From a virus: a stretch of 37,365 nucleotides of DNA. The DNA lies in the IMG/VR virus record IMGVR_UViG_3300009160_000080, positions 1 to 37,365 of that record; one strand, given 5' to 3'. The position numbers and the translations under genes were made by a program. Every line of letters begins with the position of its first letter. Within the stretch, counting starts at the first letter, position 1. Below the pieces are notes generated by a model that was given only the letters and a program-made list of their open reading frames with translations, had not been told where the DNA came from and did not search any database. Positions 1 through 37,365 of the stretch are shown one piece after another.

Positions 1-49
1 CGTGTCGCCCCTCAAGGCGCTAGGCGAGAAGGTCGTCCCGATCCGATGA
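1..49 (+). CDS. C-terminal end of a second primase-helicase (partial)
   Basis: Read from base 2, this stretch encodes VSPLKALGEKVVPIR followed by TGA at 47-49. The complete primase-helicase that ends at 37294 finishes with VSPLRVLGEKVVPIR, so 13 of 15 residues agree while about 37 of 49 bases are identical; most changes are in third codon positions. This is therefore the 3' end of a homologous gene whose body lies upstream of the window. It runs tail-to-tail into the DUF6378 gene and overlaps it by 30 bases. The short length limits certainty about function, but the match to the other copy is unambiguous. Confidence 0.85.
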   Translation, partial: VSPLKALGEKVVPIR

Positions 50-307
50 GGTGCTGATTATTTCAGCCATCAAGGAACCGTAGCCAATAATATCTAAAAT
101 ACTGTCCAGGTGTGCCGGCGTCTCCCTGAGCCGAGCCAGTTTCACGTCTATCATCAGCAGGCAGACCATCGCCGGCGTGACGGGCATGCCAAGCGTCAAG
201 CTCATGCGCCTGGCCGTCTCGGTCATGTTGGCGCGGGCGTCGCCGTAGTTCTTGCCGCGCTGCTGGAGGATGTCCGAGACGCGGGACAGGGCGTCTTCGG
301 CATTCAT
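20..307 (-). CDS. DUF6378-type phage protein
   Basis: A 95-residue protein with the pattern RGKNYGDARANMTETARRMS near residue 17, then TPAMVCLLMIDVKLARL and HLDSILDIIGYGSLMA. This is the layout I know from the small phage proteins catalogued as DUF6378, whose biochemical role is not known to me. It is the last gene of the leftward operon: its ATG overlaps the stop of the upstream gene (ATGA at 304-307). Its 3' end overlaps the convergent primase-helicase tail at 1-49. A second, diverged copy of its C-terminus lies at 37296-37365. Confidence 0.85.
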   Translation of the reverse strand: MNAEDALSRVSDILQQRGKNYGDARANMTETARRMSLTLGMPVTPAMVCLLMIDVKLARLRETPAHLDSILDIIGYGSLMAEIISTSSDRDDLLA

Positions 308-489
308 TTGAACTTAATCAGCAAAAAGGGCTTGTCGGCGATGCGCTTGATCGGCCAGCCGATTTTGGATGCGTTGGGGCTGGGGCTGGGGTAACGCAAC
401 TGCCAGACCATGTTTGTATATTCCTCCGGCGTGTGTGCCCGAGACAGGGCGCCGAGGGTGCGGCGTCCGCCGTCTTCGTCGTAAATCAT
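304..489 (-). CDS. Small phage protein, function unknown
   Basis: Encodes 61 residues beginning MIYDEDGGRRTLGALSR and ending PFLLIKFK. I chose the start at 489 rather than the longer upstream ATG because AGGAGG lies about 8 bases before it on the minus strand and because it forms an ATGA overlap with the upstream small membrane protein gene. The stop overlaps the start of the DUF6378 gene. No domain is recognised. It is a soluble, basic, probably regulatory or accessory protein, translationally coupled to both neighbours. Confidence 0.7.
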   Translation of the reverse strand: MIYDEDGGRRTLGALSRAHTPEEYTNMVWQLRYPSPSPNASKIGWPIKRIADKPFLLIKFK

Positions 490-590
490 GGCAATACCTC
501 CTGTAAAAAGTAATAGGCCAGGGTTGTCGCGCCGGCCCAAAGCACCATCAAAAGAGTGAAAAAGGTAAGTCCCATTGGACGGTCCAGCAT
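486..590 (-). CDS. 34-residue single-pass membrane peptide
   Basis: A very short gene that begins MLDRPMGLTFFTLLMVLW and contains one hydrophobic segment (about residues 7-28) followed by the tail FLQEVLP. A GGGG-type ribosome binding site precedes the ATG, and the stop overlaps the next start as ATGA. A longer reading of the same frame up to 791 exists but would lie almost wholly on top of the neighbouring gene at 592-804, so I reject it. Function unknown. A tiny inner-membrane peptide in an early-type operon could act on host membrane processes, but that is inference. Confidence 0.6.
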   Translation of the reverse strand: MLDRPMGLTFFTLLMVLWAGATTLAYYFLQEVLP

Positions 591-591
591 G

Positions 592-804
592 TTAACCCCA
601 GTTCTTTCGTGCGCCTGATGCCTCATTGTCGGCCCAGCCGGCGGCGTAGGCCGATAGTTCCTCGGCTTCCATGCTGGCGGTGCCAATGCTGAGGCCCTTA
701 CCCGTGCCCCCTGGCCAATAGTGCGGGTTGAAGGGGCGTCCGTAATAATTATCGGCCGATCCGCAGTCGAAGGGCCCGCCGTGGCGTTCATCGTGCGCGC
801 TCAT
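592..804 (-). CDS. Conserved small phage protein (GSADNYYGRP motif)
   Basis: A 70-residue protein with CGSADNYYGRPFNPHYWPGG in the first half and ending ASGARKNWG. The G-S-A-D-x-Y-Y-x-R-P-x-x-P-H pattern with a C-terminal WG is one I have seen in many short phage proteins of unknown function. The start overlaps the stop of the GcrA-like gene (ATGA at 801-804). It ends one base before the start of the 34-residue membrane peptide. No catalytic residues can be assigned. Confidence 0.75.
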   Translation of the reverse strand: MSAHDERHGGPFDCGSADNYYGRPFNPHYWPGGTGKGLSIGTASMEAEELSAYAAGWADNEASGARKNWG

Positions 805-1313
805 GCCTGGGCCTGTGTTTTAGATCTAAAATCATACGCCAGGGCGACGTGCGTTGGGCAATACGGACGCGCGCCCTCCCGCAAGTCGCCGCAGAAGTAA
901 TACTCTCCCTGCGTGGCGGAGTTCAGGGGCCAGCGGCAACTGTGCGGCTGTAGGTCCATCATGCGCACCAAGCCCGGCGTCTTCGGGTCGATGGTGTCGT
1001 GGGGCGTGGCCTTCATAAGCTTGGGCGGCACGTCCTTCGTGAAGCGTTTACCGAAGGCGTAGCCGACGTGGGTGGTGCCGGCGCGAGACCGAGGCGTTGC
1101 GGGCGGCTTGGGCGCCGCCTTGACTGTAGACAAGGCGCAGGTGGGCACGGACATGCCCCCGGCGCGCAGGCGGTGGGCCTTGCCCAGTACGGCATTGCGC
1201 GTCAGCCCATTGCCTATGGTTTGTGCAATCTCGCCCGAATTGGCGCCGGCGCGCGTCATGCGTATCAGGATGCCTACGGCCTTGGGCGTCCAGGGTGTTG
1301 GGTGCTGTTTCAT
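801..1313 (-). CDS. GcrA-family transcriptional regulator
   Basis: A 170-residue protein. Residues about 8-49 form the GcrA N-terminal DNA-binding domain (WTPKAV... then IAQTIGNGLTRNAVLGKAHR). The C-terminus carries the conserved block CRWPL...YYFCG...PYCPTHVALAY at about 126-160. The linker is Pro/Ala-rich. In Caulobacter and relatives GcrA binds sigma70-RNA polymerase and activates promoters with methylated GANTC sites; a phage copy could redirect host transcription or cell-cycle timing. It overlaps both neighbours by ATGA. The family assignment is firm; the effect on the host is inference. Confidence 0.92.
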   Translation of the reverse strand: MKQHPTPWTPKAVGILIRMTRAGANSGEIAQTIGNGLTRNAVLGKAHRLRAGGMSVPTCALSTVKAAPKPPATPRSRAGTTHVGYAFGKRFTKDVPPKLMKATPHDTIDPKTPGLVRMMDLQPHSCRWPLNSATQGEYYFCGDLREGARPYCPTHVALAYDFRSKTQAQA

Positions 1314-1492
1314 AGGAATACCACCAGTTCGTGCGCCATGAACGCCACGGCAAAGGCGGAGGCGATTAGCGCGGCCAGCAAGACGACGCCGAACACCAGA
1401 GCGGCGACGCGCAGGGCGACGCTAGAACGGAGGGGCGGGGGCTCGTACACGGGGCGGTTGTCGGGGCGCAAGCCGTAGTTGCGGGGGCTCAT
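1310..1492 (-). CDS. Small membrane protein, function unknown
   Basis: A 60-residue protein. An N-terminal soluble part (MSPRNYGLRPDNRPVYEPPP) is followed by one long hydrophobic helix at about residues 26-55 (VALRVAALVFGVVLLAALIA and onwards). It has no catalytic motif and no cleavable signal. It overlaps the upstream Ala-rich gene and the downstream GcrA-like gene by four bases each, so all three are probably translated together. It is probably an inner-membrane single-pass protein. Confidence 0.65.
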   Translation of the reverse strand: MSPRNYGLRPDNRPVYEPPPLRSSVALRVAALVFGVVLLAALIASAFAVAFMAHELVVFL

Positions 1493-1749
1493 GCGGCACC
1501 CATTACGGCGGCATTCTTGGCGTCCTGGTGGGCGGAGGCGTAGGTGGCCTTATAGGCGGCCTCCAAGGCGGCGTGGGCGGCCTTCAGGGCGGCGTATGAC
1601 CCGCAGGCGGCGTAGGCTGCATCCAGGGCGGCGTAAGCCTTGGCGGCGTCGTAAGCGGCGGCTGCGGCGGCGCGGGCGGACGCCAGAGCGGCCTCCAGGG
1701 CGGCGTCGGCGTCGGCGTCAGTCTTGGGATTGTGTAGGTTCCATAGCAT
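1489..1749 (-). CDS. Alanine-rich helical repeat protein
   Basis: From the ATG at 1749 it encodes about 86 residues beginning MLWNLHNPKTDADADAALEA. More than half of the rest is alanine, in loose 11-residue repeats of the AALDAAYAAC and AALEAAYKATY type. AAGGA stands about 10 bases before this ATG. A TTG start at 1806 is possible but has no ribosome binding site. At DNA level the repeats share an AGGGCGGCGT-like block spaced 30-60 bases, suggesting internal duplication. It probably forms a long amphipathic helix. Function unknown; the coding assignment rests on the ATGA overlap with its downstream neighbour. Confidence 0.6.
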   Translation of the reverse strand: MLWNLHNPKTDADADAALEAALASARAAAAAAYDAAKAYAALDAAYAACGSYAALKAAHAALEAAYKATYASAHQDAKNAAVMGAA

Positions 1750-1778
1750 GAGATTTGTTTCCTTGAGTTGTTCGGTGG

Positions 1779-1806
1779 AGGTTAGATCAATGTTTGCAGG
1801 TGTCAA
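1779..1806 (-). promoter_or_regulatory. Possible internal leftward promoter
   Basis: On the minus strand TTGACA (1806-1801) is followed after 16 bases by TAACCT (1784-1779), upstream of the Ala-rich gene. The -35 element is perfect but the -10 element is poor. It could give extra transcription of the GcrA-like and downstream genes. Confidence 0.25.
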
Positions 1807-2063
1807 CTATTGTTTTGTGGATCTTCCAGGGCTGCATCGCACATCGCCACCCACTCAGCTTCTATGATATCCGTTAGCAGGGTGCCCCGAACGTATCCGC
1901 CGGCGGGGTGCGCGGCGGACCCGGCGTCGAGCATGGCCGGGGTACAGTCCCGCATGGTTTTTATGACGGCAATAGCGAAAACCCGCGCGTGGAACTCATT
2001 GATTATGCCCTCGCGCTCCTTGAATAGTATGGCCTGGGCTGCTCGTTCGACCATGTCGCTCAT
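1803..2063 (-). CDS. Conserved phage protein, function unknown
   Basis: An 86-residue protein with the order VERAAQAIL, VFAIAVIKTMRDCTPAMLDA, then IEAEWVAMCDAALEDP. This resembles the common small phage proteins in which a helix ending in 'xxAIxAMRxPTxxM' is followed by an Ala-Gly turn and a W-containing helix. No enzymatic motif is visible. The start shares ATGA with the stop of the upstream gene (2060-2063). It is probably a small all-helical soluble protein. Confidence 0.7.
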   Translation of the reverse strand: MSDMVERAAQAILFKEREGIINEFHARVFAIAVIKTMRDCTPAMLDAGSAAHPAGGYVRGTLLTDIIEAEWVAMCDAALEDPQNNS

Positions 2064-2281
2064 TTTGGCACCTCATGGCCTAGTACCAGGTTTAGCAGGC
2101 GCAGGGACCAGATCCGCTCCATCGCCTTGCGGGTCATGCCTCGCGCGGCGTTAGACTGGATCAGTTCCACTGACTTGGCATTATGGTGGATATACAGCCG
2201 GTCGTCCTGCCGGTGCTGAATGTCCAGGCTCAGGTTCTGGGCCCGCACCTCTTTCCGGCTTTCTACATGGTACCTTTGCAT
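2060..2281 (-). CDS. Small basic protein, function unknown
   Basis: A 73-residue protein, MQRYHVESRKEVRAQNLSLD..., rich in Arg, Lys, His and Asn and ending LLNLVLGHEVPK. It has no recognised domain. It starts three bases after the stop of the gene at 2285-2632 and overlaps the downstream gene by ATGA. Its net positive charge would fit nucleic-acid contact, but nothing in the sequence proves that. Confidence 0.6.
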   Translation of the reverse strand: MQRYHVESRKEVRAQNLSLDIQHRQDDRLYIHHNAKSVELIQSNAARGMTRKAMERIWSLRLLNLVLGHEVPK

Positions 2282-2284
2282 GGT

Positions 2285-2632
2285 CTAGGCCGCCCCTATT
2301 GCAGCGGCGAACAGAGCCTCAGAGCGAACCATTATCTCGCCTTGCGTGGGCGCCTTGTACGGCACGCACGCGCGCGCGTTGGATGCTAACTCCTGTTCCG
2401 CGAGCGTGCGGCACGCGCGGCGTAGGATGGTCGCCTTGTCCGCCAGATTGTCTTGCGCGCGCCCTACAGCGGCGCTGGCGGTAATGACACCCTCCTCCGC
2501 GGCATAGGTGAAGCGTTTCAGTTCCCGGCGTTCACGAGCCTTGCGGAAGGTTGCCCATGCGCGATCACTGGTGGCAGCGACGCGGCGCCAGTCGGAAACG
2601 GCTTTTTCGTAGGTTGTGAAGTGCGTTGCCAT
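2285..2632 (-). CDS. Helical phage protein, function unknown
   Basis: From the ATG at 2632 it encodes 115 residues beginning MATHFTTYEKAVSDWRRVAA. It is rich in Arg/Ala helices and ends LFAAAIGAA. I prefer this start to the ATG at 2680 because AAAGGA lies about 9 bases before it and because the longer version would overlap the methyltransferase-like gene. Two or three long helices are predicted by eye, with no catalytic motif. It sits mid-operon, downstream of the methyltransferase-like gene. Confidence 0.65.
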   Translation of the reverse strand: MATHFTTYEKAVSDWRRVAATSDRAWATFRKARERRELKRFTYAAEEGVITASAAVGRAQDNLADKATILRRACRTLAEQELASNARACVPYKAPTQGEIMVRSEALFAAAIGAA

Positions 2633-2664
2633 TGTGTTTGATCCTTTAGGTTGAGGGTGGGTAG

Positions 2665-3255
2665 TTAGTTTTTGCCCCATTGGCCGGCCATCGCGGCCGC
2701 TATTCCGGGGTAAGTAGCGGAGCGCAGTTTCCAGCGGTCGGGTGATGGTCCCAGTTTGTTCTGACCGCTGGCTGTTTGGTTGGCCCGGCGGGTTTTATTG
2801 TCGCCGGGCAGTGGGTTAACAGATACCAAAAGCGCTAGGTTTTTAAGCCACAAGCAGGTTTTTTTGCTAGCGTCATCGCCAAAATGCCAAGGTTGGATTA
2901 TCTGGTCGGGCTTCCTGATGCGGGTGGAGATGCAAGAAACCGGGTTTTCAAGTGCTATTTTGGGGATCGGCGCCGCAAGCAGCGCGCGTACAAAGTCTAG
3001 CGCGGACTCAGTCCTTTCTGCCCTGCCCGGAACCCGTTTGTTCCAATGCAGACCCGAAACGGCAAGGTAGGTGCAGGGGGGATGCGCCACCATAAAATCC
3101 CATCCCTGCCTTAGCACGGGCAGGACATCGCCTTGTATGTGGTTGGGCGAGCCATCGTCGCACGGCAACAGGTCGCAGGACCATGCATCGTGACCTAGGG
3201 CAGCAAAGGCCCGGCGGACGGTCCCGGAATACTCGCAAGCGACTAGGACGCGCAC
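2665..3255 (-). CDS. DNA cytosine methyltransferase-like protein
   Basis: A 196-residue protein. It opens with an AdoMet-fold strand and loop (MRVLVACEYSGTVRRAF), an acidic end of strand 2 (WSCDLLP), then DFMVAHPPCTYLAVSG at about 53-68, whose Pro-Pro-Cys places Cys61 as candidate nucleophile. ALENPV at 101-106 stands in for the ENV motif of C5-cytosine methyltransferases. It is much shorter than a standard Dcm enzyme (over 300 residues), and I see no clear target-recognition domain. It could modify phage DNA against restriction or be a diverged relative with another role. It overlaps the upstream gene by 13 bases. Confidence 0.75.
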   Translation of the reverse strand: MRVLVACEYSGTVRRAFAALGHDAWSCDLLPCDDGSPNHIQGDVLPVLRQGWDFMVAHPPCTYLAVSGLHWNKRVPGRAERTESALDFVRALLAAPIPKIALENPVSCISTRIRKPDQIIQPWHFGDDASKKTCLWLKNLALLVSVNPLPGDNKTRRANQTASGQNKLGPSPDRWKLRSATYPGIAAAMAGQWGKN

Positions 3256-3440
3256 GAGCGCGCCTCATCGAAGAATACATCCGGCGCTTGCGTCCCATCG
3301 GTGAAGCGATACCACCCTTCGCCATTGTACCAAATGCGGCGCTTAATCTGGCGCGTTTCGCCCTTCTGTATTCCTGCCGGGCTGTCCCAAACTAAGCAAG
3401 CCGGTACATCCTGCCGCGCAATGGCCGTTTTGGTTTTCAT
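3243..3440 (-). CDS. Small phage protein, function unknown
   Basis: A 65-residue protein beginning MKTKTAIARQDVPACLVWDS and containing RRIWYNGEGWYRFTDG. It is rich in aromatics, suggesting a small beta-rich fold. A strong ribosome binding site (GGAGG, 8 bases upstream) sets the start. Its 3' end overlaps the start of the methyltransferase-like gene by 13 bases in another frame. No domain is recognised. Confidence 0.65.
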   Translation of the reverse strand: MKTKTAIARQDVPACLVWDSPAGIQKGETRQIKRRIWYNGEGWYRFTDGTQAPDVFFDEARSCAS

Positions 3441-3443
3441 GGT

Positions 3444-3767
3444 TTAAGCCTCCGAACGGGTTTGGGCGTCTAATTCGTTTTGATGGTCCGCGATGCAATG
3501 CAGGACGGCATTGAAATCGTATGTGTCAATGATATGGGACATTCCGTCCCAATCGCCCGTGCTATCTAAGCGATACAGGCCAAACCGGCCCTGTTGCGGC
3601 CATGCAGCAAGGGCCGGGTCCGAATGGTCGATCCAAAGGCCTAGGCCAAGGTCATGGTTTATAAAGCGAGGCATTAAATCATTGTGCCAACTAATGTCCT
3701 CCCATCCTGCGGGCATGGCGGGCATATCGGCGGTAGAATAGGCGGGAAATTCTGTTGCATATGTCAT
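3444..3767 (-). CDS. Phage protein, function unknown
   Basis: A 107-residue acidic protein: MTYATEFPAYSTADMPAMPA, then WEDISWHNDLMPRF, LGLWIDHSDPALA, and YDFNAVLHCIADHQNELDA. The Trp/His/Asp-rich middle looks like a compact mixed alpha/beta fold, and I do not recognise a family. The upstream Shine-Dalgarno is weak (GGAA). A 30-base gap separates it from the Cys-rich gene upstream, one of the few gaps in this operon. Confidence 0.65.
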   Translation of the reverse strand: MTYATEFPAYSTADMPAMPAGWEDISWHNDLMPRFINHDLGLGLWIDHSDPALAAWPQQGRFGLYRLDSTGDWDGMSHIIDTYDFNAVLHCIADHQNELDAQTRSEA

Positions 3768-3797
3768 GGCGCTTTTTCCGATGGTTAAATGATTATG

Positions 3798-4475
3798 TTA
3801 AGCAGCGCGCGCGATTGCGGATGCTACTTTCTTGCGATTGCCGTGCGCTGGAAAGCCTATGATTGATTTGCGGTTCTGTTCCGCGCATAGGCCGCAGCTG
3901 GCGCACGTCACGTCGTCCGAGATGGTCGCCGGGCAGATTGCGACGTGCCGGCCAGCCGGGGTTTTTAGCGCCGTGACTTGATCCGATGGTAGGACAACCA
4001 CCACGGGCGCGCCAGTAGCGGCGAGCTCGTCGGCCATAGCAAGGTTATCGGCTGACAGGTTAACAGTGAAACCTTCCCGCAAGGCGATACGCACCATTGT
4101 TAGGTTTGCCAAGCTTGCCGGCTTGTGGGTGTAGGTAAACCCGCGCCGGCCACGGTTTGCCTTTACCAGTTCCCCGAATGCCAGCGGGTCAATATCGTTC
4201 CCGGCGCCGGGCAAGTCTCCGGCTTGGTTATGGCGCCAGAGGGTGCCTTTGGGGAGCCGGGCGATTTGCTGCATTGCTTCGGCCCATACCATACCGGCTT
4301 TCTTTTCAGTTACCTTGCGCCAAAACATAGCGAGCGGGCCACCTTCGGCATAGCAACCGGCGTTCTTAAGCGGGCAAGCCGTCGGGCATGTTTCCTCCGA
4401 TGATGTCGTGACGGGGATAGGGCCCGTCTTTTCGTTACGGGATACGCGTGTGAATGCGATGTGAGGGCGGATCAT
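3798..4475 (-). CDS. Cys-rich phage protein (DUF7227-like)
   Basis: A 225-residue protein starting MIRPHIAFTRVSRNEKTGPI. Two cysteine clusters are evident: C-P-x-x-C-P-L-x4-G-C-Y near residue 29, and C-P-x6-V-T-C-A-S-C-G-L-C near 186-201, as expected for a metal or Fe-S site. Between them are WRHNQAGDLPG and RRGFTYTHKP. I recall this as a phage family catalogued as DUF7227; from memory it may be a TIM-barrel relative of Gp37/Gp68 proteins, and the enzymatic activity is unknown. The start at 4475 is chosen because a G-rich Shine-Dalgarno ends five bases before it and it overlaps the upstream small gene as TAATG. Confidence 0.75.
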   Translation of the reverse strand: MIRPHIAFTRVSRNEKTGPIPVTTSSEETCPTACPLKNAGCYAEGGPLAMFWRKVTEKKAGMVWAEAMQQIARLPKGTLWRHNQAGDLPGAGNDIDPLAFGELVKANRGRRGFTYTHKPASLANLTMVRIALREGFTVNLSADNLAMADELAATGAPVVVVLPSDQVTALKTPAGRHVAICPATISDDVTCASCGLCAEQNRKSIIGFPAHGNRKKVASAIARAA

Positions 4476-4618
4476 TAGCGCCCCCCTTCCAGCGATGACC
4501 GGAGCCAGTGGAGGCGGCACTCGCGAGCGGCGATAATCTGCAAGGTTCCGATCAAACCGCGACGACCGTAGCGCGCGCCGCGGATGGTGAGGATCAGGGC
4601 TTTGACGGTGTAGAGCAT
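4475..4618 (-). CDS. 47-residue basic protein, first gene of leftward operon
   Basis: A previously easy-to-miss small gene starting MLYTVKALILTIRGARYGRR and ending HWLRSSLEGGR. AAGGAAA stands 8 bases before the ATG, and the stop overlaps the next ATG as TAATG, so coupling is likely. It is strongly basic (about ten Arg/Lys) with a short hydrophobic N-terminal stretch. It is the promoter-proximal gene, where phages often put host-takeover or regulatory peptides; its function is otherwise unknown. Confidence 0.6.
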   Translation of the reverse strand: MLYTVKALILTIRGARYGRRGLIGTLQIIAARECRLHWLRSSLEGGR

Positions 4619-4653
4619 TTGCGTTTCCTTTTGTTTAGCGTTTCGTTGGAGCC

Positions 4654-4682
4654 TTTATGCGCGCTTCAAATAGGCCTGTCAA
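4654..4682 (-). promoter_or_regulatory. Leftward promoter of the accessory operon
   Basis: On the minus strand a perfect TTGACA (4682-4677) is followed after 17 bases by CATAAA (4659-4654, four of six matches to TATAAT). Transcription would start near 4647, about 29 bases before the first ATG at 4618. The outermost iteron of the left cluster lies about 25 bases upstream of the -35 element, so the iteron-binding protein could also control this promoter. Confidence 0.5.
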
Positions 4683-4706
4683 CTAATCTTTTGCAGATAT
4701 CTCGAA

Positions 4707-4802
4707 TGTAGGTCACGGATAGTCATTGTGTAGGTCATGATGTAGGCTATTTTGGAGGGCAAATTCGTCAATGATTGCTAGGGTGTAGGTCATGTAGGTC
4801 AT
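4707..4802 (+). repeat. Left iteron cluster, five copies of TGTAGGTCA
   Basis: Direct copies of TGTAGGTCA (often followed by T) begin at 4707, 4729, 4741 (variant TGTAGGCTA), 4784 and 4793. The last two share one base. All point rightward. Similar 9-mers elsewhere in the window are single and inside genes, so the clustering is specific to this region. Confidence 0.85.
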
Positions 4803-4899
4803 GGGTTTGTAACTTTCAAAAATGAAATGATATATGTATAATAGTTAATGCTGTTTGCTGGTGGCGCGCACGCATTGTCACCAGACTATCCCCGTGCCA
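4803..4899. other. AT-rich core between iteron clusters (candidate origin)
   Basis: Bases 4804-4857 are AT-rich in an otherwise GC-rich genome and include ATGATATATGTATAATAG. A rightward -10-like TATAAT lies at 4837-4842, with only a weak -35 (TTTCAA at 4814-4819). Flanked by inward-facing iterons, this is the expected position of a duplex-unwinding element or an operator-controlled promoter. The origin role is inference from architecture. Confidence 0.45.
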
Positions 4900-4983
4900 T
4901 AGCCTACATGACCTACAGCTTAGAACCTAAAGGGTTATTCGGCGTTTTCCATGACCTACATGGTGACCTACACATGACCTACA
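4900..4983 (-). repeat. Right iteron cluster, five inverted copies (TGACCTACA)
   Basis: Inverted copies lie at 4900-4908 (variant TAGCCTACA), 4909-4917, 4952-4960, 4964-4972 and 4975-4983. The spacing mirrors the left cluster: an abutting inner pair, then a gap of about 33 bases, then a pair spaced by 12, then an outer copy. Two mirrored clusters of five suggest a symmetric nucleoprotein complex. Confidence 0.85.
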
Positions 4984-4995
4984 GTCCCAACGCAT

Positions 4996-5047
4996 GGCAA
5001 TTGTGTCCGAATTAAGGCAAAGCCTGCCACAATTGAACACAATTGCC
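4996..5047. repeat. 11-bp perfect inverted repeat with nested hairpin
   Basis: GGCAATTGTGT at 4996-5006 pairs with ACACAATTGCC at 5037-5047. The loop contains a smaller AGGC/GCCT hairpin (5015-5025) and another CAATTG. It could be an operator dyad or an extruded structure; no T-tract follows, so it is not a terminator. Confidence 0.6.
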
Positions 5048-5130
5048 CGCCTGCCCGCCTGCCCGCCTGCCCGGCCCGCCTGCCCGGCCCGCCTGCGCCT
5101 GCCCGCCTGCCCGCCTGCCCGCCTGCCCGC
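5046..5130. repeat. CCCGCCTG tandem array (minus-strand G4 motifs)
   Basis: An 8-bp unit CCCGCCTG is repeated, with CCCGGCCCGCCTG variants in the middle. CCC runs at 5046, 5054, 5062 and 5070, and again at 5102, 5110, 5118 and 5126, are spaced by five bases. The minus strand therefore twice satisfies the G3N5G3N5G3N5G3 G-quadruplex pattern. Confidence 0.8.
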
Positions 5131-5171
5131 GTGCCGGCGGCCTGGTGCCGCGTGCCGGCGGCCTGGTGCCG
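5130..5171. repeat. Perfect 21-bp tandem duplication
   Basis: A 21-base unit beginning CGTGCCGGCGG is repeated exactly twice, at 5130-5150 and 5151-5171, with no spacer. The perfect identity implies recent duplication or strong constraint. Confidence 0.9.
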
Positions 5172-5175
5172 CCTG

Positions 5176-5211
5176 CCCGGCCCGCCCGGCCCGCCCGGCC
5201 CGCCCGGCCCG
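5176..5211. repeat. Four perfect copies of CCCGGCCCG
   Basis: The 9-bp unit CCCGGCCCG occurs at 5176, 5185, 5194 and 5203 without interruption. Its CCC runs are separated by only one or two bases, so the minus strand could form very stable short-loop G-quadruplexes. A plus-strand G-run (5225-5238) follows directly. Confidence 0.9.
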
Positions 5212-5257
5212 CCGGCGCCCAGCCGGGGGGAGGGAGGGCCCGGCCAGCCGCCGGCTC

Positions 5258-5291
5258 CGTGTACGAAGGGTTCGCGCACGAATTTTTTTTT
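5258..5291 (+). terminator. Strong intrinsic terminator with no gene upstream
   Basis: CGTGT (5258-5262) and CGAA pair with TTCG and GCACG (5276-5280) around a GGG loop, with a single A/C mismatch. Two A's and nine T's (5283-5291) follow. It would stop rightward transcription entering the terminase operon and implies a rightward transcript arising in the non-coding region. Confidence 0.7.
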
Positions 5292-5295
5292 ATAC

Positions 5296-5323
5296 GAAAA
5301 TAGCCCTGTCTTGCCGCCGTCAA
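5296..5323 (-). promoter_or_regulatory. Possible leftward promoter (Caulobacter-type)
   Basis: On the minus strand TTGACGG (5323-5317) is followed after 12 bases by GCTATTTTC (5304-5296). This resembles the alphaproteobacterial housekeeping consensus TTGACGS-N(10-14)-GCTANAWC. It would transcribe the G-rich strand of the arrays toward the iterons. Confidence 0.3.
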
Positions 5324-5339
5324 CTAAAAGACGTATCCA
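5311..5339 (+). promoter_or_regulatory. Possible rightward promoter giving a leaderless terminase mRNA
   Basis: TTGCCG (5311-5316), a 17-base spacer and TATCCA (5334-5339) place the expected transcription start at about the A of the ATG at 5346. No Shine-Dalgarno precedes that ATG. The hexamers are weak matches, so confidence is low. Confidence 0.3.
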
Positions 5340-5345
5340 TACCGA

Positions 5346-5783
5346 ATGAGCTACCATTCTCTGCCCTACGAGCCGCGCCGGCTTGAAGCGACTGAGGCGC
5401 GGCTAGAAGCGATATACGGCGCGGCCAAGCTCGGCCTGAAGGGCGACACCCTGGCGCTTGCCGCCGGGATGCTGCCTGTCGAATACCGCCGGCTACGCGA
5501 GTTCGACGCCGCAGCCGAGTTTGCCGAGCTGAAGGGCCGCGCTGACAGCGAGTACGCCGTGTCCAAGACCCTGCACGACGCCGCGCAGGCGGGCGACGCC
5601 AAGGCGGCGCTGGACATCCTCAAGCACGCGCACGGCTGGGTCGCCAAGCAGGCGCTGGACATCAACGTGGACCAGCGCATCAGCATCACGCAGGCGCTGG
5701 AGATGGCGCAGACGCGCGTGCTGGAGATCGTCGACACGACGTACACGGCGGTCGAGAACCAAATGGAGCAAGAACTTGGATAG
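5346..5783 (+). CDS. Putative terminase small subunit
   Basis: A 145-residue protein. The N-terminal half carries a helix-turn-helix-like stretch (AAKLGLKGDTLALAAGMLPV, then EYRRLREFD). A middle segment reads KTLHDAAQAGDAKAALDILK, followed by ITQALEMAQTRVLEIVDT as a C-terminal helix. Length, HTH plus helical oligomerisation region, and position two kilobases before the large terminase all fit a DNA-recognition small terminase; sequence alone does not prove it. The ATG has no visible Shine-Dalgarno and may be leaderless. It overlaps the next gene by eight bases. Confidence 0.65.
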   Translation: MSYHSLPYEPRRLEATEARLEAIYGAAKLGLKGDTLALAAGMLPVEYRRLREFDAAAEFAELKGRADSEYAVSKTLHDAAQAGDAKAALDILKHAHGWVAKQALDINVDQRISITQALEMAQTRVLEIVDTTYTAVENQMEQELG

Positions 5784-6147
5784 CGAACCAGCCCCCAGCT
5801 ACTACACGAAGCTGCCAAAGGGGCTGACGCCCGAGGAACTGTCGGCAGTGCAGTACCACCGCGACAACCTGGACCGGGGTACGTTTCTGACCCAGCCCAA
5901 CAATGAACTGACGACTTTTTACGGCGCTAGGATGGGGACGCCGGAGGGCGTCATGTACTTCCCGACCTACCGGAACGGCGTCATTCTTGAACCAAGAACG
6001 GCGTTTCGGGAGGCTGCGCGGTCTGGCGTTAAGTTCCCGACCTATGCTAACGAAGATCTCGCGAGCGCCGCCGAAACCAAATTACACGGCGTAATGGCAG
6101 CCGACACGGCGGCGTTTCTTGCCGCTAGAGCTAAGGCTAAAAAGTAA
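5776..6147 (+). CDS. Conserved phage protein with Lys tail, terminase-adjacent
   Basis: A 123-residue protein from a TTG start, with GGAG seven bases before it. It reads TKLPKGLTPEELSAVQYHRD, then LTTFYGARMGTPEGVMYFPT, and ends AARAKAKK. No in-frame ATG occurs until about residue 53, inside the conserved part, which supports the TTG. I do not recognise the family; it sits between the small terminase candidate and the DUF6321-like gene, so a role in packaging or head assembly is plausible. The C-terminal Ala/Lys tail resembles those of nearby genes. Confidence 0.7.
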   Translation: MDSEPAPSYYTKLPKGLTPEELSAVQYHRDNLDRGTFLTQPNNELTTFYGARMGTPEGVMYFPTYRNGVILEPRTAFREAARSGVKFPTYANEDLASAAETKLHGVMAADTAAFLAARAKAKK

Positions 6148-6165
6148 CACGACCGGAGCAAGAGC

Positions 6166-6429
6166 ATGGCGTCTAAAAGCAAGGGCCCGTCGCTGTCGGT
6201 TGGACGCGGAGAGAAACTGTCCGTCAAAGCGGGCGCGGGGCTGACGGCCAAGGGTCGCGCCAAGTACAACGCCGCCACCGGCTCACACCTCAAGGCGCCG
6301 GCACCCAGCCCCAAGACGGACGCCGACAAGGGCCGCAAGGCTAGCTTCTGCGCCAGGATGGGGGCAGTCGCAGCCAAGGCTAAGAATGGCGAACGCGCCA
6401 AGGCGTCACTCAAACGATGGAAGTGCTAA
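6166..6429 (+). CDS. DUF6321-like small basic protein
   Basis: An 87-residue, very basic protein. It contains GAGLTAKGRAKYNAATGSHL, KAPAPSPKT and KASFCARMGAVAAKAKNG, and ends ASLKRWKC. The sequence from LTAKGRAKYN to a terminal RKW/KRWKC matches my memory of the DUF6321 family in marine and other phages. GGAGC lies before the ATG. Function unknown; its charge suggests DNA binding, and its place among the packaging genes fits that. Confidence 0.85.
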   Translation: MASKSKGPSLSVGRGEKLSVKAGAGLTAKGRAKYNAATGSHLKAPAPSPKTDADKGRKASFCARMGAVAAKAKNGERAKASLKRWKC

Positions 6430-6430
6430 G

Positions 6431-6595
6431 ATGAAACCAGGTCTGTACACGAACATTAATCTGAAACGCGCCCGCATCGCCGCCGGGTCCGGCGAGAAGA
6501 TGCGCCAGCCCGGTGCCAAGGGTGCGCCCTCGGCCAAGGACTTCAGGGACAGCGCCAAGACGGCCAAGCCAGCCAAAACCAAAGCTAAAAAGTAG
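6431..6595 (+). CDS. 54-residue basic phage protein (GSGEKMRQPG motif)
   Basis: Starts MKPGLYTNINLKRARIAAGS, continues GEKMRQPGAKGAPSAKDFRD and ends TKAKK. This short family (x-GLYxNIxxKRxRIxAGSGEKMRxPGxKGAPTAxxF) is common in phages and lacks a known role. I use the ATG at 6431, one base after the upstream stop; a longer frame from 6386 would only overlap the DUF6321-like gene. It is highly basic and probably nucleic-acid associated. Confidence 0.8.
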   Translation: MKPGLYTNINLKRARIAAGSGEKMRQPGAKGAPSAKDFRDSAKTAKPAKTKAKK

Positions 6596-6610
6596 CGCGG
6601 GAAAAGAAAC

Positions 6611-7513
6611 ATGCCAGCGCCGGCTAACAGCCTGTCAAATTTGTGGGGTGCAGTCCCAGCGGCAAAGGACGCGGGGTCGAACGCGCTGTCGTACCTGTGG
6701 AAACAATCTATGCCGTCTGACGCGAGAGTGTTTTTAAATACGTTGGCCGGGGATCGGTCGCCAATAACAGAAAAAGATTTTCGGCCAGACGAGCTAGCAG
6801 AGATGCGCGGAATTATAGAAGATAAAACCCGCAAATTTAAAGAAAGGGAAAAAAACCTTGGCGCATACCAGCAGGAGTTTAATAACTTTTCGCCCTTAAA
6901 TTTTGCATTAACGGTTGCTAAAGATCCGGAATGGCGGGAGTTAGGCCAGCTTTCTGCCTATCAAGACAAAATAACGCCCGCGCAGGAAACCCGGCGAAAC
7001 GAGTTGCATAGCCGCGTTTTTAGCCGCTACGAAAAGCAAGTGCCGTCGCTTAAAATGTTGTACTACGCCCTTGGCGAAACCCCGGCAAACGTTATGAAGA
7101 TAACGCAGTCATACAAGAATAATATTGTTAACAGCGAGAACCAAAAGGATATTCAATCTACAGCCGATCTTGCTCATCAGTACGCCACTAAAGGCGGTAA
7201 TATCCAGTATGAAGATATGAACTATTCGGCCACGCCACGAGCAATGACTACGTTGGGGAGGTTTAATTTTAGCCGCAAGCCGGACAACGCTGTTGAAATT
7301 ACAGATCGTTACGATTTTAGCAACGAAACTAGGGATTCGGCGGTTGAAAACTATAAGTCCATGACGCCGTTTAACCGAATGATGTCCGTAATGTCGGACA
7401 TCGCGCGGACAAAGGCGTATACCAACCCCCAAGACTTAGCTAGTATACTAGGGAACGCCTACATTGGGGCTGATGGCCGGCCCGTAAATATACGCATACC
7501 CGCGAAAAAATAA
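6611..7513 (+). CDS. Phage protein of unknown function, AT-rich gene
   Basis: A 300-residue protein: MPAPANSLSNLWGAVPAAKD, a Lys/Glu-rich helical middle (DKTRKFKEREKNLGAYQQEF), and a C-terminus with EITDRYDFSNETRDSAVENY, then ILGNAYIGADGRPVNIRIPA. The closing 'RYDF ... GRPVNIRIP' block looks familiar from other phage structural or effector proteins, but I cannot name it. Codon choice (TTT, AAA, ATA) differs sharply from the GC-rich neighbours, a sign of recent transfer. AAAAGAAAC precedes the ATG. It ends exactly where terL begins. Confidence 0.7.
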   Translation: MPAPANSLSNLWGAVPAAKDAGSNALSYLWKQSMPSDARVFLNTLAGDRSPITEKDFRPDELAEMRGIIEDKTRKFKEREKNLGAYQQEFNNFSPLNFALTVAKDPEWRELGQLSAYQDKITPAQETRRNELHSRVFSRYEKQVPSLKMLYYALGETPANVMKITQSYKNNIVNSENQKDIQSTADLAHQYATKGGNIQYEDMNYSATPRAMTTLGRFNFSRKPDNAVEITDRYDFSNETRDSAVENYKSMTPFNRMMSVMSDIARTKAYTNPQDLASILGNAYIGADGRPVNIRIPAKK

Positions 7514-9043
7514 ATGCAGGAACCGCAGTACTCGGCCCAGGACGAGATGCAGTTGATGTCTCAACTGTGGGCGCCGGGCCTTAAGGACGACCCGCTCAAG
7601 TTCGTGCTGTATTCGTTCCCGTGGGGGCAAAAAGGCACGCCGCTGGAGAACTTCCACGGGCCGCGCAAGTGGCAGCGTGAGGTGCTGCAAGACCTGGCCG
7701 ACCACATCAAGCAGAACAACGGCAAGGTGGACTTCGACACGTTCCGGATGTCAACGTCCTCCGGGCGCGGCATCGGCAAGTCGGCGCTGGTGTCTTGGCT
7801 GGTCATCTGGATGCTATCGACCCGGATCGGGTCTACCACCCTCGTGTCGGCCAATTCGGAAGCGCAGCTACGCTCGGTAACCTGGGCGGAGATAACCAAG
7901 TGGCTGTCCATGAGCCTGCAAAGCCACTGGTTCGAGGTGTCGGCCACCCGCGTCATGCCGGCCAAGTGGCTAACCGACCTGGTCGAGCGCGACCTGAAGA
8001 TGGGAACGCGCTACTGGGGCGTTGAGGGGCGGCTGTGGTCGGCGGAGAACCCGGACGCCTACGCCGGCGTGCATAACTTCGCGGGCGTGCTGCTGGTATT
8101 CGACGAGGCCAGCGGTATCGACGACAGCATCTGGTCCGTTGCGGCGGGGTTTTTCACGGAAAACACGCCAAATCGCTTCTGGTTGGCGTTTTCCAACCCA
8201 CGGCGCAACACCGGGTACTTCTACGAGACATTTAACTCCAAGCGGGACTTCTGGCGCAACAAGGAAGTGGATGCCCGCACCGTCGAGGGCACCGACAAGG
8301 CCGTGTACCAGCAGATTATCGACGAATACGGGCCGGACAGCAGCCAGGCGCACGTCGAAGTGTACGGGCTGTTCCCGAACGCCAGCGACGACCAGTTCAT
8401 AAGCGTTAATGCCGTGACTGAGGCTATGGCGCGGACACGGATGAAGGACCCCACGGCCCCGATGATCGTCGGCGTGGACCCGGCGCGGTTCGGGGCGGAC
8501 TCGACGGTCATCGTCGTGCGCCAGGGGCGCGATATAGTCGAGATCCGGCGCTATAAGGGCGACGATACGATGGAAACCGTGGGCCGCGTCATTGATGTTA
8601 TTGAGGAATACAAGCCCGCGATGGTCGTCATTGACGAGGGCGGCCTGGGCGCCGGCGTCGTGGACCGCCTCAAGGAGCAAAAGTATAAGATCCGGGGTGT
8701 AAACTTCGCCAATAAGGCCAAGAACCCGATGATGTGGGGCAACAAGCGCGCCGAGATGTGGGGCGACATGCGCGAGTGGCTCAAGACGGCGGCCCTGCCC
8801 AACGACAAGTACCTGAAGTCGGACCTCATCAGCCCCCTGATGAAGCCCGACAGCAAGGGCTCGATATTCTTGGAAAGCAAGAAGGACATGAAGGCCCGAG
8901 GGCTATCGTCTCCTGACGCTGCGGATGCTATAGCCGTGACGTTCGCGTTCCCCGTGGCACGCCGGGAACACCGACCGATTGACGCAAAGGCACGCACGTC
9001 GTACTCTCACGGCGGAATACCCACGTCTTGGATGGGATCTTAA
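7514..9043 (+). CDS. terL: Terminase large subunit
   Basis: A 509-residue packaging motor. The ATPase domain has Walker A SSGRGIGKSA at about 82-91 and Walker B VLLVFDEAS at about 192-200, followed by SNPRRNTGYF as coupling region. The nuclease domain has the three acidic positions of the RNase H fold: VGVDPARFGADST (about 319-331), VVIDEGGLGAG (about 371-381) and SPDAADAIA (about 467-475). It translocates DNA into the procapsid through the portal and cuts the concatemer. It starts directly after the upstream stop without a clear Shine-Dalgarno, so coupling is likely. Confidence 0.97.
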   Translation: MQEPQYSAQDEMQLMSQLWAPGLKDDPLKFVLYSFPWGQKGTPLENFHGPRKWQREVLQDLADHIKQNNGKVDFDTFRMSTSSGRGIGKSALVSWLVIWMLSTRIGSTTLVSANSEAQLRSVTWAEITKWLSMSLQSHWFEVSATRVMPAKWLTDLVERDLKMGTRYWGVEGRLWSAENPDAYAGVHNFAGVLLVFDEASGIDDSIWSVAAGFFTENTPNRFWLAFSNPRRNTGYFYETFNSKRDFWRNKEVDARTVEGTDKAVYQQIIDEYGPDSSQAHVEVYGLFPNASDDQFISVNAVTEAMARTRMKDPTAPMIVGVDPARFGADSTVIVVRQGRDIVEIRRYKGDDTMETVGRVIDVIEEYKPAMVVIDEGGLGAGVVDRLKEQKYKIRGVNFANKAKNPMMWGNKRAEMWGDMREWLKTAALPNDKYLKSDLISPLMKPDSKGSIFLESKKDMKARGLSSPDAADAIAVTFAFPVARREHRPIDAKARTSYSHGGIPTSWMGS

Positions 9044-9044
9044 C

Positions 9045-9185
9045 ATGCCCCTTAAAAAATCAACCGGCAAATCGGCTTTCCGTTCTAACGTCAAAGCTGA
9101 AATAGCGGCGGGTAAACCTGTGAAACAAGCTGTGGCTATCGCGTATTCGGTAAAACGTAACGCGGCCAAAAAAGGCAAAAAGTAG
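9045..9185 (+). CDS. 46-residue Lys-rich phage protein
   Basis: A short gene between terminase and portal encoding MPLKKSTGKSAFRSNVKAEI followed by AAGKPVKQAVAIAYSVKR and ending KKGKK. The pattern PLKKGxSxxxxSxNIxxExxAGKPxKQAVAIAxxxxR is widespread in phage genomes at just this position; its function is unknown. It starts one base after the terL stop and ends four bases before the portal start. It is strongly basic and may contact DNA or the portal. Confidence 0.8.
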   Translation: MPLKKSTGKSAFRSNVKAEIAAGKPVKQAVAIAYSVKRNAAKKGKK

Positions 9186-9189
9186 CCCT

Positions 9190-11436
9190 ATGGATCCTAC
9201 CGGTATTATTGCGGCGGCTAAGGTTGCCAATGTTGGCGGCCCGACCCCCGATAAAGACAGCAATGATACGCTGGCTACCATGCGTAGCCGGTTTACTATG
9301 GCTATGTCCGCCTACAGCGACAGCCGCGAGGATGAACTGGACGACCTGCGCTTTATGGCCGGTTCGCCAGACAACCAGTGGCAGTGGCCGGCGGACGTGC
9401 TGGCAACACGCGGATCTGTGCAGGGGCAGACGATCAATGCGCGCCCCTGCCTGACAATCAACAAGCTGCCCCAGCACGTCCGCCAAGTAACCAACGACCA
9501 GCGGCAGAACCGCCCGTCTGGCAAGGTCATCCCGGCAGACGACAACGGCGACGTCGAAGTCGCGGAGATCTTCGACGGCATCGTCCGTCATATCGAATAT
9601 ATGTCGGACGCCGACGTGGCCTACGACACCGCCTGCGACAACCAGGTGACTTACGGCGAAGGCTACATCCGCATCCTGACCGAGTATTGCCGCGAAAACA
9701 GCTTCGATCAAGATCTGAAGATAGGCCGTATTCGCAATTCGTTTAGCGTCTACATGGACCCGACGATCCAAGACCCAACTGGGGCCGACGCTCAGTGGTG
9801 CTTTATCACCGAGGATGTCACCAAGGCCGACTACTCCCGGATGTTCCCCGACGCCGCGCCGGTCAGCTCCATGCTGGCCCAGGGCGTAGGCGACCAGTCT
9901 CTCAGCCAGTGGCTGTCCGAAGACACCGTGCGGATTGCCGAGTATTTCTATATCGACCACGAAAACGCGACTTTGAACCTGTATCCAGGCAATTTGACGG
10001 CGTTTGCTAACACCCCGCAAGACAAGCAACTGAAGGCTATGTACGGCGGAAAACCGCTGAAAAGCCGCGTTGTTGACCGTAAAAAGGTCATGTGGATGAA
10101 AACTAACGGCTACGAAGTCATCGAAGAACGCGAGTGGGCCGGGCAATGGATTCCCGTGGTCCGCGTGGTCGGAAATGAGTTCGAAGTAGACGGCCAACTG
10201 CACGTCTCAGGTCTTGTGCGTAATGCCAAGGACGCGCAGCGGATGTACAACTACTGGGTTAGCCAGGAGGCCGAAATGCTGGCCCTGGCGCCCAAAGCGC
10301 CCTTTATCGGCTACGGCGGCCAGTTTGAAGGCTACGAACAGCAGTGGAAGACCGCCAATACGACCAACTGGCCGTATCTGGAGGTCAATCCGGACGTCAC
10401 AGACGGCGCTGGCGGTAGTCTGCCACTACCCCAGCGGGCGCAGCCTCCGATGGCCTCCAGCGGCCTCCTACAGGCCAAGGCGGGCGCTTCGGACGACATC
10501 AAGTCCACGACCGGGCAGTACGACAGCAGCCTGGGCGCGAGAAGCAACGAACGCTCGGGCAAGGCGATCCTCGCCCGCGAGCGCCAGGGCGACACCGGCA
10601 CCTACCACTACGTCGATAACCTGGCCCGCGCGATCCGGCACGTCACCCGGCAGTTGGTCGATATGATCCCTAAGATCTACGACACGGAGCGCGTAGCGCG
10701 CATCGTGGGTATCGACGGCGAAGTCGATATGGTGAAGATCAACCCCTCGCAGCCGGAACCCGTCAAGAAGATCGTCGACCAGGCCGGCAACGTCATAGAG
10801 AAGATCTACAATCCGTCCGTGGGCACCTACGACGTCATGGTCACGACTGGCCCCGGCTACATGACCAAGCGCCAGGAAGCCCTAGACGCTATGGGCAATA
10901 TCCTCCAGACCAACCCGCAACTGTGGCAAGTGGCCGGCGACCTGTTCGTAAAGAACATGGACTGGCCGGGAGCGCAGGAGATGGCGGCACGGTTTAAGAA
11001 GATCATTGACCCGCGTGTGCTGGCAGACGACGACAAGTCGCCTGAGCTTCAGCAGGCCGAGAAGCTGAACGAGGCGATGCATCAGGAATTGAACCAAGTC
11101 ACTGGAATGCTGAAGAATATCGGGCAGTCTATGGAGGCGCAGGACTTGAAGGTTAAGGAGTTTGAGGCCGAAGTTAAGGCTTTTGACGCCGAAACCAAGC
11201 GTATTAGCGTGGTGCAGGCGTCCATGAACCCCGAGCAGATCCAAGACATAATCATGGGCACGATCCACGGTATGATGACCTCGGGCGACCTAGTCTTGCC
11301 TTCTGGCGAACGTGCGCCTATGGAACAGGGCGAGCAGCCGGAGATGGCAGCGCAGCCAGAGATGCCGCCGCCGGAAACAGGCGCCGAAGCGCCGCCTGAT
11401 ATGGGACAAATGCCTGATATGGGACAGCCGCAATGA
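9190..11436 (+). CDS. P22-like portal protein
   Basis: A 748-residue protein of the size of P22 gp1. N-terminal features are RFTMAMSAYSDSREDELDDL, FMAGSPDNQW and CLTINKLPQHVRQVTNDQRQ, followed by a D-rich stem region (YDTACDNQVTYGEGYIRI). The C-terminus (about 615-748) is a long helical and Pro/Glu/Met-rich barrel tail ending PDMGQMPDMGQPQ. It forms the dodecameric ring at the capsid vertex, receives TerL during packaging and the gp4-like adaptor afterwards. The stop overlaps the DUF5856 gene start (ATGA). Confidence 0.93.
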   Translation: MDPTGIIAAAKVANVGGPTPDKDSNDTLATMRSRFTMAMSAYSDSREDELDDLRFMAGSPDNQWQWPADVLATRGSVQGQTINARPCLTINKLPQHVRQVTNDQRQNRPSGKVIPADDNGDVEVAEIFDGIVRHIEYMSDADVAYDTACDNQVTYGEGYIRILTEYCRENSFDQDLKIGRIRNSFSVYMDPTIQDPTGADAQWCFITEDVTKADYSRMFPDAAPVSSMLAQGVGDQSLSQWLSEDTVRIAEYFYIDHENATLNLYPGNLTAFANTPQDKQLKAMYGGKPLKSRVVDRKKVMWMKTNGYEVIEEREWAGQWIPVVRVVGNEFEVDGQLHVSGLVRNAKDAQRMYNYWVSQEAEMLALAPKAPFIGYGGQFEGYEQQWKTANTTNWPYLEVNPDVTDGAGGSLPLPQRAQPPMASSGLLQAKAGASDDIKSTTGQYDSSLGARSNERSGKAILARERQGDTGTYHYVDNLARAIRHVTRQLVDMIPKIYDTERVARIVGIDGEVDMVKINPSQPEPVKKIVDQAGNVIEKIYNPSVGTYDVMVTTGPGYMTKRQEALDAMGNILQTNPQLWQVAGDLFVKNMDWPGAQEMAARFKKIIDPRVLADDDKSPELQQAEKLNEAMHQELNQVTGMLKNIGQSMEAQDLKVKEFEAEVKAFDAETKRISVVQASMNPEQIQDIIMGTIHGMMTSGDLVLPSGERAPMEQGEQPEMAAQPEMPPPETGAEAPPDMGQMPDMGQPQ

Positions 11437-11795
11437 AAGCCCCTGACTTCGTAGGTATGTTGTTCTTGGCGCGCGACGTTGCGCACTCGGTCCACCTGAA
11501 CACCCGCAGTTACGCCAAACACAAGGCGTTGCAGAAGTTCTACAACGGTATTGTGGGCTTGGCCGATAGTTTTGCCGAAGCCTACCAGGGCCGTAATGGT
11601 CTTATTGGCCCTATACCGCTGATGTCGGCTAAGAAAACCGCCAATATCATTGCTTTTTTGGAAGACCAACTGGCTGAAATTGAGGCTGGCCGCTACGAAA
11701 TGGTGCCGAAAACGGACACCCCGTTGCACAACCTTATTGACGGTATAGTTGAGTTGTATCTTAGCACGCTCTACAAACTCAAATTTTTAGCGTAG
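11433..11795 (+). CDS. DUF5856-type phage protein
   Basis: A 120-residue, mainly helical protein: MKAPDFVGMLFLARDVAHSV, HLNTRSYAKHKALQKFYNGI, DSFAEAYQGRNGLIGPIP and IVELYLSTLYKLKFLA. These blocks match my memory of DUF5856, a family placed next to portal genes in many phages. The spaced His and Glu/Asp residues (AHSVH, HKAL, DSFAEAY) recall four-helix DPS/ferritin-like folds, but that is inference. It is coupled to the portal by ATGA. Confidence 0.88.
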   Translation: MKAPDFVGMLFLARDVAHSVHLNTRSYAKHKALQKFYNGIVGLADSFAEAYQGRNGLIGPIPLMSAKKTANIIAFLEDQLAEIEAGRYEMVPKTDTPLHNLIDGIVELYLSTLYKLKFLA

Positions 11796-11804
11796 GATTA
11801 GGTC

Positions 11805-12083
11805 ATGGCAGCAAATTATCTAAATCTCAGCGCGACCACGCAAATCAAGGTGGGCGCCGGCAAGCTCAAGGGCATCATGTGCAGCACGGCGTCTGCTACA
11901 CCGACCCTCGCCGTCTATGACAGCGCGACCGCTGGAACGGGCGCGGTCACAATGTTTGCGGAATTTGTGCCTGGCGCGCACACGATGTACCCGCTGACGG
12001 GCGACGACGGCGGCATCTGGTTTAGCAAAGGCTTGTATGTAGTGGTCGGCGGCACCGTTGGTGTTACGTTCATCTACGAATAG
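11805..12083 (+). CDS. Small structural-type protein, tandem paralog 1
   Basis: A 92-residue protein, MAANYLNLSATTQIKVGAGK..., with LKGIMCSTASATPTLAVYDS, YPLTGDDGGIWFSKGLYVVV and a terminal VTFIYE. It is a short all-beta protein without signal or membrane segment. It shares GKLKGI, CS(T/S)ASATP, DSAT, DGGI, FS(K/R)GLY and TFIYE with the next gene, so the two are a tandem duplication. Its position just before scaffold and coat suggests a minor head, decoration or head-fibre component; unproven. Confidence 0.75.
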   Translation: MAANYLNLSATTQIKVGAGKLKGIMCSTASATPTLAVYDSATAGTGAVTMFAEFVPGAHTMYPLTGDDGGIWFSKGLYVVVGGTVGVTFIYE

Positions 12084-12091
12084 GAACGAAC

Positions 12092-12385
12092 ATGGCCAAG
12101 TATTATCAGCTAAGCGTAACCGCCGGCGTGCCAAACAAGACCACGATAAAGTCGGGTTTTGGCAAGCTGAAAGGTATTTTTTGCAGTTCTGCGTCGGCCA
12201 CGCCCCGCGTAACGGTCCATGACTCCGCGACACAAACGGCAACGGACCCCACGATTATCAGCCTCTTGACCCCGCAAGCCGGAGAAAATTACCCGTTGAG
12301 CGGTTCGGATGGTGGTATTGGCTTTAGCCGGGGATTGTATATACTGGCTACCGGCACAATGGAATTGACATTTATTTACGAATAA
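12092..12385 (+). CDS. Small structural-type protein, tandem paralog 2
   Basis: A 97-residue relative of the preceding gene product: MAKYYQLSVTAGVPNKTTIK, then GKLKGIFCSSASATPRVTVH, YPLSGSDGGIGFSRGLYILA and MELTFIYE. Roughly two fifths of positions match paralog 1, and the DNA has diverged widely, so the duplication is old. A short spacer (eight bases) separates them. The role is probably the same class of virion surface or connector protein. Confidence 0.75.
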   Translation: MAKYYQLSVTAGVPNKTTIKSGFGKLKGIFCSSASATPRVTVHDSATQTATDPTIISLLTPQAGENYPLSGSDGGIGFSRGLYILATGTMELTFIYE

Positions 12386-12427
12386 CCGCACTAGCGCGGT
12401 ACGCTAGGGACTTCTCAGGGGTCATAA

Positions 12428-13216
12428 GTGAATAACGAACTTCCTACTGCGGTTACAGCGGATACACCCGCGCCGGAATTGGAGTTAACGGTAGCTCCAA
12501 CCACCGAAGATAAATCTACGCCGGATGCGTCAACGGAAGAAGTACCCAGGTCTTTCACACAAGAAGAACTGGACTCCATCGTTGGCAAACGCCTAGCGCG
12601 TGAACAAAGGAAATGGGAGCGAGATCAGGCTCAACGCGTCGCTGAACAGCAGGCTACACCCGCTTCGGTAGGGAACCTGACCGTCAGTGATTTTGAGAGT
12701 CCCGAGGCTTACGCAGAGGTTTTGGCCGAGCGTAAGGCAGAGGAATTGGTGGCTAGACGTGAAGACGCTAGGCAGCAGTCCGCAATTCTCGACGCCTATC
12801 ACGATAAAGAAGAAGAAGCCCGGATTAAATACGACGACTTTCAACAGGTTGCGTACAATCCGTCGCTTTCAATCTCAAGCGTGATGGCGCAAGCGATCCA
12901 GTCTTCGGATATAGGGCCAGAGTTGATTTATCATCTCGGCGTTAATCCGAAAGAGGCAGAGCGTATTGCCCGTTTACCCGAGGTCTTGCAGGCTAAGGAA
13001 ATCGGACGGCTAGAAGCCACGATGGCGTCAAATCCCCCGGTAAGAAAAACTTCAACGGCCCCGGCACCTATTGCACCTGTCACCGCACGAACCACTGGTT
13101 CCCCCGCTTATGACACCACCGACCCTCGGTCTATCAAGGCCATGTCTACATCGGATTGGATCGAAGCGGAGCGGCAACGACAGGCCAAAAAGTTCGAGGC
13201 TTCCCGTAACCGTTAA
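12428..13216 (+). CDS. Scaffolding protein
   Basis: A 262-residue protein read from a GTG start with AGGGG upstream. The N-terminus is acidic and disordered (TPAPELELTVAPTTEDK), followed by RSFTQEELDSIVGKRLAREQ, a helix typical of phage scaffolds, a long charged coiled coil (ERKAEELVARREDARQQS), and a basic C-terminus ending RQAKKFEASRNR, like the coat-binding end of P22 gp8. Immediate position before the coat gene supports the call. It would drive procapsid assembly and exit during packaging. Confidence 0.88.
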   Translation: MNNELPTAVTADTPAPELELTVAPTTEDKSTPDASTEEVPRSFTQEELDSIVGKRLAREQRKWERDQAQRVAEQQATPASVGNLTVSDFESPEAYAEVLAERKAEELVARREDARQQSAILDAYHDKEEEARIKYDDFQQVAYNPSLSISSVMAQAIQSSDIGPELIYHLGVNPKEAERIARLPEVLQAKEIGRLEATMASNPPVRKTSTAPAPIAPVTARTTGSPAYDTTDPRSIKAMSTSDWIEAERQRQAKKFEASRNR

Positions 13217-13233
13217 CAATTTGGAAGGCTCAC

Positions 13234-14448
13234 ATGGCTAACTCTATTCTTACTATTGACATGATTACCAGGAAGTCCCTGGAAATCCTGGAAAATAACC
13301 TGGTTCTGACGCGTAACTGCAATCGTCAGTATGACGATAGCTTTGCCGTTGAAGGCGCCAAGATCGGCTCTACCCTCCGCGTCCGTCTGCCCGACCGGGC
13401 ACTGGTCACGGATGGCGCGGCCTTGCAGGTGCAGGACGACAACGAGCAGTACACCACGCTCACTGTTGCCTCGCAGAAGCATATCGGCGTTAACTTTACC
13501 TCTGCCGAACTCACGATGCAGTTGGACGATTTCGCTGAACGCGTCCTGAAGCCTCGTATTTCGCAGCTTGCGTCCAGCATCGACGCTGATGTCGCCAACT
13601 CCTTCCAGAGCATCTACAGCACGGTTGGTACTCCCGGCACCACGCCGGCTACCTCGCTCGTGCTGTTGCAGGCTCAGCAGAAGTTGAACGAATACGCTTC
13701 GCCTATGAACGACCGTTATGCCACCGTCAACCCGGCTGCTAACGCCGGGCTGGTTGAGGGCATGAAGGGCTTCTTCAACCCGACCGACACCATCAGCCGC
13801 CAGTTCAAGCAGGGCATGATGGGCACGGGCGTGTTGGGCTACGACGAGGTCAATATGTCGCAGTCCATCCGCCAGTTCACCACGGGCTCGCGTTCGTTGG
13901 CGGACACCATCCTCGTCAACGGCGCTGTTTCCACCCAGGGCCAGTCCACCATCAGCATTGATGGCGGCACTGGTTCGGCGACAGTCGTAGTCGGCGACGT
14001 GTTCACCATTGCCAATGTGTTCTCGGTCAACCCGCAGACCCGCGAAAGCACTGGTTCGCTCCAGCAGTTCGTCGTTACCGCAGCCAATACGGCTTCGAGC
14101 GGCTCCTGGACGAGCATCGCGGTTTCGCCGGCGATGTACACGTCAAGCAATGCCCTAGCCACCATCAACGCGTTTCCCGCCGACAATGCGGCTGTTACGT
14201 TCGTTGGTGCGGCTTCGACGGCCTACCCGCAGAACTTGGTGTACCAGAAGAACGCCATCACGTTCGCCACCGCCGACCTCCTGCTCCCGCAGGGCGTCGA
14301 CATGGCGTCGCGTCAGGTTCACAACGGCATCTCGCTCCGCGTTGTTCGTCAGTACGACATCAACAACGACCGTATGCCTTGCAGAATTGACGTTCTGTAC
14401 GGTTACAGCGTGATCCGTCCGCCTATGGCTGTTCGGATTTGGGGTTAA
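13234..14448 (+). CDS. Major coat protein, P22 gp5 family
   Basis: A 404-residue protein with the hallmarks of the P22 coat family: MANSILTIDMITRKSLEILE near the start, NRQYDDSFAVEGAKIGSTLR, the sequence VNFTSAELTMQLDDFAERVL, PMNDRYATVNPAANAGLVEG, and a C-terminus with RQYDINNDRMPCRIDVLYGY ending MAVRIWG. The HK97 fold with an inserted domain is expected for this family. GGAAGG precedes the ATG. A strong terminator follows, as expected for a gene needing many copies. Confidence 0.95.
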   Translation: MANSILTIDMITRKSLEILENNLVLTRNCNRQYDDSFAVEGAKIGSTLRVRLPDRALVTDGAALQVQDDNEQYTTLTVASQKHIGVNFTSAELTMQLDDFAERVLKPRISQLASSIDADVANSFQSIYSTVGTPGTTPATSLVLLQAQQKLNEYASPMNDRYATVNPAANAGLVEGMKGFFNPTDTISRQFKQGMMGTGVLGYDEVNMSQSIRQFTTGSRSLADTILVNGAVSTQGQSTISIDGGTGSATVVVGDVFTIANVFSVNPQTRESTGSLQQFVVTAANTASSGSWTSIAVSPAMYTSSNALATINAFPADNAAVTFVGAASTAYPQNLVYQKNAITFATADLLLPQGVDMASRQVHNGISLRVVRQYDINNDRMPCRIDVLYGYSVIRPPMAVRIWG

Positions 14449-14456
14449 TCTTGGCC

Positions 14457-14484
14457 GGCCCCCGGTTCGCCGGGGGCCACCTTT
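14457..14484 (+). terminator. Intrinsic terminator after the coat gene
   Basis: A perfect 9-bp stem GGCCCCCGG (14457-14465) pairs with CCGGGGGCC (14470-14478) around the extra-stable tetraloop TTCG, followed by ACCTTTT. It probably ends or stabilises the coat mRNA and attenuates transcription into the tail genes. Confidence 0.8.
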
Positions 14485-14505
14485 TAATTGGATTGGATAA
14501 ATATC

Positions 14506-14904
14506 ATGGCACTTCCTAATGGTTCTGGCGGTTATCAGATCGGCGACGGCAACATTGCTGAAGTCGTTTTCACCAATGTTACCGTTCCCGCCGCGTACAC
14601 TGCCGCTGTTACGCTTACCGCAGCGGATCTTGCGTCTGGCCTGGTCATCTACACCTCGGCCAGCACGGCTAACCTGACCCTGCCGACGGCTGCTATCACC
14701 GACGCCGCCTTCAGCAGCGCCAAGGTGGGTAGCTCGTTTGACGTAGCCCTCGTCACCACCTCAACCGGCGTTCCCACCATCGTGGTCGGCACCGGCTGGT
14801 CGCTTGCCAGCACCTCTGGTGCGGGCGTTGCTTCCAAGAGCGTTCTGTTCCGCGCCGTCAAGACCGGCGACGCTGCGTACTCCCTGTACCGCATCGCGGG
14901 TTAA
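14506..14904 (+). CDS. Decoration- or head-fibre-like small protein
   Basis: From the ATG at 14506 it encodes 132 residues: MALPNGSGGYQIGDGNIAEV, then a Thr/Ala/Val-rich beta protein with LIYTSASTANLTLP-like strands and KTGDAAYSLYRIAG at the end. It has no signal or membrane segment. The composition and place between coat and tail genes resemble small capsid decoration proteins. I take the internal ATG rather than 14488 because the longer form adds only MDWINI, without a better ribosome binding site. Confidence 0.65.
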   Translation: MALPNGSGGYQIGDGNIAEVVFTNVTVPAAYTAAVTLTAADLASGLVIYTSASTANLTLPTAAITDAAFSSAKVGSSFDVALVTTSTGVPTIVVGTGWSLASTSGAGVASKSVLFRAVKTGDAAYSLYRIAG

Positions 14905-14911
14905 TAGGTTC

Positions 14912-14935
14912 TGCCCCGGTCGTAAGGCCGGGGCA
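14912..14935 (+). terminator. Hairpin with GTAA loop, weak terminator or processing site
   Basis: TGCCCCGGTC (14912-14921) pairs with GGCCGGGGCA (14926-14935) around GTAA, a GNRA-type tetraloop. Only TTACTT follows, so termination would be inefficient; it may stabilise the upstream mRNA. Confidence 0.5.
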
Positions 14936-14954
14936 TTACTTAACGAGGTAACGT

Positions 14955-15179
14955 ATGCTCTTCTATTTGCGGCATCCCGTACACGGCAAAAAAATTGCCA
15001 GTTTGGAAGCAGAAGCGGCTTACGACGAGGAAAATGGCTGGACCCGCTACGAACTTGATGACCCCGCGCCGCTTGTCGTAGCAGTTGCGGAAAGCATGAA
15101 TAAGGACGATAAGGAGACTGCTATCAATAGTATGCCTCTGCGTCGTCGGGGGCGTCCGCCGGTAAATCGGGGCTTGTAA
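14955..15179 (+). CDS. Small protein with AT-hook-like C-terminus
   Basis: A 74-residue protein: MLFYLRHPVHGKKIASLEAE, then EENGWTRYELDD, and a basic end MPLRRRGRPPVNRGL. R-R-G-R-P-P is the core of an AT-hook, a minor-groove DNA-binding motif. The N-terminal 'LRHPVHGxKxAxxExEAxYDExNGWxRY' pattern occurs in P22-like phages between coat and gp4-like genes. Role unknown; it may help connect DNA and head-tail joint. GAGGTAACGT precedes the ATG. Confidence 0.7.
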   Translation: MLFYLRHPVHGKKIASLEAEAAYDEENGWTRYELDDPAPLVVAVAESMNKDDKETAINSMPLRRRGRPPVNRGL

Positions 15180-15180
15180 C

Positions 15181-15894
15181 ATGACCACCACGGCTGGCGA
15201 CCAAATCAACGGCGCTTTGCGTCTGATCGGTATGTTGGCTGAGGGTGAAACGCCTTCGGCGGCGACTTCGCAAGACGCGTTGACCGCGCTTAACCAGATG
15301 ATCGACTCCTGGAATACGGAGCGGTTGTCCGTATTCTCGACCCAGGACCAGGTGTTTAGCTGGACCCCTGGTCTTATTAGCCGGACGCTCGGCCCCACCG
15401 GGGACTTCGTAGGCAACCGGCCTATCCTGCTGGACGACAGCACCTATTTCCGCGACCCGGCCAACGGCATCTCGTTTGGCATAAAGATCATCAACCAGCA
15501 GCAGTACGACGGCATTGCCGTCAAAACTGTGACCAGCACTTACCCGCAGGTCATCTGGATCAACATGGACTACCCCAACATTGATATGTATATCTACCCG
15601 GTGCCGACAAAGGTACTGGAGTGGCACTTCATTTCAGTAACCGAACTTACGCAGCCGGCTGCGCTGGCGACCTCGCTGGCCTTCCCGCCAGGCTATCTGC
15701 GGGCGTTCCGCTTTAACTTGGCTTGCGAGATTGCGGCTGAGTTCGGCGTCGAGCCCTCGCGTCAGGTCCAGCGTATCGCCATGTCGTCGAAGCGCAACCT
15801 AAAGCGTATCAATAACCCCGACGATATAATGTCGCTGCCTTACAGCCTCGTCGGCACCCGCCAGCGGTTTAACATCTTTGCAGGAAACTATTAA
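15181..15894 (+). CDS. P22 gp4-like tail accessory (head-to-tail adaptor) protein
   Basis: A 237-residue protein with the family pattern GDQINGALRLIGMLAEGETP, ALTALNQMIDSWNTERLSVF, FSWTPGLISRTLGPTGD and RPILLDDSTY. Its C-terminal half has AFPPGYLRAFRFNLACEIAA and SSKRNLKRINNP. P22 gp4 binds the portal after packaging and starts tail assembly. The gene begins one base after its neighbour's stop and abuts the next gene directly. Confidence 0.9.
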   Translation: MTTTAGDQINGALRLIGMLAEGETPSAATSQDALTALNQMIDSWNTERLSVFSTQDQVFSWTPGLISRTLGPTGDFVGNRPILLDDSTYFRDPANGISFGIKIINQQQYDGIAVKTVTSTYPQVIWINMDYPNIDMYIYPVPTKVLEWHFISVTELTQPAALATSLAFPPGYLRAFRFNLACEIAAEFGVEPSRQVQRIAMSSKRNLKRINNPDDIMSLPYSLVGTRQRFNIFAGNY

Positions 15895-16440
15895 ATGGCT
15901 AACATTGCTATCTCCGCGCTGCCTGTTGCCGCTTCGCAAGCCGGCGCTGATGTGTTGCCGATTGTTCAGGCCACGACCAGCACGACCAAGCAGCTATCCA
16001 TAACCAACTTATTTACCAGCCCGGCGTTTGTTACGCCCTCCCTGGGCGTTGCAAGCGGCACAAGCGTCACCACCACGGGCAATCAAGTCATCAGCAGCAC
16101 CGGCAAACACGGCTACGCGACGGGCGCCGGCGGAACGGTTACCCAGGCTACCAGCAAAGCCACGGGCGTGACGTTGAGCAAGTCAACCGGCCAGATTACG
16201 ATGAACAACGCCGCGCTTAATCTTGACGTAACGGTTAGCTTTACCCTGACCAACACCGTTATCGAAGCCGGCGACATTTTGATTTTGAACCACATCAGCG
16301 GCGGCACGGCAGGTTCTTACCTGCTCAACGCTCAGTCCGCCGCAGGTTCCGCCAGCATTAACGTGCGGAACATCACCGCCGGTTCATTGAGCGAAGCTAT
16401 TGTAATCGCCTTCGCGGTAATCAAAGCGGTGACTGCGTAG
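15895..16440 (+). CDS. Fibre-type structural protein
   Basis: A 181-residue protein. An N-terminal attachment-like segment (ISALPVAASQAGADVLPIVQ) leads to SPAFVTPSLGVASGTSVTTT and then a domain reading GYATGAGGTVTQATSKATGV, LNLDVTVSFTLTN and ISGGTAGSYLLNAQS, ending IAFAVIKAVTA. That domain is one I have met at the ends of phage fibres and on capsid proteins. It probably forms a trimeric surface fibre or knob. The SPxFxTPxLGxA segment recurs in the large tail fibre at 18078-19589. Confidence 0.72.
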   Translation: MANIAISALPVAASQAGADVLPIVQATTSTTKQLSITNLFTSPAFVTPSLGVASGTSVTTTGNQVISSTGKHGYATGAGGTVTQATSKATGVTLSKSTGQITMNNAALNLDVTVSFTLTNTVIEAGDILILNHISGGTAGSYLLNAQSAAGSASINVRNITAGSLSEAIVIAFAVIKAVTA

Positions 16441-18078
16441 GTGAAAACGCCCATCCTTGGCGGTAGCTATGTCGCAAGGTCGATTAACGCGGCGGACAAT
16501 CGCATGGTCAACCTGTTTCCCGAAGCGGTGCCAGACGGCAGCGGCGGGAAAGAGCCGGGTTTCTTGCTGCGCTGCCCTGGCTTGCGTCTGCTTGCGACCG
16601 TTGGCACGGGGCCTATTCGCGGCCAGTGGGTAACCAATGGCGTAGCCTATGTAGTGTCGGGCAGTGAGTTCTACAGCCTAAATACAGACTGGGTTGCTAC
16701 GCTGCGCGGCACCGTGTCCGGCACCGGCCCTGTCAGCATGGCCGACAACGGCACGCAGATATTCATCGCCTGTAACCCAGACGGTTTCATTTACAACACC
16801 TCCACGGCTGTACTCGGGCCAATTACCGACCCAGACTTCCCCGGCGCGGGCTCGGTTGGCTACCTTGATGGCTATTTCGTGTTCAACGAACCCAATTCGC
16901 AAAAGTTTTGGGTGACTAGCCTGTTGGACGGCACCGCTATCGACCCGCTGGATTTTGCCAGCGCGGAGGGTTACCCCGACAATGTAATCGCGTTAATTGT
17001 AGACCACCGCGAGATTTACCTGTTTGGCAACACCAGCATTGAGGTCTGGTACGACGCCGGAACGCCCGATTTCCCGCTGGCGCGTATCCAAGGCGCGTTC
17101 ATGGAAGTGGGCTGCGGCGCGGCGTATTCGGTCGCCAAGCTGGACAACAGCGTGTTTTGGGTTGGCTCCGACGCCCGCGGGCGCGGGGTTGTTTACCGGG
17201 CTAACGGCTACACGCCGGCGCGCGTCTCGACCAATGCGCTGGAGTACGCCATCCAGAGCTACGGCAACATCTCCGACGCGATTGGCTACACCTACCAGCA
17301 GGACGGCCATCCGTTCTATGTGCTGATCTTCCCGTCCGCCCAAACCACATGGGCGTATGACGTAGCAACGCAATTGTGGCATGAACGCGCGGGTTTTGAA
17401 GACGGACAGTTCACAAGGCACCGCAGCAACTGCCAGATGTCGTTCAACAGCGAGATCGTGGTGGGGGACTACGAAGACGGGCGGCTGTATGCTTACGACC
17501 TTGATGTCTACGCCGATGATGGCCAGACCCAGAAGTGGCTGCGGTCGTGGAGGGCGTTGCCGACTGGTCAGAATAACCTCAAGCGTACCGCGCACCACAA
17601 CCTACAGCTAGACGCCGAAACGGGCGTTGGCCTGAACGCCTACCCCGCGTACAACGCCGAAGATCTTGCTACGGAGGCGGGCGACGTCATTGTAGCCGCG
17701 TTTGTGCAAGGGTATCTGGTCACCGGGGCCGGGGACCAGTTAGCCACGGAAGCCAACGATAATAGCCAGCCGCTAGTTACCCAAGTGCAACCCGACGAAG
17801 ATTACAACGGATACGCGCTGGAAACGGAAGCCTACACTGCCGCGCCGGGTTACGACCCTCAGGTCATGCTGCGCTGGTCGGACGACGGCGGGCATACCTG
17901 GTCAAACGAACATTGGAACTCAATGGGTAAGATCGGTTCTTACGGCACCAGAACCATCTGGCGGCGCCTCGGCATGACGGAAAAAATCCGTGACCGGGTG
18001 TACGAAGTGTCTGGGACAGACCCCGTCAAGATTGCCATCTTGGGCGCTGAACTGTTTATCACGCCGACTAGTTCCTGA
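16441..18078 (+). CDS. P22 gp10-like tail/DNA-stabilisation protein
   Basis: A 545-residue protein from a GTG start directly after the upstream stop. It begins MKTPILGGSYVARSINAADN, RMVNLFPEAVPDG and CPGLRLLATVGTGPIRGQW, the typical start of the phage stabilisation protein family of which P22 gp10 is the type. The middle is built of beta-propeller-like repeats (SNSVFWVGSDARG-like strands), and the C-terminus ends GAELFITPTSS. It binds the gp4-like ring to close the channel and hold packaged DNA. It overlaps the next gene by one base (TGATG). Confidence 0.92.
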   Translation: MKTPILGGSYVARSINAADNRMVNLFPEAVPDGSGGKEPGFLLRCPGLRLLATVGTGPIRGQWVTNGVAYVVSGSEFYSLNTDWVATLRGTVSGTGPVSMADNGTQIFIACNPDGFIYNTSTAVLGPITDPDFPGAGSVGYLDGYFVFNEPNSQKFWVTSLLDGTAIDPLDFASAEGYPDNVIALIVDHREIYLFGNTSIEVWYDAGTPDFPLARIQGAFMEVGCGAAYSVAKLDNSVFWVGSDARGRGVVYRANGYTPARVSTNALEYAIQSYGNISDAIGYTYQQDGHPFYVLIFPSAQTTWAYDVATQLWHERAGFEDGQFTRHRSNCQMSFNSEIVVGDYEDGRLYAYDLDVYADDGQTQKWLRSWRALPTGQNNLKRTAHHNLQLDAETGVGLNAYPAYNAEDLATEAGDVIVAAFVQGYLVTGAGDQLATEANDNSQPLVTQVQPDEDYNGYALETEAYTAAPGYDPQVMLRWSDDGGHTWSNEHWNSMGKIGSYGTRTIWRRLGMTEKIRDRVYEVSGTDPVKIAILGAELFITPTSS

Positions 18079-19589
18079 TGGCAAACCTCAACATCACCAA
18101 TATCCCTGCGCCACGGGTGTCGTTCCTAGACGCACGCACTGGCCTCATGTCGCGGGAATGGTATAGGTTCTTCCTTAACCTGTTTATTCTGACGGGCAGC
18201 GGCAGCAACCCGACAACGCTAGATGAATTGCAGCTTGGGCCGCCTAACCAGCCCGAACTGGCCGAACTGCTACTCCAGATCAACCAGAATGTTGCGCCGC
18301 AATATGAGGACCAGTCAGGCGACTTCTTAGCAACCCTCGACACCGCGCAACTGATGTCCATGATGGCGCGGTTTGAGAACGCCGAAGCTGCTATCCAAGG
18401 GGCGTACCTCCAGCCGGTCGTGCAGACAGGCACCATTGCCAGCTACAATCTTGACGGTAGCCCAACATTGGGCGGCGTGGCCTACGGCACCGGCCCTGCG
18501 TTGGCGGTGAGCGCAGCGGGATCGGCGGGCCAGGTACTGACCAGCGCAGGTGCAGCAACGCCGACTTGGGCAACGCCCACCACAGGAACCGTGTCTAGCG
18601 TGTCTGTGGTGTCTGCCAACGGGCTGGCGGGGACGGTAGCTACCGCGACAACAACCCCGGCAATCACGCTCTCTACGACCATTACCGGCCTGCTCAAGGG
18701 CAACGGGACGGCAATCAGCGCAGCGGCATCTGGAACCGACTACGCCCCCGCGACTAGCGGCACCTCAATCCTGTACGGCAACGGGGCTGGCGGGTTCTCC
18801 AACGTCACCATCGGCACAGGCGTGTCATTTGCCGCTGGGACGCTGTCCGCAACTGGATCGGGCGGCACTGTCACCAGCGTGACCGGAACCGCCCCCGTTG
18901 TATCGTCTGGCGGAGCAACACCTGCCATTTCAATGCCCGCCGCTACAACGTCGGTTAACGGTTACCTGACAAGCACGGATTGGACGGCATTCAACAACAA
19001 AGTCACTATGACATACCCCGGTTCGGGTATTCCAAACTCAACCGGATCGGCCTGGGGAACGTCTTATTCAACGACTGGCAGTGGAACCGTTGTTGCATTG
19101 GCAACCAGCCCGTCGTTTACTACGCCGACCCTGGGCGCGGCATTGGCGACCAGCATCAAGTTTGGTTCCGGGGCTGTTTTAAGCTCATACGAACAAGGTT
19201 CTTGGACACCTACGCTAATAGGCTCAACAACCAACCCGTCCGTCACTTATGGTTTGCAACGCGCTATTTATACAAGAGTTGGCAGAGTTGTTACCGTTTC
19301 TTGCTTCTTATCTTGGTCTGCTTTTTCTGGCGGTTCTGGAAATGTTGGTTTTGGAAATTTGCCTTTTACAATCGAAAGCTCTGTTGGTTCTAGTTTTGCG
19401 GGTTCAATCGCGCTTTTTGATGGTTTTACGTTGAGCGCAGCCAGAACATCGGTTGGGCTTCTTGGGTCAGCCGGCACAACATATAGCCTGCCAACGTGTT
19501 TTGGCAGCGCGGTATCTTCGCAGTATATAGGTGTTGGTTCTGTTGCTGCGTCAGGATTGGTTGTTTACACCCTTACTTATTCTGTTTGA
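18078..19589 (+). CDS. Tail fibre protein
   Basis: A 503-residue modular fibre. Residues 1-40 contain PAPRVSFLDARTGLMSREWY and RFFLNLFILTG, a virion-attachment module of podoviral fibres. The shaft (about 130-320) has repeats such as NGLAGTVATATTTPAITLS, GLLKGNGTAISAAASGTDY and TSVNGYLTSTDWTAFNNK. The C-terminal part from about 370 (SSYEQGSWTPTLIGSTTNPS onward) is a beta-rich receptor-binding candidate. The DNA changes from GC-rich to AT-richer near 19190, matching that domain border, so the tip is probably a recombined cassette. Confidence 0.87.
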   Translation: MANLNITNIPAPRVSFLDARTGLMSREWYRFFLNLFILTGSGSNPTTLDELQLGPPNQPELAELLLQINQNVAPQYEDQSGDFLATLDTAQLMSMMARFENAEAAIQGAYLQPVVQTGTIASYNLDGSPTLGGVAYGTGPALAVSAAGSAGQVLTSAGAATPTWATPTTGTVSSVSVVSANGLAGTVATATTTPAITLSTTITGLLKGNGTAISAAASGTDYAPATSGTSILYGNGAGGFSNVTIGTGVSFAAGTLSATGSGGTVTSVTGTAPVVSSGGATPAISMPAATTSVNGYLTSTDWTAFNNKVTMTYPGSGIPNSTGSAWGTSYSTTGSGTVVALATSPSFTTPTLGAALATSIKFGSGAVLSSYEQGSWTPTLIGSTTNPSVTYGLQRAIYTRVGRVVTVSCFLSWSAFSGGSGNVGFGNLPFTIESSVGSSFAGSIALFDGFTLSAARTSVGLLGSAGTTYSLPTCFGSAVSSQYIGVGSVAASGLVVYTLTYSV

Positions 19590-19598
19590 GGAACGAAA

Positions 19599-21365
19599 AT
19601 GGCGCTAACTAAAGCATCTTACTCAATGATTACCGGGGCACCGGTAAACGTCAAAGACTATGGCGCCGTGGGCGACGGGTCTACGGACGACACGGCGGCG
19701 ATGCAAGCCGCTATTACGGCTGTTGCGACAACGGGTCAGGGTTTGTATGTCCCTGCGGGAACTTACAAGATCACGGCTGTGTTGTCCTCCGCCGGCCACT
19801 TGAATATGTTTGGCGAGGGCGAAAAATCCGTGCTGGACTTCAGCGGCCTTACATCAAGTTCGTCAGGCATTACCGTGACCGGCACGGCAACCGAAATTCA
19901 AGTTGTTTCATCGGCCAGCGCGGGCAATCTGTCGGTTGTTTTTGCCTCTGCGCCGTCGCTTGTCGCCGGGGATGTGTTCTTCCTGTTCGACGACGCGGTT
20001 CTGTGGAACAGCATCCGCGCGTATTATTTTACCGGCGAATGGCTAGAATGTAAGGGCGTAAGCGGAACTACCGCGTCCACAACCACCCCGCTGTATTCAT
20101 CGTACACGGCAGCAACCGTGAACGCGTACAAATTAGACAGCAAGCCTAAAGTTTCTTTTAAGAACCTTAAGTTGAACGGCGGCGTAAACATTGCTGGTTT
20201 GTTAAAGATTACTTTCTGCGACAAGCCAATTTTAGAAAACGTGATCGTTTACAACGAGAACTACCAGGGCGTTGAAATTGATCGTTGCTACCGCCCGATG
20301 CTGACTAATTGCGTGATGTATAATAAAGGCACCGGCACTTTAGATGACTACGGGCTAGTCATCAGCAACAGCCAAAAGGTTCAAATTACAGGTGGTGATT
20401 ACTATTCAAGACGCCACGGGATCACAATCGGCGGCGGTAGCGGCATAGGCGCGGTCGTAAACAGAAACGTAAGAATTTCAAACCTGACCGTAAGCAACGA
20501 CATAAGTTCTGCCGTGTATTCCGCCGATATGCACGGCAATACGCAAGACGTTGTTTACCAAGGCTGCACCATTTACCAAGGCTGCGGCTGGGGCGGCATG
20601 GATGTGGGTTACGATAATTGCATTATCTATTCCGCCTTTGGCGGGTGGTGCGTTTACGCGTCCGAAGTAAAGGGCGGCGAACAGTTTATTCGCAACTGCA
20701 AACTGTTCACAAAAGGAGATCCGTCAGCAACTAGCCGAGGCATTGTCGATGTCGGCGGAAATAGCAGTTCCATAACTTCTTCCACCGATGTAACGCTAAG
20801 TTTAATTGTTGAAAATACTTACGTCTATGCCGATGCTGCCTCGTCGGGAACTAATTTTATGGTGATGGCAAATGCTGGTTCTTCAGCTTACATCAACATT
20901 TACATCGACGGGCTTAGAGGCAACGTAAATGCAATGGGCGGTATTTTAAGAACAAGACTTGACTCCGGGTCTGCAACTTCGCAAGCGATTGTGGTTGACA
21001 ACATCAACAATTTCCCCACGGGAACTTATTTGCATATTCCCCAAGGAAATGACTACCAGAACGTCCCGCAAAGAATGATGCAGCAATCAGGCACCGTTTC
21101 TATGACGGCGACCTCTGGGACTAAAAGCACCCTTAACGCGGGTATAACATACAAGTACGGGTACCCAAGGACGCCCGTTGCCAACTCCACGGTCGGCGGT
21201 GAAACGGGGGCGTTTTCCAATAGCGCAGCTGAAAATATCGGCGCAGCGAACTACTCTGTTTCTAGCACGGTAATCCGCCCAGCTCTTGTCTCTACGAGCA
21301 ACGCCAATTGGACAGCGACGGCCACTGTCATACAAAATTGGTCCGTCCAGATCAGTGAGATTTAA
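19599..21365 (+). CDS. Tailspike with pectate-lyase-like beta-helix
   Basis: A 588-residue protein. The N-terminal segment VNVKDYGAVGDGSTDDTAAM (about 17-36) is the signature of the pectate-lyase-3 right-handed beta-helix fold. Successive helix turns follow (NLKLNGGVNIAGLLKITFCD, ENVIVYNENYQGVEIDRCYR, NVRISNLTVSNDISSAVYSA). The C-terminal 110 residues, from about residue 480, form a separate beta domain. It would bind and perhaps cleave or deacetylate host surface polysaccharide. Active-site residues cannot be placed by eye. Composition is AT-richer than neighbours, as usual for host-range genes. Confidence 0.88.
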   Translation: MALTKASYSMITGAPVNVKDYGAVGDGSTDDTAAMQAAITAVATTGQGLYVPAGTYKITAVLSSAGHLNMFGEGEKSVLDFSGLTSSSSGITVTGTATEIQVVSSASAGNLSVVFASAPSLVAGDVFFLFDDAVLWNSIRAYYFTGEWLECKGVSGTTASTTTPLYSSYTAATVNAYKLDSKPKVSFKNLKLNGGVNIAGLLKITFCDKPILENVIVYNENYQGVEIDRCYRPMLTNCVMYNKGTGTLDDYGLVISNSQKVQITGGDYYSRRHGITIGGGSGIGAVVNRNVRISNLTVSNDISSAVYSADMHGNTQDVVYQGCTIYQGCGWGGMDVGYDNCIIYSAFGGWCVYASEVKGGEQFIRNCKLFTKGDPSATSRGIVDVGGNSSSITSSTDVTLSLIVENTYVYADAASSGTNFMVMANAGSSAYINIYIDGLRGNVNAMGGILRTRLDSGSATSQAIVVDNINNFPTGTYLHIPQGNDYQNVPQRMMQQSGTVSMTATSGTKSTLNAGITYKYGYPRTPVANSTVGGETGAFSNSAAENIGAANYSVSSTVIRPALVSTSNANWTATATVIQNWSVQISEI

Positions 21366-21376
21366 AGGTAGAAATC

Positions 21377-21625
21377 ATGGCGTTTGAGAAGGTTAGTTTT
21401 TCCGACTTAGTTGAGGTTACCGAGAACGGATGCGTTCAAGTTCGCGTTAAAACTTCCGTTAGGGAAGACGGCGTGGAGATTGGCAGCGGGTATCACCGGC
21501 ATGTGGTTGCGCCAGGAGATGACTACAGCGCCGAAGATGCTAGGGTACAAGCCATCTGTGTTGCGGTACATACGGACGAAGTGATTTTGGCGTACAAAGC
21601 GGCACAAACTGAGGAACCGATATGA
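21377..21625 (+). CDS. Small conserved protein following tailspike
   Basis: An 82-residue protein: MAFEKVSFSDLVEVTENGCV, QVRVKTSVREDGVEIGSGYH, RHVVAPGDDYSAEDARVQAI, ending KAAQTEEPI. This short family is frequent beside tail fibre genes in many phages; it may be a fibre assembly factor or minor fibre component, with no direct evidence. AAAGGTAG precedes the ATG, and its stop overlaps the next gene (ATGA). Confidence 0.75.
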   Translation: MAFEKVSFSDLVEVTENGCVQVRVKTSVREDGVEIGSGYHRHVVAPGDDYSAEDARVQAICVAVHTDEVILAYKAAQTEEPI

Positions 21626-22113
21626 GCAGCGTCAATCTTTCAGCGTTCGGCGGCGTTGGCTGGCAATTTTTTGGCAACGACGGCATACCGCTGGCGGGGG
21701 GTCTGATCTACACCTACGCCGCCGGCACAACCACGCCGCAGGCCACCTACACGACTAACGCGGGGACGACGGCCCACACTAACCCGATTGTGCTGAACTC
21801 GGCAGGCCGGGTGCCCGGCGGGCAGATCTGGTTGTCGCCCGCCAGCTATAAGTTTGTCTTGCAAACCTCGACAGCGGTTCTGATCGCAACCTACGACAAC
21901 GTCACTAGCGGCAGCGTGCCTGCTGTTACCAACTTCACCGGCGACGGCACCACGGTCAGTTTCAGCCTGGGCAACGCGACCAACGAAAACGCCACGAACG
22001 TCTACATCAACGGCGTTTACCAGCAAAAGAACACCTACTCCCTCAGCGGGTCAAATCTAGTGTTTTCCGCCGCGCCCCCGTACACTTCCACGATTGAAGT
22101 TAGTTACACCTAG
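21622..22113 (+). CDS. Tail-fibre-associated structural protein
   Basis: A 163-residue protein with GNDGIPLAGGLIYTYAAGTT and TPQATYTTNAGTTAHTNPIV, then LNSAGRVPGGQIWLSPASYK. This is the 'G-x-P-L-xx-G-x-x-Y-x-Y-xAGTxTPxxTYxD' domain common in phage tail and fibre proteins. The C-terminal 60 residues (FTGDGTTVSFSLG, then NATNVYINGVYQQKNTYSL) form a second known fibre beta domain. It is probably a virion surface protein working with the tailspike. Confidence 0.8.
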   Translation: MSSVNLSAFGGVGWQFFGNDGIPLAGGLIYTYAAGTTTPQATYTTNAGTTAHTNPIVLNSAGRVPGGQIWLSPASYKFVLQTSTAVLIATYDNVTSGSVPAVTNFTGDGTTVSFSLGNATNENATNVYINGVYQQKNTYSLSGSNLVFSAAPPYTSTIEVSYT

Positions 22114-22125
22114 CAGGAGCCGAAC

Positions 22126-22461
22126 ATGACTGTTACCGTAAAAGTGCTGATTCCGGCCAAGATTGCCGAGGCCACGCAGACCACGCAGTACACCGCGACC
22201 AACGTCACCACGATCATCGACAAGTTCACCGCGACTAACTACAGCGCGACGGCGGCAACCTTGAGCGTCAATCTGGTCACGGCGGCGGACACGGCTGGCA
22301 ACCAGAACTTGATTACCAAGACCAAGACGCTGGCCGCTGCCGAGGTGTATACCTTCCCTGAGATTGTCGGCCAGGTGCTGATGGCGAGCGGGTTTATCTC
22401 GACTATCGCCGGGACGGCCACCGCCATCAACATCCGCGCTTCAGGGCGGGAGATCAGCTAA
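22126..22461 (+). CDS. Small structural-type protein, function unknown
   Basis: A 111-residue Thr/Ala-rich protein, MTVTVKVLIPAKIAEATQTT..., with IIDKFTATNYSATAATLSVN and a final INIRASGREIS. The pattern of alternating beta residues suggests a single beta-sandwich. Neighbours are fibre-associated proteins, so a minor virion component is likely. AGGAGC precedes the ATG. Its stop overlaps the next start as TAATG. Confidence 0.68.
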   Translation: MTVTVKVLIPAKIAEATQTTQYTATNVTTIIDKFTATNYSATAATLSVNLVTAADTAGNQNLITKTKTLAAAEVYTFPEIVGQVLMASGFISTIAGTATAINIRASGREIS

Positions 22462-22922
22462 TGGGCGAGGTCGTCCCGCTACCGTCGTCAGCGTCGGCGC
22501 TCGACATGGCCGGCAGCATCGACGCGCTCAAGACCGAACTGCTCAAGATGGACCAGTTCCAGCCTGAGACTAAAAGCACGTTCCACGGCGGGATGTACTG
22601 CCGCGAGGTGTTCCGCCCGGCGGGCTGCCTAGTCGTCGGAAAGGTCCATAAGCGCGAGCATTTCTATTTTGTCGTGTCTGGCACCGTCCTAGTGACCACG
22701 GACGACGGCCCGCAGGTTATCGCTGGCCCCCGCCTATTGTGCAGCCAACCGGGGGTGCGCCGGGCGGTTTACGCGCAGACGGACGCATTGTGCATGACGT
22801 TTCATAGAACTGATGCTACAACGGTTGAAGAAGCCGAGTTGGACTTGGTAGAAGACGACCTTTCCAGCCCGTTTGGGCCGGGTAATACGCTTAAATCGCC
22901 GCTGATAGAGGTATCACTATGA
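22461..22922 (+). CDS. Cupin-like phage protein
   Basis: A 153-residue protein. The core reads YCREVFRPAGCLVVGKVHKR, EHFYFVVSGTVLVTTDDGPQ, VIAGPRLLCSQPGVRRAVYA and LCMTFHRTDA. The order H-x3-H-x-Y-x-V-x-x-G-x-V, then P-G-x-R-R and F-H, matches a single-domain cupin barrel with possible metal ligands at the histidines. It is found among podoviral tail genes; substrate and role are unknown. It overlaps both neighbours. Confidence 0.75.
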   Translation: MGEVVPLPSSASALDMAGSIDALKTELLKMDQFQPETKSTFHGGMYCREVFRPAGCLVVGKVHKREHFYFVVSGTVLVTTDDGPQVIAGPRLLCSQPGVRRAVYAQTDALCMTFHRTDATTVEEAELDLVEDDLSSPFGPGNTLKSPLIEVSL

Positions 22923-23650
22923 CTTTTTGGGTCGCTGGCGCTGTTGTTTTAAGTACGGCGGGGTCTATGTACGCGTCTAGTAAAGCCTCGTCCGCGCAGG
23001 AAAAAGCCTCCGAACAGCAGGCGCAGACTGCCGCAAACACGCTTGCCTCTCAGCAGAGGATTGCAGAACCGTACACAACGGCTGGAGCCTTCGGCGTAAA
23101 CGAACTTGCCCGGCAGCTAGGCGTCGCCGGGGACAGCGGCTCGGCGGGCTACGGCTCGCTGAATACGCCGTTTGAGCAGACAAAATTTACGGCGGACCCT
23201 GGGTATGGTTTCCGTTTGGCCGAGGGCCAGAAGGCGCTTGAACGCTCGGCGGCGGCGCGGGGCGGCTTGCTGTCCGGCTCGGCCATGAAGGGCACGCTCA
23301 ACTACGCGCAGGGGCTGGCGTCGCAGGAGTACCAGAACGCCTTCAACCGCTACACCTCCCAGCGCGACACTCGGTATAACATGCTGCGGGGGCTGACGGA
23401 CGTCGGCGCTGGCGCGGCGGGCTCTATGGTCGGCGCGGCGGGCACTGCCGGGGCTAATACGGCTGCCGCGCAGGGCAACGCCGGAGCGGCGCAAGCGTCT
23501 GGCTATGTCGGCGCGGCCAACGCCCTCAACTCTGGCGCGTCCAACATATCGAGCTACTTGCAAGCTAAACCGCTGAACGACGCGCTTGCGAATTATTATA
23601 AGCCCACCGCAGCCGCACCCGCCGGCGCGTCAACGATCTATTCCCTTTAG
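22919..23650 (+). CDS. Ejection / DNA-transfer protein (gp7-like position)
   Basis: A 243-residue protein. A hydrophobic Ala/Ser/Gly-rich N-terminus (VAGAVVLSTAGSMYASSKAS) precedes a Gln/Ala coiled region. The block FTADPGYGFRLAEGQKALER, SAAARGGLLSGSAMKGTLNY is characteristic of podoviral DNA-injection proteins. The C-terminus is Ala/Gly-rich and flexible. Such proteins travel inside the capsid and leave with the DNA to build the transperiplasmic channel. It starts with ATGA overlap. Confidence 0.78.
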   Translation: MTFWVAGAVVLSTAGSMYASSKASSAQEKASEQQAQTAANTLASQQRIAEPYTTAGAFGVNELARQLGVAGDSGSAGYGSLNTPFEQTKFTADPGYGFRLAEGQKALERSAAARGGLLSGSAMKGTLNYAQGLASQEYQNAFNRYTSQRDTRYNMLRGLTDVGAGAAGSMVGAAGTAGANTAAAQGNAGAAQASGYVGAANALNSGASNISSYLQAKPLNDALANYYKPTAAAPAGASTIYSL

Positions 23651-23664
23651 AGGAAATTCTTAAC

Positions 23665-24918
23665 ATGGCCGAAAATAGCCTCGCGCTTGACATCCGCCCA
23701 ATGGCCGTACCGGACTACGCGGCGGCGTCCCTGAACCGCGTAAACATGATGGGCGGTCTGGCCAAGCTGGACGAGTACAAGGCAGGCGTGGCCGAGAAGA
23801 ACGCGCTGGCCCAGCTTGCGACGCAGCCTGGTTTTGACCCCAGCACGCCGGCGTCGCAGAACGCAATCCTGCGCGCGGCTCCCCTCACTGGGCCATCCAT
23901 CCTCAAGAACTTGACCGAGCAACGCGCGGCTAACGTAGACTTGCAGGGTAAGCAGTTCAAACTTCAAGGCGATAAGATCGACAAGGCCCTGAAGGACATT
24001 ACGGCTTACACCACGAAAGACGATACGCTGGCTGGCATCCAGAAGCACTTGGCTCTTGGGGACATCGACCAGCCCAAGGCCGATGCGCTGTTAAAGTCCT
24101 TGAACGCGGCACCCAGCTTCGAGGCGTGGCAGATGGGAACCGTGCGCGGGCTGCTGGACGTCAAGGACCGGCTGGCGCAGACCTACACGAGCCAAGATAC
24201 AGGCGGCGGCACGAGAATTTTCGGCCACCCAACCTACGGAGGCGGGCCTGGCGCCGTTGTCACTGGCAGCGCCGTCACCAAGACCGCGACGCCGGACGCT
24301 ATCCTGTCGGCCAGCACCACGCGGCGCGGCCAGGACTTGCAGACCGACCCCAAAGTAGTGGCGCGCGTCATCACGGCGCCGGACGGCACCGTCACGCAAC
24401 TCAACAGATTTGGCGCCGTCATTGGCACCCAGAAGGGCGGTATGCCTAGTGCTACGTTCCAGAAGACGGCGGCCCAGCGCAAGCAGATGAACCTAGACCT
24501 AGACAGAACCATCTCAGAACTGGAGCGGGCCACCAAGCCAGGCGGCCTGATCGAGACGGCGACTGGCTCGGGCGCCGGGGCGCTGCTTGATAAAGCCTAT
24601 GGTTTCGCCGGCAAGGCTAGGCCGGGCTCGGTCGCTATTGGGGCGCTGAAGCCTATCTACGACATGGTTCTCAAGATGGTCCCCCGGTTCGAGGGACCGC
24701 AGAGCGAGAAGGATGTTGTGTCTTACCAAGACGCGGCGGGTAATCTTGCCAACCCGAATACACCGACGGCTACTAAAATGGCCGCAGCCAAGGAAATCCT
24801 GCGGCTGATGAAGGCCCGCAAGGGCCAGTTCGTGACCCGCGACATGGCCGAAGGCAGCGGGATTGTTGCCGATGGCGCTGGCGACCCGCCGCCGCCGCCC
24901 GGCTTCAATAAGGATTGA
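23665..24918 (+). CDS. Internal virion (ejection) protein, gp20-like position
   Basis: A 417-residue mostly helical protein: VPDYAAASLNRVNMMGGLAK, a long coiled middle (NVDLQGKQFKLQGDKIDKAL), RKQMNLDLDRTISELERATK and a Pro-rich end DPPPPPGFNKD. It has no enzymatic motif. Position between two other large Ala-rich proteins just upstream of the lysis genes matches the three-protein ejection set of P22-like phages. AGAGGAAA lies before the ATG. Confidence 0.7.
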   Translation: MAENSLALDIRPMAVPDYAAASLNRVNMMGGLAKLDEYKAGVAEKNALAQLATQPGFDPSTPASQNAILRAAPLTGPSILKNLTEQRAANVDLQGKQFKLQGDKIDKALKDITAYTTKDDTLAGIQKHLALGDIDQPKADALLKSLNAAPSFEAWQMGTVRGLLDVKDRLAQTYTSQDTGGGTRIFGHPTYGGGPGAVVTGSAVTKTATPDAILSASTTRRGQDLQTDPKVVARVITAPDGTVTQLNRFGAVIGTQKGGMPSATFQKTAAQRKQMNLDLDRTISELERATKPGGLIETATGSGAGALLDKAYGFAGKARPGSVAIGALKPIYDMVLKMVPRFEGPQSEKDVVSYQDAAGNLANPNTPTATKMAAAKEILRLMKARKGQFVTRDMAEGSGIVADGAGDPPPPPGFNKD

Positions 24919-24921
24919 CCT

Positions 24922-27288
24922 ATGGCCCTCCGAATTGCGACCAACCCAGACACGAAGGCTCAAGTGGTTTTGTCCGGCGGCCAATGGCTGCCTGTTGCCA
25001 AGACCGCCACCAACGCAGCGGGCGAGAAAGCTTACCTAGCTAACGGCAAGTGGCTAACGGATACCGCTGCCGCCCCCGCCGCCGCCGCTGCCCCCGACGC
25101 AGTGCCGCAGCGCCGCCAGTACGGCTTTATCGAAGGTATGCTGCCTGCCGCTGTCCAGCAGGCTAAGGAACTCGCCGCCCCGGTGGCTGGCTTTGCGGAG
25201 GGCGCAGCCACCGTAGGGCTCGGCGCCGGGGAGTTGCTCGGGCGCGGGCTGGAAGCTGTCGGCGCCGAGACGGCGGGCGGGCGCCTTCGGTCTTTTGTCG
25301 CAGAAGATCGCGCAAGATTAGACAAGGCTATGGCCCCGTTCCGCGCGGCGGCCCCAACGGGCATGGCTATAGGTAATCTGGCTGGCGAAATAGCCGTGAC
25401 CTACCCCGTTGGCGGTTTCTTGGCCGCGCCGGTAAAGTTGGCGGGCCGGCTAATACCCGCAGGGACCAAGATAACCGAGGCGTTGTCGAAAGCGTTGACC
25501 ACGGGCGGGTTCAGCACCGGCGTCGAGGCTACCACGACCGGAGGCCGCGTTGCGAACGTAGCTACCCGCGCGGCAGGCGGCGCGGCTACCGGCGGCACGG
25601 TTGCGGCACTGGTCAACCCGGACGAGGCCGGTACAGGCGCTGTCATCGGCGCGGCGCTGCCGGTCGCAGCAGCGCCAGCCGCGTCTTGGCTGGTCAACAA
25701 AGGCGCCAAGCTGTACGCGCTGCTGCGCGGTGAGGCTGGGGCGGATAAGGCCCGGCAGATCATCAAGGACACTCTAGGGGGATCTTACGACAAGGCTCTG
25801 GCGGCCCTGCGGGCGGCCAAGCCGGGCGACACGGCGCGGGACGTATTGGCGCGCGCGGGCATCAACGCGGACGCTTTCATGGCGTTGGGCGAAGCCGTGG
25901 AAAAGCGGGACCTGTCCGGGTTCTACCGCCTTCATGGCGAGGCCGTCGCCGCCAAGGACCAGGCGCGCCTGGCCCGGCTGGCGCAGGGCGGCACCCAGAC
26001 CGAAGCCCGCACGGCGCAGCGGGCCAATGCCAAGAACCTAAACGCCCTCACCGGCCCCCTGCGGGAAACCGAACTGGAGGCCGCCAATACGGCTGGGCGC
26101 GTGCTGCCGGGGCTGACCGAGCAGAAGAACAAGTTCGCCACCGCCGCCGGCCAGAGCGTCGAGGACGTTCGCCAGTTGAACAACGCCGGGAATATAGCCC
26201 AGTTCGAGGCTGTTGGCCGTCAGTCCGGCAACGCGCCGGCGGACGCCGCCCGCGTCAAGTACACCCTGAGCCTGGCCGACCTTGCAAAGCGCAAGGCGGG
26301 CGAGGCCGCTGACCGCAGCCTGTTGTTTGGCGACGTGGCGCGAGAGGTTGACCGCCGCGCGGCCAGCCTTGAGGCATACGGCCTGAAGCCGCTGGACATC
26401 GAAGGCGTGGCCTCTAAGCTGGAACAGAAGGCCCGCGCGCCGGGCACCCGCGCCGACCCGGTGCAGGTGCAAACGCTATCCAACGTGGCGACGCAATTGC
26501 GTAAGCTGGCGGACGACAACGGCGGCATTATCGACGCCGAAGACCTGTACCAAGTCCGCAAGACCTTCCTGAATGACTCCATCGAAAAGCAGTTGGCGGG
26601 GCTGGACCCCAAGACAGCCAAGAAACGTGTGGCCGGGCTGCTGACCGACATCAAGCCAATGATAGACGACGCCATTAAGGCGGCAGGTGGCACGAAGTGG
26701 AGTACCTACCTAGAGACGCACGCCGCCGGGGCTGAAGAAAACGCCCGGCGCGCGCTGTACGCCAAGGCGCTCGGTATGTACCAGAAGTCGCCCAAGGCTT
26801 ACCAAGAACTAGTGCGCGGCGACAACCCCAAGGCGGTCGAGAAGGTTTTTGGCTCCGGCAGCTACGACATCTTCAAGCAGATGAGCAAGGGCTCCGGCCC
26901 TCCAGCCATGAAGATCATGCAGGGCGTATCGAAGAACCTGGCGCGGGCCGAGGCGATCAAGACCCAGGCGGCAGCCGGCCAAGGCGGCTTGCAGCGTGTG
27001 CTGGACAAAGACACAACAAAGCTGCGCCTGCCGAACTTCTTCAGCTACAAGGCGACCGTCACCAACGAAGTGCTGGATATTCTGCAAAAGCGCGTGTCCG
27101 ACAAGACGCTCTCCACGTTTGAGACTGCGTTCAAGTCGGGCAAGAACATGGCAAGCGCACTAGATAAGCTGCCCGTAGAGGAACGCAACCGGGTCGTGAA
27201 GCTGCTGGCCGACACGAAGAATTACCCCGCAAGCGTATCCCGCGCGGCTGTACTGGCGACGACGCCGCGAAACAACATGAACCAGTAG
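24922..27288 (+). CDS. Large internal virion (ejection) protein, gp16-like position
   Basis: A 788-residue Ala-rich protein. Residues 1-50 form a repeat-like beta module (VLSGGQWLPVAKTATNAAGE). Residues about 70-260 are hydrophobic and Gly/Ala-rich (PVAGFAEGAATVGLGAGELL, GGAATGGTVAALVNPDEA) and could insert into membrane. From about 270 the protein is long and helical. It is the biggest of the three candidates and sits where P22 gp16 does. No lytic transglycosylase or peptidase motif was seen, though none can be excluded by eye. Confidence 0.7.
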   Translation: MALRIATNPDTKAQVVLSGGQWLPVAKTATNAAGEKAYLANGKWLTDTAAAPAAAAAPDAVPQRRQYGFIEGMLPAAVQQAKELAAPVAGFAEGAATVGLGAGELLGRGLEAVGAETAGGRLRSFVAEDRARLDKAMAPFRAAAPTGMAIGNLAGEIAVTYPVGGFLAAPVKLAGRLIPAGTKITEALSKALTTGGFSTGVEATTTGGRVANVATRAAGGAATGGTVAALVNPDEAGTGAVIGAALPVAAAPAASWLVNKGAKLYALLRGEAGADKARQIIKDTLGGSYDKALAALRAAKPGDTARDVLARAGINADAFMALGEAVEKRDLSGFYRLHGEAVAAKDQARLARLAQGGTQTEARTAQRANAKNLNALTGPLRETELEAANTAGRVLPGLTEQKNKFATAAGQSVEDVRQLNNAGNIAQFEAVGRQSGNAPADAARVKYTLSLADLAKRKAGEAADRSLLFGDVAREVDRRAASLEAYGLKPLDIEGVASKLEQKARAPGTRADPVQVQTLSNVATQLRKLADDNGGIIDAEDLYQVRKTFLNDSIEKQLAGLDPKTAKKRVAGLLTDIKPMIDDAIKAAGGTKWSTYLETHAAGAEENARRALYAKALGMYQKSPKAYQELVRGDNPKAVEKVFGSGSYDIFKQMSKGSGPPAMKIMQGVSKNLARAEAIKTQAAAGQGGLQRVLDKDTTKLRLPNFFSYKATVTNEVLDILQKRVSDKTLSTFETAFKSGKNMASALDKLPVEERNRVVKLLADTKNYPASVSRAAVLATTPRNNMNQ

Positions 27289-27341
27289 AGCCTAGCCTAT
27301 TTCGTTAACCGTGCCGGTGGCACAACCATAGAGGAACATCA

Positions 27342-27497
27342 ATGTTCAAGGGATATAAGACGTACATCACCGCCGCCGTCGCCGTTGTTGTTGCCGTTGC
27401 GGCCTACCTGACGGGCGATGCCACAGTGGCCCAGACCAGCCAGTTGGTGTTCTCGGCCCTGTTTGCGGCCTTTATTCGTAACGGCATCGCGGCCTAA
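27342..27497 (+). CDS. Holin candidate (51 residues)
   Basis: A short gene below usual length cut-offs, encoding MFKGYKTYITAAVAVVVAVA followed by AYLTGDATVAQTSQLVFSAL and FAAFIRNGIAA. One clear transmembrane helix (about 8-24) and a second amphipathic or membrane helix (about 33-45) fit a small holin. GAGGAACATCA precedes the ATG, and the stop overlaps the next gene as TAATG. It is the first gene of the lysis cassette. Confidence 0.7.
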   Translation: MFKGYKTYITAAVAVVVAVAAYLTGDATVAQTSQLVFSALFAAFIRNGIAA

Positions 27498-27718
27498 TGC
27501 TGGCTTTCCTTGCCCCGTTCTTTCAGCTTCTCGGCGGCCTAATGGGCTACTTTCGGGATAAGAAGCTGACAGACGGGGCGGTGGCTGAAGCTAGGGTCGT
27601 GTCCTTACAGGCGGAATTGCATGACATACAGAAAGCAAATCAGGCTAGGGACGCTGTCCGTGCTGCTACTGCTGATACAAGCGTGCTGCGGGCCGCAGAC
27701 CCCAATTCAAGGGACTGA
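27497..27718 (+). CDS. i-spanin (Rz-like) candidate
   Basis: A 73-residue protein with an N-terminal membrane segment (MLAFLAPFFQLLGGLMGYF) and then a charged coiled coil (KLTDGAVAEARVVSLQAELH), ending LRAADPNSRD. Phage inner-membrane spanins have this layout and often end in a DPxxRD-like tail. The following lipoprotein gene begins inside it in another frame, the classic Rz/Rz1 arrangement, which strengthens the call. It would fuse inner and outer membranes at the last step of lysis. Confidence 0.65.
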   Translation: MLAFLAPFFQLLGGLMGYFRDKKLTDGAVAEARVVSLQAELHDIQKANQARDAVRAATADTSVLRAADPNSRD

Positions 27719-27857
27719 CTACGCGACGTTCTGCCAGATCGGCAAGGTCATTAAATTCTCTCGTTTGCACGATACGGATGAGACTATTGAGCAAGTGAAG
27801 GAACATAACGCAGTTTACGCGAAGCTGTGTTCTGATATACCGGCTAATGGGCATTAG
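27621..27857 (+). CDS. o-spanin / phage lipoprotein candidate
   Basis: A 78-residue protein: MTYRKQIRLGTLSVLLLLIQ, then AC at 21-22, consistent with a signal peptide and lipobox (IQA|C) for lipid attachment at Cys22. The mature part reads GPQTPIQGTDYATFCQIGKV and DETIEQVKEHNAVYAKLC, a small family seen in podoviral lysis regions. It overlaps the i-spanin candidate out of frame by 98 bases and the next gene by 11. The mature part lacks the Pro-rich composition of lambda Rz1, so it could also be a stand-alone lysis-associated lipoprotein. Confidence 0.65.
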   Translation: MTYRKQIRLGTLSVLLLLIQACCGPQTPIQGTDYATFCQIGKVIKFSRLHDTDETIEQVKEHNAVYAKLCSDIPANGH

Positions 27858-28176
27858 ACTCATCCAGCCTCTAAAGAGAGACTTAAAGCCAATGGTAGAC
27901 GCAGTAGACCAAACAGCCCGCGACGGCGTGGCAAAGGCGCTTGCTATGATAGAGGCACACGAACGCGTCTGCGAAGAACGGGCAAAAGAAAGTAACACTT
28001 GGCGGAACATGCTATCCGACAAGCTAGACAAACATTTTTCATGCTCAGAAGCCCGGCTTATAGATCTAACGGGCCAGGTCACCAAGATTTACGCGCATAT
28101 GTGGGTAGTGGCCGGGGCTGTCATAACCGTATTGTTGGCTACTATCGCGTACCTGATTAAGAACCACGGTCTCTAG
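27847..28176 (+). CDS. XhlA/holin-like membrane-anchored coiled-coil protein
   Basis: A 109-residue protein. Residues 1-75 form a charged coiled coil (AVDQTARDGVAKALAMIEAH, then SDKLDKHFSCSEARLIDLTG), and a single C-terminal transmembrane helix follows at about 86-105 (WVVAGAVITVLLATIAYLIK). This N-out coil plus C-terminal anchor is the layout of XhlA-type lysis proteins. A later start at MVDAVDQ (27892) is possible and would remove the overlap with the lipoprotein gene. Confidence 0.6.
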   Translation: MGIRLIQPLKRDLKPMVDAVDQTARDGVAKALAMIEAHERVCEERAKESNTWRNMLSDKLDKHFSCSEARLIDLTGQVTKIYAHMWVVAGAVITVLLATIAYLIKNHGL

Positions 28177-28182
28177 ACCGGC

Positions 28183-28578
28183 ATGACCATCACGCTGGGT
28201 TCAAAGTCCATTCAACGCCTGACGGGCCTGCACGCGGACCTAGTGCGCGTGGTACACGCCGCCGCCCGCGCGTCTGACCTAGACTTCTGCGTACTTGAGG
28301 GTCTGAGGACATTGGACCGGCAAAAACAACTGCTGTCTCAAGGGGCGACCACTACCCTGAAGTCCCGGCATTTGACGGGCCATGCTGTAGACCTAGCAGC
28401 CATGTCTGACGGCGAAATCCGCTGGGACTGGCCCCTGTATCACAAGCTGGCGGTTATCGTTAAGGCTGCCGCTGCGGCGGAGAAAGTGCCGCTGGAGTGG
28501 GGCGGAGACTGGCGCAAGTTCAAGGACGGCCCGCACTGGCAACTGCCCTGGGCTAACTACCCGGCGCCCGCTAACTAA
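28183..28578 (+). CDS. Endolysin, M15-family L-alanyl-D-glutamate peptidase
   Basis: A 131-residue enzyme. It contains LEGLRTLDRQKQLLSQGATT, the zinc motif SRHLTGHAVDLAA (His63 and Asp70) and DGPHWQLP with the third ligand His118; EWGGDW at about 105-110 supplies the catalytic acid. This matches phage T5-type endolysins and CwlK/VanY relatives, which cut the peptide stems of peptidoglycan. It has no signal or SAR domain, so it needs the holin for export. It is the last plus-strand gene before the convergent island. Confidence 0.92.
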   Translation: MTITLGSKSIQRLTGLHADLVRVVHAAARASDLDFCVLEGLRTLDRQKQLLSQGATTTLKSRHLTGHAVDLAAMSDGEIRWDWPLYHKLAVIVKAAAAAEKVPLEWGGDWRKFKDGPHWQLPWANYPAPAN

Positions 28579-28594
28579 CGGCAACGCAGGGCAT

Positions 28595-28610
28595 CGCCCC
28601 AAGCGGGGCG
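28595..28610. terminator. Hairpin between convergent genes
   Basis: CGCCCC (28595-28600) pairs with GGGGCG (28605-28610) around AAGC. It lies between the stops of the endolysin and of the minus-strand secreted protein. No T-tract follows on either strand, so it may be a weak or Rho-assisted bidirectional terminator. Confidence 0.4.
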
Positions 28611-28612
28611 CG

Positions 28613-29182
28613 CTAAGGCACAGGCCCGCCTACAGGGTAGGTGGCACCGGTCGGGGCCTGGGTAATGACCTTGGTTCCGACCACCACTGGAGCGCCCTGA
28701 ACGTCCTCGCTAATGGGGCCAAAGCAATCCGCAAGCATCGGCCCAGACGGGTACGCCCGCTTGGTCTTGGTGCAAGCGAAAGAGAACATATTGCTTATGC
28801 TGGTAGTCGGGGTGCCGCCGGTCACAAAGGTACGCGGCACGGCTGGGGTGTTGCGCTTCCACGACGGGGCTTGGGGGAACTTCTCCCTGACCTGATACAA
28901 CGACCAAACTTGGTTCGGTCCCGGCTGGGCGCAAGAGCCTTTCATATTGCCGCCGGTAACGTCGGCCACAGACGGGCCATGCAGCACGGGGCAAATGGCC
29001 TTGGCTTCAGGATACATAACTACTTTGCCACCAGCGGCGTTAACTGCGATCTGCTTACCCGTAGGTGTCGCAGACGACGCCGCGCAAAGCGCGAACTCCT
29101 GGTGGCAAAACATAATGGTGTCGCCGGCATAAACCGAAGTAGCGGACAACAGCAGGGCTGCTAGAGCGATGTAGACTTTCAT
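28613..29182 (-). CDS. Secreted Cys-rich phage protein, function unknown
   Basis: From the ATG at 29182 it encodes 189 residues with a signal peptide MKVYIALAALLLSATSVYA, cleaved after VYA. The mature chain has CAASSATPTGKQIAVNAAGG, KAICPVLHGPSVAD, VWSLYQVREKFPQAP and RTFVTGG, with six cysteines suggesting disulfides in the periplasm. AAAGGTGA precedes this start; an upstream ATG at 29224 would spoil the signal peptide. I recognise it as a recurrent phage protein without assigned function. Its location beside the lysis genes suggests an envelope role. Confidence 0.78.
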   Translation of the reverse strand: MKVYIALAALLLSATSVYAGDTIMFCHQEFALCAASSATPTGKQIAVNAAGGKVVMYPEAKAICPVLHGPSVADVTGGNMKGSCAQPGPNQVWSLYQVREKFPQAPSWKRNTPAVPRTFVTGGTPTTSISNMFSFACTKTKRAYPSGPMLADCFGPISEDVQGAPVVVGTKVITQAPTGATYPVGGPVP

Positions 29183-29233
29183 TTCGTCACCTTTTTCTTT
29201 GCCGCGAGGTTCACCTGCGTACATTAACCCTAT

Positions 29234-29422
29234 TTAGACAAGTTCGCTGTATATTTCTTTTCGTTCGCGGGCCACGCGTAGGGCGCTATACCGCTGGTGC
29301 AGCCGGCGCAGGATGACACGGCGGCGGGCGCCGCTCCGCTCCGCCGTCAACAAAGCCAAAACTTCGGCCTCTGGCAGCGACGTGAGCTTTGCATTTAGTG
29401 TCCGCCAATTAATTACGTCCAT
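29234..29422 (-). CDS. Small basic phage protein
   Basis: A 62-residue protein, MDVINWRTLNAKLTSLPEAE, VLALLTAERSGARRRVILRR, LHQRYSALRVARERKEIYSE. The 'LLxAERxGxRRxxILxRLHQRYxALRxARER' pattern is common next to phage helicase or replication genes. It overlaps the SNF2 helicase gene by 14 bases. All helical and very basic; probably nucleic-acid binding, function unknown. Confidence 0.75.
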   Translation of the reverse strand: MDVINWRTLNAKLTSLPEAEVLALLTAERSGARRRVILRRLHQRYSALRVARERKEIYSELV

Positions 29423-30758
29423 CTTTCAGTTCCCCTAGAGCTATGTCGGACACGGCGCGTTTGTCGTGCAGCGACGCCCAGATCCGTTCGTCAATAGTTT
29501 TATTACCAATTAAGACATAACACCAGACATCATGTGCTTGCCCGCTGCGGTGCAGGCGCCCCACGGTCTGCTCGAACAGTTCCAGGGACCACGGCAGCGA
29601 CACAAACACGACTTTGCTGCCGCCGTACTGGAGGTTTAGGCCGTGGCCGGCAGATTTAGGGTGTACCAGCAGCAGTTCGATTTCCCCCGCGTTCCATCGC
29701 TCAATGGCGCGGTCGTCGTCAATGGTTTGCGACTGCGGGTAGCGGCGCTGGAGTTCGGCCAATTCTTCCTTGTAATTGTACACCACCAGCGTGTTGGCGT
29801 GCTGGTTCTCGTCCAGCAACTCGTCCAGCCGGTCAAACTTGTGGCTGCTAAACCAGTGCGCCGATTGTTTCACATGAAACTTTCCGCCCGCCACGGGCGT
29901 CGAGGTCGTGTTGTAGACGAACCCCGACGCCATCTGTTGCAATTTTGTCGCAACCGCCGCAGCATTTAGCGCCACGATCTGATCGTTGCCAAACGTGACC
30001 AAGAAGTCCCGCTTCATCTTTTCGTAGGGTTCGCGGTCGTCTAGGTCGCAGCGCAACTCGACCGTGTGCAGCGGCGGCAGCGTGTCGCTGTACTCCCCCG
30101 GCTCCAGTACGAAGGTCGAGGGCTTGATACGCTCCATAACCTGCTCCAGAGCCCCTACGCGGGGCTCCCACTGGCCGAAGTCCCGGTTGATGCACACGAA
30201 GTACTGCTGGAGGAACGCGCCCTTGGCGCGGCCTAGGAGGGCCTGGTCTACGACCTTGCACTGGCCGAACACGTCCTCCAGCCCGTTGGAGGTAAACGAC
30301 CCGGTCAGGCCCCAGCGCACCCGGCACCGGTCTAGCTTGTCGAGCAGCGCCTTGAAGCGTTTGCCAGACGGGTTCTTCAACCTTGTCAGCTCGTCGAACA
30401 CGATACCGTCAAAGCCTACCAACGAGGATACCGACTGTAGGTTGTCGTAGTTCGTCACTACAACCTTGGTGTCGGCGTTAAACGCGGCCTTACGCTGCGC
30501 CGGCGTACCCAGCGCAACAGACATCGTCAGTCCCGGCGTCCACTTGAGCCGCTCGACCGGCCAGACATCACGGCATACGCGCTTGGGTGCTAATACCAGC
30601 CAACGTGACACAAGACCCTCGCGACTAGCGTCATGCATCGCTGTTAAGGTGATCGCGGTCTTGCCCGCGCCGACTGGCGCCAGGATCATGGCACGATCCC
30701 GCGCAAACAGAAAGTCGGCAGCCTCGTCCTGGTAGGGGCGCAGGGTCAGGCTGCCCAT
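29409..30758 (-). CDS. SNF2-type DEAD/DEAH-box helicase
   Basis: A 449-residue SF2 ATPase. Motif I is APVGAGKTA (27-35), motif II FDELTRLKNP (121-130, with DE-L-T replacing DEAH), motif III LTGSF (151-155), a SNF2-like HWFSSHKFDRLDELL, motif V HPKSAGHGLNLQY (366-378) and motif VI EQTVGRLHRSGQ (396-407). It would translocate on duplex DNA and may remodel replication or recombination intermediates. It overlaps the VRR-NUC gene by 13 bases, suggesting that the two act together. Confidence 0.93.
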   Translation of the reverse strand: MGSLTLRPYQDEAADFLFARDRAMILAPVGAGKTAITLTAMHDASREGLVSRWLVLAPKRVCRDVWPVERLKWTPGLTMSVALGTPAQRKAAFNADTKVVVTNYDNLQSVSSLVGFDGIVFDELTRLKNPSGKRFKALLDKLDRCRVRWGLTGSFTSNGLEDVFGQCKVVDQALLGRAKGAFLQQYFVCINRDFGQWEPRVGALEQVMERIKPSTFVLEPGEYSDTLPPLHTVELRCDLDDREPYEKMKRDFLVTFGNDQIVALNAAAVATKLQQMASGFVYNTTSTPVAGGKFHVKQSAHWFSSHKFDRLDELLDENQHANTLVVYNYKEELAELQRRYPQSQTIDDDRAIERWNAGEIELLLVHPKSAGHGLNLQYGGSKVVFVSLPWSLELFEQTVGRLHRSGQAHDVWCYVLIGNKTIDERIWASLHDKRAVSDIALGELKDGRN

Positions 30759-31012
30759 GCGTCGATCTCCTCTTTAGACCACAGGCAGGCGTAGTTCTGG
30801 TGCAACTTCTGCATCTCAAGGGCGAACATTTGCTGCAACGGCGAGATGCGCCCGCCAATTTTTTTTATTTCTACAAACCAGGTTTTGCCGTCCGGCATAC
30901 AGGCGATGCGGTCGGCCACGCCGCGCTGCGTCGGGGACTTAAACTTGTAAGTCTGGCCCCCGGCGCGGCGGACGGCCCAGACGAAATAGCGTTCAATTTC
31001 AGCTTCGGTCAT
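30746..31012 (-). CDS. VRR-NUC domain nuclease
   Basis: An 88-residue stand-alone VRR-NUC (PD-(D/E)XK) nuclease: MTEAEIERYFVWAVRRAGGQ, then RGVADRI with Asp34, WFVEIKKIGG with Glu48 and Lys50, and SPLQQ with Gln60, which are the family's catalytic positions. VRR-NUC proteins cleave branched or structured DNA. It heads the short leftward operon with the SNF2 helicase. No usable Shine-Dalgarno is present, and the promoter candidate places the transcript start at the ATG. Confidence 0.93.
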   Translation of the reverse strand: MTEAEIERYFVWAVRRAGGQTYKFKSPTQRGVADRIACMPDGKTWFVEIKKIGGRISPLQQMFALEMQKLHQNYACLWSKEEIDAWAA

Positions 31013-31018
31013 ACCCTA

Positions 31019-31046
31019 GACATAGCGTGCAAAAAATTATTGTCCA
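31019..31046 (-). promoter_or_regulatory. Leftward promoter of helicase-nuclease operon
   Basis: On the minus strand TGGACA (31046-31041), a 16-base spacer and TATGTC (31024-31019) precede the VRR-NUC ATG at 31012 by seven bases. This would make a leaderless mRNA. It overlaps back-to-back with the rightward promoter candidate. Confidence 0.4.
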
Positions 31047-31051
31047 GCCTC

Positions 31052-31079
31052 TTGTAAAACATTTTTGTGCGTGTATGTT
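31052..31079 (+). promoter_or_regulatory. Rightward promoter of replication operon
   Basis: TTGTAA (31052-31057), a 16-base spacer and TATGTT (31074-31079) stand 30 bases before the DUF2800 gene, whose ATG has AGAGGA in front. Each hexamer matches the sigma70 consensus at four of six positions. The divergent gene arrangement requires a promoter here. Confidence 0.4.
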
Positions 31080-31109
31080 ACAGGCTCAAACACAAGAGGA
31101 CACTAAAAT

Positions 31110-32243
31110 ATGGCCGCACACTCCAAGATCGTCGGCGGTTCGACCGCCAAGCGCGTGATGAATTGCCCCGGTTCGGTGGCGCTGTCAGCGACGGTCCCGC
31201 CCAAGCCGTCCAGCACATACGCAGACGAGGGCACCCTGCTGCATGATGTCATTGCCAAGGTGCTGGACGAGAGCCAGCCGCCGTCCCATTACCTCGGGAC
31301 CACTTACCAGAGCATCACGCTGACCGAAGACCTGATCGACCGCAAGCTGGCACCGGCCCTAGCCGCGCTGGAGGAGATCGACCCAGGGCAGGACATGGTC
31401 TTCATGGCCGAGGCGTCCGTTGGGTTCGGCAACCTTATCCCCGGCGTTTTTGGTAGCGCGGACCTGCTGGGCCGGCTTGACGGTCGCGCCATCGTCTTGG
31501 ACTGGAAGTTCGGCGACGGCGTCATGGTGTCGCCCGAAGAGAACGAACAGTTGCTGTTCTACGCTGCCGCAGCACGGCGGACGCCGGAGACGGCGTGGGC
31601 GTTCATAGACGCGACCGAGGTCGAGCTTATCATCGTCCAGCCGCCCTACGTTAAGCGTTGGGTTACCACGGTCGAGCGCGTGCGCCAGTTCGAGTACGAC
31701 CTGACGGTGGCCGTCAAGCGGGCGCAGGCCCCCGACGCCGAGCTTGCGATGGGCGACCACTGCCGCTGGTGCCCGGCCAAGGCCGTGTGCCCGCTGATGA
31801 CCGGCGCGGTTGACCGTGCGCTGAAGACGCAGGTGACGACGCTGGACGCCGCGTCCATCGGCGCGTACTTGGACCAGGCCAGCCTAGTCGAGCAGTGGCT
31901 TGCGGACGTGCGCGGCTTGGCGCAGACCATGCTTGAGGCCGGCGCCGTCGTGCCGGGCTGGAAGATGGTCCCCAAGCGTGGCATCCGTCAGTGGGTCAGC
32001 GAAGAAGCCGCCAGCGCCGCGTTAAGCGCGGCGGGTGTGGACCGTGAAGATATTTATGTAGAAAAGATTGTGTCTCCGGCGCAGGCTGAGAAGCTGCTAA
32101 AGAAGACGAAACAAGTTTTACCGGATGGCCTAGCCGTCTCGGTATCCTCGGGTAACACGTTGGCTCCGGAGAATGATCCCCGGCCCAGCGCGTTGCAAAT
32201 CGGTCAGCAAATCACTGCTGCCCTAGCTAAAATGGTCAACTAA
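31110..32243 (+). CDS. DUF2800 family PD-(D/E)XK nuclease with Fe-S cysteines
   Basis: A 377-residue protein. RecB-like nuclease landmarks are EGTLLHD (His45), GSADLLGRL (Asp118), IVLDWKFGDG (Asp131, Lys133) and EQLLFYA (Gln147). Cys19 together with CRWCPAKAVC (218-227) forms the one-plus-three cysteine pattern that holds a 4Fe-4S cluster in AddB/Cas4-type nucleases. DUF2800 proteins sit beside phage polymerases; an end-processing or recombination exonuclease role is likely. It is first in the rightward replication operon. Confidence 0.88.
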   Translation: MAAHSKIVGGSTAKRVMNCPGSVALSATVPPKPSSTYADEGTLLHDVIAKVLDESQPPSHYLGTTYQSITLTEDLIDRKLAPALAALEEIDPGQDMVFMAEASVGFGNLIPGVFGSADLLGRLDGRAIVLDWKFGDGVMVSPEENEQLLFYAAAARRTPETAWAFIDATEVELIIVQPPYVKRWVTTVERVRQFEYDLTVAVKRAQAPDAELAMGDHCRWCPAKAVCPLMTGAVDRALKTQVTTLDAASIGAYLDQASLVEQWLADVRGLAQTMLEAGAVVPGWKMVPKRGIRQWVSEEAASAALSAAGVDREDIYVEKIVSPAQAEKLLKKTKQVLPDGLAVSVSSGNTLAPENDPRPSALQIGQQITAALAKMVN

Positions 32244-32257
32244 AGGAAAATAATCTA

Positions 32258-32917
32258 ATGTCTAACTCTCTTGTTGCTTTTGGCGGCGCTAATCTGCCGT
32301 CCGTTAAGTCGCTCTCGTCGGCACTTCGCTCTATCCAGGCCGACACCGGTCCTGCTGGCACGGTTATCCTGAAAATGGATAAAACCGGCCATTGGGTGTT
32401 CGGTGCCGACCAGACGGAAGTCGAAGATACCTCGACTTGGGCCATCAACCCGTTCTCGTTCGTCCACGGCTATATCGCCTGGGGCGACGGCGAGGTACTT
32501 GGCGAGAAGATGTGCAGCGTTACTGACCCGCTGCCCGACCTCGACTTGGCCCCGACAGGTGCGAAACGCGGTTGGGAAATGCAGGTGGGCATGAGCCTGC
32601 GCTGCATGAGTGGTGAAGACGATGGCATGGAAGCGCGTTATTCGGTGACTTCGGTCGGCGGTAAACGCGCTGTTCAGGCGCTGGCGGTTGCCATTGCTGA
32701 ACAGGTCGATAAGGACCAGACCCTGCCTGTGCCGGTGGTGACCCTCAAGAAAGAACACTACCAGCATAAGTCCTACGGCCGCATCTTTACACCAGTCTTT
32801 GAAATTGTACGCTGGGCTGGTATTGATGGAGAACCATCGGCTAAAGCCTCGGAAGGTCAGCCCGAGGTAGCAGCCGCCCCTGTCGAAGAGCCGCGCCGTC
32901 GTCGGCGCGCGGTCTAA
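32258..32917 (+). CDS. Putative ssDNA-binding replication protein
   Basis: A 219-residue protein, MSNSLVAFGGANLPSVKSLS, with NPFSFVHGYIAWGDGEVLGE, SLRCMSGEDDGMEARYSVTS and YGRIFTPVFEIVRW. It ends in an Ala/Pro/Glu linker plus PRRRRRAV. The call rests on synteny: DUF2800 nuclease, SSB-like protein and family A polymerase is a common phage order. The beta-rich core would fit an OB fold. The Arg-rich rather than acidic tail differs from bacterial SSB. GGAAAA precedes the ATG. Confidence 0.55.
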   Translation: MSNSLVAFGGANLPSVKSLSSALRSIQADTGPAGTVILKMDKTGHWVFGADQTEVEDTSTWAINPFSFVHGYIAWGDGEVLGEKMCSVTDPLPDLDLAPTGAKRGWEMQVGMSLRCMSGEDDGMEARYSVTSVGGKRAVQALAVAIAEQVDKDQTLPVPVVTLKKEHYQHKSYGRIFTPVFEIVRWAGIDGEPSAKASEGQPEVAAAPVEEPRRRRRAV

Positions 32918-32930
32918 GAAGGGAAACGCG

Positions 32931-32981
32931 ATGGTGGGGGCGGCGGTCGCAGGCCGTCCCCACCAGAGCCTTGCACCATGA
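32931..32981 (+). CDS. 16-residue leader ORF coupled to DNA polymerase
   Basis: ATG at 32931 with AAGGG about seven bases before it encodes MVGAAVAGRPHQSLAP, and the stop TGA overlaps the polymerase ATG (ATGA at 32978-32981). The polymerase start itself has no good Shine-Dalgarno, so this mini-ORF probably delivers ribosomes to it. Its body is the 12-bp hairpin described separately. Confidence 0.45.
   Translation: MVGAAVAGRPHQSLAP
32933..32964 (+). promoter_or_regulatory. 12-bp hairpin upstream of DNA polymerase
   Basis: GGTGGGGGCGGC (32933-32944) pairs with GCCGTCCCCACC (32953-32964), with one G-U pair, around an 8-base loop. It ends 13 bases before the polymerase ATG and has no T-tract, so a translational or mRNA-stability role is more likely than termination. 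Confidence 0.55.
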
Positions 32982-34933
32982 AACTCTGGCTTGATTTCGA
33001 GACGCGCAGCCGGTGCGACCTCAAGGGGCGCGGCGTCTACAACTACGCGCAGGACGCCAGCACCGAGGTGCTGTGCATGTCCTACGCCTTCGACAACGGC
33101 GAGGTGGTTACCTGGCGTCCCAGTGATCCATTCCCCGAGCAGGTGCGTAACCATACCGGCCAGATCCGCGCGCACAACGCCGCGTTCGAGCGCCTGATCT
33201 TCTGGTACGTCCTCCAGATCGACTTCAAGCTGGAGCAGTTCTACTGCACCGCCAGCCAGGCCCGCGCCAACTGCGCGCCGGGTAGCCTAGAAGACGTTGG
33301 CCGGTTCTCGGGCGCGTCCATGAAGAAGGACCACAAGGGCGGCGCGCTAATCCGGCTGCTGTCGATCCCGCAGGCGGACGGTCAGTTCCGCGACGACCCC
33401 GCCAAGATGGCCGAGATGGTGGCCTATTGCGAGCAGGACGTCCGCGCCATGCGGGCGTTCAGCCAGGCCATGCGCGACCTATCCGACACCGAACTAGCTG
33501 ACTACCACGTCAACGAGCGCATCAACGACCGCGGCGTCCTGCTGGACCTGCCGCTGGCCCAGGCTGCGGTGCGCTACGCCGACGCCGAGATGACCGAGAT
33601 CCAGGACATCGTGCGCGAGGTGACCGCCGGCGAGATCAGCAGCGTCCGCAGCCCCAAGATGCGCGGCTGGGTGCTGGACCGGGTCGGCCCCGAGGCTACC
33701 AAGCTGGCGACGGTCTACAAGGACGGCGTCCCCAAGATGTCCATCGACCGCAACGTCCGCGCCAGCCTGCTAGTGCTGGCCGAGGAGAACCCCGCCGAGG
33801 TGCCACCGGACGTGGCCGAGGTGATCCAGTGCGCCGACGACCTGTGGGCGTCGAGCGTTGCCAAGTTCAGCCGGGCGGCGTCCCTAGCCGACGAGGAGGA
33901 CCACCGGGTGCGCGGCGCGTTCGTGTTCGCTGGCGGCGCTGCCACCGGTCGCGCGTCGTCGTTCGGGCTTCAGGTCCACAACTTCCCTCGCGTCTGTGCG
34001 GACGACCCCGAGACGGTGCGCCACGCTATCGTGCGCGGGCACCAGATCGTCCCCCTGCACGGCAAGCGCGTCACCGACGTTCTTAAGCGTATGCTGCGCC
34101 CGTCGCTGATGGCATCGCCCGGCAAGAGCCTGGTCGTTGCCGACTGGGCGTCGGTCGAGGCGCGGGTGACGCCGTGGGCATCGGATCGTCCAGCCGGCAT
34201 CGACAAGCTGGAGCTGTTCCGGGCGGGCGAGGATGTCTACAAGGTCAACGCCGCCGCCACCTACCGGGTGCCGGTCGCTGACGTTACCAAGGCCCAGCGC
34301 CAGGTCGGCAAGGTTCAGGAGCTTGCCTGCGGGTTCGCCGGCGGCGTCGGTGCCTTCGCGGCGATGGGCCGGATCTACGGCGTCGTCATGGCCGAGAGCG
34401 AGGCCCTGCGTATGGTCAATGCGTGGCGCCGGGCTAACCCCTGGTCTGTGCCCTACTGGCAAGACCTGGAGCGCGCCTACACGGCGGCGCTGCGGTATCC
34501 AGGTCGGGAGTTCGGCGCGGGCCGCGTAACGTATTATTACGACCGCCAACATCTCTGGTATATCCTGCCCTCAAGCCGTGTCCTATGCTATCCTTTCGCA
34601 CGTTTGGACGAGGATGGTCCGACATACGCCAAAGCCGCCTGGAAACCGGGCGCGGACGCTAAAGAATGGCCCCGCGCACGTCTCTGGAAGGGTCTGGCGT
34701 GCGAGAACATCACCCAGGCCATCGCCCACGATTTGCTGCGAGAAACGCTGCGGAAGCTGGACGAGGCCGGGCATGAAATCGTACTTCATGTGCATGACGA
34801 AATTGTTTTGGAATGTACGGACGCACCGCGAGATGCTGAGGTACTGCTGACTGCAATGCGTACACCGCCTGCTTGGGCCGAGGGCTTGCCTCTCGATGCT
34901 GAGGTGGCAATCATGTCGAGATACGGCAAATAA
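32978..34933 (+). CDS. Family A DNA polymerase with 3'-5' exonuclease
   Basis: A 651-residue replicative polymerase. The exonuclease domain has LDFETRS (Asp5, Glu7), AHNAAFERL as Exo II and AYCEQDVRAM as Exo III. The polymerase domain has motif A VVADWASVEARV at about 386-397 (usually DYSQIELR-like), motif B in QRQVGKVQELACGFAGGVGA, and motif C LHVHDEIVLE near 604-613 with the catalytic Asp. DWASVEAR and ACGFAGG are variants seen in phage polymerases. It would copy the phage genome. It is coupled to a short leader ORF and followed by the primase-helicase. Confidence 0.96.
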   Translation: MKLWLDFETRSRCDLKGRGVYNYAQDASTEVLCMSYAFDNGEVVTWRPSDPFPEQVRNHTGQIRAHNAAFERLIFWYVLQIDFKLEQFYCTASQARANCAPGSLEDVGRFSGASMKKDHKGGALIRLLSIPQADGQFRDDPAKMAEMVAYCEQDVRAMRAFSQAMRDLSDTELADYHVNERINDRGVLLDLPLAQAAVRYADAEMTEIQDIVREVTAGEISSVRSPKMRGWVLDRVGPEATKLATVYKDGVPKMSIDRNVRASLLVLAEENPAEVPPDVAEVIQCADDLWASSVAKFSRAASLADEEDHRVRGAFVFAGGAATGRASSFGLQVHNFPRVCADDPETVRHAIVRGHQIVPLHGKRVTDVLKRMLRPSLMASPGKSLVVADWASVEARVTPWASDRPAGIDKLELFRAGEDVYKVNAAATYRVPVADVTKAQRQVGKVQELACGFAGGVGAFAAMGRIYGVVMAESEALRMVNAWRRANPWSVPYWQDLERAYTAALRYPGREFGAGRVTYYYDRQHLWYILPSSRVLCYPFARLDEDGPTYAKAAWKPGADAKEWPRARLWKGLACENITQAIAHDLLRETLRKLDEAGHEIVLHVHDEIVLECTDAPRDAEVLLTAMRTPPAWAEGLPLDAEVAIMSRYGK

Positions 34934-34942
34934 GGAGACGAA

Positions 34943-37294
34943 ATGGCTGACCGCCGCACTTTCATCGAATACATCACCGGCCTAGCAATGGAGGGCGAGA
35001 CAGCCCTGCTGGTGCGCCAGAAGCCTTGGATGCGGGACAACGAGCTTCAGTACCATGCGGACGGGACGCTCAAGTGTACCTGGCCGGCGTACCTACCCGC
35101 CCATAAACTGAAGGACGGCCAAGCCTGGTACGCCAACACGGGCGCGTTCATATTGGACCGTTTCGTAGACGGCAAGCTGTCGGCGGCCCGCGACTATTGC
35201 GACTTCGTTCTGGTTATGATGCTGGACGACATCGGCACCAAGTCCAAGACCCCGCCGCTGGCGCCGACGTGGATCATGGAGACATCGCCGGGGTCGTTCC
35301 AGTGGGGGTACGGTTTCAGCGACCAGCCCACCAAGGGCCGGTTTACTGCCGCCATCCGCGCCATAGCCGAGGCGGGCTACACGGATCCAGGCGCCACGAA
35401 CGCCGTCCGCAACTTCCGTCTGCCGGGGTCGGTCAACCTCAAGCCTGGGCGCGACCTGTTTGCGTCGCGTTTGGTCGAGTTCCACCCGGAGCGGGAGTAC
35501 ACCCTAGACGAGATATGCGCCGCTCTGGGCGTCACGCCGGGCGAGGAGGACGGCGGCGACGTTAAGGCGATCACCCTGCGCGACACCGGCAAGGACACGG
35601 TCCTGCAATGGCTGAACGACAAGGGTCTGGTCCTGTCCCAGCCGAACGGCGAGGGCTGGCTGTCCATCGTCTGCCCTAACAGCGCCGCGCACACGGACGG
35701 GATCGTCGAGGCCCGCTACAAACCCTTGGACCGCGCCTTCGACTGCTTCCACGGTCATTGTGTAGACCTGGACAGCCGCGCGTTTCTGGACTGGGTAGCC
35801 GAGAACGGTGGCCCGCGCGCGACGCCGGGGCTGCGCGACGAACTGCTGGCCGAACGCATGGCGCTGGCGATGGACAAGATCGCGCCGAGCGAGGCGTTCC
35901 CAGACCGCGCCAAGGAGTTTATCGCCGAGGTCGAGCGCAAGGAGCGCGGGCGCGTCGAGAAGTCCGCCTGGTTTGAACGTTACGCCTACATCCAGACGGA
36001 TGACGCTTACTTCGACATCCAGGAGCGCGAGGAGGTCACCCGGTCGGCATTTAACGCCGTCTACCGTCACATTGACTGCCGGTCGGTGCATAACCCCAAG
36101 CTGCGTGTGCTGCCGGCGCACTGCTTTGACGAGAACCGCCAAGCCGCCGGGGCCAAGGCTCTCACCGGGATCACCTACTCCCCCGGCGACAGCGTCTTCG
36201 TGGCCCGCGAGGGCCAAGTCTACGGCAACCGCTGGATCGACGCGCGCCCTGACGTGTCCGCCGTCCCGTCGGGCGACGTGTCGCCCTGGATGGCGCACTG
36301 CGAGACGATGCTGCCCGAGCCTAGCGAGTTGCAGCACTGCCTCGACGCTATGGCGTTCAAGGTCCAGAACCCCAAGGTCAAGGTCAACCACGCGATCCTG
36401 CACGGCGGCGACGAGGGCTGCGGCAAGGATACGATGTGGGCACCGTTCATCTGGGCCATCGCTGGCCCGCACCACCGGAACCGGTCGATTGTAGATAACG
36501 ATAACCTTTCTTCGCAGTGGGGTTACGACCTCGAAGCCGAGGTCATCATCCTGAACGAACTCAAGGAACCCGAGGCCCGCGAGCGCCGCGCTCTGGCTAA
36601 CAAGCTCAAGCCCATCATCGCGGCGCCGCCGGAGACGCTGACGGTCAACCGCAAGGGCCTCCACCCCTACCAGATGGTCAATCGCCTGTTCGTCCTGGCG
36701 TTTACGAACGACCCCCTGCCGATCAGCATACCCACCCAGGACCGGCGCTGGTTCTGCCTGTGGTCCACTGCCCCGCGCATGGACGCCGACGCAGCCCGCG
36801 ACCTGTGGGCCTGGTACGGTGCCGGAGGGTTTGCGACCATCGCGCGGTGGCTGCACGACCGTGACGTGTCCAGGTTCAACCCTGCTGCTGCGCCTGCCGT
36901 CACCGACTTCAAGATCAACATGGTCGAACACGGCATGAGCGGCGCCGAGAGCCACCTGGTCGATCTGATGCGGTCGCGTTCCGGGCCTTTCGCCAGCGGC
37001 ATCTCGGCGGGTCCGTTCCATATCCTGCTGGACCGGGTTATGCAGTCCGGTCTGGTGCCCCCGCATATCAAGATCCCGACGGCGGCGCTGCTTCATGCGT
37101 TCAAGGAGGCAGGCTGGCGCGACCGTGGGCGCGTCTCGACCCGCGAGTTGACCACCAAGCGGCACATATTCTCGGCGCGGTCGTTGGATCACTTGAACAA
37201 CTCGGACGCGCGCCGGATAGCCGAAATAGAGGCGACCGGCGGGGCCGTGTCGCCCCTTCGGGTGCTGGGTGAAAAGGTAGTGCCTATCAGGTGA
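34943..37294 (+). CDS. Primase / SF3 helicase (DUF5906-type)
   Basis: A 783-residue protein. The N-terminal third is a RepB/primase-polymerase-like domain (PTWIMETSPGSFQWGYGFSD, AVRNFRLPGSVNLKPGRD). A putative zinc site follows (CPNSAAHTDG near 244 with DCFHGHC near 266). The SF3 helicase has Walker A GGDEGCGKDTMW (about 487-498), Walker B EVIILNELKEPE (about 533-544) and NRLFVLAFTNDPLP as sensor region. It combines primer synthesis with unwinding, like the P4 alpha protein, which also binds iterons. GGAGACGAA precedes the ATG. A diverged copy of its 3' end lies at 1-49. Confidence 0.9.
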   Translation: MADRRTFIEYITGLAMEGETALLVRQKPWMRDNELQYHADGTLKCTWPAYLPAHKLKDGQAWYANTGAFILDRFVDGKLSAARDYCDFVLVMMLDDIGTKSKTPPLAPTWIMETSPGSFQWGYGFSDQPTKGRFTAAIRAIAEAGYTDPGATNAVRNFRLPGSVNLKPGRDLFASRLVEFHPEREYTLDEICAALGVTPGEEDGGDVKAITLRDTGKDTVLQWLNDKGLVLSQPNGEGWLSIVCPNSAAHTDGIVEARYKPLDRAFDCFHGHCVDLDSRAFLDWVAENGGPRATPGLRDELLAERMALAMDKIAPSEAFPDRAKEFIAEVERKERGRVEKSAWFERYAYIQTDDAYFDIQEREEVTRSAFNAVYRHIDCRSVHNPKLRVLPAHCFDENRQAAGAKALTGITYSPGDSVFVAREGQVYGNRWIDARPDVSAVPSGDVSPWMAHCETMLPEPSELQHCLDAMAFKVQNPKVKVNHAILHGGDEGCGKDTMWAPFIWAIAGPHHRNRSIVDNDNLSSQWGYDLEAEVIILNELKEPEARERRALANKLKPIIAAPPETLTVNRKGLHPYQMVNRLFVLAFTNDPLPISIPTQDRRWFCLWSTAPRMDADAARDLWAWYGAGGFATIARWLHDRDVSRFNPAAAPAVTDFKINMVEHGMSGAESHLVDLMRSRSGPFASGISAGPFHILLDRVMQSGLVPPHIKIPTAALLHAFKEAGWRDRGRVSTRELTTKRHIFSARSLDHLNNSDARRIAEIEATGGAVSPLRVLGEKVVPIR

Positions 37295-37295
37295 C

Positions 37296-37365
37296 TTAGA
37301 CGTCGCTATTCAGCCCGGCCAGCAGGGAACCATAGCCAATAATATCTAGGATACTGTCCAGGTGC
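37296..37365 (-). CDS. C-terminus of a second DUF6378 protein (partial)
   Basis: The minus strand encodes HLDSILDIIGYGSLLAGLNS then DV and TAA at 37298-37296; the gene runs off the window end. The DUF6378 protein at 20-307 contains HLDSILDIIGYGSLMA at the same place. Over a 45-base block, 40 bases agree and most differences are synonymous. Its stop lies one base beyond the primase-helicase stop, whereas the other copy overlaps the primase tail by 30 bases. Confidence 0.85.
   Translation of the reverse strand, partial: HLDSILDIIGYGSLLAGLNSDV

Follow-up and report, generated by a model that had tools for sequence, protein, structure and literature searches.

The 9-bp iteron array of a tailed phage is very probably the replication origin of that phage, with the iterons recognised by its own primase-helicase; this rests on sequence comparison, and both binding and initiation are inferred. 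By analogy, the array is best read as an iteron origin of the P4 and PICI kind. An earlier annotation of the same DNA (the first-pass annotation) had suggested a replication origin here, with the phage-encoded SF3 primase-helicase as its binder, in the manner of P4 alpha. That proposal is strongly supported by covariation between the boxes and the C-terminal domain of the protein, by replication of this covariation in held-out loci and by a spacing like that of P4.

The window (the whole stretch of DNA analysed, an IMG/VR virus record of 37,365 nucleotides) contains eight exact TGTAGGTCA boxes, four direct and four inverted, which face each other across an AT-rich core and occur nowhere else in it. 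Between 4651 and 5000, no 9-mer exceeded four copies in 1000 dinucleotide shuffles, against the eight observed, and with one mismatch TGTAGGTCA has 18 sites in the window (shuffles: mean 4.3, largest 10). The array is confirmed as real, and is made up of the following boxes:

4707 to 4715, + strand: iteron box L5, TGTAGGTCA, exact match
4729 to 4737, + strand: iteron box L4, TGTAGGTCA, exact match
4741 to 4749, + strand: variant iteron box L3, TGTAGGCTA, from sequence
4784 to 4792, + strand: iteron box L2, TGTAGGTCA, exact match
4793 to 4801, + strand: iteron box L1 (inner left), TGTAGGTCA, exact match
4900 to 4908, - strand: variant iteron box R1 (inner right), TGTAGGCTA, from sequence
4909 to 4917, - strand: iteron box R2, TGTAGGTCA, exact match
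4952 to 4960, - strand: iteron box R3, TGTAGGTCA, exact match
4964 to 4972, - strand: iteron box R4, TGTAGGTCA, exact match
4975 to 4983, - strand: iteron box R5, TGTAGGTCA, exact match

The first-pass annotation had counted ten copies of one repeat; eight of these are TGTAGGTCA, and those at 4741 and 4900, one per arm, are mutually identical variants with two mismatches. Measured start to start from the core outwards, the spacings are 9, 43, 12 and 22 in the left arm and 9, 43, 12 and 11 in the right, so that the mirrored order described earlier is exact over three steps and breaks down at the outer one (22 versus 11). The AT-rich core with a TATAAT (4837-4842) was correctly described: it is 58% AT overall and 76% AT in its left part (4802-4856), a value matched by 0.03% of the window's 55-bp stretches.

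4802 to 4899, no strand: core between the facing inner boxes, with a putative unwinding element in its left part; 50 loci have a core of this length class in the corresponding place
4815 to 4842, + strand: sigma-70-like promoter match, TTCAAA-16-TATAAT; one found versus 0.5 expected, possibly by chance
4858 to 4884, no strand: inverted repeat CTGGTG-15-CACCAG in the core, from sequence, with no assigned function

A conserved core hairpin, as a stem-loop origin of the pRN1 type, was considered and rejected, given that core stems are barely longer than in shuffled sequence (5.8 versus 5.2). Between the array and terS, the window carries a GC-rich tandem repeat at 5044-5213, (TGCCCGCC)n, and one relative (L003) has (CTCGCCCG)n in the same place.

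The array sits upstream of terS, between divergent modules, in a genome that has its own terminase and portal genes. A contig (L115; identity 99.5% on one side and 99.1% on the other) continues from window position 37365 into position 66 onwards; judged from this overlap, the phage genome is circular or circularly permuted, and the array then lies about 4.8 kb downstream of the primase-helicase gene. GC skew is uninformative as an origin marker, since the array is also the point where gene orientation reverses.

3798 to 4520, - strand: DUF7227 gene, the nearest recognised one to the left of the array
5346 to 5783, + strand: terminase small subunit (TerS) homologue, the first gene on the right side of the array; its variation does not follow that of the boxes
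34943 to 37294, + strand: primase-helicase of 783 aa, the proposed initiator; present in 17 of 20 records
36905 to 37252, + strand: C-terminal winged-helix domain, aa 655-770, from AlphaFold2 (pLDDT 83) and Foldseek
37136 to 37159, + strand: wing loop, aa 732-739 (STRELTTK), of which residues 732, 734, 737 and 738 covary with box positions 4-8

A GcrA-like protein (PF07750) encoded at 801-1313 on the - strand suggests an alphaproteobacterial host; a search of host genomes returned only two fragmentary matches, both to uncultured bins, and identified no host. The earlier suggestion that a GcrA-like protein binds the array finds no evidence, and such a protein is not among the genes common to array-bearing relatives.

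Relatives were collected through the portal protein (80 related contigs) and the primase-helicase (80 further loci). Most contigs with enough upstream sequence have a both-strand 9-mer cluster about 3-4 kb upstream of the portal gene, just upstream of terS. Place and two-arm layout around an AT-rich core of about 90 bp are directly observed to recur in 50 nonredundant loci, and the array thus survives a test that the first-pass annotation had set, under which lack of conservation would have refuted it. Its proposed search for the same 9-mer in related phages was borne out for locus and layout but not for the word itself, which differs between lineages, most of them using another one than the window. 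In the 50 loci the starts of the facing inner boxes are separated by 85-120 bp, and gaps of 76-130 bp separate 52 of 126 facing neighbours versus 12 of 89 back-to-back ones. The AT fractions of the four core quarters are 0.76, 0.80, 0.59 and 0.54, the left half being about 78% AT versus 49% for the loci as a whole. Measured from the inner-left box, left-arm boxes recur at distances of about 9, 53, 66, 76 and 87 bp, a pattern that the window fits (9, 52, 64, 86). In 39 of the 50 loci the two inner right boxes abut, at 8-9 bp. The 9-43-12 mirror of the window's right arm has no counterpart among the relatives compared, so exact mirror symmetry is not a conserved feature; on this comparison it is peculiar to the window's phage, and its earlier reading as the functional essence of the array is contradicted by relatives in which the left arm and inner right pair recur and the outer right arm does not.

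After refinement, the box classes include TTGTCCACA, TGACCCAGA, TGACGTCC, TAGCCTAGA, TGACAATTT, TGACTAACA and the window's TGACCTACA; in most of them the first half is better conserved (ATGAC or ATTGTC) and the second variable. Many relatives' cores (e.g. L137, L164 and L145) also have a recurring block near the inner right box, resembling ATGTTATAAGCCAGCGATTTAAAA or GGCGACTTGAAAAC, which is not evident in the window and is possibly a priming or second recognition element. Of four cultured phages that encode distant homologues, only the Burkholderia phage BcepNazgul shows a clear cluster on both strands next to its primase gene. Nine GGTCCGAAT-like boxes with at most one mismatch lie there on both strands, directly after the primase gene (L284 49354-49779; NC_005091 about 56853-57278), and form a candidate origin, as far as sequence can suggest. 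In Vibrio phage 1.185.O (L282 28060-28349), there is a 27-bp tandem repeat within a gene, annotated in the record as CRISPR spacers.

The proposed initiator has a helicase domain of the DUF5906/NrS-1 type (PF19263, E 2.2e-10, above cut-off) with the Walker A motif GGDEGCGKDT. The NrS-1 primase 6k9c, the sole solved relative found by sequence, matches aa 478-604 (E 4.5e-5), and the N-terminus is RepB_primase-like, below the cut-off of 24.3 bits (PF16793, E 9.6e-5, 22.8 bits). In the AlphaFold2 model, aa 655-770 follow the element order H-E-H-H-E-E-H, i.e. a helix-turn-helix and a beta-hairpin wing, and aa 732-739 are predicted to form the loop of that wing. Foldseek matches of this domain in the PDB are winged helices, but weak; in a viral library, NrS-1-polymerase-like helicases from several phages carry this domain at their C-terminal end.

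Genes near-universal in array-bearing loci are only those for the primase-helicase, TerS, TerL and PolA; the universality of the first holds by construction, as loci were picked for having it, which would not be so for an alternative regulator. Box similarity was compared with 183 sliding 30-column windows over these four proteins, corrected for the distances of the other proteins. The only segment observed to covary is aa 712-758 of the primase-helicase (partial r 0.335, 0.28 and 0.26; family-wise p 0.002-0.008), the next-best window outside it reaching 0.128 (p 0.58). The p-values are optimistic, since relatives are not independent observations. Within the segment, the main covarying residues are 732, 734, 737 and 738 of the predicted wing: residue 734 pairs with box position 8 (r 0.62) and residue 732 with positions 6 and 5 (r 0.59 and 0.55), above a permutation maximum of 0.49. 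Of 24 loci with Arg734, 22 have C8, versus 2 of 25 where another residue stands at 734. Wings and boxes combine as follows:

K-S-R: boxes TTGTCCACA or TTACCCACA
H-S-V: box TGACCCAGA
H-S-R: box TGACCCACA
G-S-T: box TAGCCTAGA
G-S-V/S: box TAGCCTAAA/C
A-S-H: box TGACAATTT
M-[SA]-R: boxes such as TGACTAACA or TGACTTACA
N-S-K: box TGACGTCC, and one with TGGCAACTT
S-T-R (window): box TGACCTACA

As a modular reading requires, the difference at 734 between wings H-S-V and H-S-R is matched by one at position 8 of their boxes. The training iterons were aligned by hand, whereas the held-out test used unaligned weight matrices on loci not used before, from a second primase query in another clade; the same segment again came top (r 0.50, 0.38 and 0.32), with the next unrelated window at 0.18 and a median of 0.04. 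Helicases that are 88-98.5% identical have a median box similarity of 1.0 when residues 732/734 are the same and 0.58 when they differ, and distant helicases (below 75%) reach 0.87 when they share these residues, versus 0.58. The pairs L246/L229 and L254/L217 are 97-98% identical over aa 371-690, differ at 732/734 and have unrelated boxes. A DNA-only search with the window's abutting pair, TGTAGGTCATGTAGGTCA, found 14 contigs, 13 of them with this TerS nearby; the 10 that carry this primase-helicase (54-57% identity) all have Ala/Ser732 and Arg734, a combination present in one of 49 training loci, the window itself. Exact prediction of the 9-mer from the four residues is the weak point and only fair: of 39 held-out loci, the actual 9-mer came first in 12, with a mean rank of 3.8 among 23; prediction from the nearest overall relative gave 8 of 39 and a mean rank of 5.3. 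Several of the wrong predictions are close variants, and no clear array is seen in seven distant loci.

It is possible, though on balance unlikely, that the array is a dual element, i.e. an origin at which helicase occupancy also represses the flanking promoters; this is compatible with the origin reading and fits the position between divergent modules. Origin-promoter coupling is common in iteron replicons. However, direct evidence is lacking and the helicase gene lies 4.8 kb away. The first-pass annotation had offered a symmetric operator as its alternative. A dual role remains possible, but boxes that serve only as repressor or activator sites between divergent modules, without any role in initiation, are very improbable: the divergent gene arrangement and the one promoter-like match in the core are as expected, but the covarying protein is a replicative primase-helicase rather than a regulator, and no regulator gene is common to all array-bearing relatives. 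A pac or cos site bound by the small terminase subunit encoded just downstream is slightly less probable again. The array does lie directly upstream of terS in the relatives examined, but no TerS window covaries with box sequence (best 0.103, family-wise p 0.85), the TerS helix-turn-helix is identical or nearly so in loci with different boxes (L059, ATGACGTCC; L062, ATGACAACT), and a packaging site that works in one direction would not be expected to have inverted symmetry. Least probable of all is an origin read by host DnaA or a phage DnaA domain IV protein, for although TTGTCCACA matches the E. coli DnaA box at 8 of 9 positions, L212 uses TTATCCACA and 4 of 20 records encode a domain IV protein, neither the window nor the majority of relatives has that protein, most box classes (ATGACGTCC, TAGCCTAGA, TGACAATTT) are unlike a DnaA box and the boxes covary with the helicase. 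The phage-encoded DnaA domain IV-like proteins are found at L090 4904-5200 and in the records of L006, L034 and L063.

An origin read by the primase-helicase has its closest model in P4, whose iterons are bound by the C-terminal winged helix of its primase-helicase, according to published work (PMC4234260, citing Ziegelin and Lanka 1995; Yeo et al. 2002). The P4 ori (NC_001609) has six type-1 repeats, at distances of 10, 53, 75, 86 and 96 from the innermost. These are observed to land on the left-arm peaks of the relatives, which had been determined before P4 was looked up; a fit as good arose in 107 of 200000 random sets, and in 0 of 50000 for held-out loci. The window itself fits partially (9, 52, 64, 86), the agreement being met at family level, and the arrays of L141 and L157 share the order and orientation of the P4 repeats. 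Both systems have short iterons (8-bp GGTGAACA in P4) in both orientations near an AT-rich stretch. However, the iteron sequences are unlike, the P4 primase is of the Toprim type rather than RepB/AEP-like, and P4 also depends on a distant second cis site (crr), whereas the window has one two-armed site whose second cluster faces the first. P4 alpha and the window's primase-helicase have no detectable sequence homology (BLASTP E 5.9; hhalign probability 0.1%).

In PICI/SaPI origins, too, an AT-rich region is flanked by two sets of iterons (Fillol-Salom et al. 2018, PMC6092414), and the iterons vary among elements. PICIs are, however, satellites with the origin 3' of rep, whereas the window is a whole tailed phage with the array 4.8 kb from the helicase gene, and its group displays covariation at residue level. 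In PLE, the origin covaries with the DNA-binding domain of the RepA_N initiator, and the two must form a cognate pair (PMC8263062); this likeness is at domain level, and PLE differs in its RepA_N family, semi-palindromic iterons of about 30 bp and a protein without predicted helicase or primase. The pRN1 ORF904 and NrS-1-type prim-pols (PMC4234260, PMC7102993) share the AEP-like primase, SF3-type helicase and, in pRN1, C-terminal winged helix. According to the proposal of the pRN1 authors, a stem-loop, not iterons, is where such proteins assemble (PMC4234260); the window's phage group uses iterons instead.

In the mechanism that we propose, the primase-helicase would bind the 9-bp boxes through its C-terminal winged-helix domain, and boxes on either side of the core would load helicase in opposite orientations as two facing assemblies. 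The AT-rich core would then melt and the same protein unwind it and prime through its N-terminal domain. The domain's invariant helix probably reads the better conserved box half (ATGAC) and the wing loop (aa 732-739) the variable half, so that two to four substitutions would change the origin address. Physical binding, melting, bidirectional firing, priming and the assignment of each half to a protein element are all inferred.

The kind of origin, that of P4 and PICIs, is already known; the new part is the wing-to-iteron code, which is testable. We lean towards, without holding firmly, a modular amino-acid-to-base code in a few wing residues, by which an origin would be re-addressed through two to four substitutions and a concerted change of about 10 boxes, giving many orthogonal replicons on one scaffold with a geometry shared with P4. 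The C-terminal domain (aa 600-783) would be expected to bind its own TGTAGGTCA and not TGTGGACAA. An origin and its recogniser can be named from sequence alone for a large, mostly uncultivated phage group. The group would also offer a natural series of changes in the DNA specificity of a replicative helicase whose background stays almost constant. The presence of a PICI/P4-like origin layout in complete tailed phages runs against the published view that this layout is confined to PICIs, and raises the question of whether satellites, co-infecting relatives or origin-directed nucleases (Odn; PMC8263062) drive such rapid change of origin address.

Follow-up and report, generated by a model that had tools for sequence, protein, structure and literature searches.

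The window analysed here is a whole IMG/VR record (G000) of 37,365 bases, with no flanking sequence beyond either end, and it raises the question how the two ends of a single phage contig came to be homologous without being identical. Homology without identity had been claimed in the preliminary description and was borne out: positions 1-112 and 37246-37364 align with 72% identity over 119 columns (BLASTN E = 4.7e-12), with a single 7-base gap located directly after the primase stop codon. The local score of this end match is 54.5, whereas 2,000 random positions of the window gave at most 16.5. No exact terminal repeat is present at the window ends, the longest shared word being 16 bases, and the other self-matches of the window are confined to a low-complexity stretch at 5047-5219.

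Both ends encode the last 15 residues of a primase-helicase, as had been proposed; comparison of the translations (right end VSPLRVLGEKVVPIR, left end VSPLKALGEKVVPIR, each followed by a stop codon) showed 13 of the 15 residues to be equal. Among the 48 bases of these primase pieces 12 differ, 8 of them at third positions, and 8 of 10 changed codons are synonymous. The assignment of a second shared piece, with 40 of 45 bases identical, to a DUF6378 protein also stands, the family being confirmed by a match to PF19905 (E 1.8e-16). Here 5 of 45 bases differ between positions 68-112 and 37320-37364, and of the 5 codons affected 4 keep their amino acid. For the primase and DUF6378 pieces together this amounts to 12 synonymous codons among the 15 changed, with both frames open. 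In the following, the right-end version of this convergent primase/DUF6378 junction is called allele A and the left-end version allele B (Table 1).

Table 1 Coordinates of the two junction alleles and of the main genes in the window
Feature	Position	Strand	Evidence or remark
Allele A, primase/DUF6378 convergent junction, contig right end	37246..37365	+	120/120 bases identical to L003 4050-4169
Allele B, same primase/DUF6378 junction, contig left end	1..116	+	72% to 37246-37364
Primase-helicase, 783 aa, allele A C-terminus	34943..37294	+	DUF5906 PF19263; phrog_1156 DNA primase
DUF6378 protein, allele B version, 95 aa	20..307	-	PF19905 E 1.8e-16; ORF list
Terminase large subunit; synteny marker across the junction	7514..9043	+	phrog_2; same strand, downstream of primase in relatives
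P22-like portal protein	9190..11436	+	PF16510 E 6e-174
P22-like coat protein	13234..14448	+	PF11651 E 3.7e-39
Sequence after the junction on the circle	117..2683	.	100% identical to L003 4173-6739

When viral contigs were scanned with the window primase, L003 (IMGVR_UViG_3300009158_002230) was recovered, a contig of 6,879 bases whose primase protein is 100% identical to that of the window. Positions 1-4169 of L003 correspond to window 33197-37365 (99.5% identity, the last 120 bases being identical), while its positions 4050-6879 match window 1-2823, with 100% identity over window 117-2683. The L003 sequence past allele A (4050-4169) runs unbroken into window 114 onward, and a base by base comparison past the junction confined the differences to window 1-116 and 2684-2782. 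L003 carries the junction once, unbroken, between the right end and the left body of the window. A sister lineage (L004/L115), 93% identical over the region, is likewise single-copy across the junction. Since L003 has a single copy of the junction, with flanks of 99.5-100% identity, the two flanks are parts of the same genome, with only ~116-120 bases existing in two versions. Read from the L003 alignment, window base 37365 is followed on the circle by window base 114; the alignment offsets would give a circle of 37,252 bases with allele A and of 37,245 bases with allele B.

Two islands of ~100 bases, window 33442-33548 and 2684-2782, were observed in which the window and L003 show 11 and 18 differences, respectively, mostly at third codon positions, the sequence around them being nearly or fully identical. 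These islands look like patchy allele exchange. The ends of the L003 contig, too, are close to these islands of difference.

The two alleles differ in the layout of the genes that meet at the junction. In allele A the primase stop codon (37292-37294) is followed by the stop of the minus-strand DUF6378 gene (low end 37296) and its C-terminal codons. The DUF6378 protein of this allele has 87 aa and the end GSLLAGLNSDV, its stop lying just beyond that of the primase. In allele B, with the primase stop at 47-49 and the DUF6378 stop at 20-22, the genes overlap by 30 bases and the 95-aa DUF6378 protein ends in EIISTSSDRDDLLA; the tail encoded by L004 is of the same kind (EIASTSSDRDDLLA). Judged from their sequences, A and B are both intact coding alleles. 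Within positions 1-56, allele B sides with L004 at 15 columns where A differs, and with A at a single column where L004 differs. Positions 57-116 give a mixed picture (A and B equal at 8 columns, B and L004 at 8, A and L004 at 5, and all three different at 1). At positions 117-204 of the B end all 13 informative columns agree with A, against L004, which from 117 on differs from the window at 13 of 88 columns. By this pattern allele B looks like a recombinant or an intermediate allele, rather than a sequencing error or simply the sequence of a sister species.

An exact-match scan of viral contigs found allele A only in L003 and allele B in no other contig. In a protein scan the left-end DUF6378 protein had matches in L003 and L004 and otherwise only at two distant loci. 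A scan with the portal protein revealed no contigs of the same species (best matches 79-81%), and a scan with the ejection protein yielded L004 and L199 (89%).

The record almost certainly represents one complete copy of the ~37.25-kb genome of a circular-mapping P22-like podovirus, its ends being two alleles left where the circle was opened at a bubble. The genome is taken to be a single circular-mapping one because L003 and L004 both cross the junction in single copy. The sampled population would contain, together in one sample, at least two alleles of a ~116-120-base island over the 3' ends of the primase and DUF6378 genes, allele B presumably having arisen by recombination with an L004-like lineage. 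Two such alleles would turn the assembly graph into a circle with a bubble, and the assembler would open the circle at this bubble, so that the contig would start with arm B and finish with arm A. This explanation is supported by the contiguous single-copy junction in independent contigs, by the intact alleles and by relatives with the same end pattern elsewhere. Against it count the lack of an exact copy of allele B in other viral contigs, the short length of L003 (6.9 kb) and the trimming of the ends: the left end begins only 12 bases before the first difference between A and B, which is below any usual k-mer overlap, and the right end stops just short of the point of arm merger; no k-mer-length overlap is left at the ends.

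The effect is an ordinary one, already known in kind, namely within-population variation acting on metagenome assembly. The COBRA study reported that assemblers break at multi-path positions, with within-population variation as a simulated cause, and it screens for contigs that run at both ends into closely related sequences (PMC10914622). The case treated there is like the window in that a complete circular-mapping phage contig is broken at a multi-path point, with ends in closely related sequences. However, the window ends lack an exact maxK overlap, which makes them invisible to overlap-based circularity tests. An assembly bridging two population variants had been among the readings offered in the preliminary description, and this part of it stands. 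Its premise of identical junctions in a circular genome is valid for clonal material but fails in a mixed population, as the relatives with diverged ends at other loci indicate.

The same description also proposed that two diverged relatives are joined head to tail, as tandem prophages or a natural chimera, the contig comprising one unit and the start of the next. Ends that are homologous without identity agree with this, but in L003 the right end continues, with one copy of the junction, into the left body at 100% identity. This contiguous single-copy junction rules out the head-to-tail joining of two diverged genomes, and we consider such a reading extremely improbable. Against tandem prophages it also counts that L003 re-enters the same genome beyond the junction, with no second genome or host DNA there, and that no integrase was seen among the annotated proteins, a non-exhaustive test. 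Bacterial genome contigs with relatives amount to only two 12-kb MAG contigs (primase 64-65%), and one of these shows genes of the phage group in order, not a host-phage junction.

If only allele A were genuine, window 1-116 could be a mis-extension into another, L004-like species, and the population would hold no B allele. Bases 1-56 do match L004 at all informative columns but one; B is, however, a third sequence at 57-116 and equals A from 117 on, where L004 differs (13 of 88 columns). Allele B is therefore not simply L004 sequence, and a mis-extension is very unlikely. Homologous ends might also be produced by a linear phage with diverged true terminal repeats or by a gene duplicated locally within a larger genome, but the unit occurs in L003 and L004 as one internal copy, and the relatives are of similar genome size, often with exact end overlaps. 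Replication keeps terminal repeats identical, which further opposes diverged ones. Practically no chance is left for either of these.

The opened circle is in line with the gene order and contig ends of relatives. Twelve near-complete relatives carry both primase and terminase. The interval between these genes, spanning the equivalent of the window junction, is intact in nine of them, on the same strand and 2.8-5.4 kb in length; the other three are cut, like the window, inside this interval. In the circular record MW202483 the primase is followed by small opposite-strand genes and then the terminase, an order as across the window junction. Comparison of the ends of 13 near-complete relatives revealed exact overlaps in five (60, 114, 123, 127 and 127 bases), near-exact overlaps in four (G007, G009, G012 and G014), no overlap in two (G010 and G013), and clearly diverged overlaps in two (G005 and G015), at loci other than that of the window. 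The ends of G005 (the contig of L014) are equal at 328 of 395 columns (83%), with mismatches by position of 41/6/14, and those of G015 (the contig of L073) at 186 of 215 columns (86.5%), with mismatches by position of 16/2/4; in both, a single codon position holds most of the mismatches. From the gene order upstream of the primase, the G005 overlap would lie in the DNA polymerase gene; the G015 overlap would lie at the start of the coat gene, its translation beginning like the window coat protein (MANSILTIDMITRK). Both overlaps end in an exact shared block, which is the expectation where a bubble closes. On these sequence comparisons, G005 and G015 are probably complete circles that are not recognisable by exact end repeats.

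A circular map fits this kind of phage, with its P22-like portal and coat and a related isolate closed to a circle. This isolate, Rhodoferax phage P26218 (KP792623; PMC4657236), is a freshwater podovirus of 36.3 kb with a P22-like portal 42.5% identical to that of the window. Its SPAdes contigs had differing start points and were closed to a circle by PCR, and the genome was taken by the authors as terminally redundant or circularly permuted (PMC4657236). Unlike the window phage, P26218 is a clonal isolate, and end polymorphism is not mentioned in the available part of its description (PMC4657236). Two circular records, Podoviridae sp. ctNMl277 (MW202483; 38.8 kb) and Phage DSL-LC05 (OR003940; 37.6 kb), share 66-79% identity in terminase, 73-75% in portal and 72-77% in coat with the window and are different species from its phage. 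DSL-LC05 has no match to the window primase or polymerase, and in MW202483 the DUF6378 homologue is located elsewhere, not at the primase junction.

P22-type portal, coat and large terminase were all found in the window (PF16510, PF11651 and phrog_2). The set is compatible with headful packaging but is no proof of it, and a packaging type is not claimed. No tRNA genes are present in the window, and its composition shows no step pointing to two source genomes. A putative DNA methyltransferase is encoded on the minus strand at 2665-3255 (phrog_757, E 1e-63; no Pfam match at E 0.001). The minus-strand DUF6378 protein (20-307) matches phrog_474, labelled phosphofructokinase, which seems a doubtful label for a protein of 95 aa. 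G+C-rich tandem repeats with units of 5, 8, 9 and 21 bases (e.g. TGCCCGCC) lie at 5044-5213, where the minus-strand block of small genes switches to the plus-strand packaging and structural genes. These repeats may serve as an origin or as a site for regulation or packaging, or may be prone to recombination.

Tentatively, and with some doubt, it may be speculated that the 3' junction of primase and DUF6378 is a polymorphic island under active recombination in this phage population, in which allele B, a mosaic of A and an L004-like lineage, swaps an overlapping and a non-overlapping DUF6378 tail, and that such islands set the contig breaks in this phage group. The importance of the finding is practical, not conceptual, and lies in its use in judging completeness: completeness tests based on end repeats can miss a complete phage genome whose ends are allelic versions instead of copies. 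Since a clearly diverged (83-87%) end overlap also occurs in 2 of 13 near-complete relatives, some of the records classed as linear would probably be recovered by an end test that tolerates imperfect homology. Such ends also provide a few examples of alleles recently exchanged among phage lineages.
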